This document shows, one piece after another, positions 1 through 64,000 of a stretch of 64,000 nt of DNA. The DNA lies in NCBI RefSeq assembly GCF_000003815.2, contig NC_049991.1:2684570-2748569 (forward strand), in the 5' to 3' direction. Below the pieces are notes generated by a model, which was given only the letters and a program-made list of their open reading frames with translations, was not told the origin of the DNA and made no database searches. A program made the position numbers and the translations under genes. How positions within the stretch are numbered: position 1 is the stretch's first letter; the number at the start of each line of letters is the position of its first letter. Origin of the DNA: Branchiostoma floridae. Taxonomy: Eukaryota; Chordata; Leptocardii; Amphioxiformes; Branchiostomatidae.

Positions 1-1806
1 TGTTAACAGCTTCTGTTTGTATCTTGGGGCTAACACATCTGACCTTTAGAATGAGACTATGCAAATTTTGAAGATCATGAAATGTTTGGTTCCATCTTTA
101 AAAAGCTACTGCTTGGCACTTGCTTTCACAAGTTTTCATCATTAAGATATGATGGTATAAAATTATCCCATCTGAACTGCATGAGGTATCTTCCAAAAGT
201 AAAAGACATCTTGTGCAACATTTTTCTTCAAATTATGGTTTCCAGTGGCGCTACAGTTGTTAGCATTATTTCACTTTTCTCTGGTATACAGTACATTGTC
301 TATCTACTTTCTACATAAATGTTCATGTTGACTTGGTGATTGCTGGTAAGATTTAGGTTATCTTAAACGATTTTGGATAAATCATATAGATAGCATCTTT
401 AATCTGAAAACTGCCACAGTAAGCAGATCTATATTAGTATTTATGCACAATTTTTGCAGTCACTTGACTTGTCTACGCAATTTCTGTTATTGCAGAAATG
501 TCATACCAGTAACTCTTTTGAAAAGGACTTTGGGTTGAAAAGTCCTCATTGGTTTTTGCGGTAGAAGGAAACTCAGATTTTCAATGTTCTACTTCATACT
601 AGTTGCAGAAATTGTCAGGCAATATTGATGTTAAAACATGAATTATACTATAGTGATCTGAATTTGCAAAGAATTGTACTATATTTTCCCTGTATTATTA
701 AACTTAGAGGTTCATCGATAACTAATGCATATTATAATAGCAACTAATTAGATCATTTCCTTATTTGATTAACTTATAAGTGAGACTGACAGCTTGAAAT
801 TATGTGTACTTAACACTAAGAAGTTATACACCTCACGTTCTACAGTGTGCATGTACTTCAAAATATTCACATATAACATAATCAAGGGGGTTAAAATAAA
901 CAAGAAGGGACAAATGTTTATTTGAACTGCCTTGATATAAATATACAAGGAGATTGTGGACTTGCCTCTAGCAACGATCCTTATATCACTGAGTATGTAA
1001 AGCAATAGTACATCAGTTTGATCGGAATTCATTGGATAGTTACACCTATGGTAAGGTGTACAGTATTTACTTTTGTGTGTCAAGTACCAAGACAATGGGC
1101 AGTGTCTTAGCACCTCCTCCAAGCCGTTCTTTTGTAAACAGCTGATCTTCAGGACTGGCAACTGTTGTTTGACTAATTCATGAACCCAGACAACTGCCAC
1201 CCAGCTGTTCATTTGCCACCCATGCTAATTTTGTAGTCTGTATATAGTAACTCCCTCCACCAGGGGTGTTAGTGGGCCAGTCTGTGCCTTTATTGTACAT
1301 GTGTGCATGCTGCTTGAAGCCCGAAGAGTTTTCTTTCGTTTGGAGATAGTTCTTCCTTGGAGTTGGATTTTACTGTGCTTCTTTGCCTTTGACTGTGACC
1401 TGCTGCCACCCTCTTTGTGCCTGCTACAGCGCTCAAGCAGAAAAGGAAGTCTCAGGCCCCGGTGTGTTTTGCTGCGTGAGAGAAGAAAGGACCTGTCACA
1501 GTGTTTGTGTGTATGCTGCCCTCCCAAGTATTGTCTTTGTCTGTGGGCCCAGTGACTTCTTCTACTCTATCTTCCGAGGACATGACCAGAGAAAGACAGA
1601 GCTTTCATCACATCTTAGAGGATAAACTAGAAGATTTTTTACCAGCTTCAACACAGACAATTGTGTGCACGGTGCTAGTAGGAGGTTTATTGTACTCACA
1701 GCAGTGTACGTGTTTTGAATATTGAACCTTAGCAGCAGGTGCATTGTGAAAGTCCTGTAGAATTGATTTTCCTATACTTGTCTTACTTTGTCACTAATTT
1801 TCCACT
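1..1806. other. non-coding upstream stretch, no gene recognised
   Basis: AT-rich sequence with only short open frames on both strands and no recognisable protein. The part from about 1250 to 1740 is somewhat richer in GC and could hold 5' untranslated sequence of the gene that starts at 1807, but I see no splice evidence for that. Confidence 0.4.
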
Positions 1807-2655
1807 ATGCCAGCCCAAAGTCTTTTCGATATTTGCGTGCATTCAGTTGGTGATATTTTGTTCAAGGCTTATAGTGGGGATCAAGTATGTATTAGTGCTG
1901 CTATCAAGGAACTTCAACTTCCTCGGACAGTTAAGAAGGATCTCGTGTCCTTCTTTACTGATGTACAGTTGGACGAGTTTTTCTACTCGGTATCGCTGGT
2001 ACTACGCGAGCCTCTTGCGGTGAATCTGGAAAAGGTGAAACGACAGACGAAGCGCCCGTGCACGATTGGCTGGAGGTGGCCCGGTACGTACGTCTTCTTG
2101 ACGGACGCGGAAACGAGGCTGAGGTTTCGCTTTATCGAACCCCACGAGTGTACGCTAATCGTGGTTGGAATGCACGCGGGAATGGTACCGCTGTCTCAAG
2201 TCATCGACTTGCTACACTCGTACGAAATCCTTCCGGCTGACACGGAAATATCAGACTACTCCTGTTCATCCAGTATGAGGGTTTCTAAGGGAGGCAACCC
2301 GCCGAGTCTCGCGTACAAAGTCGCCCATCGTTACGAGGGGCCGCCAGAGGAGTTACCGTACATGCATGAGCTGTACCGCCGCGCCGTTCTCGGGAAGGAG
2401 AGAAACATCTGCATCGACGACATCCCCGGACCGTTCGGACGCAACCTGACGTATAGAAACCACCTGAGTAAGGTACCCAGGGGAGTCACCATGGGTGGTG
2501 ACCCACGACTACAGTTCGCCATCCCGGCGCTGTACATCGACAGTGACTACGAGAACGATGAAACCGATGACGAGACTGATTCGTCGGAGGACAGCTTGTG
2601 CTCGTTTTCCGACGAACTGTACGAAAGCGAAGACGAATGGAAAGAGTCGGAATAA
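1807..2655 (+). CDS. Intronless 282-aa protein, N-terminal SOCS/BC-box-like motif, acidic tail
   Basis: I do not recognise this protein as a named family member. The ATG is preceded by an in-frame TAA at 1795, so the start is well bounded, and the frame runs uninterrupted to a TAA at 2653. Residues 5-14 read SLFDICVHSV, which fits the Elongin-BC box pattern (S/T/P)-L-x3-C-x3-hydrophobic. About 25 residues later comes LQLPRTVKKDL, placed like the Cul5-box LPxP segment of a SOCS box. Known SOCS boxes are usually C-terminal, so an N-terminal one is odd. The middle part (about 50-230) is unassigned. The last 40 residues are strongly acidic and Ser-rich (D/E/S). GC content jumps over the frame relative to its AT-rich flanks, which supports real coding. 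An adaptor role in a cullin-RING ligase is inference only. Confidence 0.72.
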   Translation: MPAQSLFDICVHSVGDILFKAYSGDQVCISAAIKELQLPRTVKKDLVSFFTDVQLDEFFYSVSLVLREPLAVNLEKVKRQTKRPCTIGWRWPGTYVFLTDAETRLRFRFIEPHECTLIVVGMHAGMVPLSQVIDLLHSYEILPADTEISDYSCSSSMRVSKGGNPPSLAYKVAHRYEGPPEELPYMHELYRRAVLGKERNICIDDIPGPFGRNLTYRNHLSKVPRGVTMGGDPRLQFAIPALYIDSDYENDETDDETDSSEDSLCSFSDELYESEDEWKESE

Positions 2656-3463
2656 TCAATGCTTTAAATAGGAATTGTGAATGCAGATAATCATGGTCAG
2701 GTTTTCAATCTGTGATAATTGTGTGTAGTCTAAATTATTGTAGCTGGGTGTTGTATGTTACATGGTCCTTGCTATACTATATGATGTGTAATGAATATTT
2801 GTCGAACCTGGATATACATGTACATCATGCAAAATTTACCATCTGCTTTATCAATTCTAATTATTAGTCTATGAATGGATATTATCAGAGGTAGAGCTGA
2901 TTTAATTTTGTAATGATGCTATGACATAATTGTTTGCTATTTATGACTATCATTGGGAGAGCTGATTTGATTTTATACTGATGCTGTGACATGATTGTTG
3001 AGCTATTTAAGATTTAAGACATCCATATCGATTGTATATATAATTTTAACTATTTATTAATAATACTTAAATTTCAAGGTGAATTTGTTGGAATTGATTT
3101 GATTTTGATTTTATTATTTCCAAACTGAAAATTGCAGGTATAAAATTGTAATCAGAGTATAGAATATATTCATGTCTGAACTTTATGTTTAGAGGAGATG
3201 GAATATGATTTTACTTTTGATTCATTTCAATGCAAGAATACATATTTATCTCAAGCAAGTAACAGTTGTTACGTCCCTCTCTGTTTCCGTTTGAATTAGA
3301 TAAGTCTTGTAAATTGGCAGGGCAGTGAGTAGAACATAACGGTAAAGCATTTAGTTTGGGGCTTGAAATACTGTAGATACCACCAAGTCCTGTATGTGCA
3401 GGTTAGTGTAGGTAAAACTAGAGTTGAGCAGTTCTTTCTCAAGTTTCTGATGTCATCCTGCAC
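2656..3463. other. AT-rich 3' flank of the 282-aa gene
   Basis: AT-rich DNA without long open frames. It probably includes the 3' untranslated region of the upstream gene. No unambiguous poly(A) signal could be singled out. Confidence 0.4.
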
Positions 3464-3691
3464 CTAAAGGTGGTATCTCACTGCACTTGGGGCACCGGTG
3501 CGACACTGCGGGGTTCGAAGATTCAGGGATGAAGAACAAATTTTCTACGTTTTGTGTTGTCTTCTAAATCATACGCAATATTACGCAATGTCTAGATTGT
3601 TAAAAAAATGGTGAAAATAACAAAACAGTGTTGCAGTGAACAACCCCACAGTGCCCCACCGTTTCCCCAAGTGCAGTGAGATAACACCTTA
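3464..3691. mobile_element. Short foldback (MITE-like) element, TATCTCACTGCACTTGG arms
   Basis: The ends are inverted copies: the left arm begins TAAAGGTGGTATCTCACTGC and the right arm ends with the reverse complement of a near-identical sequence. Flanks TCCTGCAC (left) and TCCTACAC (right) look like an 8-bp target duplication with one change. A second copy of the family lies at 32114-32361. Confidence 0.65.
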
Positions 3692-4178
3692 TCCTACACT
3701 GGTACGCGTACTGGGTTCCTAAAACTTAGTACCTAAACCTGCCTTACACAGTGGCAAAATATCTGAGCCCCGATCTTGTATGATTGATGGCAAAGTCGGT
3801 TTGGTTTGTTGAAGAGGCAAAGGCCTTGGCCCAGATACGCTACTCTACATACCGACTGTAGATGTAAACAAACACTTATCTCTACTCATGCTCGCATAAT
3901 GAGGTAGCCTTGTGCGTACAATTTGCCAAAAGGATTGACCACTGGGATGGCACAGATAGTCTTTGAAGAAGAAAGGTGTCTGATAATGACTAGAATTGTC
4001 TTTGGAAAGCACTCAACTTTGTTGTGGGCTCTTGTCTATGCATCAGTGCGTACGTGTCTGCAAGAGATGGAAGGAAGCAAAGGGTGTCTGAACTCTGATA
4101 AAGAAATGTTGTTGTCTGTTTTGATTCACATGACTGGGGAGTATTTGTCTATCAGACCGTAGTTTGCAAGGCTGTCAT
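3692..4178. other. no gene seen
   Basis: Short open frames only; nothing recognisable. Confidence 0.3.
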
Positions 4179-4547
4179 TAGGCCACACCAATTTAATTTC
4201 TTGGTTCACGGATTTTTTCATAAAAAATATGGAGCGAGAGGGCGAAATAAAAAAATAAAAAATTGTAAAATGGTTGGGGTAAAGGCGACGGCTATTCCAA
4301 ACATAAAGAAAACAAGTTTTCAGCTTGAAAAAAGTACAAAAACACTATTATTGTACAGTAACAGCACCTGTACCCACACTTTAAGGAGCTTATAATATAA
4401 AGACCAATTTGCTACACCAGAAAGTTGGTGAATGGTTTCATTAATGGTGAAAATTTGCTGAATAGTAATTTTTATTTTTATTTATTTTTTCCAAAAAATA
4501 GGAGCGAGCGAATCCGTGAACCAAGAAATTAAATTGGTGTGGCCTTA
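4179..4547. mobile_element. Foldback element with TAGGCCACACC ends
   Basis: A 36-bp left arm starting TAGGCCACACCAATTTAAT is mirrored at the right end by ATTAAATTGGTGTGGCCTTA. The interior is A-rich and non-coding. A one-ended relative starts near 54149. No clear target duplication was found. Confidence 0.65.
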
Positions 4548-5541
4548 AATGTAGCTTGGATTAAAAATTTTTCTGTCCCACTTATTATGGGAGCCCATCA
4601 TGCATGTTGTTGCTTTCCGTTGATGTGAATTCATTATAATTTTTAGCTGATGAAAATAATTTTCAGCAATTTCATGTCATGAAGTTCAGAGTAAAAAAGA
4701 AAGATGCGGTGAAAGTTTTGTATATGCCAACAACAAGGTAATTTCCATCCCACGGCAGGGACAGGTTTCTGAGATAGTCTTATCCTGTTTCAAAGTTGGC
4801 AATTGAAATGCCCCCTGCAGTTACAAAGAAAGCTGCTAGAGGGCCCAAAAGTATATTAATTCTTCCTGACTACAAGAGCTACCTACCAACCAAAATTTGC
4901 TACCATAGCTTGCCCAGAACATGAGATATCAAAAAGTCCTACTACAGTACTATAGAAAGCAGCTAGAGAGCTCAAAATGTAGTAAATTTGCGGTGTCATC
5001 AAGACCTATATCCACATACAAAGTATCAAGACAATCCATTCTGGAGTTCTCGAGTTATCATGCTTGCACACAGACACAGAGAACACTGCTAAAAGGTCAA
5101 GATATTTGCGGAGAGATAGGCAGTGCATTTACTTTTGCCCCAAGCTTCAATAAGCGTAAATAACTAGGTGCTATACTGAATACTATTAGAAGTATCCTTG
5201 CCAATGGCCAATGATGGAGACATTACCAAACCTCTATTACTAGCCCACTCCCTTCCTAAATTATCCAGTAGTACACACATACATGGTTCTAGCCAAAGCC
5301 TATGGGAAATTTGTTGGCCAGGTCTTGCCTCAGGGCCTAGATAGGCATGGTCAGCTGTCAACACCTGTTCCCACATACATCTGAACTGGAGGTCTTTGAA
5401 GTAAGGAAATGGACTGTGAAGACTCCCAAGCCTTTCTCTTCTCTGGCTTGTCTGTTCACATTAGTCACACAAGACTTGTGGAGGTAGATAACATTGTACA
5501 TGTTTATCAATGGCTTGGTTTGGAGTTGAAAACTGGTAACA
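4548..5541. other. no gene seen
   Basis: Unstructured sequence with short frames (up to about 80 codons) that show no family resemblance. Confidence 0.3.
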
Positions 5542-5745
5542 CTAGTTCACCTTTATCCACGGGGTAACCTATATCCATTGTTAATAGAAATGGTATTTAG
5601 GGATATCGGATGTGGTTTCAAACTGCTTTATATTCAAAATATCACGATTTGAAACCATTGTCTGCAGACTTGATATCCCCTTAAATCGTGTCTCTAAATA
5701 CGGTACAACAGAGATAGGTTACCCGGTGGAAAAAGATGAACTAGC
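5542..5745. mobile_element. Short inverted-repeat element (CTAGTTCACCTTTATCCAC ends)
   Basis: The left end CTAGTTCACCTTTATCCACG is mirrored by a right end TGGAAAAAGATGAACTAG. Inner inverted segments around the phrase GATTTGAAACC also pair. A relative lies in an intron of the WSC gene near 47341-47555. Confidence 0.55.
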
Positions 5746-6042
5746 ATTACATTTGTAGACATTGTACAATCCAAATCATATTTCATCATCATATTATGTA
5801 TTGGATGCCAATTTTTGTGAATTTGTGGCTGTGTGTATCTGTATGTTTTCAAAAAGCCATGGATGAATCTTAATGATATTTGATAGGTGGGAAGTGTTTG
5901 TGAAATCGAAGAATGGGCCTCCTGGCGGCTCTTTACGGCATTGCAGCAGAACTTCTAATTTTGATATCTTTAGTTCTTGACATGCTGTGGATATGATGTT
6001 TGTAGATAGCTCTTTGGGTAGTAAGTAAGTGGTGAAGGTTTG

Positions 6043-6414
6043 CAGGGCTTGAAATTCATTTTTGGTATTAGGTGCACTGGTGCACCCAGCTTAAAAAATT
6101 GGGTGCACCAAAGATTTTTTGGGTGCACCACTTAAATTTTAAGTAGAATGTCGGAAAAACCTAATAGTAAAACTTAGTTACAAGCTGTCAAATTCTTAAA
6201 CAAGTACCATGACAGACATTTTTATTATCTTTCTAACACTTAGATGTCAAGAATATGATAAAAAATCTATATACTAGTATACTTTGATATCTTTACATAC
6301 ATAAGCCTATAAAAATATTTGGATGCACCCTGTGCACCCACAGAAAATAATTGGGTGCACAGCTCCAATTTTGGGTGCACCTGGGTGCACATGCACCCAG
6401 TATTTTGAGCCCTG
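6043..6414. mobile_element. Non-autonomous hAT-like element, GGTGCACC-word family (copy 1)
   Basis: It begins CAGGGCTTGAAAT and ends TTTTGAGCCCTG, and is flanked on both sides by GTTTG (6038-6042 and 6415-6419), a perfect 5-bp target duplication. Each end is packed with direct and inverted copies of GGTGCACC/GGGTGCAC. It is in opposite orientation to the copies at 8489, 9180 and 13435. No transposase is encoded. Confidence 0.8.
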
Positions 6415-6949
6415 GTTTGGGTTCCCTAACAGCTGTTTGTCTACTTATTGTTTATTTTGAAAATCATGCCCGAGAGCTAATTGCATGTACAGTCTCAAAG
6501 TATATATAACACTAGTTTCCAATCAAATATTAGGTACTATGTTAATATTGTGGGTTTTATTAGTCTGGTACTGCTACCATATGTTATCGGCACAATCACA
6601 AGCTTAACTTTTATGGTGATATACCCAACCCCCAGGTCTCTATACCACAATTTCTTTTATACTTTTGTTACATGAAGTGAATCAGAGCCACACTGTTTTT
6701 GCAGTGTCTGTGCCATTGTTTATTCAGGAGTGGTAAGCCCTTGACACATCGCATATCGCACACACTACCACTGCCAGAATGCAGATGGCCTTACATAATA
6801 TCCAGAACCTATACCATACCTCGGGCAGACCTAATGACCTGGCGATGATCGATTCTGTGGCTCAGGCGAGCCTTTGGTGCGAAGGAGACAGAATGTGCCT
6901 GGAATTTCAATGGTATACATAAAGATAACGGCTTGTCTAGAAAGACTGA

Positions 6950-7322
6950 CAGGGGTCGAAATACACATACTTTACTTGCAATTTGCACATAATTGTCAAT
7001 ATTTGCATGTAAAAATATTCTGAACTTGCTATCCTGTTGAAAATACCTGGCCTATAGTAAAAATACTGAGGAATTAGACACCCTACTCTTAGACAGAACG
7101 ACATATGGATGCCTGTCTTTTTCCTTTTCTTGTTTTTGCTGATAACTTTCTTCGGTACCTTCACTAGATGTACGGTAATCAAAATTTGCCGATTCAAGCT
7201 AGTGATCCTCTTTGCGATCGCCACCTAGTTCTATTTTGCATGTAAGTTTTTCAAGTTACATGTACAATTTTTGCCAACTTGCAATTTTGCATGTAGCAAA
7301 AAAAAAAGTATTTCGATCCCTG
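6950..7322. mobile_element. Non-autonomous hAT-like element, TTGCATGTAA-word family
   Basis: It starts CAGGGGTCGAAATAC and ends GTATTTCGATCCCTG. ACTGA flanks both ends (6945-6949 and 7323-7327), a perfect 5-bp target duplication. The subterminal zones repeat words of the type TTTGCATGTAA and CTTGCAATTT. No coding capacity. Confidence 0.75.
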
Positions 7323-7421
7323 ACTGAGGATAGGTTTTTGTACGGTCGCATGTTGCAGTATCGAACCTTAATATTTTAATTTTATCTCTACAGTTAGTAG
7401 AAGCTGTTTAATTGCACAGCC

Positions 7422-7626
7422 TACTGTAAATGTATTTGAGTTTGCGGGGATTTCCTTTCGCGGTGGCGGGAAAATGGAGTGTTCGCTGTGGTTTTAAGTT
7501 CACGATATCGGCATAGTCAAAAGCTATAATGGAAAAATGCTCGCTGTGGTTTTCATTTCATGGGGAAGTGGCCACCGCGAAAACCGTGGGCATAAACCAC
7601 CGCAAACATTTCTGCATTTACAGTAT
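7422..7626. mobile_element. MITE with TACTGTAAATG ends (copy 1)
   Basis: The left arm TACTGTAAATGTATTTGAGT is mirrored by a right arm ending GCATTTACAGTA. The interior carries GCGGTGG / CCACCGC mirrored segments. Terminal TA may be the target duplication. Related copies lie at 12880-13069 and near 50983-51192. Confidence 0.65.
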
Positions 7627-8488
7627 TTGCCAGTGTGTTTCATGCAATTATCGGGCTGCTGCAATAATGCGAAGTTATCCAGCTGCACTGCACTGGTTTG
7701 GGATTTTGGTATTCCGTGCAGTTAACAGAAGTGTGCGTTTATCTGGTGTGCAATTAACTGGCTTCTACTGTAACAGCTAGGGTAATGGATCAAATCCAAG
7801 AAATAGATATGGACTTAGGTTCATTCTGGGTGAGAGATCTGACCCTGGTACTATGAGGGTCTGAATGGGGGGATTCCAGAATATCCTCCTACGTATTACA
7901 CTAAAATCAAGGAAGGCAAGTATGCAACGTTTGGTCGCTTCGCTAATAATTTTATGAATAAAACAGTATTCCCTACCAATTACCAGAAATCAAAAGATAC
8001 CGAATGCAGACCCTCACTAAGTATTATAAGGAGGATCGATTTTTGGACGGTCGCATGTTGAAGATTTGCTTTCCTTCCACATTTCTATCCCCTGATTTTA
8101 TTACCACCAGCCTGGGGTATGAAAGAATTCCAGGAAACGGATATGGGCTTAGGTTCAATTCCGGTGAAAGATCAGGCCCTGTTACAAGAGAAGCAGGAAT
8201 GTAGATCTCACATCTTTAAATGTCAGCCTATTTCAGGAAATGCTAATAACACAAGGGTTTTATGTCTGTCACAACACTTGGTATTCTGGCGGGACCAAGG
8301 TCAGGGCAAAGAAATGATGTCACAAATTGTTCAAAGCACTTAATTTTATTTTATTGAGATTGCAACAAGGCAGTACAGAGGGCATCCCAGGCAGCGATGG
8401 TGATGTTGGGTGCCATCAAACAGACATACATTATACAGTGGAACATTAAAGAACAAAGAATAAAGCAGTAGTAAGGTAATATCAACTT
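7627..8488. other. no gene seen
   Basis: Non-coding sequence without recognised features. Confidence 0.3.
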
Positions 8489-8807
8489 GGGGGCTCGAAA
8501 TACTGGGTGCATGTGCACCCAGGTGCATCCAAAATTGGAGCTGTGCACCCAGTTATTTTCTTGGGTTGTGTATGTGAAGATATCAAAGTATACTAGTCTA
8601 TACCATATTCTTGACATTTAAGCGTTAGAAAGATAATAAAAATGTCTATCATGGTATTGTTTAAGAATTTGATAGCTTGTAACTAAGTTTTATTACTAGG
8701 TTATTACTTCAATTTAAAGTGGTGCACCCAAAGAATTTTTGGCGCACCCAATTTTTTAAGCTGGGTGAACCAGTGCACCTAATCCCAAAAATGAATTTCG
8801 AGCCCTG
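8489..8807. mobile_element. Non-autonomous hAT-like element, GGTGCACC-word family (copy 2)
   Basis: It runs from GGGGGCTCGAAATACTGG to AATTTCGAGCCCTG, with AACTT on both sides (8484-8488 and 8808-8812). The internal layout matches the copies at 6043 (inverted) and 13435. Confidence 0.8.
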
Positions 8808-9179
8808 AACTTTCATGATTTCACCGGATGCCATAATACTGCCATATCATGAAAAAAAAAAAAAAAACACAAATTTTGAGTTATTTTGAGTGGAGGTTGA
8901 GGTGTGACCTGGCAAATCTCTGAGGATGGATCAGTAGACTTAAGGCTGCAGGAAGCTTAATTTCATCAGGTGGGAGAAGTCTTACCTGCCTGGTCTACCT
9001 GTGGAGGTGAGAAAGTAGTCTGATGCAAATAATACCCAAAGGCCATACAATGTACTCTACTTTATGTCATACCTGTGACGCGAAAACGTTCGATACAGGT
9101 GTTCCGGACCGGCTGATAACTTTCCGTACGGCTCGGGCTTATCACACGGGCTCCATTCGAATAAATCAAACTGTTTCGA

Positions 9180-9486
9180 GTGGGTCGAGTACGCACCCAG
9201 GTGCACCCAAAATTGGAGCTGTGCACCCAATTATTTTCTGTGGGTGCACAGGGTGCACCAAAATATTTTCTTACGTTTGTGTATGTAAAGATATCAAAGT
9301 ATACTAGTATACATCATATTCCTGACATCTAAGTGTTAGAAAAATAATAAAATAGCTTGTAACTAAGTTTTGTTATTAGGCTATCACTTAAATTTAAGTG
9401 GTGCAGCCAAAAATTTTTTGGTGCACCCAATTTTTTAAGCTGGGTGCACCAGTGCACCTAATCACAAAAATGAATTTCAAGCCCTG
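9180..9486. mobile_element. Non-autonomous hAT-like element, GGTGCACC-word family (copy 3, left end degraded)
   Basis: The body and right end (TTTCAAGCCCTG) match copies 2 and 4. The left terminus is altered and no target duplication is visible. The DNA just upstream (9075-9180) is unusually CpG-rich for the region. Confidence 0.65.
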
Positions 9487-11160
9487 AATGGTGATGTTAA
9501 GGCTGCAGAAAGCTTAATTTCATCAGGTGGGAGAAATCTTACCTGTTTTGGTTACCTGTGAAGGTGACAAAGTATTCTGATGCAAATAATACCCAAAGGC
9601 CATACTCTACTTAATTCTACCATTAATATCCATGCATTATTGTCTGTGACAGTTTCATAACAAAGTTACTTGCCTTCTCAGAAACCACAAGGAAGTTTGC
9701 TAAGACTAGTCCACTTTCAAAATCTCATAGGGGTCGTTTTATAAAACTGTTTGTGATGTTTCCTCTCTACTTAATACCGTAGTGAGAGCTGCTTTTTATT
9801 AACCGATGGCTGTTCAAAATTTGTCTCCAGAAATGATTAGATTAAATCTGTAGTTGTCTATTCAGGATCGTGCTCTTTGTTTTAGTAATGAGTTGTTGCC
9901 ATCTGAAAAGTTGTCTCTGGTGATGAAACGTTTTTTGTACGTTGCGTATCCGTATGTAGCCGACAGCTGTTGGTTGCCAGGGAAATGACCAAAATGTTAT
10001 CAAGTTAGAATAACTTAGATTTAGTGCATTCTTTAGTTGCTGGGATAAACAGAGTCTAGGAAAAATAAATTCAAAGGTATTGGTCTTGAAGTAAATCTTA
10101 GAATGTAGCCTATGTAGGCTTTTGCAAAGGATATGATAATTCATATGTGCCATGTTGGATTACATCATAATATGTATACATTGTCGCCCAGGGATTAAAA
10201 TTTAACAGACATAACATCAATAAAAAGACAGTATAGAAACATCCAATTCCAACTGAACGCGTAATCCCCAAACGCATCACAGTTTAGTTTGAGGCATGTT
10301 CTAACATTCCAACAGGGTATACGCATTTGTCATTCTTGACCTTTATACTCAAATGTTCTGAGTGTGGTTAGTGGTTATCTCTTCAGAAACTTATGGTCTT
10401 GGACTTAAGATCCAAGCAGATAGGGGTTTCCTTTAAACAAATCTATTCAAACACACAGTTCAGAGAGGTTAGGAAAACATGGCACTATGCATATGTTACA
10501 ACACACTGTGAAAGTATGGAACATACCTTTGATCATTTGAGGAACACAGTTACTAGGGGTGACAATTTCAGTGCTCAAGATACTTTTTTTAGTCAAAAGC
10601 TTGTTGTTATCAATACTTCAGGTTGTTATCAATACTTCAGGTTGCCCAACTTCCAAGTTATTACTGTCTTTAAATCAGCTATTTATCCAAATCTTTTCTT
10701 CCAGTTAACTACTCATTTTCATAGAGTTTACAATTATGAAGTATGAAATCTTGAGTTATGATCTATATTATGAAGTAGTGTTGACTGTGTTGCATATCGC
10801 AAGTAGATACATGATACAAAGGAAATATTATGAAGCATTTCATGTTCACAATATCATGGTAGGACTAGGAGAGAAAAGAGACATTCACAGTGTTTAAAGT
10901 TTGTGCTTGAATCAATATATTAATCAATATAGTATTAAGACATATAGCATTATGTTTGTGGTTTGATGGGTTCTAAAATTACCACTGGTCAATATTTTAT
11001 AATTTCTTAACTGATGGAGGATTGTGTCTTGAGTGTACAATTGTTCAAATTATTGCACCTAAGTAAGAACTGAAATGTAATTTTTCAATATGAGAAAAAA
11101 AACCAAAGTTCAGAAAATTAGAAAGATACCTCTAACTAAACATTTGTTTTTTACTACCAG
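9487..11160. other. intergenic or intron DNA, no gene seen
   Basis: AT-rich with no long frame of recognisable type. It ends in the splice acceptor of the first visible exon of the ubiquitin ligase. I looked here for that gene's short first coding exon and did not find it. Confidence 0.35.
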
Positions 11161-11915
11161 GATGCTACTTTGGCAGCCATTTCATCATGGGAGGGGAGCG
11201 GTTCGATACCACCCAACCAGAGGCCTACCTGTTTGGAGAAAACTCCGACCTCAACTTCCTGGGGAACAGACCACTACCGGTAAGTTTTCCAGCTAGGTAG
11301 AGAAGTTTCCTCTATGTACTATTGCATGTTAAAGTCCTTCCTGTACCAGATGGTGTATAGGACGGCACACATCTCTGTTCCTGTAGCCATAGGCCACACA
11401 ACACTACAGGAGGGACTAGTCCACTGGTAAAACTAGAAGTGTGTGTTCAACTACCATCTTTCCCAAATGCTGAGTGCTAAGCAGAGAAAGCAGCATGTAC
11501 CATTTAAAAAAGTCTTCGGTATAACAAGGCCGGGGATCAAACTCACAACTGGCGGAATGAAAGGTGAACACTCAGTCCACTTGGTCATTCCTCCAATTAT
11601 TACACCATTGCAAAGGAAAAAGCATATTTTGGATTGATTGTCCTGGAGTAAAGAAAAAGGTACTATCAATTTGAGAGCCTTCTCTTGAAGCAAAATCTAT
11701 ATCAAGAAGTACTGGAGTAAACTATTATGTATTATGTATTTTGCTGTATTCAACATTCAGACACAAATGAAAGCATCTCAGCTACAAACAACAACATGTC
11801 TAGATGCTCTCTGTTTTCTTCCACAGTTTCCCTACCCAGCCCCCCAGCCAAATGAACCAACCAAGACTCTGAAGAGCCTAGTCAACATCAGAAAGGACTC
11901 CCTCAGACTAGTCAG
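11161..11915 (+). CDS. MGRN1: MGRN1 exons encoding the start of the family N-terminal domain
   Basis: Exons 11161-11279 and 11827-11915 encode the family signature from CYFGSHFIMGGERFDT through FGENSDLNFLGNRPLP to FPYPAPQPNEPTKTLKSLVNIRKDSLRLVR. Acceptors are CTACCAG and TTCCACAG, and donors GTAAGT and GTAGGT. The 547-bp intron between them contains a tRNA-derived SINE in reverse orientation. Confidence 0.92.
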
Positions 11916-14900
11916 GTAGGTTCTGTGGGAGTAGGACTTAGAATATAGGAAGAAGAATAACACCACTGATCTTTAGAAACTTGATTGGATTATGGTATTT
12001 GTTGTAGTGCCACTGAAATCCTTTAAAGAGCACGTTCTTGTAATGTTTATTATTATAGCTCACACTAGCAGAGGTTACACAATCTGTCGCTATATGTTTG
12101 TGTCATTGAGGCCAGTGAACTTTTATCACCTTTGCCAAGAAGGTAATGTTTTCGCTACTGTTTGTGGTTGCCAGGGATAAACAAGTCCACTAGCCCTATA
12201 GTCCCGGGCAAGTGAAAATGCCAATCGGGCAAGTGCATGTCCTTCCCCACTTGCCCGATCGAACAAGTTAGCTTTTCTCCATTGAGTGAGATTTTGATGT
12301 ACTTGCTACTTTTCAAAGTCATGACATCAAGCATTGATTAACACAGAAAATAGAGCCAATAACAAAAATTCCATTGAAGGCCATGAATATAGATAGAAAA
12401 ATGTCATTTAGATTTCGGGCAAGTGAAAAGTTGGTTCGGGCAAGTAAGTACTTGCCCGATAGGACAAGTCAATTTTAGAAAACTTGTCCAACCCTGGTTG
12501 CATGTGTGTATTGTTGGATAGCATAACCCAAGAAGCTGTGAATGGATCTTCATGATATTTGGTAGGTGGGTAGTGGTTGGGAAAACGAAGGTCAAGTTCA
12601 ATGATGGGCCTTCTAGCAGAATTCTACGGCATTGCAGGACAAATTCAGGTTTTGAAATCTTTTATTGAGATTTTCCTGACTTTTGAGAGTAAATCCGTAG
12701 TTTTCTACCATTTGTTTATGTTGTCTATCAATAGATGTAGGCCAGATAATATTCTTTGTGTGTGTGAATTATTTCTAATGGTGGTAACATTGGACAAAAG
12801 TAATTGCGCTGGTGCAAGTTTGGTCTGAAATTACTTGCACCACACCAATTTTACTGTATTAGTGTAAATGCATTTATGGTACTGTAAATGCATTTAAGTT
12901 CGCAGGGATTTAGTTTTGCTGTAGCGGAAAAATGGAGTGTTCACGGTGGTTTTAAGTTCGTGGTAGCGCCATTGACAGCAGTCTCATACTGTCATGGAAA
13001 AATGTTTGCGGTGGTTTTAAGTTCGCGGTGACACCTAAAACTACCGCAAACATTTCTGCATTTCCAGTATTTCGAGCCCTGTGAACTGAAGTATTATGCA
13101 ATTCTGGCCTACTTCAAGGACGTTCCATTGATTTTTCCGTGAGGCTATAAGCATTTGTCTCTTGGCAGGACAAAGAAAGGATGAATATTTCATAGTGGAT
13201 CAATACCGTTACCAAGTGTAGCCGCCCCTCTGAGGATGGTACGTACCTGTCCTATGGACAGGTGTGATGTGATAGGACAGCCACACCCTTCTGATGTCAG
13301 GTGTTTGAAGGTGGAAATTCTGGTAATTGTTGTGCATCAAATTTAAATGTACGTGTGGTGGGATTTTGGCACCAATATTATAGATATTCTGAATTTAACA
13401 TCTCAATTAAGATTGACATCTGCAAGTACATGTACAGGGCTCGAAATACTGGGGTTTTGTGCACCCAGGTGCACCCAAAATTGGAGCTGTGCACCCAATT
13501 ATTTTCTGTGGGTGCACAGGGTGCACCCAAATATTTTCATAGGCTTATGTAGGTTAAGATTTCAGTATACTAAGTAAACACCATATTCTTGACATCTATG
13601 TGTTAGAAAGATAATAAAAATGACTGTCATAGTACTTCCAATTTCTGAAGAGCTCGTTTCAAATTACTAATTTAGTTCGTTTGTAATTAGGTTATTCTGA
13701 TATTCTACTTTATTTTATGTGGTGCACCCAAAAATATTTTGGTGCACCCAATTTTCTAGGTTGGGTGCACCAGTGCACCTATTCCCAAAAATGAATTTCG
13801 AGCCCTGATGTAGTTTGCAGCATTTTCTCTGCATCATACGCCAGCAAAGGCAAGCCACACGAAGTTTCCTACATTTATTGATAGCCTTTAGGGAAAACTC
13901 CCAAGCACATATTTTGAGATGTTCTTACAACACAACAAAGTTGCATTCATAGATCTATGCTGTGAATAAGATAGATTCAACATATGATGCAGAAAAATGA
14001 CAAGAACAGTGACATTGTTTTAAAGTTTTGATTGTTCAGATTCTACATAAGGTAATGGATGTTTTTCCTAAGATTGGTATTATACGTACCTTGTTTTGAA
14101 ATATATCTACGAGGTACAATCTATGTAAAATACTGACGTCGGAGACAATTTGGAAAAAAATGAAATCAAACGCACTCCTAAAAAATCTATCCACCTCAGT
14201 CGTCAAAAACGTCAAATAATTCAGTTGAAGAACAGGTTTTGAGCTCTGACTTTGACTTGGCAAAAATGTAATTTCCAGCACATAAACATGTTTATGCAGC
14301 TCTCCTATTGGCCCTGGCAGGAGCATGCCAGGCTTTATGGATGTATTTGTCCCTTTTTCGAGGTTTTGGGGTCACCGCTCACTGGGCCACTTGGTTAGAT
14401 TTATGCTCATGAACAAACTCAGCTAGCTGGACTGGACAGTGGCTGTTCCATCACTTGTACATCCTCCCCACCAGAAGTGGCTTGTTTACTGCTCCATGGC
14501 AGTGCGTTGTGCATGCATACTTATATTGCTGAAGTTATGTAACGTGTCGCATCAGAGGGCATTCTATGGTTAAAAATCCAATCTGCTTGAATGGTGATCA
14601 GTGTATTAATATCTACATTATATACATCTCATCAATATTTGTATTGCTGAGATTATATTCTTTATTCTTTTCAGGTTCTTCCAACAATCCTTGACTCTCA
14701 CAATGATTTCATGCATAAGTGCAATGCAAATTACTGGTATATTTTTATAAGAACTATGCATGCCTATTTATTAATTCTAGGCATGCGTCCCTGTATCTGG
14801 TTTAAAACAACAATATAAGGTGAAGGTTTGAAAGATTTCCCAGTCTGAAGTCTGAAAAGATCATGGTAATGAGTAACAGCAGTGATTCAGAAAAACAATC

Positions 14901-17900
14901 CTTTGTAATATAGCCTAATGGTGTCTGCGCTTTTAGGTGATGTTTTATGAGGCAAACGCATTAATGTATTTTTCAGTTGTGATGTATAATAACTGCCCAT
15001 GTTGCGCGGTAGCCAATAAATCCAGTCTAGGCTGCACTTGAATTTTTATTGTCATAAATGTTAAAAGCTCGTTTTGTCTGACAAGTTCGAAAAGGTTCAA
15101 GTAGGAACATCTGAAAAATATATTGATAGGCTTACAATGCATGTAAATGGAATGAAAGTAAATATATAATTGTATGTTACATCACCTGTGTTTTTTTGTA
15201 TTGTGGACAGGCAAAACATAACTTGGCTGGATTTTACCTATCCTTAGTAAACTATATGTACTGAAATGCAGCAGTTACTGACATTTCAGTTGCATTTCAG
15301 TAACATTTCAGTAAATCAGCTTTACTGTGACTCCTGTAACACTACTGACCATTACTGAAGCTTTCCTACAAGACAACTTATTACTGATCTCTTGCTATTG
15401 GTTACTGTCTCAGACTTGCATGCTACTACTAAATAGGCCAATTTTATCTCTTAGTCTTGCTGTCAGCTTCTATTCCACTTACTGTCAAGTTTTAACCAGT
15501 TACAGTCTTGCATCAATGTTGCATCTGGCAAATCAGGTAGTAGTTCTTAAGTTCAATTGATTGCAGACAAGGGTATTTTCAATAGAAGACACATGTCCAT
15601 TTTGGGCATTAAAAATGACCATTCAATGCCTTCATTCCCTGAAGTATATGGTGCATGACACAGTTAAGATAATTGCTCAACATACCAAATTCTATCACTC
15701 AGATAGACACAAGTAGATTGTGCATACTTTTGTATATATACATGCATCTAATTTTCGTACCTAGAGCCTAGAAGCTCAAGGTAAAGCTCCAAGGCTATAG
15801 CGTCTCCACCACTAGCCTAGCAACAAAGCTATGATTGGCTCCTATTTATTACAGACAGGGGCTGGTGTTTACAAGTGGTCCCACCTGGCCAGGGACCAAC
15901 ATTCCGAGGTGGTAAACACAGGGTGCCCTGTTACTATTATGGGTCTGACCCCCAGGTGACCTCTACAGATGTCCTTCTACCAGTCAGTGGGGAGGGCTGG
16001 TCCATTTCATGATGAAGAAAGGGGGAGGGGATGGAAGGGCTGATCCATTATATGATGGGGAAGGATTGTGGCATTGGTAGGGCTGGTACATTTCATGGTG
16101 GAGAAGGGTTGTGGCATGTTGGGCTGGTCCATTTCATGATGGAGAAGGGTTGTGGCATGGAGAGGCGCAGTTCATTTCACTGGCTGCAAAATACACCCGA
16201 TATTATTATGATATTGTTATGATTGAGTAGGTCTGTGGTATGGGAGGGTCAGTCCATTTTGTTATGGAGAAGGGGTGTGGGGATGGATTTCATACCTGTC
16301 AATGCTTTCTCTTTTTCAGATATGTGTAAAAATATGCATTTTATAGCCCTCCTTTTTTGTAGAAAACAAAATGTTTGGCTGGTTATCTTCTCAGCGTTTG
16401 TTTCTTTATTCTAAGATGTCTCCAAAAGCTAGAAAACATCTGCAAAAACTAGGTTGTTTATGACTTTATCATTACTCTATGACAACAATTTGCAAAAGAA
16501 GATGGTTCTGTTATGATTGATATTCGGGTGACAACCACAGAACTGAAAGTTTTGTTGCATTCTACAAATATTTTCAACCTTTTGCATAATTCAATGTGAA
16601 TATAACATTTGCTCCTTTATACATGGACTTCTATTTAACAACCTCGCTTCAAAGGCTACATAGAAAACACATTGATATGAGATCTTGTCAACTACATAAC
16701 CAAAAAGTTGTTGCTGTAAAAGTTAATTCTGTATTAAACCATTTGTTAGGCATATGGATTTTAAAGGTGAGTTGTGTAATATTGCCACCCTGTTTAAAGG
16801 TACCCACAATACTGTTTTCGTCCCCGACTCAAAACAACACACGGGTCTGTTTTGAAGCAAAGTGCTCAGTTACAGAATGTTGTGGTGTCGGTATATCCCC
16901 AGCTAACAATACAGAAGTATTAGGTTTGTCAGCTATGCAGCGCGCTGTGTACCTAACCCCAAAGGGTCGACAGAGAAAACCTATACCAGTCAATGGGGGT
17001 CCTTTTTAAATAGCTGGAATCTCAACTTGTAGAATAGTCCAACGGTGGTCTGTTTTATTATTGTAGTCTTATATATGTTATGTTGGCTGGGTGCTCTTGT
17101 TTTAACTGTAAACTCAAGAAACGTGAGGGCAGCAAAGTTGACTAAGGATTGTTTTTAACATTCATGTAGAACATGTCTATCAAACATTACTGTAAAGTGT
17201 GTTTACTACTGTTAATCTTGAAACATATGTTTTTATTTTCATCATAACATTTCGTCGGAAATGTATACGTTTCCAATGTATTGCTATTGTACTACAGAAT
17301 GGTTTAGACTATGATATTGAAAGACTGCAAAAACCCCCTTTTCTTCCTGACCGTGACCACTACAAAATTAAAAGAATTTACAGTACCCTTTTGTGTAAAG
17401 AAATATATAAGTATAACCGTGCGTGCGCTCTGTTTGCAACTGTATGTTTTGATGGTATGACATAATTGTGACTCGGTTAGTTGAAGGGTCTGTTCAAATA
17501 CAAATTGTACCATCTCAGGACCTCCATGAAAAGAACCAATATTGATAACAAAGAATGTAAGTGCCAGGTGATACTGGATAGCAGTATCAGAAAACAGATA
17601 GAGAAAGATATCGTGGATTATGTCGTGTCTTACTGTAGCGACCAATGGATATCAAACACCGTTCAGGATTACCGTGTTTCCTATAAACGGTCGCTTCTAT
17701 TATACGCTTTGTTCTGCGCTCAATGGTTTTCCCTTTAGAGGGTTTGTAGTAAATAGAGCTTTAGATAATACAGGTAACACAAATACCACATCCTTGGGAA
17801 TGATGGTAAACATGCGCCCCCTAGTATCTAAAGTTTGTACTGCACTCAAAAGTTGTTGCTACTGTGGAAGTGAGATTGTGAAATCTTAATTGCTTCTTTT

Positions 17901-20900
17901 CATCAATTTACTATTGATGCATTTATGAATTATTCTATGCAATCACATCATAACTGCATGTACATGGCTTTGGAAGCTGCATTATTGATTTATTAAATTA
18001 ACTTTCAATATTGACGTTTATCATCTTTTCCAAGAAGGTTATGTTTTGGATTAATAGGAGGGTAAGCTTTGGCCTTCTATCGGCTTCTTTTTAAAACTGC
18101 AGTAGGCATTTTTGTCGGAAACTTTGGAAATGGTTGCTGAAATAGTCTTCTTTGCAAAGAGATACCTATAGTTATATACTTGCTATAATTTTTTAACCAT
18201 TCGTGTTATTTGGGTTCCAAATGAAGGCCATATTTGCATAATACATGAGTCATATAGGGTACCATCATTTTTCGAAGGTCTGAGATCGTGGAACTCAAGT
18301 TTCTTTTGTCCCTCTTCAGAATTGATGATCCGGAGCCAGAGGAAGAAGGGGAGGAGGAGGATGAAGAGAAAGAAACTTCTCCCAAGTACAATGTGGAGTT
18401 CACGTTTGATACGGATGTCAAAGTGGGCATCACCATCCACTACTTTGCTACAGAGGAGATCGTCAATGGTCTGGCTGTGTAAGTACATTATGTACATGAC
18501 TCATCATCGTTCGGCTGCAGCGCAGGCGACTGCAAGCCTTCTAAAGTTCCGCCTATGTACATGACTAAGGTCTGGGAAAACTTTTGTGTTAACGGTAGTG
18601 GTGCTGAAAAGAATAGGGTCCTCAGAAGGGGATTCTCTTTTTTTGCTTCTAAATTGTTATTATTTTATGTTTTGGCTAAAGTGATCTGACAAGTACAGTT
18701 TAACAAATTAAATGTAAAACATAGAATGATAGAAAGAATGTTTATAGTCCAGGTCTAAACATCTGGTGAACCTGTAGGAAAAGACATTAAAACACTAGTG
18801 GAGACAAATATCTAAATCCTGAATCAATGATGACAATTGATAAACTTGAGTTGAAAATTGAGAATGTGTATTTGGTCACAATATCAGCTAGGTAGCTACC
18901 AAGTGTCCACATTGTATTCTCTTACTGTTTGTTTGTTTGCGTTGCAATTGGAATTTAGTCAAAGTCAAAGAAAATTGAGTAAACGTCCACAAAAATTCTT
19001 CTGAGATTCAAAAGATAAAGATAATTGGTCAAACTTGTTTAGGTACAGGTTGTCCAGCCTTGTACCTAAACCTGTGTACCTGTACCTAAACACTACTGCT
19101 TGTTGAAACAGGTACACATCCAACGACCCAACTCTGACCTCGGAGACAGTCCACTACAAGCGAGGTGCCAGTCAGACCTTCAGCCTCCCCAGCCATGTGC
19201 TGGACCCTGGCATGTGGAACATGGACGATGTAGGCACCACCAGTAATCTTTTAAACTAACAGTCATTCTTAGTATGCTATAGGCTACATTTGTGTCTCGT
19301 GTATTAGGATGTTTCATTATTAGAATAAAGGTAATCTTTTCATTTGATGCTTTCTTTATAAATCTTAAGCAATGTTTGATTGGAAAGTGATATTTTGTGC
19401 CAAAAATACATATGGTAGATGTTTGATCAAGACTTAATTGTTTAGATATTCCTTCTATGTTTTAATTTTAAAGAGTAAGCCTGGTCTTCAGTAGCTCTAT
19501 TTTAAAAACATGCTTGTCCAATTTGTTCATCTACTATGTTGTAAGTTTCAATATTTCAATTTCAAAACTTAGCTTTGTGCTGTGTTGATCTAGATTCTCT
19601 GTTTTCTTTTTTGTTGTATTTTGTAATGTCACAAGAGCAACTGTGGTGTTAAGAAGACATAGTTGTATTCTTGATAAACCATTAGTACTAATAGGGCAGT
19701 ACATGTACATGTAGGGCTGGTAACATTGATGATTTTTCTGGTGCCAACAGTTCAGCTATGATGCAGACAAGCAGGTCATCCCTATGGTCATACAGTGTTG
19801 TGTAGAGGAGGAAGAGGGTAGGTGTTCCTCTTACATGTTTAATCAGGAGTGCTTAGTGGTGCGTACCTAAACTCAATTTCAGGTTCAGGTCCGGATTCCG
19901 GGTCAGCAGTTCAGGTTCAGGTCCGGACTTAAATTCTGATTCATATAAAATTGCACGTTAGCATGAATTGAAATTCAATGTGAAAAAAACATGAAAATGA
20001 TAGAAAGCCAGTGTAAACACGAACTGTTTTTGTCTTTTTCCAGTGCATATTTCCTTGTCTAAGGAAGGTTTTAGATGGTTTAGAACAAAAAAAGGGAATA
20101 TAAGTGACAGATTGCTTTTTGCAAGTCCGGACTTGGCTCCGGACATTTAGTTTTTTTTTTTACTTGGACCTAAACATTTTTAGGTCCAATTCCAAGTCCA
20201 GGCTTTAGGTACGCACCACTAGGAGTGCTTGTGAGGCAGTGTGGCATGACAACAGGGCGTTTGGCTCATAACCTGTCCTGGGTTCTAATCTGTTGGTATG
20301 CCTAACCTAAAACTTGTGCTCTTGGGAAAGGCATGCTACACGACTGTCTCCACCTTACTTAGGTGGAATTGAGTACCTCGCCCCAGTTAAGGCTGTCCCC
20401 TGGATAATATGTTAAGTGGAGGTCCCCTGAGCCATGTACAAAGACCCATTGACACTTATTGAAAAGAGTAGGGGTCCTTCCTTGTGTGAGTGGTTCAAAA
20501 AGCCTACAGTCCTTTGGTTGTCCTTTGGGCCATTATTTAAATCACCTGAGTTTGCGCTGAATGATAGTCGCTCCGGACTCTTGCAATTTAGCCCTGCCTA
20601 TTGTAAGCTCCTTGCTATTCAGCCTCTGCCCACCCAATGATAATGATTATTTTCTCCTTCAAAGATTGGCAAGAAATACAAAAATACTTTTTGAAAGAGT
20701 CTTGTGTGTAATTTTACATTGTCTGTTCTTTTGCAAAGTTGATGAGTCACAACTTTATATGTAAAACTCTGTTCTGTTTTACCTGTAGAACATGCAGAAA
20801 ACCTGGGCCATGCCCATATGCTGTTTGCTACATTTGAAAAGGTAAGTCACACTTAACACATTACCTATTGTCTATATTGCAATTTACTTTCTATACTTTG

Positions 20901-23900
20901 TGAACACGTATACTATGCAGTGAAGTCGATGATTTTTTCTTAATGCATATTACTTTTTGCTTGGATCCTGGAATGCAATGGTCAAGTGAAAATGATGTGG
21001 TACATTTTCTTCTACCCATCCAGAATTCTGAGGACTTCTTTTCTGTCAAACCTTTGAAACAGAAGCAGATGGTAAGTGTATGTTTATTGTACTTTTTGAA
21101 GTTTGTATTATTTAAGTTCTTTGGATTTGAATATTATAGGAATCCTGAGTAAGTTGTAGATAGAGAAATTTACAAAGATTGAACATTTCTCTGTTATGCT
21201 TTTTTCATTGTTTAGCAGTGTTTATAAGTCCATGTATTTTGCTAAAGGTGGATGGATTGTGCTACCTGCTACAAGAGATCTATGGTATTGAAAACAAGAA
21301 TTCCCAGGAAACTAAGGTAACTTCAGTCATGCTAAATTTTTTTAGCCTTTGGATACAAACTGTTAATGAAGTAGAAAGATTTCCATAAAGAGTGATGTGT
21401 GGTTAAAGTGAATAGGATAACTTAAGCAATGAAAATTCTGAGTCATTTGCATATTCCTTTCAAATTATACAATACAGGGCTTGAAATACTTTTTTCTGCA
21501 TACCTGCACTGGTGCAGGTAACACTGAAAATTACCTTCACGAGACAAATCTTACCTGCACTACTCTGAATGTAGGAAGTATGGCTTATGCTAAAATTGTT
21601 CAGGAACCATGGCTATTTTTTCCTTTTACACTTCGTAGGTGGTAACAGTCAATGCAGCTAAGAACAATCCATATACACCTACATCATATGATATTTATGT
21701 ATAAAACCCAGAACATGGACCAGTGCAGGTCAGTGCAATCAGAAATACCTGCACAGCTCCAATTTTACCTGCACTAAACTGCATATGCAGTCAGGGCTCC
21801 AGACTAACTTTTTGACCTAGGAGCATGGCGCTCCTAACTCCTAAAACTTAGGAGCGCCAGCAAAAAGTTAGGAGCACCACTATGAAAGGTTGGGAGCACA
21901 AGCAAATGTCTGAAGCCATACAAAATATTACTCCAATAATCAATGTTTTTGACTAGAGGTGGGTATGGCTTAAAGAATTAATTAGGGGTGTTATATATTA
22001 TATATAGTTACCCAGTAACCAAACAAGAAACAAGAGAATACATGAGATCACTTTCAAGTAATATAACACTGATTCCTTACAATATATGATTTTTATAATG
22101 TTTCATAAGTTAATACACACAATCAGGAAGAGTAAATTAACCTTACTGCTAAAGGTGAAACTTGACTGTTACATATACAACAACAACAAACTAAAGAAGT
22201 CTACAAGAAAATCTGCAAACCAACAGAGGAGAAAGTGTAGCCAGGACTGTCAGGTACATCTTGTATTTCTTTTGTATCTCTTCTACTTTGTTAAGAACAT
22301 AGCTGAAAATAGATGCACTGGAAAATTAGAGGTTTACTTGTAGCCTGTAACATCAGTGTTAACTTATATAAAAAAATCTGTGTACAAATAATTCATATTT
22401 TCAGTTGAAAAAATGTAGCAGAAAAGATGTGTTCGAAGGGCAAATCAATCGAACTTTTCCCAACAAACAACATCCATTTATCAGTCTTTTGAAAATAAAG
22501 ACTGCAACAAAAGTAATATCTGAAGGAACCGTGAAAAAATCGCGACCTCCGTTCAACATTTTCTACGACTTCAGTGCCGACACAGCCCCCCTCCCCAGTT
22601 TGTCATCGTCGCATTAGCTGTTAATTTTCCCGCATTCCACCGATCAAAAACAAGCAAAAAAACCCTCCAAAAGAATCCTGTACATGTACTTATCACCAAG
22701 GACTTTAGGCATTCGATGAGTTTTCGTCAAAGTTACACGCTTTTGAAGCGTTCCTGCGTGATTTTTCCCGCGATCACAGCGGGGATATCAGATATTCCAC
22801 CAATAATGGCGGCCGGGCAAGCTATGTCACGCCGAAATGGCCAATGGGGTGCGACTCTCGCGATTCGCGAGATGTGAGTTACTGCGAGACTTGCGCGAGA
22901 CTTGAGTTAGAATCAAAATGGCGGCTCGGTGAAGGCCGAAATCGGCGAATTTTGAACTTTGAGCGAAGTTTTCGGGGGAAAATAAGGGCGTTGCTCATTT
23001 TTTTTATTGGCGCGCCGTGCGACCATCGTTTAAAAAATAGGCGCATTATTAAAATTACGGGCGCATTGCGACCAAATCTAGTCGCAGTCACGAGCCCTGG
23101 CAGTAGTATTTCAAGCCCTGCAATACAAGCATGTACATTGTATAAAAGAGCCATGAGAGATGTTTGCACTTTCCAAGTACTTTTGTTATTTAAAGAAAAA
23201 GTTATATAGAAGTTCAGATCAAATGAACTCAATGGCACTCTTGATATGATGACACTGGTGATGACAGAGAGGGCAGTTTAGACAGGTTTGTTGTTCCCCT
23301 AGCTCTTTTTTGACAAGTGCAATGAACAGTGGACCATGGTTTAACATCCTGTCCAAAGGACTACAACCCTTTCAAGTAGTGTACATGTGCATTTAGGGTA
23401 AATAACACAGCCGGGATTCAAACTCAAAACTTCTTGGTCCAGAGGCAGGGTCTCTAACCAGTAACCACTTGACTACAGTACATGAATGCACATAGACTTT
23501 CATTCACATATTCACCATTCCTCTTGTAGCACCAGGAGGATGACATAGACGACAGTGGTTCTGAGTGTGTGATCTGTATGTCTGACATACGGGACACTCT
23601 CATCCTGCCCTGCAGACATCTCTGTCTCTGTAACGGCTGTGGTAAGTACCATTTCTTAGCTATAAGCCAGTTCACAGTTTAAGCCTATCATGCTCTGCAA
23701 GATGCTTCATTGACAATATTTCAAAGATGAAGGCCCTTGACACAAAAACAAAATGAAACATTTCTGGACATGTCTTAAGCACCATGTAGGCAAGAAGAAG
23801 TGTTTAAAAGTTAGGGCTTTTATCCACAACGTACCCTGATGTGCATTAAAGTCTGGGCCGACTTACTGGCAATCAGGGTAAAGTCTAGCAAACTGTTGAT

Positions 23901-26900
23901 ATGATTTTTCCATTAATAGTTTGCTGTTTGGCCTATGGAACCTTACTGGACGCAGTACAGCTGATATACATGTATATGATAATTGTAACACTTTGATTAA
24001 GTTGACTTATGTAATGTAAGGAATTTGTTGATGGTAACCTTGTATGTCTTTTTGTCTTGTTATTCAGCGGACTCCTTGAGATATCAAGCTAGCAACTGTC
24101 CCATCTGCAGACAACGTAAGTACATGTGCAAGGAAAATTATATGTTCTTTTTTAAAAAGAATCAGTGGTAATTGTATTTGCATCAATTTGCAAAGACACT
24201 GTCAATGCTTAAGTCAAGTAAGACCTGTACAAATGGCCACTTCTTCATAAATATCGCCTAGCCACTGGGATCAACTCTCTTAGAGAGTTTCCCTGAGAAG
24301 TAAAAATTTTGTCTTGTCCACACAGATTTTATTATTCCCATGAGTGGTCCCTTTGGGCCCTTTTCATTGAATAGAGTTTTTTTTAGCAGTAAAAGTAGTG
24401 CAAAACACTGTAACAAGTAAGATAACAGGATTGTTGTTTTGCTTCTGTAGCTTTCCGTGCACTGCTACAGATGCGAGCCATGAGGAAGAAGACAAGCCTG
24501 ACCCCAGCTGTCACCCCTCAGTCAGAAGCAGATGAAGTGGTATGGAAATATCATACATGTAGTGCAGGGTTGTAGCCAGCCAGAAATCATTTTCAGTCCC
24601 CTCAATTTTGAATGGCTTTGGCGCAGCATTCCTAGGGGGTCCGGGGGCATGTGCCCAAGGAAAATTTTGAAATCTAGACCCTCTGAAATGCTATTTCCTG
24701 CATTTTGAGGGTAAAATTTTGCTCACAGAGGACGGAATGGGGAAAAAGTTTTCCGTCCCCAGCTGCAAAATTCCTTCAAAGGACGGAAGGACGGGTGCTG
24801 GCTGCAACCCTGATGTAGTGTTATGCTCTCGACAATATCCAATGCCATTTAAATGCTTTATGTAGGACTCCAATAGTGCGTATGAACTTGTGTACTACCT
24901 AGAATAAGAGCTGTGCACCTTATTTTTGACGATGATTGCATCTAGCTGGTGTGTTACCCTGATCGGCGGTTATACCGGCTACACATGTATATAGATACAG
25001 ATACAGATAGATATTGTGAAGGGTAACATACATAGTGGCACTATCATACTCCAGTATATAGCATTTTCTTGACATTTAAGGGTCAGAAAAAAACTTTTAA
25101 TGAATTGATTATTTAGAAATTTGGATTTAGTTATAGAATTTGGATTTAGTTACTTTATATTGTACTCCCCAAACATTTTCTTTGCACCAAAAGTTTAAGC
25201 TTTGGAGAAGCAGTGCACTTCTTCCCCCAAATGAATGTTGAGCCCTGTTATTGCTCACAATTAGGGCTGGGTACCAGTACAGAAAAGTCAGGTCCAGGTC
25301 CGGTTCAGGTCCAAAGGATCAGGTCCAGGTCCAGGTCCGGACCTGAACCTGGACCTGATTCAGTATGACTCATACCAATGGTCCATTTCACTACAAAGAA
25401 ATCTGTTTGGTGGAGTATTAGACTTACACTGGCGTTTTAAAATCCTATAACGCTAACTGCACCTGTACGATTGGCTGTAAACTCTACTCTAAACTCTAAT
25501 CTACTTCAATCTTGTTATTGTATCACATCTGCAAGCGCCAAAACGTGTGAATGCCTGATAAAATAATATGTTAATTTTCTAATCGGTCCAACATCTGGTC
25601 CACCTAATTTTTTCAGGTCCGTTTTTTCTGGACCGGTCCAATAAGAAAAAACGGTTTTGTACCGGTACGCTGTACCGATACCCAGCCCTACTCACGATAG
25701 TTGGTTAACCATTGACTGTTGTTTCCTTGTGTCCATGAGCAGCAGGTAATACAGGAGAATATCCCCCCTGGCTACGAGGTCATCCCCCTGATAGAAGCAC
25801 TGAACGGTCCCAGCAGCAGCTGTACCACCCCCCCTCCACCCGTCTCCGGGACAAACGAAGGTACTGTTAAGTCACTTAACTTTGCACAATTGTAAAAATC
25901 AACAGTTTGTACTATCTTTGCTAAATAACACTACTAGCAGCAATGTGATACAAAAAAAGGACTGTCTTATATGTTTGCAGCACGACGTCACGAACTTTAA
26001 AAGAACGCCACAAAAATTTTGAAGTTTACAGTAAGTTTCCAAGGTATAACTGTAGCTAAAGCTACATCTGTATAGAAGACAAAAAGAATGCAAAGTGGTT
26101 GGACAAATAGATGATCTCATAGTCCGCTTATCCTCTTCAATACCTAGGAATGCTAGATATAGTATATTAAACATATACAAATGCAAGAGACTTGATGTAC
26201 ATGAAGTCACTTTCTAATTGGTCGAGATGCTAATTACCGTGCCGTCATTTGTTGAAGTGCTAATTATGATGGACGGTCATGATCAGTCAATTGTTCTTCA
26301 ACATAGCCATTATGGTTGCAATACTATTTAACTGTTACTATCAGATGCGACGCTCGTTGTCAGAATGGGTAATAAATAAAGTGGTTTGTGTCATTGTATT
26401 ACTGGACGAGCTGTCATTAACACAGGAGAAACCCTGATTGCAGAACCTTTAGTGGTGACGATGCCGCCATCTCCGCAAGGCAGCAAGCCACAGGACTCCG
26501 TCACGTGCAGACCCAAGTCTAAGAGCAAGAGGTAGGCATTGTTTGTCCTAACGCCTCATGTATTTTCTGGGTTGCTCTGCTCTGTTACAGTACAAAATTT
26601 CCACAGTTGTGAATCAGCCAAGCTTTAAGGAGGTAATGATTTATTTTTGTCTTCTTTAAACAACTCAAGGGCAGGTTCTCTCGCATTTTTGGCGTAAGTC
26701 CGCTTTTAAGACATACGAGGGGCGTGCAAGAAGTAATGGCCCTGACCCACTTCCAGTCGTTTGATCTAAATGAAATTTTGTATGTGTAATGATTCATATC
26801 TCTATGGGTTATGTTGCGAAAGACAGCTCTGAACTAATTGTGGTTTCTGATTTACTGGTGTTTGAACTTAGTCAGGTGCGAAATGGACCAGGTGTGAAAT

Positions 26901-29900
26901 GGAACCAGTTGAGTGTCGCGCAGTGATCCGGTTTTTGTATTTGAAAGGACGCACACCAAAGAAGACTTTTGATGAAATAAATGAAACTTATGGTGATGAT
27001 GCCCCATCATATGACCTTGTAAAACGCTGGCATCCTGAATTCAAACGTGGCCGGAAGTCTGTGGAAACAGCTCCCAGACCTGGTCGTCCCTCTTCTGCCA
27101 TTGATGAGGCATCTGTTGGAGGACCAACCTGGGGTGTCCTACAAAAACGGTGTCCAGAGCTGCATCAAACGATGGGAGAAATGCATAACTCTGGGTGATT
27201 CCTATGAAGAGAATGACTAATATCTGTGCCAAGTTTCATTAATCTCCTGCTATGGAAAATGGGACAGGGCCATTACTTCTTGCACGCCCCTCGTAACGTC
27301 TAAACAGGTGGCACATGACCTTTTTCTGTAAATCTTAGAATCTTTGCATTGGTTCTATTTTCATGATTTTCAAGGTGCCCCCCCCCCCCTCCACTTTGTT
27401 TGAAATATGTTTGTTCAGTGCTGCGGAGTAATTTCAAATACAAAAGAAAAATACTGCAAAAAGCTGCTTTTGACCCCCTACCTTGAACTAAAACTAGAAA
27501 TTTGACATTTTTGCAAAAATGCAGAATGTTTTCCCTCTTGCCTTGTGTCAAGCTACTCACATACAATACTATACCTTTAGGCTTGTCCCAAAGTAGTCCC
27601 CAAAAGAAAAGGATTTGGACCATGAATGGGGGTTTCTGAGTAGCCTGATGCTGTGATAGCCATTTCTGGTAGACAGCCCAGGTAGGTAGGCCTGGTACAC
27701 AGCCCAGCCTTTTCCTTAAACCTTTTCTGCTAGGGGGAAGAAAGAAAAAGAACACTGAAACAGTATGTTTTGAGTTTACACCTTGTTCTTACCTGTGATT
27801 GGTTGACACCACAGGAAGAGGTCGGGTGGTTCTTCGCTACGCGGGACCGCGGCGCTAGAGGGCATGAGTCGGCAGCAGCAGGCCCCGGAGTCCAAGCTCG
27901 TAGCGCCGCCGTGTGACAAGTCTGACAAATCCGACGCCTCTTCTGTGGGTACGGGTCCGTACGTTACTACGCCTGATGACAGCGAGTCGGCTATGTCGCC
28001 ATCTATTGTCTCATCAGGTAGGTTTTCACTTGGAGGTGTGGAGCCTTGTTTTTTTAACACAAACATGTTTGAAATTTTTTTTTATAAGGTAGGTCAAAAG
28101 TGTTTTTTTTTTATTGAGTACATGTAGGTATACAGATAAGCAGGCCCTGGAGGTTTGGCCCTAAATTGTTCTTACAGTCACATTACTAGACGTATATTAC
28201 ATTACTGGCATATTTTTAAGCCATTCGTCTTTGTCATTTCTTGTTAAGAATACGTTAAAGCTTTTAAAGTACATCGGATACAAATTGTGTATGAGTGGAT
28301 CTGGAGACAGTTATTTCTAATGTCACGTATTTAGAATAACATTAACAGATTCAAAAAACAATTTATAAGTTCAATAATCTTAGGATATACAATGTTGCAC
28401 TTCTTGCAGCCTTTCTTTGTCATTCTAAAGGTGGGGTCACACCTGCATATATATTTAAGTTCGTATGAGGCGCGCATGGGAGTATTTGCCTCCACCAGGC
28501 TCCACAGGTCGCTGTAAAAATAATAGAAATTGGACAAACATAAACAGGTATCATGTCGGACGAGTTAGCTGGGTCGCTAGCCATACTTCTCGGTCAGCTA
28601 ACTCATCTGGCATGTTATGTATCTATATTTGTCCAAATCGTACTATTTTTCCCGCGAACTGTGGAGCCTGGTAGAGACTAAGAGCTTCATACGCACCTCA
28701 AACGGACTTCAATATATACGCATGTGTGACCCCACCTTAAGAAAACCTTTTCCCCCCACAGTGCCCCCATCAGAGGTTGACATATCGGAGAGGTCTTCAC
28801 TAGGAGGAGAGGTGACCACACCTGAGACACCTGCGGTAGGTTCCGCCCAGGTGTCGTCCATCGGTACACCTGGGATCACCCCCTCCTGTACCGTGGACGG
28901 GGACCTCAGTCAGCAGGACCCAGAGGTACCCAGAGTACTACTGGCCTCGGCAAACCGCTTCTTAGATAGTAGTGCATGTCTAGATGCATATGCCTTAAAG
29001 CTTCCCTAATGTCAAATTTTAGCATGCTGTTGGCTTGTACATTATAAGTGCTTGTGCACAGCAGGAAGGAAGTTTTACAATAAGCAAAGTGCATAATAGT
29101 ATATCAAGCACTGCAGGGATTGCAATACTCTATGCATGACTGCTTATGATAAAGTGTTCCTTTATGTAACTTGCATTTTTAGTTTAGGATTGAATTTGAC
29201 AGGGATTTCTTAGTACAATAGGGATACAAATGTAGTTATACAGGCTTTACCCTAGTTGAATGGTGCCTTTCCTTCCAAGAGTTTTGTTTTACGTTGTTGA
29301 GCTAAGTCGTTGTTACAATGATTGGACCAGTTCACCGAAGTAGCGTTTCTGAAGCGTAGAGCTGTCAATCGAAGCAGCCCTTTCCTTTCTCTTTCCCTTT
29401 AACTGATGTTTTGAGCCTCTCAGCTTCAAAACAAGCTACATGACCCCTTTCCTTTAAACAGATGTCCTGAAAGAACTTCTCTCTCTCTTCATTTTCACTT
29501 GAACCAAAGAATGGTTCTCTAATACACACTTCTTTATGTGACTCACTTACACTTCCAGTAGACATTTCCCTCACTCTAATAACGCACTAACAAGGTGGCT
29601 GGTAAACACAAGTTTGGCTTAAGTTTTCACACATGCATGAGCACATTATAATGGGGTGAATTAGTGCACTATAATCATAATATGGTTGAAACATAAGTCA
29701 CTTTTTCTTGACAATGTTTGTCAACAGTTCTTTGTTATGAAAATAAAACATGTTTTTGTTTTACATTTTGGATGGTTAAAGTGAAGACACTGTGAGGAAT
29801 AGTGGCTTTTGTAAAACTGTTGTAATGCACTGGTGCTTTGTAATGTAATGTGAATGTACATTGTAGCTGCTAGATAGTCCTCCCTACTTGCCATACTGTA

Positions 29901-32900
29901 CATGAATGGTCTAACATTATGTAAGATCATTGGCAAATTTATGCCAAGCAACAAGACTATCAAATCAGAGAATTGCTTATTTCTTTGATTGAAAAAAATC
30001 TTACTTATCTTCAGATCTCACTCATAAGAAGGAATTTCAAAGTGTAATTTCCACTGCTGATGTAACCATCTATTCTTGCAGCATAATATGTTGACTTAAA
30101 ACAGTATGAGTGAATCATAAAATTCTGAAAAGATCAAATTTCGTCAGAAGCAAAATTGCATGTTTCTGGACCATTCATGTATGGCTGGATGCACTTGGAG
30201 GCTGACCATAACACTTCTACACAATCATGCATGAACCATTGTGGAGCCGTGTTCGTGACTAACGTTTGCATGTTGCCCCCTGTGTCCCCAGGGAAGCTCT
30301 TACAACACCGCTCCTGACGCCTCCTCGCCCCTCTCCCTCCCCACCACACCTCTGTCTCCTTTCGAACCCTCCCACAGGCCCCTTCCCAAGATGCTTCAGC
30401 TCTCTACCCATGATGCTCTGCAAGAGGCTTCCCAAAGCACCAAGCAGGACCTCGACATCTCCCCCTATTCGGACGCCTCCGAAAATCCCTGTCACGATTT
30501 CGATCATTTCAGTCCTAAAAATCATCCCAACTCTTTGGCTATCATCTCAAACCAAGTGGCAACCTTAGCATCTGAGGAGGACCCTCTCTCTCCGTCCTCG
30601 CACAAAGACGCTGGCCCTGTGGGGATTTTTCTCGAAAACATTCCATACGCGGACTGCTCCTCGGCCGGGTCCGGTACCCCCCAGGGCGCGGCAGACGATA
30701 ACAAAGACACCCAGCCCCCGAAATTCGGCCCGCACATATTCGCGAAGCTTGGTCCGCCTCTGGTCGCTCGATTGGCCTTTGAAAACGAAAAACCTGCCAG
30801 CGACAGATGCACCCTCCCCGAGGGAGACTGTCGTCCCGACAACGGTTCTCCGAAAGAGTCCCTCCCCTCTCCTTCCTCCCCCTCTCCTGTCTATAGTGAA
30901 GCACTAAGTCAGGTTCCGTTTGCGGAGGGGCATGGGCAGAAGGACACACCTGAGGAACAGGTGTCTGCAGGTGCTACTAGCCAGGTGTGCATCGAGCTGG
31001 CTTGCCTTGTGTCCGACTGTGTGTGTGTGTTGTGTGTAGCATGTAGACAGGGCCGTCTTGTCTCCTAGTACAACAGTACCAGTACTGACCTCCTTTTAAC
31101 CTTCTGAGCTTACTCTTGTGTTCCTGTGAAACTGAAAGGATGCTTCTGCATGGTCCAGATATCCTCTGTAGTTTTACACAGAGATGGTTTGTCTAGTATG
31201 CCTTTGTTTCATACTTTCTTTGCCATGTACATGTAGTATTCTTTTCGTATTCCATGGCAAATCGTGTTTTAGGATTCTTTGTCCTATCTTAACAAGAGAG
31301 GAGTCTGAGGGTTTGTTTGCCAATACAAAAGTTTTTAGCACTTTTATTCCTTATCCTTTAGACATGGCCTGCAGTGTGCCTCTTGTTGTTTTATTTCCAG
31401 AGTCTTGTACGTAATATCTACTAGAAGTGACTTGTCCATTGCCAGGGTTTTTACCAGCACAGTTGAATGTAGAGGCCCACTGCATTGTGATTTGTATCCC
31501 CTATGCTGTGATTTGGGGGCTTTACGTTGTGTTAAAACAAGCGTAGGGTACTTTTCTGCTGTTTTGTAACAAAGGTACAAGAAATGTTGGCAATATTTCA
31601 TGAAATTTGGCCCTTGAAATGCTGGAAGAAACATTTTTCGGGGGAGGATGCCCCCTGAACCCCCTACAATGCTCACACCTGGGCTGTTTGCCACCAGGCT
31701 TTGGCTACTAAGATGCACCCTACACTGTGAAAAAATCCTGGCAAAAACCCTGATTGCCTCTCTAAAACTTAAATGGAGTGCTTCTCATGTTATTTACAAG
31801 GTAGAAGAGTCAAGAGTGTATCTTTGCGATAGATATATGTGTGTTAATGCTAATAAGTTCTTCCCACCCCTCCAACAGGATCCGGAAAACAGACCAGGTC
31901 CCTCTGGCACCAACTTGAAGTCGTTTGTGGTACCGGGATCAGAGGGGCACAAGGGCGCCGCGGCCGCGCCAAGAGACTACGATTACGTCGTCATTCACGA
32001 AGAGAGCCATGGGGATGACGAAGGGAGCGAAAATGACGACGATGAAGAGAATGAAACAGATGGTAAAGTTCTTTGTGACAGACACCTGTCATTTTAAATG
32101 AGAAATCGTTACAGATGTTATCTCACTGCACTTGGGGCACCGGCGCGGCACTGCGGGGTCGTTTACTGCAGCACTGTTGTGTTATATTTTGCTGATTTTT
32201 TTATAATTTGTGTATTGCATAATACGAAAAAGTTTGACTAAGAAGACAACAAAATACACAAAACGTAAGAAAATTTGTTCTTTATCTCTGAAATTCGTTG
32301 AGTAATCTTTTGAACCCCGCTGTGTCGCACCAGTGCCCCAAGTGCAGTGAGATATCACCTTTACTCAACAATTCAAAGAGTCAGCTAACCAATAGGTTAT
32401 TTGAAGTGTCTTTTAATTTGGTGTAACCTAGAGGACAACTTCATAATCTTGACTAAATCATATCTCATAATGTTTGTAGTTAGTATAACATCTAGATTAC
32501 ACCTAACTATAACCTGGACATTGTAACGACAATGACCATGACAGAGACAACTGACAACATTCAAAAATACTTGTGCTTTGCATGTTCTGTTTTTTTTTAT
32601 CTGACTTTTTATCTGGTTGTGCAAGGTTTTCAGGAGGGCTGAGCATGTGGACTGTCTGCATTTTGACAATATTAACGTTTCTGTAGAGGCTGGTGTATTC
32701 GCTGTCCTTTTTTTGCTGCTGGCATGACATGAATGTAGTTGTACATGATGCAGACTGTTTGGAAATATAATTGGCAGGGCTCAAAATACCTTAGTCGTGT
32801 TTTTTGCAATGTGTTACTCTTGATACCAAGAGTGCGCTGTAAAACGTGAAATATTTGCAGTGGTTTTCTTCATGGTTTTCATGAGAACGTCATACCATGA

Positions 32901-35900
32901 AACCAAGACCCTCTGAATATGTACAATGTATGTTTTTATTACCACCAGTACTATAGAGCCAAAGTGTTTCAACTGTAAGACAGAAATGCAGCGAAAACCT
33001 CATTTTCCATCTTGCTAAGAAATAAAAGCCTGCAAAAGCAAATGCGTTTACAAGTAATTGTTTTGGCTTGCCAAATCTTCAGTTTGCTAATATTCTTTCT
33101 GCGATTTCGAAAATCATTCAGAATCTGCAAGTTGCAATTTGGGTATTCTGAGCCCTGCAGACAGATATTGTTGACAGAGATGATGACTGTGACCCAGAAT
33201 GCATGTGTTTCTCACACTTTTACATGTCATTCACTCATATTCAGTCACTTTCAATCACTTCCAAAAGACAGCCAGGCTGAATTTCAGACAGACACCTGTA
33301 AAAGAATATTGAAAAAAAGATGGACTTTCTACCAGGGATTTCATCTTCCAGCATGATAAACAATTTTCTTCACTACCAAGACAGACAATTTGCTTACAAT
33401 TTTAAACAGAACTAGTATGTTACAAAGATAGTCACATTAATTTGACATTTGTAGACAACAGAACTTCTACACAATCCACCAATCAAAGGGTAGGCGACGG
33501 CTCTTTTTAGACTTCTTTTTAAGACATTTTGCCAAGATTTCCATTTTGTCAGGTTTGCTTTCTGTGTACTGGCCTTTTCTCTGTTGGCAATTGTGAGTAG
33601 AAACATACATTTTTGTACAATGCACATTACTGTGGTATGTGCAAAGTTTGTGTAGTAAGTTGGTAAGTTCACACTAAGAGTTGACAAAATAGAAAGGCAA
33701 ACAAAAATGCTTGAAAGATGTCAAAATTGAGCCATGAGCCTAACCTCTGGTTGGAGAGTAACACATACAGGGGTCTAGCCAGCGTCCGTTTTCCCGTCAA
33801 TTGACGGAAATTTGCTGCGTCTGACGGAAAAATTTTAAAACCAATCCGTCAACCTTGACGGACAAAAATCCTTGGTGGAAGCCACGGGCGGCTTGGGGAC
33901 GCCGTCCACGGCGGTGAAAGCCACACACTGTTTGTTTTGCTATTACTATGATTGTTGCCAATGTGTGTCGGCGCTCTTTTGAATACGATAATCTCATTAA
34001 AACTGGTTTTTCAAGGTCTCAATGGCAACATTTACCACTTTGTAGTGTCATAGGGAAAATTAATTTTCGCGGTTTTCACGACGATTGGAATTGGCTGACG
34101 GAAAAAAAATTCGAGCTGGCTAGAGCCCTGTTAGAGAGTAACACATATACCTGCGCACACACACACACAGACACGCACACACAAATACAGGCATATCTGA
34201 GTGTGAGAAGCCCATGTGTCTGTGCCATGGCGTGCATCTGTACCTGTAGTGTGTGACTCTGTGTCGTCTCTCTCTTCTCTCTACACAGAGTCTCTACCTC
34301 CTGAACCCCACATGGCACCGGTAACATCACACTTTCTTCTCATGTCCCATTTTTACTTCATTTGTAGTCATTTTCATTCATAATCTGAATGCACTGTAGT
34401 GATATTTATTAATTTGTAGTATAGAATCCACGATTTACCCGGTAGTTTTGTTTGAATCCATCCATTTTAGTTGTAGTGGTGATTTAACAAAGTTGAATTT
34501 GATATGATTTTGACATAACAAATTAAAGTCTGACCAACAAATGTCTGTGCGAATGTATAGCAACCCAAATTTCCCCCAAATGGTTTTGAATTAACATTTT
34601 AACAGCCGTTTCTTGGGCAGACCGTGGTTTGGAACATGGAAAGTCTCTAGATTCCTACTTTTTTTTGTAACAACACTGTTAATTAGTCTCTATACTGTCT
34701 CCTCCAAGCTATTTTCAAACTTGGACAGAATTTGGAAATGGTGGAGATGTCTTTGTTTTAAGTCAGTCTGATTATACAGCAAGCACATGATAAGGCAACA
34801 CTTACTTGAATATGTTGATGACATCTACGCGTGCATCAATTCTATCTGGTTGTGTCTGGTTCTAAAGAACATGTCCAAAATAAGGTTTTTGCCTGTATTG
34901 TAAATCGTATAAAAAAGCTGCAAAGCAAGCAAATGTATGCCGGGTATTGCTAAAGATAGACTGCAACGGATACTAATGTTACGTGTGTAAAATGCCAATT
35001 CTAAAGTCAATGAAGATTTCAAAGAACAAAAGTAAAGAGTTTGTATACGCATGTCAGTCATTTTTCAACCTTCCTGACCGCTTAGAATGAAGCCACCTTT
35101 TCCCCAACTTTTGTTGTCAATTGAATTGATTTTTGGGTGCCAATGAGATGTCATCCATATGGCAGTATCCATAACACAATCAGCTCAAGTTTTTCAAATC
35201 AAAGATCAATCCAAGAGACTTTGTATGTTCCGTACCTCCATTTATGGTTGTGTGTGTAGTGTGGTGTATCCTGACTGTCCCTGTACCCCCCTCCCCCCAT
35301 GTTGTCTGTGTTAGCATGTGGAGCTGAAACCTGATGATGTACATGTGCACATCCCTGACCTGACTGACTGACAAGTTAAGTGTACGTCACGTGTGCATTC
35401 CCTCTGCCTGTAGGCCTGTCTGCAAGCTGCGACAAGTGACACTGCTCTTTCTTTACACCCCCTTTCTGCTAGACAACGATCGCTGAGTGACTGTACATCA
35501 ACGAAAATTGTATTTTTGTTACTCTTGATTTCAGAATTTGAATATGATGCACAATGCAGCTGCATATTTTCTAAAGACAACAAGACACTTTAAACGTGGA
35601 GTTCCTTCAGCAATCTGTCAAATCTTTTGTCGCTCTGCAGTTGCAGCGTCTAGTAGAAAGGGGGCGTTAGTGACTTGACTGACATTTAGAGTGTGCCTAG
35701 ACTGTAGGACAGGAGAGGAAACTTGGAGAGATTGTAAAAAAAATGGGCCTACCTTGGGCTTACCTGCCAAAACATCTGGAATTGTTTGTTTTGAGTGGGC
35801 AGGTCAGAAATACATGAGTCTCAGTATGTTTGAACCTGGCATTGATGCATATCTGCCATTTTCTGCTGACTTAACACTGGTGTTTGTAGTGTAGCAGTTA

Positions 35901-36730
35901 TTTCTGCTACCTACTAATTGGCACTTAAATATTTCCTATTAATTAATGCTAAGTTCTTGCCATTACCATTTTATTTGATATTGCCAAAGATGATAACTTA
36001 GTGATATAAGGGATAGATAGAGTAACTGTTAAGTCTTTGATTTGCATGGACTTCTGTTAGACCTAGTTGAACGTGTTGTTGTATTCCTTGCTATGTTTGT
36101 GTTTTAATCTTATGTGTGTGTTTTAATCTCATTAACCCTACATGTACATGTAATCCCCTGACCAGTGACTGTGTGTGTATGTAGTCTGTTGTAGTGTGTG
36201 TTCAACCCTTCATGGCACTGTATTGCATCTTAAGCAACTTCTTCAGTTTCAATCTAAATGTAGATTCTCAAAAAAGCAATAGATTACTCAGTATGTACCA
36301 CTATGCATGAAGCAATTAGTCTCTAATTTCCTTTTCACAACTTGGCATTGATAGTAGTCAAGTCAAAGTTCTGCATGTTAATTATGTAGATGGAGGGAAT
36401 AAGGATGTACAATTTATTTAAAATGGCAGTCTACAAGAAACTTACCACAGGGATGCGTTTTCTCTCTCCCGTGTAGACTTTGAAGGCCCAGCCATACGAG
36501 TCCCCCCCATCGGTGTGATGCGCGATGCCGAAGCCATGGACATCCCCGCGTCCGACAAGACCTCCATGGATAACGGCTGCGTGGAGCTCTCGCTTCCCGG
36601 CACCCCGCTGTCCAGCGACAGCTCGCGCAGCGGGAACAGCGTGAGCAGCACGCGCCAGCTCCTGAGCACGCCCAGTAACGTGCAACTGGAGGAGGAAGAA
36701 GAGACCAACATCTCGCCACTGCTGGCATGA
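11161..36730 (+). CDS. MGRN1: Mahogunin-type RING E3 ubiquitin ligase (MGRN1/RNF157), 5' end missing
   Basis: Eighteen exons join in phase: 11161-11279, 11827-11915, 18320-18478, 19112-19229, 19751-19817, 20789-20841, 21024-21071, 21248-21316, 23530-23641, 24068-24115, 24451-24539, 25743-25860, 26426-26531, 27815-28017, 28762-28925, 30292-30984, 31879-32062, 36477-36730. They give about 897 residues. The N-terminal domain (FIMGGERFDTTQPEAYLFGE, then LVNIRKDSLRLVR) and a C3HC4 RING (CVICMSDIRDTLILPC...CPICRQPFRALLQ) are diagnostic of the MGRN1/RNF157 family. These cytosolic E3 ligases carry a PPxY-like site C-terminal to the RING, here IPPGYE in exon 25743-25860. The first coding exon (about 30 residues in relatives, by recall) is absent, so it lies upstream of the window or was missed. 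The Ser/Pro/acidic C-terminal half is much longer than I recall for vertebrate relatives. Whether it is orthologous to MGRN1, RNF157 or both cannot be settled here. Confidence 0.93.
11440..11620 (-). mobile_element. tRNA-derived SINE (intron of MGRN1)
   Basis: Read on the minus strand, a tRNA-like head has an A-box-like TGACCAAGTGG and a B-box-like GAGTTTGATCCCC about 45 nt apart. Anticodon and aminoacyl-stem pairing is not intact, so it is a SINE head and not a tRNA gene. Confidence 0.5.
12172..12496. mobile_element. Non-autonomous hAT-like element, CGGGCAAGT-word family
   Basis: Begins CAGGGATAAACAAGTCC and ends GGACAAGT...CAACCCTG, with GTTGC on both sides (12167-12171 and 12497-12501). 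Both ends carry repeated (C)GGGCAAGT and its complement ACTTGCCCG. Confidence 0.75.
12880..13069. mobile_element. MITE with TACTGTAAATG ends (copy 2)
   Basis: TACTGTAAATGCATTTAAGT at the left is mirrored by GCATTTCCAGTA at the right. The interior repeats GTGGTTTTAAGTTCG. It abuts a stray TTTCGAGCCCTG end of the hAT-like type at about 13070-13081. Confidence 0.6.
13435..13807. mobile_element. Non-autonomous hAT-like element, GGTGCACC-word family (copy 4)
   Basis: Starts CAGGGCTCGAAATACTGG, ends ATTTCGAGCCCTG, flanked by ATGTA on both sides (13430-13434 and 13808-13812). This is the most complete member of the family in the window. Confidence 0.8.
13808..18319. other. MGRN1 intron DNA with a minisatellite and no gene
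   Basis: Long intron between exons 11827-11915 and 18320-18478. Open frames such as the 137-codon one at 16596 have no family resemblance and AT-rich codon use. A degenerate minisatellite lies at 15992-16290 and an ACTG-rich patch at about 15260-15390. Confidence 0.5.
15992..16290. repeat. Degenerate minisatellite, about 50-bp unit
   Basis: About five imperfect copies of a unit containing GGGCTGGTCCATTTCATGAT followed by GGAGAAGGGTTGTGGCATG. Lies in the second visible MGRN1 intron. Confidence 0.7.
19854..20221. mobile_element. hAT-like element with TAGTGGTGCG ends, AGGTCCGGA words
   Basis: Terminal inverted repeats TAGTGGTGCGTACCTAAA / TTTAGGTACGCACCACTA are flanked by an exact 8-bp duplication GGAGTGCT (19846-19853 and 20222-20229). 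The subterminal parts repeat CAGGTCCGGA-type words. It starts only 36 bp after the donor of MGRN1 exon 19751-19817. Confidence 0.8.
20236..20425 (+). mobile_element. tRNA-derived SINE (intron of MGRN1)
   Basis: A degenerate tRNA-like head (CAACAGGGCGTTTGGCTC...GGGTTCTAATC) is followed by a body with TTGGGAAAGGCATGCTACACG. The body motif is shared with the SINE at 60886-61010 (reverse). It sits directly beside the TAGTGGTGCG element. Confidence 0.55.
21792..23099. mobile_element. Nested 1.3-kb hAT-like element carrying a CpG-rich promoter-like block
   Basis: Starts CAGGGCTCCAGACTAAC, ends GTCACGAGCCCTG, with GCAGT on both sides (21787-21791 and 23100-23104). The left subterminal zone repeats TTAGGAGC/GCTCCTAA and the right one GCGCATT/TGCGAC. 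Between about 22740 and 23000 the composition becomes CpG-rich, with ATGGCGG twice, a CCAAT box and a CTCGCGATTCGCGAG palindrome. No transposase domain was recognised in its frames. Confidence 0.72.
22740..23000. promoter_or_regulatory. Promoter-like CpG-rich block inside the nested element
   Basis: Two YY1-type AATGGCGGCC / AAATGGCGGC motifs, GCCAATGG (CCAAT box) and a CTCGCGATTCGCGAGA palindrome close to the TCTCGCGAGA promoter motif fall within about 150 bp of CpG-dense DNA in an otherwise AT-rich intron. Promoter activity is inference. Confidence 0.35.
23370..23480 (-). mobile_element. tRNA-derived SINE head (just upstream of the RING exons)
   Basis: On the minus strand, GTGGTTACTGGTTAGAG (A-box region) and GAGTTTGAATCCC (B box) are spaced as in tRNA-derived SINEs. 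No intact tRNA fold is seen. Confidence 0.5.
23530..24539 (+). CDS. MGRN1: MGRN1 RING-finger exons
   Basis: Exons 23530-23641, 24068-24115 and 24451-24539 encode the RING. CxxC is in CVIC, followed by LPCRHLCLCNGC and then NCPIC, all spaced as a C3HC4 finger. FRALLQMRAMRKK follows, as in other family members. All zinc ligands are present, so the ligase should be catalytically competent with its E2. Confidence 0.93.
24565..24812. mobile_element. Non-autonomous hAT-like element with an exact 8-bp duplication
   Basis: Ends CAGGGTTGTAGCCAGCC / GGCTGCAACCCTG, flanked by ATGTAGTG on both sides (24557-24564 and 24813-24820). Only 248 bp long. It carries the words GGACGG and CCGTCC at its right end. 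Confidence 0.8.
24890..25247. mobile_element. Old, decayed GGTGCACC-word element
   Basis: Order and spacing of GAGCTGTGCACC, TTCTTGACATTTAAG, TTTGCACC and a TTGAGCCCTG end match the intact copies at 8489 and 13435, but most words are mutated. Confidence 0.5.
25262..25690. mobile_element. hAT-like element with TAGGGCTGGGTAC ends, AGGTCCGG words
   Basis: TAGGGCTGGGTACC at the left and GATACCCAGCCCTA at the right are flanked by CTCACAAT / CTCACGAT (7 of 8 matching). The interior has many CAGGTCCAGGTCCGG repeats near the left end and ACCGGTCC / GGTACC at the right. It shares its word with the element at 19854 but not its termini. Confidence 0.75.
26714..27295 (+). mobile_element. Internally deleted mariner-type transposon
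   Basis: Terminal inverted repeats of about 30 bp (CGAGGGGCGTGCAAGAAGTA at the left, its complement at the right) are flanked by TA. At about 580 bp it is far shorter than a full mariner (about 1.3 kb by recall). Lies in the MGRN1 intron after exon 26426-26531. Confidence 0.88.
26899..27232 (+). pseudogene. Broken mariner transposase: HTH N-terminus joined to the last residues
   Basis: Residues 1-75 match the DNA-binding HTH end of mariner/SETMAR-type transposases (FLYLKGRTPKKTFDEINETY, then VKRWHPEFKRGRKSVETAPR and PGRP). The catalytic DDD core is missing. After the deletion joint near 27120 the typical C-terminal peptide (RWEKCITLGDSYEEND-like) continues in another frame, so the open frame ends early. 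It cannot transpose itself. Confidence 0.85.
28426..28739. mobile_element. MITE with TAAGGTGGGGTCACAC ends
   Basis: TAAAGGTGGGGTCACACCTGC at the left is mirrored by GCATGTGTGACCCCACCTTA at the right, with inner mirrored segments (CGTATGAGGCGC / CATACGCACC). It ends 22 bp before MGRN1 exon 28762, so it contributes the branch-point side of that intron. Confidence 0.7.
30292..30984 (+). CDS. MGRN1: MGRN1 693-nt exon encoding a long disordered segment
   Basis: One 231-codon exon starts GSSYNTAPDASSPLSLPTTP. It is rich in Ser, Pro, Asp and Glu, with no domain I recognise. It starts and ends in phase 0, so skipping it would leave the frame intact. A second usable donor (GCAG/GTGCTA) at 30970 is close to the chosen one at 30984 (CCAG/GTGTGC). 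Confidence 0.8.
31443..31752. mobile_element. Non-autonomous hAT-like element (CAGGGTTTTTACCAG ends)
   Basis: CAGGGTTTTTACCAGC and CTGGCAAAAACCCTG form the ends, with ATTGC on both sides (31438-31442 and 31753-31757). Located just upstream of MGRN1 exon 31879. Confidence 0.75.
32114..32361. mobile_element. Foldback element, second copy of the TATCTCACTGCACTTGG family
   Basis: GTTATCTCACTGCACTTGGG at the left and CCCAAGTGCAGTGAGATATC at the right. The body aligns with the copy at 3464-3691, partly in inverted order. Confidence 0.65.
32775..33157. mobile_element. hAT-like element, TTGCAAxx words, no clear target duplication
   Basis: Starts CAGGGCTCAAAATACC and ends GGGTATTCTGAGCCCTG. The interior words resemble the element at 6950. 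Flanking pentamers do not match. Confidence 0.55.
33768..34130. mobile_element. Element with CAGGGGTCTAGCCAGC ends, TTGACGGA words and a 17-bp flank repeat
   Basis: Ends CAGGGGTCTAGCCAGC / GCTGGCTAGAGCCCTG. The flanks repeat a 17-mer, TTGGAGAGTAACACATA on the left (33751-33767) and TTAGAGAGTAACACATA on the right (34131-34147). The left and right zones repeat TTGACGGA/TCCGTCAA. A CA microsatellite starts just downstream (34158). Confidence 0.7.
34158..34192. repeat. Short CA-rich microsatellite
   Basis: Imperfect CACACACA tract next to the right flank of the TTGACGGA element and upstream of the possible alternative exon at 34289. Confidence 0.7.
34289..34320 (+). CDS. MGRN1: Possible alternative 32-nt MGRN1 exon that switches the C-terminal frame
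   Basis: TCTACACAG precedes the exon and GTAACA follows it. It accepts phase 1 from exon 31879-32062 and reads ESLPPEPHMAP, but ends in phase 0. The terminal exon at 36477 is then read in another frame (TLKAQPYESPPSV, stop) instead of the long DFEGPAIRVPPIG...SPLLA tail. Vertebrate MGRN1 is known for isoforms with alternative C-termini. Use of this exon is inference. Confidence 0.45.
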
Positions 36731-38135
36731 AACTAGTCGTAACAGCCGCAGGGGGTAACGCAGCTTAACGTAACAGCTCCCTCGTCCCTCCAATCCACCT
36801 TTTGTCTTCTTTCGAAAACCCGAATGTCTCTTAGACAAACTTGTACATGTCAGCCACAGGGAGTTACGCAGCTTAACGTAACAGCTCCCTCGTCCCTTCG
36901 ATCCACTGTTCGTCATCTTTCGAAAACCTGAATGTCTCGTAGACAAAGCTGTATCCTTACTCGTTTGTGTCTTCAGTGTACGTCCCTCTCCAGAACAGTA
37001 CGTACTTCTCAAAACTGCTCTGTGTGTAGAGCTAGAGAGTGTTGTGTAGTTTGTTCTGTTGTTTAGTAGTGATGTAGTTCTAGTGGACCTGTCTGTCCAC
37101 TACCGTTACCATCCTTGGCTGTTGGGACTAGTTGGGATGCTGCAGGGACGAGCACCTCCTCCACGTGCACCATAATATTGTAGCAATCGTTTTCTCTGAT
37201 CCTCACCACAATAATGCACCAGCGGTTTAGCATCCGTCGTTCCCCGTCTAACAATGGTTGGACGTTGCGGAATGTTGTTCAGGTTTGCTACCGCAGAAAA
37301 CCTACTGTAGTTGTTTTTCAACATATTCGGATTATTATTGGAAAGTACTGATTGTAAAGCTTACATTTGTTGTCAGACTCGTGCTGTGGCTTTGTCTGCA
37401 TCAAAATCTTCTCAATTACACATTGTACAAATACAGACTGCGATAGTTCCTTATTCATTATGTTCAATTTTTTTTCCTACCTTTCAATTTAGTGTCCACA
37501 AACCTTGTTTTTTTTTTAAGTTAGTAAGAGCTTTGTAGCCACTGTATAATAGGAAAGTAATGTTTTTAAAACTCTTTGTGTTGTATAGTGCACCTGACTT
37601 TTATTTGGTCCCACTTGAACAATTTTGTGAAAAAGATCATAGAAATGCATAATCAGATTGGTTTAGCATACGTGAACAATGGTACTATCGCAGATCGGAA
37701 ATCATGATAGAACCATAGCTGCCTAGTACAATGCAATATCACAAGGAGTGATAAATTAGTAAATTAGGCATAATCATAATTGGCCCTTTCACAGGTATAC
37801 AGTTGTATCTGTACATCTATATTCTTTTTGTTGGCATCATATTGCTGTGCTAGATTGTGTAAATATGCTTGTATGGACCTTACTCAGATTACAAGAATTT
37901 CATACCAAGAAAAAATTTCGAATGTTCTTTGGAAGTATGCGAATGATAACTGTAAACGGAGAATGATGTAATTTTGAAAAAAAAAAGCTATTGATGTATA
38001 GAAAAAAAGAAATGATTGTATCATTGCGTAAATATGATATCCGCACTAAATACATGTAGGGCTGTCTGTGTGTAAGGATGGGTTGGGGAACTTGTAGAGC
38101 TTTTAGCCATATTAAATGATTATCGCTGTACACTG
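36731..38135 (+). other. MGRN1: MGRN1 3' untranslated region
   Basis: Follows the TGA at 36728. It contains a 108-bp tandem duplication near its start. A candidate poly(A) signal ATTAAA at 38111 is followed by a GT-rich stretch (GTGTGTCC), typical of a cleavage site. Confidence 0.55.
36743..36957. repeat. Two tandem copies of a 108-bp unit in the MGRN1 3' UTR
   Basis: CAGCC(G/A)CAGGG...TTACGCAGCTTAACGTAACAGC begins at 36743 and again at 36851. The units are about 90 percent identical by eye. Confidence 0.85.
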
Positions 38136-38454
38136 TGTGTCCTTTTATGAATTATTGAGGCAGCAGAAATACGTGTCACAAAGTAAGGTAAATAGAAAAA
38201 TGGATGGTGGAGGGTGGTTAGATAGATAAACTGATGAATGTATGAAAGTATGGATGGATCGACAGATAGATCGTAATTAACGCTGTTAATTTTCTACAGT
38301 CAACACCCGATCCCAGTGGGCATCGTCTAAAGATTTACAATAGTTGTAGCGGAAAGGAAAAATTAAAGTGTTCATGATGGAAATTTGTATATTCTGAAAA
38401 CAAAGATAATGTTGATAATAAAGTGCACAGAAGATGGGTGTTCTAGACATGACT

Positions 38455-38600
38455 GGGCCCAAAATAAAGCTGGATGTGCACCCAAAATTGGAGCTGTGCA
38501 CCCAATTTTTTGTGCGTGCACCCAAATATTTTCGTAGGCTTATGTTCGTTAAGATGTCAGTAAACATTATATTCTTGGCATCTATGTGTTAGAAAGATAA
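38455..38600. mobile_element. Truncated GGTGCACC-word element
   Basis: Left part only: CCCAAAATTGGAGCTGTGCA, a second TGCACCCAAATATTTTCG and the TTAGAAAGATAATAAAA body shared with the copies at 8489 and 13435. The right end is missing. Confidence 0.6.
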
Positions 38601-39138
38601 TAAAATGTCTGCCATAGTGCTTGTTTATAAAAATTTGAAGTTCGAATCGATATTTTTTTTAATGCTCCATAGTAAGCGGTGAACCAGACTGAAGAGGACG
38701 TAGTACATGTATGAAAAATCACAACTGCAACCATCGTTCTTGCTGAAGACAGTCATGTTTTACAACTCGACCATCAACACTGATAAGAATATTCTCTCTG
38801 TTGATTCTCCTTTGACATACAGATAGGACTACAATGATTTACAGATAAACCACTCTTAATCTTAGTCACATTTTTACAGTGTAAAATTCATTCCGGGCGA
38901 TAGGAATAGGTAGGTATGCTGTAATATTTTCCAAGTATCATTATTTGGGTTCTTATCATAGGCAATGTGCGAATCTGTACTATTACAATTTATGAACATC
39001 GGGATATTTTCATTTTGCTCGAGATATTTCTTCTCTTTGACGTATAAAAATAGACATACTTTAAAACTTCTTTATCAAAATATACATATTCCTTAAAATA
39101 CCTTGTCGGCACAAGATATACTCTTGTCTGATTTCAGG

Positions 39139-40556
39139 TCATTCTTTTAGAAAGTCCTCAACTTGTTCCACACCGGATGAAATTATCACCCTGTCCGACT
39201 CCTGGTTGTCCAGCCACATCGTCAGTTCACTGGCTACCAGCGACAGCACCTTCCTGGTGTGAAAGTCCTGGTACTGTCGGTAGTAGGGACAGGAGAGGTC
39301 GGTACCGGTGGGGGTGACGCCTCGCTCGCATGCCGACAGCTCTACGCTGTTGGTCGACTCCCACGGGCAGGGATCGTCGGCGATGTAGTTGACCAGGACC
39401 GTCTCACCTGCGACCACGTCATGGTAGATGGGGGCTACTCTGGACAGGCGGGGATCGTAGTACGTGCGGGGTGGCGGACTCTCTGCTGGTGCCTGCCTCT
39501 TCGCCTGTGGTCGGGAGTCGTCTTCTAGCTCCTCAGCTTTCCTCTTCTGACGCCTTCGACGGACCTTATAGCCATCAGCAGCCGTCTCCTTCCCAGAAGC
39601 TGCCCGTTTGGCTCTGCGGTAAAGGCGGGCGGCTCGACGGACAACCCTACCGCAGCTGTGCTCGACCGTGCCCTTCACGTCGCCTTCCCCCTGATGTGCA
39701 ACAATCTTCTCTGCTGCCTCACGGAGCGTCGCCACTGAGACACGGCGATCATCGGGACGAACAGTGGGCTCATCGTGCTGAGAGTCGCTTACTGGGGAGA
39801 CAAAATGGACAAAGTCGAACGAGATAACGGTATCTTCAAATGACACAAAAAAATCATACAGCCTTGGAATTTGTAAGGTATGATCTGAAATAAATCTATC
39901 TGTAGAGAGTGTGAGAGATGACAGTCTCAAGTTACCTCTGTGTCCGAATGTTAGTGCCGTGAACGTCACACGTGACTAACCATTACTTCCATCGTGAACC
40001 ACTTCCACGGCTGGTTCAGCTGCCTCTCGGAGCGTCGCCACAGAGTCACGGCGATCACCGGACTGAACAGTGGGCTCATCGTGTTCAGAGTCAGTTGCTA
40101 GGGAGACAAAATGGACAAAGTCAGACGTGTTGGATGATAGTGGCATCTTCAAGTGACAACAGAATCATACAATGTCGATGTTAGTTAGACATCCAGTGTC
40201 ACTGACGAAGGATAGTGGATTATATCCGAAACATCTGACCATTTCCAAAACCATATCCAGTTGCTCGAGTAACTACTTTTTGGAGAATCATACAACCTTT
40301 GTATGTATGGTAGTTGATCTGAAATAAATCCATCAGTGGAGAACGTGGGAGATGATCATGACAGTCAGAAATTACCTCTGTGTCCGAATGTTAGTGACCG
40401 TGAATGCTAACCATGACTCCCGGTGGTCTCCACTTCCACACACAAGGCCGGTTCAGGAACGTCAACCAGTCTGCAGACGTCAGGACGCTCCAGACGGATG
40501 GGTGATCTCTCCTTCCCGCCATCACCCTGGCCCAAGTCGGGCGTCTTCGTCTCCAT
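39139..40556 (-). CDS. Uncharacterised three-exon basic nuclear-type protein, copy A (intact)
   Basis: I do not recognise the family. Exons on the minus strand: 40556-40412 (ATG), 40097-39981, 39791-39139. All junctions are phase 1 and the sum is 304 residues. Exon 1 begins METKTPDLGQGDGGKE. Exons 2 and 3 both start with the block TDSxHDEPxVxxxDRR...SVATLREAAE, so the second exon is a duplicate of the start of the third. Exon 3 then has a strongly basic stretch (RRAARLYRRAKRAASGKE, KVRRRRQKRKAEELE), probably a nuclear localisation signal. A conserved C-terminal part follows (TYYDPRLSRVAPIYHDVVAG...DPCPWES...YYRQYQDFHTRKVLSLVASELTMWLDNQESDR). This copy keeps 15 extra C-terminal residues (IISSGVEQVEDFLKE) lost in the others. 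Intron 1 contains a dispersed repeat at 40195-40285. It lies head to head with copy B, 926 bp apart. Confidence 0.72.
40195..40285 (+). repeat. Dispersed repeat with hammerhead-like CTGACGA...GAAAC core
   Basis: CTGACGA (40202), a GGATA/TATCC hairpin, then GAAAC (40228) are followed by CCAAAACCATATCCAGTTGC. The latter tail recurs in both arms of the inverted repeat at 61372-61618. Lies in intron 1 of copy A. Confidence 0.5.
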
Positions 40557-41482
40557 ATCTCCAGAAAATGGGCGGCAAACTTGGCGAAAAGTGTGTCAAG
40601 TTGACTCGACAACAAGGCGGCGTTCGAAAACTTTCGAATTTGACACAACGCGCAGGCGCGGTGCCCATTTGTGACGTCTTGTATAGAACATTCGAACAGT
40701 GGTTCGTTTTGAGGTAAACAACGTCAGAGGGGAACGACTGTAGGGCTGATGCAGATTTCACGATCGGATGCTATGTAACTTATTCATCTGCAATCAACAT
40801 ACAACAACGGTACACTCTTTGTCTGGCAGCTTGTAAGCAAAGTCTTATTGTATCCTTACATGATGGTAGATCATTGTAGATAAGAAAACGGCGGAATTGT
40901 TAACTTTGATAGTTACTCGCAAGTAGTTAGCGTTACCACAAACGTATTTTTTTCTTCGGAAATGGCCGAAAATTAATGCGCGTACGGATGCTAACCATTT
41001 AATCAAATCAACATGGCCTTATCATGTAAAGAATTAGATTAGTTTCCTAAAATCATAAGTGTAGTTCAATTGCTTTGTATCTGCAATTTGCCACACATTG
41101 TAACATTTACAATAGTGCAATCAAGTGCTTATTATTGTATGAATACCGGACATATTCATACGCTGTACTTAAAGTTCAGAAAGCATTCTATCAGAAAAAA
41201 TGCCGTGCATTTACTATAGCTTCGGGTTTTATAAACCAGACCTGAAGCTCTACACGCTTGCGGCAACTCAGGTAGTCAAACATGTGCACTTAGCGGGTTT
41301 GCCCTGTTATGTTGTTTTCCTCCAAACGAACCGCTGTTCGAATGTTCTATACCAGACGTCACAAATGGGTGTGGCGCATGCGTGTTGTGTCAAATTCGAA
41401 AGTTTTCGAACACCGCCTTGTTTTCGAGTCAACTTGACACATGCACACTTCTCGCCAAGTTTGCCGCACATTTTCCGGAGAT
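40557..41482. promoter_or_regulatory. Shared spacer between the head-to-head copies A and B
   Basis: Inverted-repeat arms next to both start codons contain TTCGAACAG(T/C)GGTTCG, TGTGACGTC or its complement (a CRE-like site) and (T)TTCGAAAGTTTTCGAA. The same words flank the starts of copies C and D. The position suggests a bidirectional promoter; that is inference. Confidence 0.45.
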
Positions 41483-42728
41483 ATGGAGACGAAGACGCGA
41501 GACTTGGGCCAGGGTGATGGCGGGAGGGAGAGATGACCTGTCCGTCTGGAGCGTCCTGACGTCTGCTGTCTGGTTAACGTTCCTGAACCCGCCGTGTGTG
41601 TGGAAGTGGTTCACACCGGGAGTCATGGTTAGCATTCACGGTCACTATTCGGACATTCGGACACAGAGGTAATTTCAGACTGTCATGATCATCTCCCACG
41701 TTCTCTACAGATAGATTTATTTCAGCTCAACTACCTTACAAAGGTTGTAACGTTACGATTCTTTCTATCCTTTGGAGAAAGTGTTACCGTCCAACTCGTC
41801 CGACTCTGTCCATTTTGTCTCCCTAGTAACCGATTCTCAGCATGATGAGCCCGCTGTTCGTCCCGATGATCGCCGTTAGTCTGTGGCGACGCTCCGAGAG
41901 GCAGCTGAACCAGCCGTGTGTGTGGAACTGGTTCACACCGGCAGTCATGGTTAGTCACGTGTGACATTCACGGTACTAACATTCGGACACAGAGGTAATT
42001 TGAAACTGCCATCTCTCACGCTCTGTACTGATAGATTTATTTCAGATCAACTACCTTACAAATTCAAAGGCTGTATGATTTTTTTGTGTCATTTGAAGAT
42101 ACCGTCGAACTCGCCCGACTTTGTCCATTTTGTCTCCCTAGTAACCGACTCTCAGCATGGTGAGACCATATTTCGGTCCGGCGATCGCCGTACGGGTGTG
42201 TCTGTGGCGACGCTCAGAGAGGCAGCTGAGAAGGGGGAAGGCGACGTGAAGGGCACGGCCGGGCACAGCTGCGGGCGGAGTGTCCGTCGAGCCGCCCGCC
42301 TTTATCGCAGAGCCAGACGGGCAGCTTCTGAGGAGACGGCTGCTGGTGCCTCTAAGGTCCGTCGAAAGCGTTAGAAGAGAAAGGTTGAGGAGTTAGAAGA
42401 CGGCTCCCGACCACAGCCGAAGAGAAAGGCGCCAGAGAGTCCGCCACCCCGCACGTACTACGATCCCCGCCTGTCCAGAGTCGCGCCCATCTACCATGAC
42501 GTGGTCGCAGGAGAGAGTGTCCTCGTCAACTACATCGCCGACGATCCCTGCCCGTGGGAGTCGACCAACAGCGTGGAGCTGTCGGCATGCGAGCGAGGCG
42601 TCACCCCCACCGACCTGTCCTGTCCCTACTACCGACAGTACCAGGACTTTCACACCAGGAAGGTGCTTTCGCTGGTAGCTAGTGAACTGACGATGTGGCT
42701 GGACAACCAGGAGTCGGACAGGATGTAA
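41483..42728 (+). pseudogene. Three-exon family, copy B (pseudogene)
   Basis: Exons 41483-41627, 41827-41949 and 42142-42728 align with copies A and D. It is broken by three in-frame stops: TGA at 41534 in exon 1 (TCA in the intact copies), TAG at 41877 in exon 2 and TAG at 42372 in exon 3 (CAG in copy D). The block between the LREAAEK motif and the basic stretch is also shortened by deletion. Splice sites are kept. The C-terminus ends at an early TAA, as in copy D. An AATAAA lies near 42964. Confidence 0.8.
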
Positions 42729-43189
42729 AATTCATCCGATATGAAATAAGTTGGGGACTTTTTAAAGAATGACCTGAAATCAGAAAAGAGTATATCTTGT
42801 GCCAACAAGGTATTTTAAGAGATGTATATTTTTATATAGAAATATTGTAAAGTATAGCTTTTTTGATACGTCGAAGAGAACAAACATTTTGTTTACAAAT
42901 TGTATGCCACTATAGTGGCTTAAAACCACAGCGCCATTGAAGAACAGGCTGGCTTTTTGACCAAATAAATCTATATAACGAAAATCGTGCAAATCCACAA
43001 GTGATGTGACAGCCTCTTATGATGAAATTTCAAAACATTTGTATGAAATAATATTACACTATGAGTCAAATATTGCAGTGCGCCTACTACCCCTTTGCAT
43101 TCATGAAAAATTTGAAAAACATGACAAAATTTTTATGATGGACTGGTCCAAATGACTCTGCTGTTGTCGTTATTACCTTCGCCAAGAAG
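42729..43189. other. 3' flank of copy B, shared with copy D
   Basis: Aligns by eye with 57510-57950 downstream of copy D, including the words CCAAATAAATCT and TTTTATGATGGACTG. This shows that the duplicated block extends beyond the genes. Confidence 0.7.
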
Positions 43190-43850
43190 GTTGTTCACGG
43201 TGACGTTTGTGGTTGGGTTTGTGATTGGCCGGGATGGGTGGGTTTGTGATTGAGAGTGTTTGTGACTGCGTGGGTTTGTGGTTGGGTTTGTTATTGGCCG
43301 GGATGGGTGGGTTCGTGATCGAGAGTGTTTGTGGCTGCGTGGGTTTGTGGTTGGGTTTGTGATTGGCCGGGTTGGGTGGGTTTGTGATTGAGAGTGTTTG
43401 TGACTGCGTGGGTTTGTGGTTGGGTTTGCGATTGACCGGGTTGGGTGGATTTGTGGTTGAGAGTGTTTGTGGCTGCGTGGGTTTGTGGTTGTGTTTGTGA
43501 TTGGCCGGGTTGGGTGGATTTGTGGTTGAGAGTGTTTGTGGCTGCGTGGGTTTGTGGTTGGGTTTGTTATTGGCCGGGATGGGTGGGTTTGTGATTGAGA
43601 GTGTTTGTGACTGCGTGGGTTTGTGGTTGGGTTTGCGATTGGCCGGGTTGGGTGGATTTGTGGTTGAGAGTGTTTGTGGCTGCGTGGGTTTGTGGTTGGG
43701 TTTGCGATTGGCCGGGTTGGGTGGATTTGTGGTTGAGAGTGTTTGTGGCTGCGTGGGTTTGTGGTTGGGTTTGTGATTGGCCGGGTTGGGTGGATTTGTG
43801 GTTGAGAGTGTTTTTGACTGCGTGGGTTTGTAGTAGGGTGTGATTGTGGA
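43190..43850. repeat. Minisatellite, 69-bp unit, about nine copies
   Basis: Each unit contains TTTGTGATTGGCCGGGATGG, then GAGAGTGTTTGTGACTGCG and GGTTTGTGGTTGG. Sixty-nine is a multiple of three, so long Pro/Thr/Asn/Ser-rich frames stay open on the minus strand, and Trp/Val/Gly-rich ones on the plus strand. I do not regard them as genes. A single remnant unit survives at 58285-58350 downstream of copy D. Confidence 0.88.
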
Positions 43851-45400
43851 CAGCATGACTGAAGAATCTGTGGATGGATCGGATCTTCCAGTGGCAGGTG
43901 GTTCGGTGTAGCTAAAACAAACCCTGAATCCTGCAAAGCGGGACCTCATTTGCCTGCTATGTGAGGGAATGCTAGAATAAGCTTCTTTTGTTGAGATAGG
44001 GATTACATACTTGTTTATATCCAAGCATAGATTATGTAGATGTGGAAATGTCATTTGCATAATCAGAATATTTCATGGAAATATGAGGTCTCCAAACTCT
44101 TATTTAGGTGTTGAAAGACTTTCCCATTGAATTATGCGTCAGCAAAAAAGCGCTCCTAGGACCGTCGACCTAGGACGAAATATAAACTTTCATCGCTCCT
44201 CAGTGCTATTGTTAAAGGGGCGAGCTCTGCAAATCAAGCGAACAACTTTATGGCATGTTTCTTCTCACAAGGTGCTTACTTGTCCTTATATGGGCCAGTA
44301 AACATTTGACCTTGTTGTCTTCGAATGCATCAAGGCTTTTTTTAAAGAATGTATTGAACACCTGGATGTTTGACGTGTGTACACCTACATGCATGTGTCG
44401 ATCTATTTAAATTCAGTTGCATGTCCAAGTAGAAAGGTACAAAAAACGGAAGTTCTGCTGCAGTACCCAGGTCACATACTAGGGGACCCAAAATCGACCT
44501 TGACCTTCACCTTTCCAACACCCACCCACATACCAAATATCGTTGTATTCCTTCAAAAGATCTTTGAGTCATGCTGACCACAAATTTAAAAATCCGGAAA
44601 CACAAAGAAACACACCCACCCAAAATAATATCACCATTTTTCATGGAGATAAAAATACTGTATTTTCAGGGTCTGTAACTTGTGTGCTGATAAACTCAAG
44701 TTCAGCAGGAAGTAAAGTGAAATGAAATGGGCAAAAATGGGAGCCAACGGGGGAACTCCCACTCTGTTCTTGGCGAAGAGCCATTTTATGTTTCGCGTGT
44801 TGCTATGGTAATTTGACATCAAAGGTGAGTTGCCATTGTTGTGCACACAAGCCTGGCCTAACTATGCTACATATCTACACCGGAAAACCTAACGTTATCC
44901 TATTGCAACTTTCAACAGACTTCATATTGCACGTGATGTGCGTGTGACATACCGGTTGAATGCAATCATATGAAACTTAATCTGAATCTATTGTGAGTTA
45001 AGGGAGTCACACCTGGATGAGGCACCTAGCCATAAATATTTAAAGAATGTCATCCATAAAATGTACCTGCTGTGGCCTTATGAAGGAACCAAAGAAAGAA
45101 TACCGTGCATGGCATAGAAAGACAAGTTTTATATGCTATAGTGACATTTGAAGGACCTTCAATAATGTACGACGTATAACAGACACTTGACGTCACAAGG
45201 AAGTAACGGGGGTTGCAACAGGTGAGATCTGAAAGGTGGGTACCAGGAGGGGGCATCCCCATGCTATATGTTTGTAAATTATACATATCAATTGTCTCTT
45301 TTGCTATTGTGATCTTCCTTCAAGTGTATGATTGAAAGACTTTCCGGGTTTATGTTATGGTATGTTGCTTGATGTTACCATGAACAGATGCACTTGAGAC
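43851..45400. other. intergenic, no gene seen
   Basis: No recognisable coding. Between 43850 and 43960 it still aligns with 58340-58450 downstream of copy D, then the match ends. Confidence 0.4.
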
Positions 45401-45406
45401 AAAGTC

Positions 45407-45446
45407 TATATATACATGAATAGAAACTTGCTCCCTGTTTCAGTTC
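45407..45446 (+). promoter_or_regulatory. TATA box and initiator of the WSC/WxxW gene
   Basis: TATATATA at 45407-45414 lies about 30 bp upstream of an initiator-like TTTCAGTTCAC at 45438. A first non-coding exon would then run to the donor AGAGA/GTGAGT near 45490. The next exon starts at 45928 after an AAGCCAG acceptor and carries the ATG. Confidence 0.6.
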
Positions 45447-48400
45447 ACATTCACATCGACGCTGTGCTGAGTTCTCACGCACCAAGAGAGTGAGTTTCAT
45501 GTTCTGAATTTATATCCAATACTTTCTGGGTTGATGTTTTCTTTTGTTTCCTTTAGAAAATTGTGTATTCCAAGTTTTCGACCTGAGTAAGGGATCTGCT
45601 ACAGTGCAAAGCAGATTTACCTGCTGTATGACAGTATCTAATGGCTATAAAGCCGTGTCCCAGCTGCAGTTGTTATGCCTTGTATGTTAGTTTTAATAGG
45701 CCACTGCGTCTAAGTGTATCGCTGTTTTGTATGCTGAAATGGAAAGATCATGACAGTGACTATATCTGATTATTGTTTCTGGTCAATAACTGTACATGTG
45801 CATTTTCTTGGCCTTGGAACTTGCTTGCCGATTGAACATGTCTTTATATGTCTTTGTAATATATCTGCTGAGACTACGTGAAACAGCAGGCATGAGTAAC
45901 GTTTTTTCTCCCTTTTTCTTAAGCCAGAAGGATATCCTGAATCCGTCCACGTCATGGCGTTGGATTTAAAACTGCTGACAATGGCGATGATGGCGCTCCT
46001 GTACTCAACAAGGGCACAGCGCACTGAAGGTATAGATAAATTAATTTGCAGCTAGTATTTCATTCATATCTGTGGTCTGTGGTAATGCACGGTTTCGAGG
46101 TTTTAGTTCAGATTCCTCACTATTTACTGCGAAATGACATTAAATGCTAACAAGCTAAAAACCACAGTGGTGTGTTTCAGTACCCTGGTCGCCAGAGAAC
46201 AGCGCTCGCGGCTACGATTCTTTACCGAGCCCCTAGCAACATCCCCCGTAAATCGAATTTAGCCGGCCCGGGAAGTTACGCATTCACGCAGTAACTTCAA
46301 GGCGTAACTCCCTTTATTAATAGCCGGCTAAGTTGTACTATGATATCCAGGGTGAACATTTTGTCTGGGCCCCTACCTCTCTTCCTCGTATGACCCAGTT
46401 GTTTGCGTCTGACTTGAATGTAAAGCGATTCTTTGACCTCGCCGAGGTTCGCCTCTACAAAAATTAAGTGCAACTTATGCAAATTTTGACTTAATTTGCA
46501 TACCTTCTGAGGGAAATCTATATTTACAGTGTTTTCCATTATAGGACTAAAATACGTGTAATATAATGTTGATGTAGTTTGTGGCAGGTGGAAGAGTAGC
46601 AGATACCAATCATGCAAATTTGTACCAAGATTGCATAATTAATGTGGAAGAAGTGTCATATTTCTTCTAAGTAATGTAGTAAATGATTGGATTGTCAACA
46701 TTGCGACCTGTGTAAGTTAGTTGAAGGTGTACATAACCAAGCATGAATTATGCAGATGTGAAAGTCATTTGCATATTCAGAATATTGTATGGAGACATGA
46801 AGTCTCCGAACTCTTGTTCCATGTGTTTCTGTTTGATTTTGCCATGGACTTCTGTATGCCTTTGTCATACTTCGATTTCACAGTACTTACTGTATTTCAT
46901 TGGTCTTGACTTCAGTTGAGTTGTTAATAAATATGTTCCCAGATAGTATTCATTGATGTAATGTGGAGGAGTTGAGAAACTGTTATCACTTAAGTTTCAC
47001 TTCAGCCAGAATTTGTGTACATATTTTTTTTTTCAGAATGTATCCGTTGGACTCCCTGGTTTAACCGTGACGGTCCCAGCGGTAGCGGTGACTGGGAATT
47101 ATTATCCAACATTCGGCGGGAGAACCCCGGGCAGATCTGCTCCACTGCCTCGGCTATCCAGGCTCGTGTGCGAGGGACACACGTGGACGCTTCCCAGACA
47201 GGAGAGCGGTTCCAGTCATATGACAAGACAGTTGGCCTTGTCTGTAGGAACTCCAACCAGAGTGACCGAAAGTGTCTGGACTATGAAGTGCGCTTCTGCT
47301 GTGAACCTAAGCCTGGTACAAGTTGATATTTATAATGATAGTTCACCTTTATCCTTGAGATAACCTATATCCATTAAAAAAACACAAGATATTTATATAT
47401 GGGTGTCAAGTCAACGGTTGGTGATTTCAAATTGCCATATTTGTTTCAAATTGCAGTTTTTTGAAGCCACTGACATTACCAAACACTAACCCTCTAAAAA
47501 CAACGAATATAGATATATCCCCGAACGATACATCCCCGCGGATAAAAGTGGACTTAAGTGTTAGTACCTTCTGTCTTTGCCTTTCCCATGTAAAGCAATC
47601 TTATACAATGTATAATATTTTCTATTGCACGGTTGGGTTATCAGTCTTCCTCTTGTTAGATAAATTAATGAACCCTTGTCATTTTAAAGGTCAAATAGCA
47701 TGATTTATTCCTTCTTTCTCACATATATTTTGAAGGGGGGATCTATACCCCCAGCCAGAAACAGATGACCAGATGATATGGTGTTTTTTTCATTAACTCC
47801 CCAGCCCCTACAGAGTATGACAAACTTCAGTCGGAAGTGGAAAAGTTGGCACAGGACCTCCCCCGGACTTTGCAAGAGCTAGGACTAACCAGTGTCGTAC
47901 AAGATGTACAGGAGCTGAAAACTGACGGTAAGGGCACGGTCATAAAGGTCGTGCGATCATGGTACGATTTTGACGCCATTTGATTTTCACGGCAGGCCGT
48001 GGCAGAAGCATTACCACCAACAAGGATCCAAAACAGCCTTTTGAGTGCCAAGACAGTTGAAGTTTGCAGGACACGAACATGGCTGTCCTCCAAAATGCCC
48101 GAGATTACCGATCGTACGACGATCTCACCACCTATGTGACCGCGCTCTTATACCCCTGTCACATTTGGCGAAAATAGATCAGACGACGACTCTGCGGCAA
48201 TCGCCCGAGCCTCGCTTATAATTATAACTTTATTGCACAACAATTGTACATGGTACAAAGTATGGCTTATATGTGACAGGGACGGTTTTCAGGTGAAAAA
48301 TACACGCAACCCTCTGTCGATCTTAAATATGACCGATCTTCCATCGACACGCCGAAGATTGTGGATAATGTGACAGGGGTATCATAAAGCCCCCTTTACA

Positions 48401-51400
48401 AATCAAGAATTTAGCTCGGCCGAGTTGTTGGCGAGCTCCAAATGGACATTTTCGGCCGGAGTATGACCGGCGTTTTGGCGATTATGCGGGCCTCGGTCGA
48501 TATTTTGCAGCTCGGCCGGCGTTTGCGGGGCACTTGCAGCTGCGCTTAATTTCAGCGAGGCCTCGGCGGCGAGTATTGAGCTCGGAGAGCTCGTCAATGG
48601 GTTGCATGTAGCTCGACCGGAGCTTGTCCGAGCAATGGCCAAGACTTGGCCAATACTCGGGCGGCAACCCGACGGTTTTTGACTCTCTCTTTTTCGGTCG
48701 GAGTTTGCCCGGAGTCTTCTGCCTCGCGCCAGACTCGTTCGGGCTTCCTGCAATAACCGGACGATATTCCGTCGGACTTTTAACGTGTTGGGCGTGCTTT
48801 GGGCGAGCGTTGTGCTGGTGTCGCTGGGAGCTCGGGAGGGCTCCGGCAGAATTTTAACTATCACCTAATCAATTTGACACCTGTGTTGAATACGTGCCTT
48901 TGTTTTGGGCTTTTAACAGCTTGTTCCGAAATATAAGATAAATAAAGACTACTGTATGAACTTTTCTAAGAAAGCTGCGTACCTCCTATAATGTAAGGGA
49001 ATTGGACACGAAGACAGTACTTCCTATTTATTTTTTTTTGCTATAGGTTGGATGAGTGAGATCATATATTCTTCATGTCTGAAGGTTTCCAGTCTGAAAC
49101 TCGAACGGGCCTTTGCCGGCCTTCGCTCGAGGTTCGCCCAAGGTTTGCCCGAGGTTTGCCCGATTTCCGTAACGTCAAAATTATTGTATTATGTTGAATA
49201 AGACTGGTCTGTTCACTTTATGGCTCTTGTGGTAGTTTTCGGATTGGTGTATCACAACATTTCTGTTGATATTATTGTTTTCAGTGTACCCGTCCACTCC
49301 ACTCATGTCCTGCATTTATCCAGCAACTCAGAAATTAAATTTGACACAAATATTGGCTTTTTACAAGGTTATTCAGTTCTGACTTCGTCCATGTTCAAGA
49401 CATAGTACAATCCCATTAACAAATTATAATCAGTTGTGTTGGACGGACGTCGGACGGGCTCCGTCCATTTGTAAAGGGGGCAGATTTTCAGCGAAAAATA
49501 CAGCCGATACTCTGGCGATGTTGACATTCGGCGAGCTCTGACCGAGCTACAAATTCGGCCGGCGTCCGCATGCGGCTTAAGCAACCCTAGGGCTTCAGAA
49601 AATAGTACTGTAAGAACATAGTCTCAATCTTATCATTCCAATAAATGTGCTGATATTGTTACTGTACTACGATAGATTTTGGATCTATTGATGGCATGTT
49701 GCACTATAATACGCTGTTGTTTTTCTTTGCAGAATATCGTGGGTGCTACCAGGAGGGCTCTCGTCACAAGTTTCCAACAAAGGTCCTGACGTATGGTTAC
49801 ATGACTACGGAGAGGTGCACAAGTGCATGTAGGAATGCTGGTTTCACCTATGCTGGTATATGTCCATTTTATACACACATCTTGTATGATATATTCCGTT
49901 GCTATTTTTCTTTCCCAGAATGGGATTTTGTCTGTAATAAGCCATTCCTATTCTTTACTTTTGTTACCGGTAAGTTCTTCATATTTTCCCTGCCTTTTCT
50001 GTAGCCGTTGAGCGCTCCCGTCGCAGCTGGTCCTTCCATGACTGTTACTGTGGGACAGAAGAGGACTTCAACGGTCTGGGTGAGAGGGTGTGCGACGGTG
50101 AATGTAACAGCCGTTGCCGTGGCAACCCAACGCAAAAGTGCGGTGGTTGGTACAAGATGTCCGTGTACAAGATTGACGCAGGTCAGTTCTAAGAAATATC
50201 TATCTATCAGTATGCCCCTTTTGTGTCATGTAAAATGGTTTTGTCAACATCTTCCTAAAATGCTTGTGATGTACAGAACTTTACACACATAAATCCGATA
50301 GCTGAAGACAATAACAGTTTTGGTGATTGCTATGGGGGTCATTATATGTATTCATAGATACAATGATGAGTGTTGCTATTGTAACGCCAAATAACGTCAA
50401 CATCAGCATTGCTATTTTTGTTCCAGTTCCCAGTTGTGAGAGCGGCTCTCGGCAGGTCAGTCCTCACTGGTACCGGACCGGCACCATAACCACCCTGCAG
50501 TACAGGGGTGATCCGGACTCGAGACCCTTCGCCTTTGCAACTCCCACTCTGGATGGAAATAATACCATCCGTGTCCAAAGTAAGGATGGAACCTGACCCA
50601 AACCTTACCTCACTTACAGCTTTCCCAATATTATTTTTTCAACTTATTCAGTATCCTTTTATTCTTCATTAAATGTTTGATGACTTCTAACTACTGATTC
50701 CTTTTGCCTGTTGTTTGCATATTTCCTTTGCTTACTGGTTAGTTTTTATTTCTTTTATTGGATGGGCCGACTAATCTCTCTTTGCAGCCATAGGCTGACT
50801 TGCGGGGTGCTTACAATAGGTGGGGGTTAATTGCAAGTTTCTGGAGTGGCTGCCATTCAGGGTTAACTCTGGTGACAGTATACGTAATTGCCCCAGATGC
50901 GACCAGAGGATTGTAGATCCACTCGCACTAGGGAGGACTCTTTTCGATAAGTTTAGTGGGTACTGTAACGTGCTTGAGGTATTACTGTAACTGCGGAATG
51001 TTCGCAGTGGATTTATGTTCGCGGTTTTCGCGTTGGCCATTTCACCGCGAATCTAAAACCACCACGAACATTTTCCCAGGGCATTAAGATACTACAGTGC
51101 GTCGTGCTACCGCGAAATTAAGTCCACCGCGAAAGGTCCTTTTTTTCCACTACCGCGAAATTGAATTCCCGCGAACTTTACCGCATTTACAGACTGTCCT
51201 CAAACACGGGGCCTCCTTTAAAGGCCCTATCCAAGGAACAGCCCTAACCGAAACTTGGTTCACCCGAGAAAAGTACATTTCTCAAGGTCACAAGATCAAC
51301 GGTTTGGAACGCAGGGCCTCTGGGTTATGGGCCAAACACACTACAATTACACCGCAATGACTCCACTTGTCCTGTACTGTGATCTAATAGACAAGCCATT

Positions 51401-52930
51401 CTTTTGTCCTGTTATAAAATTTTGATTGGAGCCAACGTCTGTGGGTACTGTAGGAGTGATTCTACTCCATTTTGCTATATCCAGGCATGCGCACACTGGT
51501 GAATCTGACGGCAGACATTGAAGGCTTCCCGGACCGCTACCCCGCCACAACTGCAGAGGGTATGCCTAACCTGGTGTCTGTAGGTTCTGTAGGACTGATC
51601 GTTCGTTTATTCCTTTTTTCCATATCTATAGGCACACTGGTGAATCTAGAAGAGGACGTTGCGGGCTCCCCGGACCGCTACCCCGCTACAACTGCAGAGG
51701 GAATGCCTAACCTGGTGTCTGTGGGCCCTGTAGGACTGATCGTTCTTTTATTCCTTTTTGCCATATCTAGGCACACTAGTGAATCTGGAAGAGGACGTTC
51801 AGGGCTTCCCGGACCGCTACCCAGCTACAACTGCAGAGGGCATGCCTACTAACCTGGTGTCTGTGGGCCCTGTAGGACTGATCGTTCTTTTATTCCTTTT
51901 TGCCATATCTAGGCACACTAGTGAATCTGGAAGAGGACGTTCAGGGCTTCCCGGACCGCTACCCAGCTACAACTGCAGAGGGCATGCCTACTAACCTGGT
52001 GTCTGTGGGCCCTGTAGGACTGATCGTTCTTTTATTCCTTTTTGCCATATCTAGGCACACTAGTGAATCTGGAAGAGGACGTTCAGGGCTTCCCGGACCG
52101 CTACCCAGCTACAACTGCAGAGGGCATGCCTACTAACCTGGTGTCTGTGGGCCCTGTAGGACTGATCGTTCTTTTATTCCTTTTTGCCATATCTAGGCAC
52201 ACTAGTGAATCTGGAAGAGGACGTTCAGGGCTTCCCGGACCGCTACCCAGCTACAACTGCAGAGGGCATGCCTACTAACCTGGTGTCTGTGGGCCCTGTA
52301 GGACTGATCGTTCTTTTATTCCTTTTTGCCATATCTAGGCACACTAGTGAATCTGGAAGAGGACGTTCAGGGCTTCCCGGACCGCTACCCAGCTACAACT
52401 GCAGAGGGCATGCCTACTAACCTGGTGTCTGTGGGCCCTGTAGGACTGATCGTTCTTTTATTCCTTTTTGCCATATCTAGGCACACTAGTGAATCTGGAA
52501 GAGGACGTTCAGGGCTTCCCGGACCGCTACCCTGCTACAACTGCAGAGGGCATGCCTAACCTGGTGTCTGTGGGCCCTGTAGGACTGATCGTTCTTTTAT
52601 TCCTTTTTGCCATATCTAGGCACACTAGTGAATCTGGAAGAGGACGTTCAGGGCTTCCCGGACCGCTACCCTGCTACAACTGCAGAGGGCATGCCTAACC
52701 TGGCGTCTGACTACAGAGCTCTGCTAGCCTCGTTCCAGGCCCCTGGGCTGGAGCTGACACCAGGGACTAACACCACGCTGAAGCTGGACCAACACTTTAC
52801 CATTAAGTCCTACCCCTGTAGTCTGGAGTACAGCCCTACTGGTGGGCGTGGAAAGAGAGCAGTGATCATAAAAATCATAATCGTCAGCTACATACCTTTT
52901 GTGGTGATAATACAAATCATCGTTTACTAA
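45440..52930 (+). CDS. Secreted protein with WxxW and WSC domains
   Basis: Coding exons, all joined in phase 1: 45954-46029 (ATG), 47037-47315, 47805-47927, 49733-49855, 50005-50181, 50427-50579 and 52620-52930. They give 413 residues. Residues 1-21 are a signal peptide (LLTMAMMALLYSTRA). Exon 2 is a Cys-containing WxxW domain as in CILP and mucins (CIRWTPWFNRDGPSGSGDWE...CLDYEVRFCC). Exon 3 is a short helical linker. Exons 4-5 form a WSC domain (YRGCYQEGS...CTSACRNAGFTYAG...CYCGTEEDFNGLG...CNSRCRGNPTQKCGGWYKMSVYKI), a likely carbohydrate-binding module with its usual cysteines. The rest (PSCESGSRQVSPHWYRTG..., TLVNLEEDVQGFPDRYPATT...) is unassigned. The last 24 residues are very hydrophobic and could be a membrane anchor or intron read-through. 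The exact 3' end is uncertain. Extracellular role in matrix or glycan binding is inference. Confidence 0.8.
47341..47555. mobile_element. Inverted-repeat element, relative of 5542-5745
   Basis: GTTCACCTTTATCC at the left and GGATAAAAGTGGACTT at the right, with GATAACCTATATCC near the left. Located in the intron after the WxxW exon. Confidence 0.5.
48151..48381. mobile_element. MITE with TACCCCTGTCACAT ends
   Basis: TACCCCTGTCACAT at the left and ATGTGACAGGGGTA at the right are exact inverted repeats. The interior has a second ATGTGACAGGG. Confidence 0.7.
48389..49481. mobile_element. 1.1-kb inverted-repeat element rich in CTCGGCCG words
   Basis: GCCCCCTTTACAAAT at the left and ATTTGTAAAGGGGGC at the right are exact inverted repeats. 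The first 450 bp are GC-rich with many CTCGGCCG, GAGCTCG and TCGGGCG words, and the last part has GGTTTGCCCGA repeats. Open frames inside (for example 153 codons on the minus strand) are low-complexity. It sits in the intron between exons 47805 and 49733 of the WSC gene. Confidence 0.65.
50983..51192. mobile_element. MITE with TACTGTAA ends (copy 3, decayed)
   Basis: TACTGTAACTGCGGAATGTTC and CGCGAACTTTACCGCATTTACAG mark the ends. The GCGGTGG / CCACCGC-type interior matches 7422-7626. Confidence 0.55.
51195..51350 (-). mobile_element. Possible tRNA-derived SINE fragment
   Basis: On the minus strand, CCCATAACCCAGAGGCCCTG is followed by TTGATCTTGTGACCTTGAG, resembling the B-box and body of the SINEs at 60886 and 20236. 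Confidence 0.35.
51485..52700 (+). repeat. Nine tandem copies of an intron-exon junction of the WSC gene
   Basis: Splice acceptors followed by (G)CACACT(A/G)GTGAATCT start at 51485, 51632, 51771, 51913, 52055, 52197, 52339, 52481 and 52620. The spacings are 147, 139, 142 (five times... up to 52481) and 139 bp. The central units are identical by eye, so the expansion is recent. Each unit holds the first 83-86 bp of the last coding exon, a donor-like CTG/GTGTCTG and a 56-bp intron-like piece. Only the last unit has a changed donor (GGCGTCTG) and continues into the true C-terminus. Joining two units by that donor gives CTG GCA CAC TAG, a stop. Confidence 0.9.
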
Positions 52931-53666
52931 GTCTACATATGACGTTACAAGTATTTTGTAGTGACATGAGAATATTAGCTGGTATACAGCAAATACGAGC
53001 GATTATGTTATCTGTATTGCAGCTAATATAACGTTTTTTTTTGACGACGCCTCGGGGCCGAGACTAATGGAACAGTATTGTGTGTGAGTAGCTTGACACG
53101 AAGCAAATTACTGGGAGTGAAACATGAAAATGTTGCTTTTCTTGTATTACTTTTTTTATAGCTTTGTACTGAAGAATATATATATGTGACTTTAAGAGTG
53201 TTTTCATACAAGGAAGAAAAATTGTCAAATGGGTTGCCATGGAAAGACTTTGTTCGCCAGTTGTCACAAATATTTCCTTTTGGTGTGCCTAATGTTTGTG
53301 TTATCAACTTACAGCATTTTTATGACTTGTTTGTGGTGGTGTTAATTAAAGAGTAAAATTCCAGTGTTTGTGTGGGAAAACCCTTGGTTTTTTTGGTTTT
53401 TTTAAACCGGTTGTTGGAATTTGGGGAAAAACTGTTTTTTTTTTTGGGGGGAAAAAGTTTTGAAAAACCCAGAATGGTTATGGATTCGCCCCAATGTGCC
53501 CAGCTGAGGAATAGAAAAGGAAACAAAATTGGGTTAGATCCCAGTGACGATGAGACTAGTGTCACCATGTAGGTCAGAGGTTATAGGATTGCCATGGGGG
53601 CTCCTTGTCCTGGCTGCTCTGATTTTTTCATGGCAGCGACTGTCATATTCCCCTGTAGTAATCAAA
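52931..53666. other. 3' flank of the WSC gene
   Basis: Probable 3' untranslated sequence at first. ATTAAA occurs near 53345. No gene seen. Confidence 0.4.
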
Positions 53667-54113
53667 TACAGTCAAACCGGGCAAAAGCGGTCGATTTGGC
53701 CAGGTGGTCGGTTAGAAGAGTATCGACTCACAACATGCCAGATGCATAGTTTATATGGTTTCCGTTGTGTTTAATGGCAAATAGCAAGCACACGCGCGTG
53801 CATTCGCCGCCCGTTTATTTTGAACATAGCATCGTAATGTTAGTCAAAATCCTACGCAAACTGGCCAAATTCGGCACAAAATCGTGCTAGTTATCATTGA
53901 CAGTCGATGACACCTCAAGATTTGAAAATGAAGCGGTCGTTATGGGTAGGGATTTAGTCACAATTTTGGGCGGTCGCGGTGGCCAGGTGGACGTTGTTAA
54001 GAGGTCGCTTAATGCTTACGTCAATGGGGAAAATTTTCGGGACCGAGAAAAAGCGGTCATAATGACCAGGTGGCCGCTAAGAACAGGTGGTCGCTTGGGC
54101 AGGTCTGACTGTA
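53667..54113. mobile_element. Inverted-repeat element with TACAGTCAAACC ends, GCGGTC words
   Basis: TACAGTCAAACCGGGC at the left, GCAGGTCTGACTGTA at the right, with TA at both ends. The zones near both ends repeat AAGCGGTCG and CCAGGTGG words. Confidence 0.65.
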
Positions 54114-54555
54114 GTTCCCAGGCTAATTCATTGGAAACGTCTTACTCTTAGGCCACACAGATTTAATTTTATGAATGACATCCTCTGGAGACCCCAAAAT
54201 TAATGCGCGAGGGCAAAAACGAAAAATGCTAACAAGGAAAGATCCTTTCCTAAACAGGAAACATCAGTACATGCTTTCTAAAATGATACCTACGTAAATT
54301 AACTTTCTATATATGTAGCTTTTCAAACCCTGTTTACCGTATACGTACACTAGATATATCCCACCTGCAAGGAAACAAAATTGGCGATAACGTCAGAGAT
54401 CTTCAAGCTTGCGGCGCTGGTCTGCCACAGTCGCTACTGTCTGGAAATGCCGTCTAACCAGTTAAACTGTCTCTTCACTTTATATATAATCTACTTCAAG
54501 CAAATTGTCAAAGGTTAACTACTGATGACGTTGGAATCGAAAACGGACGTGATAA

Positions 54556-54830
54556 GCTGCATTTATTTATTTATTCATTTATTTTCACCATATATACAAC
54601 TAAAAACAAATGATAGATAGAATGAAAAGAAGACATGCAGGGGGGAACAGAAGCCTGAGCAGCCTTTCATGGCTCCCCCTCAGAAACTAGGTACAAGTAA
54701 TAATGAAACGTAATGTACATAGTCTAAATGATAATGAAAGATATGATATATAATCAACGCTAAATAATAACAACAAAGGAAAATAATTACTCTGATAGTA
54801 GACATGTTTTGTGAACGGGTTTGGCGCACA
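54556..54830 (-). mobile_element. Possible LINE 3' tail
   Basis: TTTATTTATTTATTCATTTATTT, read on the minus strand as an (AAATA)n-type tail, is preceded by a body containing GGGGGAGCCATGAAAGG. This fits a truncated non-LTR retroelement end. No coding part is seen. Confidence 0.35.
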
Positions 54831-55136
54831 ATGAAATACAGTAACCGTCACGCAATTGTTCTTGTCAAAATCACTTAAATCAGTTTGTTTCTGTACAGTT
54901 TTGTGAAAAAAAGTGTATTTTGGCTATTTTAAGGACCACATTCTGAAGTACACAGGCATAGACAACTTTCTGCATGGATAGTGTTTACACCTCACATCTG
55001 TTCGGGACTTTTCTGACTTTTCGGATGACGTCATTTCCAAATCTGAGTTTTGATTGGCTAAAGGAGGAAGCAAAACGGAAGGAATTTAGCAGGCCAGCAA
55101 AACAATATGTTTTCACCTTCGGGAAAACATAATTAC

Positions 55137-55254
55137 CTCCGTGTCCGAATGTAAGTTAGTGGCCGTGAACGTCACACGTGACTGACAATGACTCCCGGCG
55201 GACAGTTGAACTCTCCTTCCCGCCATCGCCCTGGCCCAAGTCGCGCGTCTTCGT
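55137..55254 (-). pseudogene. Three-exon family, copy C (relic, exon 1 only)
   Basis: The minus strand from 55254 reads as exon 1 of the family (ETKTRDLGQGDGGKESS), but the start codon is ATC instead of ATG. About 70 bp of the exon are deleted before GGGAGTCATTGTCAGTC. No exon 2 or 3 follows downstream (54100-55130). It lies head to head with copy D, as A does with B. Confidence 0.7.
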
Positions 55255-56133
55255 CTCGATATCTCCAGAAAATGGGCAGAAAACGTGGCGAGTTGTGTCA
55301 AGTTGACTCGACAACAACTTTCGAATTCGACAAATTACGCTGCGCCGCATCAATTTGTGACGTCTTGTATAGAACATTCGAACAGCGGTTCGTTTTGAAG
55401 TAAACAACGTCACAGAGCAACCCACTACTGTACTCTACTGTAGAGGTGTAGCGTTACTTGTACATATTTCAATATGTTATTTGACTGGTTTATCTGCAAT
55501 CAAAGCACAGTAATGGTACCATCTTTGTCTGGCAGTTTGTAAGCAAAGTCTTATTGTGTTCTTAGATCATTGTAGATATGAAAACGGTGGAATAGTCAAT
55601 AGCTTCTTCGAAAAAGGCCAAACGTTGATGCTCGCACGGATGTCATTCATATAATGGAATCAATATGACCTTATCATTCATAGAATTAGATTAGTTTCCT
55701 AGAATCATTTAATAGATGTATAGTGTAATTCAATTGCTTTGTAAGTTGTTGCCACACATTGTAACCTTTACAATTGTCGTGCAATCAAGTTCTTCTTCCT
55801 CTATGAATACCGGACATGTTAATACGTTGTATACTTTGCAGAAGGCATTCTGTCAGAAAAATGTCGTGCACTTGCTGTACTTCGGGATTTATAAACCAGA
55901 CTTGACGCTCTACACGCGTCCGGAACTCTGGTAGTCACTCAGTAGCGGGTCTGCCCACCTCTGATGTTGTTAACCCCAAAACGAACCGCTGTTCGAATGT
56001 TCTATACAAGACGTCACAAATGGGCGTGGCGCCTACGCGTTATGTCAAATTCGAAAGTTTTCGAACAACGCGCCTTGTTTTTGAGTCAACTTGACACACT
56101 TCTCGCCAAGTTTGCCGCACATTTTCTGGAGAT
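55255..56133. promoter_or_regulatory. Shared spacer between copies C and D
   Basis: Aligns with the A-B spacer. TTCGAACAGCGGTTCG, GTGACGTCTTG and CTTTGTCTGGCAG(C/T)TTGTAAGC are conserved. Candidate bidirectional promoter by position and conservation. Confidence 0.45.
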
Positions 56134-57509
56134 ATGGAGACGAAGACGCGCGACTTGGGTCAGGGCGATGGCGGGAAGGAGAGTTCACCTGTCCGTCTGG
56201 AGCGTCCTGACGTCTGCTGTCTGGTTAACGTTCCTGAAACAGCCGTGTGTGTAGAAGTGGATCACGCCGGTAGTCATGGTTAGCATTCACGGTCACTAAC
56301 ATTCGGACACAGAGGTAATTTCAGACTGTCATGATCATCTCCCACGTTCTAAACTGATAGATTTATTTCAGCTCAACTACCTTTCAAAGGTTGTACGATT
56401 CCATTTTATCCTTTGGAGAAGAACTCGTCCGACTTTGCCCATTTTGTCTCCGTAGCAACCGACTCTCAGCATGATGAGCCCGCTGTTCGGCCCGATGATC
56501 GCCGTGTGTACACGTCTGTGGCGACGCTCCGAGAGGCAGCTGAACCAGCCGTGTGTGTGGAACTGGATCACACCGGCAGTCATGGTTAGTCACGTGTGAC
56601 GTTCACGGCAACTAACATTCGGACACAGAGGTAATTTCAGACTGCCATCTCTTACGCTCTGCACTGATAGATTTATTGAATTCAGATCAACTAACGTTAA
56701 CCTACAAATTCAAAGACTGTATGTTTTTTTGTCATTTTATGATACCGTCCAACTCGTCCGACTTTGTCCATTTTGTCCTCCTAGTAACCGACTCTCTTAG
56801 ATTTATTTCAGCTCAACTACCTTACAAAGGTTGTACGATTCTTTCTTATCCTTTGGAGAAAGTGATACCGTCCAACTCGTCCGACTTTGCCCATTTTGTC
56901 TCCCCAGTAACCGACTCTCAGCACGATGAGCCCGCTGTTCAGTCCGATGATCGCCATGTGTCTGTGGCGAAGCTCCGAGAGGCAGCAGAGAAGATTGTTG
57001 CACATCAGGGGGAAGGCGACGTGGAGGGCACGGTCGAGCACATCTGCGGTAGGGTTGTCCGTCGAGCCGCCCGCCTTTACCGCAGAGCCAGACGGGCAGC
57101 TTCTGAGGAGACGGCTGCTGGTGCCTCTAAGGTCCGTCGAAAGCGTCAGAAGAGAAAAGTTGAAGAGTTAGAAGACGACTCCCGACCACAGCCGAAGAGA
57201 AAGGCGCCAGAGAATCCACCACCCCGCACGTACTACGATCCCCGCCTGTCCAGAGTCGCGCCCATCTACCATGACGTGGTCGCAGGAGAGAGGGTCCTGG
57301 TCAACTACATCGCCGACGATCCCTGCCCGTGGGAGTCGACCAACAGCGTGGAGCTGTCGGCATGCGAGCGAGGCGTCACCCCCACCGGTACCGACCTCTC
57401 CTGTCCCTACTACCGACAGTACCAGGACTTTCACACCAGGAAGGTGCTGTCGCTGGTAGCCAGTGAACTGACGATGTGGCTGGACAACCAGGAGTCGGAC
57501 AGGGTGTAA
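56134..57509 (+). CDS. Uncharacterised three-exon basic nuclear-type protein, copy D (intact)
   Basis: Exons 56134-56278 (ATG), 56456-56584 and 56908-57509 join in phase 1 to give 291 residues. Exon 1 begins METKTRDLGQGDGGKESSP. Exon 2 (ATDSQHDEPAVRPDDRRVYTSVATLREAAEP) and the start of exon 3 (VTDSQHDEPAVQSDDRHVSVAKLREAAEK) are duplicates. The basic segment is RRAARLYRRARRAASEE...KVRRKRQKRK, followed by the conserved C-terminal region ending in MWLDNQESDRV. It stops 15 residues earlier than copy A because GTGATAATT became GTGTAAAATT, a change shared with copy B. An additional decayed copy of the exon-3 acceptor region lies near 56778-56798. AATAAA near 57729 may be the poly(A) signal. Confidence 0.75.
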
Positions 57510-57955
57510 AATTCATCATCCGATATGAACAAGTTGGGGACTTTTTAAAGAATGACCTGAAATCTGAAAGCAGAGTATATCTTGTGCCAAAAAGGTCTTT
57601 TAAGAAATATGTATATTTTCATATAGAGATATTTAATAAGTATATCTATTTTGATACGTTTGAGAGAAAAAAAGAAATTGTATGCCATTATAGTGGCGTA
57701 AAACAGAATCACAGGCTGGCTTTTAACCAAATAAATCTGTATAATGAAAATTGTACAAATCAACAAGTAAAGTGATAGCCTCTTATGATGAAGTTTGAAA
57801 ACATTTGAATGAAATAATATTACACTATGAGTCAAGTATTTCAGTGCGCCTACTACCCTTTGCATTGATGAGAAATTTGTGAAACATGACATCATAAAAT
57901 TTTATGATGGACTGACATGGTCCAAATGACTGTTATTACCTTTGCCGAGAAGGTA
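57510..57955. other. 3' flank of copy D, shared with copy B
   Basis: Aligns with 42729-43165. It holds no gene. Confidence 0.7.
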
Positions 57956-58270
57956 AGCTAAGGGCGCAACCCGCCGCACGTGCAAATACGTGCTGTCTAC
58001 GTGCATAAACGTGGGAAATCTTTTAGGATCCGTAAGTGGTAAGTACCGCCTCCGTACGAACTCATAGGGAATCCGACGGATTTTGCAGCGCGCAGACACG
58101 CCGTAGAACTTTACGTGAGGCAAAACTTTGTGCTGCGGATTCGCCCCCGTACGTGCCAGTACAGGTGACGCGCCTGCCCTGTACAGCCTGAATGTTTTCA
58201 GAAATTGGACGTGGCCTCCCAAAAAAACGTACGGACAAATTGCACGTACGGCGGGTTGTGACCTTAGCTT
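57956..58270. mobile_element. MITE with AAGCTAAGG...CAACCCGCCG ends
   Basis: AAGCTAAGGGCGCAACCCGCC at the left is mirrored by GGCGGGTTGTGACCTTAGCTT at the right, and ACGTGCAA by TTGCACGT. The interior is rich in ACGTGC and GTACG words. It interrupts the sequence that in the A-B block runs straight into the 69-bp minisatellite. Confidence 0.72.
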
Positions 58271-58284
58271 TGCGGTGCAGTTTG

Positions 58285-58450
58285 TGATATTGGCCGGGAT
58301 GAGTGGGTGGTTTGTGTTTGTGACTGCGTGGGTTTGTAGTAGGGTGTGATTGTTCGTGGGCAGCATGACATACAGGAGAATCTGTGAATGGATCTTCAAG
58401 TGGTAGTTGGGTCGGTGTAGGGAAAACAAACCATGAATCATGCAAACCAA
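58285..58450. repeat. Remnant of the 69-bp minisatellite and its flank
   Basis: TTGTGATATTGGCCGGGATG...TTTGTGACTGCGTGGGTTTG corresponds to one unit of the array at 43190-43850. The following DNA (GGGTGTGATTGT...GATCTTC(C/A)AGTGG) matches 43835-43940. Confidence 0.8.
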
Positions 58451-58935
58451 GACCTCATTTGCATGATTCAATCTTTATTCATTAAATCAACATTACAGAT
58501 TAGTAGCCTACTAGTAGAGCATTCCATTATAAAGTGAAATTCATCTTCAATAATAAGCTTCGGACCTTATAGGTTTCAAATATCATCTGTAGTAGAGACT
58601 AGAAGAACTGAGATACAATTTTCTGTTCATTGGGCATGTACATCTAATGTTTCTCATATTTTGTTGGGGCAATACACAAACACACAAACGCATGTACCTT
58701 TGGTCAGAAGCTACATTGTAGTATCTGCCTTTTTCAATACTAAACAAGCTACATCAAATAGACTCTCCTATTGTAGACAACAACATGTTCACTTAGCAGG
58801 CCCCCTATACTATATACTAGTAGCTTGCAATTGGTTGGGCTAGATACTAGTAGTTAGGCACACTCTAAAGTTGGCTTTAATAATAATAATCACCAGGTGT
58901 ATTTTGCCAGCCAGTAGGTACCGAAATTATGAGCA

Positions 58936-59199
58936 ATGGAGCTGTTTAACGTGGTCCAGCCACCTCCTCGAGCACGGGACCCCCGTTTTACGTCCCTCCC
59001 GGAAGACGGTTTCGTAGAGAGGCTACGGCAATCCGGACGTCCTTGGTCGGTCTCCCACTATCCGGACCGGACGTTGCTAACTTCCGAGATCGAGGGATCG
59101 GATGTACCAACGCGCCACGCGGCCGTAGCAACTTTACGAGGCAAATATTTATGTTTCCTTTTTTGCCTCAGCCTCGTATTTGTATTTTACAGCAGGTAG
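58936..59199 (+). CDS. Short GC-rich open frame, 87 aa, doubtful
   Basis: A frame beginning MELFNVVQPPPRARDPRFTS lies in a local GC-rich island and overlaps the last 51 bases of the sulfotransferase coding region on the other strand. It has no family resemblance. It might be a first exon (a GCAG/GTAGAC donor lies at 59193) or simply the 3' untranslated region of the sulfotransferase. Confidence 0.2.
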   Translation: MELFNVVQPPPRARDPRFTSLPEDGFVERLRQSGRPWSVSHYPDRTLLTSEIEGSDVPTRHAAVATLRGKYLCFLFCLSLVFVFYSR

Positions 59200-62100
59200 A
59201 CCTTGGATAATACGATGCATGTTTTCGCGAACTTCCAGGGATCTCCACTCCTTCTTGTTTTTTACCGATGCACGTTTTCTGATATACTCGCCAAGTGGAA
59301 TATCCTGTATAAGAAACAAAAGTACAGTATAACAACTTATCACCATTCGTGTGAAACTTAAATAGATCTAGAATATCTGGATCTAATAAGTGTCAGTTAA
59401 CACCAGTCTTTACTAGACTGACAGTAGTAGTAGAGGTAGAAGTACATGTAGTAGTAATACATTCAGTAGTAGTACATACAGTAGTAGCACATGTAGTAGT
59501 AGTACATGTAGTAGTAGTAGTACGTGCAATAGTACATGTAGTAGTAGTAGTACGTGCAATAGTACATGTAGTAGTACTACGTGTAGTAGTACATGTAGAA
59601 GTAGTGCGTGCAGTAGAACGTGTAGTAGTAGTACGTGTAGTAGTATATGTAGTAGTATTACGTGTAGTAGTTCACGTAGTAGTAGTACGTGTAGTAGTAC
59701 ATGTAGTAGTAGTACATGCAGTAGTAGTACGTGTAGTAGTACATGTAGTAGTAGTACATGCAGTAGTAGTACGTGTAGTAGTACATGTAGTAGTAGTACA
59801 TGCAGTAGTAGTACGTGTAGTAGTACATGTAGTAGTAGTACATGCAGTAGTAGTACGTGTAGTAGTACATGTAGTAGTAGTACATGCAGTAGTAGTACGT
59901 GCAGTAGTACATGTAGTAGTAGTACATGCAGTAGTAGTACGTGTAGTAGTACATGTAGTAGTAGTACATGCAGTAGTAGTACGTGTAGTAGTACATGTAG
60001 TAGTAGTACATGCAGTAGCTGTACGTGTTGTAGTACATGTAGTAGTAGTACATGCAGTAGTAGTACGTGTAGTAGTACATGTAGTAGTAGTACATGCAGT
60101 AGCTGTACGTGTTGTAGTACATGTAGTAGTTGTTGCAGTGGTATTAGCAGCAGCCTCAGTAAAAGAAGTATACATCTTGACAATTTTGTACTAATTGACA
60201 ACTACCGCTTAAGATGAAGCTTATACTCAAGGAAAGCGTTGATCAGTAAAGAATCCGTTACATACTCTGGTTTGTAGACCTCTGCAGTACATGGAATTTA
60301 CAGCAAACTGTGGACTCCACTTGGACGCCTTTATGATGAGAGGCTGTTGATGACGTTTCAGCGTGTGGCAGAACTTGCTTACACTCTTCCTCACTTCTCG
60401 AAAGTAGTGGAGCTCCTCGTAAAAATATGGACCCTGTGACAACAGATAGTCAGGTACCGTTTATCATTTTGAATTTAACTTTTCGCTTCTCTGTTATCCT
60501 TGTTCCGTTCACCAAGTGTACCTGTCTCACAGAAGCCAACTATGGCCTCCCAACCTTCTCCAGGCCATGGTGCTTAGCAAGGTCATCTGTGGTTGGTCGG
60601 CGACGTTGCCTACTACTAGACTTTTAAAGATCTAGCTCAGGGAAAATCGTACTCTTCTTAGGTCTGATCAGAGAAGCGAAGTGGTTCCAAAGAAGTGTAG
60701 TCCTAAGTATGTTTTTTCTATTTGCTTTTGGACAGACGAGGACACCGTGGCACTGCACTTAAGTTTTGTTACATATATAAACAGTGCACTGCACTTAAGT
60801 TTTGTTACATATATAAACAGTGCCACATACAGGGTACCGAAGTCATGTACCCTTTTTTTAAGTGAGGGCATTTTTAAGTGAGGTCACTCTGTGAGGATGG
60901 TCGTGTAAAGTGCCTTTCCCAAGGGCACAACGTCGGGGATCGAACTCAGGACCTCTAGATTCCGAGCCGAACGCGCTACCAGTTGCGCCACGGCCAACGC
61001 CACATAGTCCTACATGTGTGACAGGGGATTTACCTGTGCTGCAATCTTCCTCCACAAGGAGGCGTTGAACGTGTCATACACTAGGTAATCCACGGCCTTC
61101 CACCGGCGGAGGTTGGCGAGTTCCTCGGCGGTGGGGATGTAAGATTTGTACGGGTAAGTCCGATTGTTTTTTCCCTCGACGTCGTACAGAACGTCTCGCA
61201 ACTCCCAGCACATCAGACGTCTGAGGAGAACCAGAGACTCGTCCAGGTGTTCCAGCAGCAAGACCAGCGTGAAGTCCGCTTCTAGTTCGCTGATGTACCT
61301 ACGAGCTCGTTCCTTTTACATAGAGTAAACGATGGGATACGTCGATGTAGGTTAGACATCCAGGTACATAAGATACGCCAAAAAGTAGTTACTCAAGCAA
61401 CTGGATATGGTTTTGGAAACGGTCAGACGTTTCAATTGCTATCCCGCAGTTTTCGTCAGCTTTACGGCTTACAGTTCTGAAGTTCACAGCTAGAATATAC
61501 AAACCCTCTCCAACAAGATCTCTTCAGTGTCGCTGACAAAAACTGCGGGATAGCAGTTGAAACGTCTGACCTTTTCCAAAACCATATCCAGTTGCTCGAG
61601 TAACTACTTTGTGGCGTAAAAGATGTGATGTAAGTTTACGCGCAGTGGCTAATCCATGACACTTATTCAAAATGAAATGTTTTAAGAATTGATTAGGGAA
61701 ATGGTCAGGGTAAGTTAAAATGGACACTAACAGGCAACAGTATAATTCCGGACGAACACTTTAATTCCGGAAAACCTTAATTCATTTCAAAATACATTAA
61801 CCAGATGAATTAATATTTGTAGGTATGATGTATCAAAAGATGATGAATATATAGGTTGCAATTAGATGTCTCCATGAAGAAGGCCGATTCTGCAGAATTC
61901 TGGGGATTGTGCTAGTATTCTGCTAGAATTCTGCCAGAATTCTGAGAACCTGAGCCAGAATTCTGGGAACCTGAGCCAGAATTCTGTAGACCTTTCTTCG
62001 TAGAGACATCTAATTACAACATACGCATTCACTATCCTTTGATATATCATGCCAGGTATAATTTATTTTCAAATTATTAAGGTTTTCCGGAATTAGAGTG

Positions 62101-63165
62101 TTTGTCTGGAATTATACTGTCGCCTGTTCGCTGTAGAAAGAGGTTCGTAACTACAATCACAACAAAGCATAAGAACGAAACGAAAAAGAATCAGAGTAAG
62201 GAAATTTCCACAATTTAGCTATAGACATAAAATACCTTATCCTCTGCTCCCTCTGTAGGGTACCCCAAATCAAATGACAGGAAGTTCCTGGTGCCGTCCC
62301 AGGTTACTTTACAGAAGTCAAAGTAAGCCTCAGACAGGTCCTTGTACTTCCACGGGTCCTGCAGAAACGTCTGGACAGGGTTCTTAGACTTGATCTTCAG
62401 TAGCTCGGGAAGATGGTAGTAGTTCATGGCCGACTTCAAATGGCTGCTTGGCTCTCTGATGATGGCTGTGTGAGCCAAGGATATAACAAACTTTAGTGCA
62501 TAACAACCGTACAAGGCAAATCTCCCGTCGTATATAATACGAATCCATATTTATATGTATTGTCCTATACATTTTGCATATACAATGCCATGGTTGCCAT
62601 ATATTGCACTTATAGCCGATGTAGGTGGCGCTGCAGCAGCAAGAATACCGTCCCAAACGTGGCTCAGCTTGTAACCCCCTCGTCTCTGCCACGTTTGGGA
62701 CGGCATTCTTGCTGCTGCCAGTCATTCTACCCTGATGATGGTGTCTGACAGATGCCGAAACGTTGGAAGTAACTACCCTTGGTTGTGCCTAAAGAACCTT
62801 ACTATTTGGATTGTTTGAAATCTACTATATAACGTTCCTTACAGATGTAGGCTGTGTCAGCCGAGAACTTGTTCCGTAGCCATGTTTTATTGTACCGCAT
62901 GTGGTTCAGCAGGACGTCATACTGTTCATCTGGGGTGTGGACATAGTCCTCTTCTGCAGGAGGGAAGGGCCAGGCGAGCAGATGCCCTCCGGATGGCATC
63001 AGCACAGACAGATGGTGACTGATGGCATATCTCTGAAAGATGTTCACGGCAGTACAGCTCCCGGTCTTGTGGGTTTTGATGAAGACAAACTTTCTTCTTG
63101 GATGACAGCTTTTTGATGATGTTCTTGTTTCTTTTCTTTTGTTGTCTTTAATGTGAGTTTGATCC
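59149..63165 (-). CDS. Galactose-3-O-sulfotransferase-type enzyme, 5' exon(s) missing
   Basis: Five minus-strand exons join in phase: 63165-62843, 62465-62236, 61312-61034, 60433-60266 and 59304-59149 (TAA). They give about 385 residues. Family members transfer sulfate from PAPS to the 3-OH of galactose on glycolipids or glycans in the Golgi. The 5'-phosphosulfate-binding loop is FVFIKTHKTGSCTAVNIFQRYA, with a Cys where relatives as I recall them have Ser. The 3'-phosphate region is SIIREPSSHLKSAMNYYHLPEL. RNFLSFDLGYP and DFTLVLLLEHLDESLVLLRRLMCWELRDVLY are family hallmarks. The N-terminal cytosolic tail and membrane anchor must lie upstream (beyond 63165), and I did not find them in 63166-64000. 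Substrate and subtype (GAL3ST1-4) cannot be decided. A reverse-strand ATTAAA near 58876-58881 could be its poly(A) signal. Confidence 0.88.
59432..60141. repeat. GTA-rich satellite with 42-bp higher-order unit
   Basis: The unit is three sub-blocks: ACATGTAGTAGTAGT, ACATGCAGTAGTAGT and ACGTGTAGTAGT. The array is regular from about 59690 to 60120 and degenerate upstream. All reading frames stay open because units are multiples of three (Val/Leu-, Tyr- or Thr-rich), so the long frames here are artefacts. It fills the last intron of the sulfotransferase gene. Confidence 0.92.
60886..61010 (-). mobile_element. tRNA-derived SINE (intron of the sulfotransferase gene)
   Basis: On the minus strand, GTGGCGCAACTGGTAGCGCG (A-box region) and GAGTTCGATCCCCG (B box) are about 45 nt apart. 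A body with TTGGGAAAGGCACTTTACACG follows. This is the best preserved SINE in the window. It is 24 bp from the donor of exon 61312-61034. Confidence 0.65.
61372..61618. mobile_element. Foldback repeat with two hammerhead-like cores
   Basis: The arms 61372-61461 and 61531-61618 are inverted copies, containing AGTAGTTACTC(A/G)AGCAACTGGA and AAACTGCGGGATAGCA. On the plus strand the right arm has CTGACAA, an AACTGC/GCAGTT hairpin and GAAAC. On the minus strand the left arm has CTGACGA, a similar hairpin and GAAAC. Confidence 0.65.
61870..62015. repeat. GAATTCTG-rich patch
   Basis: Tandem-like repeats of (C)CAGAATTCTG and neighbours, palindromic at the hexamer GAATTC. It lies between segments at 61765-61785 and 62075-62100 that are themselves mirrored (TTCCGGAAAACCTTAAT / ATTAAGGTTTTCCGGAA), so a larger foldback element of about 61735-62130 is likely. 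Confidence 0.6.
62631..62775 (+). repeat. Hairpin plus hammerhead-like CTGATGA...GAAAC motif
   Basis: GCAGCAGCAAGAATACCGTC and its inverse GACGGCATTCTTGCTGCTGC lie close together (62634-62718). Then CTGATGA (62732), a GGTGTC/GATGCC stem and GAAAC (62757) follow. Sits in the intron between exons 62843 and 62465. Confidence 0.55.
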
Positions 63166-64000
63166 CTGAAAAAAATGTATTGTTACCACATTTCCCCAGT
63201 AAACGCCAATGGTCATATTTCACATAAATGTACATTTGTCAGATAGTCTCTATTCATATTTATTGTTGTGACAGTCTCTGCACATTTAGCAGGCACCTTG
63301 TTTATTTCATGTAACATTGCGATATGGTGACCAGGAACGCTTTCCATTAAAATGCACCCCTGTACACAGCCCCTGCTTCATTATTATCATTCTAACACCC
63401 CCTCACGTTTGTCCACCTACTGTAGTTCTACGTGAGGCTCTCATGTAGACTCAAGAGAAGACCGTAGGCCAGATTTGCTAATCTCCAAGCAGATCCTATT
63501 CCTATGGTAGCATAGATAAGATAGTATCAAAAGCTGGCAGAGGAGCGAAGCCGGCTTAGGAGTGTGTTTCGCTACAAGGCAAATGCTCAGACTACACTCC
63601 TTGGCCAGTTTGGTACATCTTATGCCATGGATCTGTGACACAAAAGGTACACAAAAGAGTGAATTCATACGTACTGTTGTTCATATTGTACAGATGATTC
63701 TTCAGATGTCTGTTCAACGTTCCGTGATATCTGTAGCAAACGAGTTTATCTTATTATCCATGTGAATATTCTCCATATCTGTGGCCGATGTTTCGGACTT
63801 TCAATTTGATGAGTCATCTTGCTCTGTAGAGTAGTTTAAACATGTCACAGGGTTACAGTCACAAGCTGAATGCAAAACAAGTTGTCCAATATAATTAAGA
63901 GCTCCCTGTCCACGAGAGATTGTGTACATTTGCTCAATGAACGCAGTGGAAAATGAAACACATTTTATCAGTCAGTGTTCCCACTGTGAAACCGAAAGAA
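63166..64000. other. upstream of the last visible sulfotransferase exon, no gene seen
   Basis: No signal-anchor exon or other coding sequence recognised on either strand. Confidence 0.35.

Follow-up and report, generated by a model that had tools for sequence, protein, structure and literature searches.

In Drosophila, hsp70 copies lie in an inverted-pair arrangement and encode an ancient, well-known protein; Bettencourt and Feder, in 2002 (cited in PMC2793543), are said to have reported concerted evolution of these genes with gene conversion. Head-to-head gene pairs usually consist of unrelated genes. Pairs of this kind with bidirectional promoters are described in PMC7817982. Mammalian sex-chromosome palindromes are presented as inverted gene copies whose arms are kept alike by gene conversion (PMC8981503, PMC6790999), and as gene-bearing, large structures with arms >99% identical (PMC8981503).

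In a window of 64,000 bases from the lancelet Branchiostoma floridae (the whole stretch of DNA analysed here), a WSC-domain gene sits between two head-to-head pairs, AB and CD, and a further such pair, E-/E+, the third in the genome, lies on contig 6. These resemble the mammalian palindromes in being inverted gene copies with similar arms, but the lancelet arms are about 1.3-1.7 kb long, with within-pair identities of 90-98% in coding and 80-85% in upstream sequence. As in hsp70, duplicate genes appear to have been homogenised by gene conversion, whereas the lancelet protein has no recognised family. As in bidirectional-promoter pairs, two divergent genes start within about 1 kb of each other; in the lancelet, however, both genes and both promoter halves are mutual copies. 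We regard this as a well-founded example of an orphan family, of a kind already known, and not as a new system. What is new here is that common palindrome ancestry is seen in spacers and flanks, yet arm similarity is greatest within a locus. This family was not noticed among the matches listed in the literature on palindromes, head-to-head pairs and orphan genes. The members in the window are the following.

40556-40412, 40097-39981 and 39791-39139 (span 39139..40556), minus strand: gene A, 304 aa, open, GT/AG and phase-1 model
41483-41627, 41827-41949 and 42142-42728 (span 41483..42728), plus strand: gene B, a pseudogene with three in-frame stops
55131..55419, minus strand: C, a promoter and truncated exon-1 remnant without the C-terminal module
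56134-56278, 56456-56584 and 56908-57509 (span 56134..57509), plus strand: gene D, 291 aa, open, GT/AG and phase-1 model

A preliminary description of this DNA had recognised two head-to-head pairs made of four copies of a three-exon gene. The pairs hold, and so does the statement that A and D are intact with conserved splice phases; the count of four gene copies does not. B is interrupted by premature stops at 41534 (TGA), 41877 (TAG) and 42372 (TAG). In C the start codon is mutated from ATG to ATC at 55260, the homology stops near 55131, and the exon-1 remnant is fused to a piece resembling the start of intron 2 (and likewise intron 1). The distance of 926 bp given between the starts of A and B is exact from the exon coordinates, while the 879 bp given for C and D has to be replaced by 873 bp from the start-equivalent of C, which has no ATG, to the start of D. 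The two ATGs of E-/E+ are 739 bp apart. The C-terminus of A extends beyond the stop position of D.

Nine loci with the C-terminal module were detected by two protein searches of the 513 Mb genome (431 contigs), and eight loci by a DNA-level search; every candidate was scored (9/9 and 8/8, respectively). The last exon is open in eight of the nine module loci. Seven gene models were built (for A, D, E-, E+, F, G and H); in all of them the introns are phase 1, with GT at the donor and AG at the acceptor, and the three acceptors of F were confirmed after correction. Exon number varies, with two in E+, G and H, three in A, D and E- and four in F, so "three-exon" does not describe the family. No partner gene lies within ~10 kb of F or I in either direction, and ~39 kb separate G from H.

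The palindromes can be divided into arms, a non-palindromic spacer and outer flanks.

39024..40734: AB palindrome, left arm; seen in inverted repeats I11 and I7
41299..42887: AB palindrome, right arm; seen in the same two inverted repeats, I11 and I7
40735..41298: non-palindromic spacer, similar on the left to the C and E- sides and on the right to the D and E+ sides
42888..43952: outer right flank of B, common to D (57670-58464) and E+ of contig 6, and not to A or E-
57670..58464: outer right flank of D, common to B and E+, with a MITE-like insertion inside

Inverted matches include 39176-39485 with 57208-57517 (310 nt, 97% complementary) and 39024-39152 with 42759-42887 (129 nt, 82% complementary). 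Each arm begins ~180 bp before the ATG and extends ~160 bp beyond the stop position; AB and the contig-6 pair have these limits in common. The AB spacer includes a piece of dispersed repeat at ~40939-41035. The match between the right flanks of B and D noted in the preliminary description is real, at 84% for 42619-43191 against 57400-57954 (an alignment that takes in the end of the last exon) and 78% for 43758-43956 against 58269-58465, and duplication of head-to-head palindromes to both sides of the WSC gene was likewise borne out. We considered whether AB and CD could be a haplotype artefact; the B- and D-side spacers are ~75% identical, which we judged too different for alleles.

Spacer comparisons followed the side of the palindrome: all 6 same-side pairs scored above all 100 shuffles (D with E+ barely so, at 31 against 30), compared with 0 of 9 opposite-side pairs. 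The outer flanks of A, B, D, E- and E+, scored after masked N stretches were cut out, gave the same picture (4/4 same-side pairs above all 100 shuffles, 0/6 opposite-side). The left-side match of A and E- scored 59 in the outer flank and 57 in the spacer. Because similarity in the spacers and outer flanks follows the side, the AB, CD and contig-6 palindromes come from one ancestral palindrome.

The arms, by contrast, group by locus. Their alignment has 1242 gap-free columns (exon 2, which is absent from E+, is omitted), 286 of them variable: 43 split by locus (A, B, D versus E-, E+), 2 by arm (A, E- versus B, D, E+), and the remaining 241 do not decide between the two. Each of the seven regions counted, including upstream sequence, introns and 3' sequence, leans towards locus, so that arms are closer within a locus than to corresponding arms elsewhere. 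Copy C was excluded from the arm, outer-flank and codon counts. The arms of each palindrome appear to have undergone concerted evolution, for which gene conversion from arm to arm is the simplest explanation. A run-length (GENECONV-like) test of 10 pairs gave no conversion tract that survives correction, the best being E-/E+ at p=0.03. GC3 is 0.66-0.71 in the arm copies and 0.70 in the single gene F (0.61-0.63 in G, H and I); as the arm copies do not exceed F, there is no sign of GC-biased conversion.

The best-conserved part of the protein is the C-terminal module (alignment A2, nine loci), located in the two intact genes of the window as follows.

57228..57506, plus strand: C-terminal module of D, about 90 aa, in alignment A2 of 9 loci, omega 0.30
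39187..39465, minus strand: C-terminal module of A, in alignment A2, used in the codon model

A basic, NLS-like stretch is present in the linker region, in agreement with the nuclear-type stretch and C-terminal module described earlier. In a codon model of the eight open copies, omega over the last exon was 0.44 (2dlnL 68.3 versus omega 1). For the module it was 0.30 and omega=1 was rejected (2dlnL 60.1); among A, D, E- and E+ it was 0.22 (2dlnL 13.7). The module is under purifying selection. The linker, in a test that excludes I, had an omega of 0.81 among A, D, E- and E+, which does not differ from 1 (2dlnL 0.5), so selection on the linker is unproven for these four copies. The main sets exclude B, and its inclusion gave 0.19 for the module and 0.61 for the linker. 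The A-D comparison suggested at the outset gave a Nei-Gojobori dN/dS of 0.49 over the last exon. Between more distant copies dS is about 0.6 to 1.7. An AlphaFold model of the module, with three near-identical window rows as input, had a pLDDT of 45.6 and was too poor for use.

No Pfam family was found at cut-off for seven rows of alignment A1 (part of the last exons of D, A, B, E+, E-, F and G) or the long frame of I, and the same scan contained no transposase, reverse transcriptase or other mobile-element domain. The reading as a host-type family of no assignable kind is upheld: neither of the two outcomes named in the preliminary description as refuting it, a match to a known transposon protein or hundreds of dispersed copies, was seen in the Pfam scans and genome searches. 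No relative was found among PDB sequences; PHROGs gave no match for D and a best E of 0.038 for G. Pattern searches gave 43 stretches in viral contigs and 48 in bacterial and archaeal genomes, with none confirmed in either, and Rfam gave no match at gathering score across the 64,000 bases. Two candidate relatives were rejected. Mitochondrial ribosomal protein mL49 (Img2) was hit by a single-sequence query at E=1.6; this match disappeared with the module alone and with profiles A1 and A2, and PF05046 is absent from the Pfam results. An APOBEC4-like deaminase (PF18774) reached 12.4 bits against a cut-off of 26.7 (E=0.15), and with a typed consensus only.

Upstream of the genes, two conserved blocks were delimited in the window.

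40620..40734 (approximate limits), minus strand: conserved block upstream of A that can be aligned in A, B, C, D, E-, E+ and F
55967..56065, plus strand: conserved block upstream of D, which matches the corresponding block of gene F on contig 7 at 84% over 100 aligned bp

As dS between the last exons of D and F is 0.58, the upstream block evolves more slowly than synonymous sites. Among window tiles, upstream CpG observed/expected ratios of 0.80-1.20 rank between about the 75th percentile and above the 95th, which makes these regions only partly exceptional. A putative bidirectional promoter is probably shared by the two genes of a pair. Neither AATAAA nor ATTAAA was found within 500 bp past the E- stop, and for A the first lies at 476 bp.

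Three other explanations were weighed. Separate recent inverted duplications at each locus would make the arms alike without conversion; the grouping of sites by locus and the tract test without significant result fit such a history. It would not be expected, however, to produce spacers and outer flanks that match by side (A, C, E- versus B, D, E+), nor identical arm limits, and we regard it as unlikely. The shared arm limits of AB and the contig-6 pair would also suit a DNA transposon of low copy number, with the unit as its coding part and the gene inside long inverted arms. We find this highly improbable, since nine detected copies (not the hundreds that a mobile element might be expected to show) and kept introns speak against a mobile-element ORF, as does the lack of a transposase or other Pfam match at cut-off. 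Furthermore, the unpartnered F and I and the distant G and H show that not every copy is in a palindrome, homology of the right flanks extends well past the arm as in segmental duplication, and last-exon omega is well under 1 despite the divergence between copies.

That divergence also bears on the idea of decaying, non-functional duplicates under relaxed constraint only. The broken B, the remnant C and the linker omega fit it, but eight open last exons at such dS values and the rejection of omega=1 for the module make it very unlikely.

We therefore consider it likely that this is a small host gene family of nuclear proteins, with palindromes copied as a block and arms homogenised within each. 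Its genes would combine a variable number of phase-1 N-terminal exons, a fast-evolving basic NLS-type linker and the conserved module of ~90 residues. A head-to-head duplication of one copy, centred on a promoter that both genes share and that is probably bidirectional, may have given rise to the palindrome. Block copying would then have carried it between contigs 13 and 6, and a local copy on contig 13 would have placed it on both sides of the WSC gene; C and B would have decayed later. Inside each palindrome the two arms would have become homogenised, with gene conversion between them as the simplest route, as the spacer and the outer flanks drifted apart. The basic stretch suggests that the protein is probably nuclear, and the module may have a DNA- or chromatin-binding role. 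Only tentatively do we propose that the module is a previously unclassified lancelet-only domain, arisen or surviving there, of nuclear regulators whose dosage and sequence could be kept uniform by palindrome conversion.

These pairs provide a compact example of palindromic genes evolving in concert in an invertebrate chordate. Because asymmetric spacers and flanks label each arm, homogenisation is demonstrable from one genome and could be dated with a second lancelet. The family also draws attention to a protein module that is under selection and belongs to no assigned family, in a genome widely used to reconstruct chordate ancestry.

The preliminary description had proposed a three-exon gene family with four copies in two head-to-head pairs, A(-)/B(+) and C(-)/D(+), on both sides of a WSC-domain gene. 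Intact three-exon genes, with GT/AG splice sites and the conserved phase-1 introns, are indeed present at A (304 aa) and D (291 aa), while all three exons of B are interrupted by a stop (41534, 41877, 42372) and C is only a remnant. C, in which the promoter and a portion of exon 1 survive and ATC has replaced the start ATG, lacks the module, the conserved C-terminal part of about 90 residues; its exon-1 remnant is joined to a fragment resembling the start of intron 2 and, over a shorter stretch, intron 1. The distance of 926 bp between the starts of A and B was exact, and that between the start-equivalents of C and D is 873 bp instead of 879 bp.

The search space was a genome of 513,431,437 bases in 431 contigs, in which the window is contig 13, 2684570-2748569; its large low-numbered contigs and the WSC and Mucin2_WxxW domains near the family agree with Branchiostoma floridae, whose published assembly is described as having 19 chromosomes (PMC7269912). 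A whole-genome DNA search identified eight places with family sequence, and protein searches in which G and I each served as the query gave an identical set of nine module loci, not hundreds, although these counts depend on the candidate filter of the search.

Module loci identified by whole-genome protein search
A, B and D: contig 13, in the window
E- and E+: contig 6, a head-to-head pair
F: contig 7, a module locus
H and G: contig 2, divergent, about 39 kb apart
I: contig 9, a 495-codon open frame

No hidden partner was detected by tblastn at E up to 1e-3 within at least 10 kb on each side of F or I, or in the entire stretch between H and G. Among seven gene models, three exons were found in A, D and E-, two in E+, G and H, and four in F, so that the three-exon structure holds for part of the family only. 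Every intron in all seven is in phase 1, and internal exons could thus be duplicated without a frame shift; for F, a model with AG acceptors at the internal exons encodes a protein of 377 aa. Judged by eye, exon 2 is similar to the first part of the last exon fused to the closing part of exon 1, and introns following these exons are alike over their first ~50 bases in A, B, D, E- and F, which looks like the outcome of unequal exchange. Intron starts after phase-1 exons of F are alike among themselves (L010, the sequence containing F, 3205-3274, 3497-3566 and 3839-3908; GTTAGTCA.GTGTGAC...) and similar to those of A, D, E- and E+. The shared bases may act in splicing or regulation, or may reflect an earlier duplication of exons.

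The module had been left without a family, and no convincing match was found in Pfam or PHROGs, among PDB sequences (single-sequence and profile searches), in viral contigs or in bacterial and archaeal genomes. The predicted structure gave an unusable model. The basic, nuclear-type stretch described previously is present in the copies as a cluster ahead of the module (by eye); it resembles a bipartite NLS in A, B, D and E and is less pronounced in I. On this basis the protein may well be nuclear; binding to chromatin or DNA is guesswork. Over the last exon, which contains the module, dN/dS from a codon model (omega) was 0.44 in eight open copies (2dlnL 68.3 against omega 1). The module alone gave 0.30 (2dlnL 60.1) in these copies and the part upstream of it 0.51 (2dlnL 21.0; seven copies, I left out). 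Among A, D, E- and E+, omega was 0.22 for the module (2dlnL 13.7) and 0.81 for the upstream part (2dlnL 0.5, no difference from 1), so it is clearly the module that selection preserves. The A-D comparison proposed earlier gave a dN/dS ratio of 0.49 (dS 0.093, dN 0.045; Nei-Gojobori). Eighteen module columns are invariant across the nine loci, including two cysteines.

The arms, the inverted gene-bearing halves of each palindrome, have common limits: about 176-184 bp before the ATG in A, B, D, E- and E+, and 154-162 bp beyond the stop position in A, B, E- and E+. In the spacer between arms, all six same-side pairs (A, C, E-; B, D, E+) scored above all 100 shuffles, the weakest being D-E+ (31 against a shuffle maximum of 30), and none of nine opposite-side pairs did. 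Outer flanks, compared without C, whose outer part is lost, gave the same picture, with four of four same-side pairs (A-E- 59, B-D 314, B-E+ 116, D-E+ 131) and none of six opposite-side pairs above all 100 shuffles. These matches by side indicate that one ancestral arm is represented by A, C and E- and the other by B, D and E+, the palindromes descending from one ancestor.

Several repeats and domains lie around the arms in the window. A MITE-like element inserted in the D 3' flank (57954-58271; inverted ends matching at 28 of 32 bases) is 85-90% identical to the other places scored, with 40 scored of 2,479 first-look genome candidates. Part of a longer dispersed repeat lies in the A-B spacer (40939-41035; 40 scored of 646 candidates); matches from contig 6 skip this part, so the contig-6 spacer seems to be without it. 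Another dispersed repeat (38500-38664; 40 scored of 1,344) lies directly outside arm A. The B 3' flank contains a 69-bp minisatellite of about ten units (43205-43911), which the D flank matches over a short stretch only. A Mucin2_WxxW domain (46994-47326, E 2.8e-26) and a WSC domain (49654-50004, E 6.6e-07) were also detected. In the WSC-region gene a 142-bp unit of exon plus intron is repeated in tandem (51565-52700; 100% identity in four of six 300-nt registers); true multiplication of the exon and an effect of the assembly are both conceivable.

About 100 bp 5' of the ATG can be aligned in A, B, C, D, E-, E+ and F, weakly in G and barely in H; D and F are 84% identical here, and dS at their last-exon synonymous sites is 0.58. 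From 250 bp upstream to 150 bp downstream of the ATG, a TGACGT/ACGTCA core occurs in all eight genes examined (A, B, D, E-, E+, F, G and H, the one in H lying at -204) and what we take to be an NRF1-like core in four (A, B, E-, E+); such short cores also occur by chance. Upstream CpG o/e lies between 0.80 and 1.20, against a median of 0.58, an upper quartile of 0.83 and a 95th percentile of 1.17 for window tiles.

Despite the shared ancestral sides, arm sequences group by locus at 43 sites and by ancestral arm at only two, among 286 variable positions in 1242 gap-free columns. The remaining variable columns comprise 141 with E- and E+ identical and A, B and D split, 61 E- or E+ singletons and 39 others. 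Locus grouping leads in every counted region (upstream 9:1, exon 1 5:0, intron 1 4:0, intron 2 3:0, 5' part of the last exon 8:1, module 9:0, 3' 200 bp 5:0), and coding identity is 97-98% for E-/E+ versus 88-90% for E-/A. The arms have therefore evolved in concert within each locus. Gene conversion would be the simplest cause; no conversion tract was significant after correction in a run-length test, and no GC bias was visible in GC3. These genes are a real host gene family that matched no described one in these searches, and their palindrome arms are a well-marked example of concerted evolution. This kind of system is already known; the protein is not.
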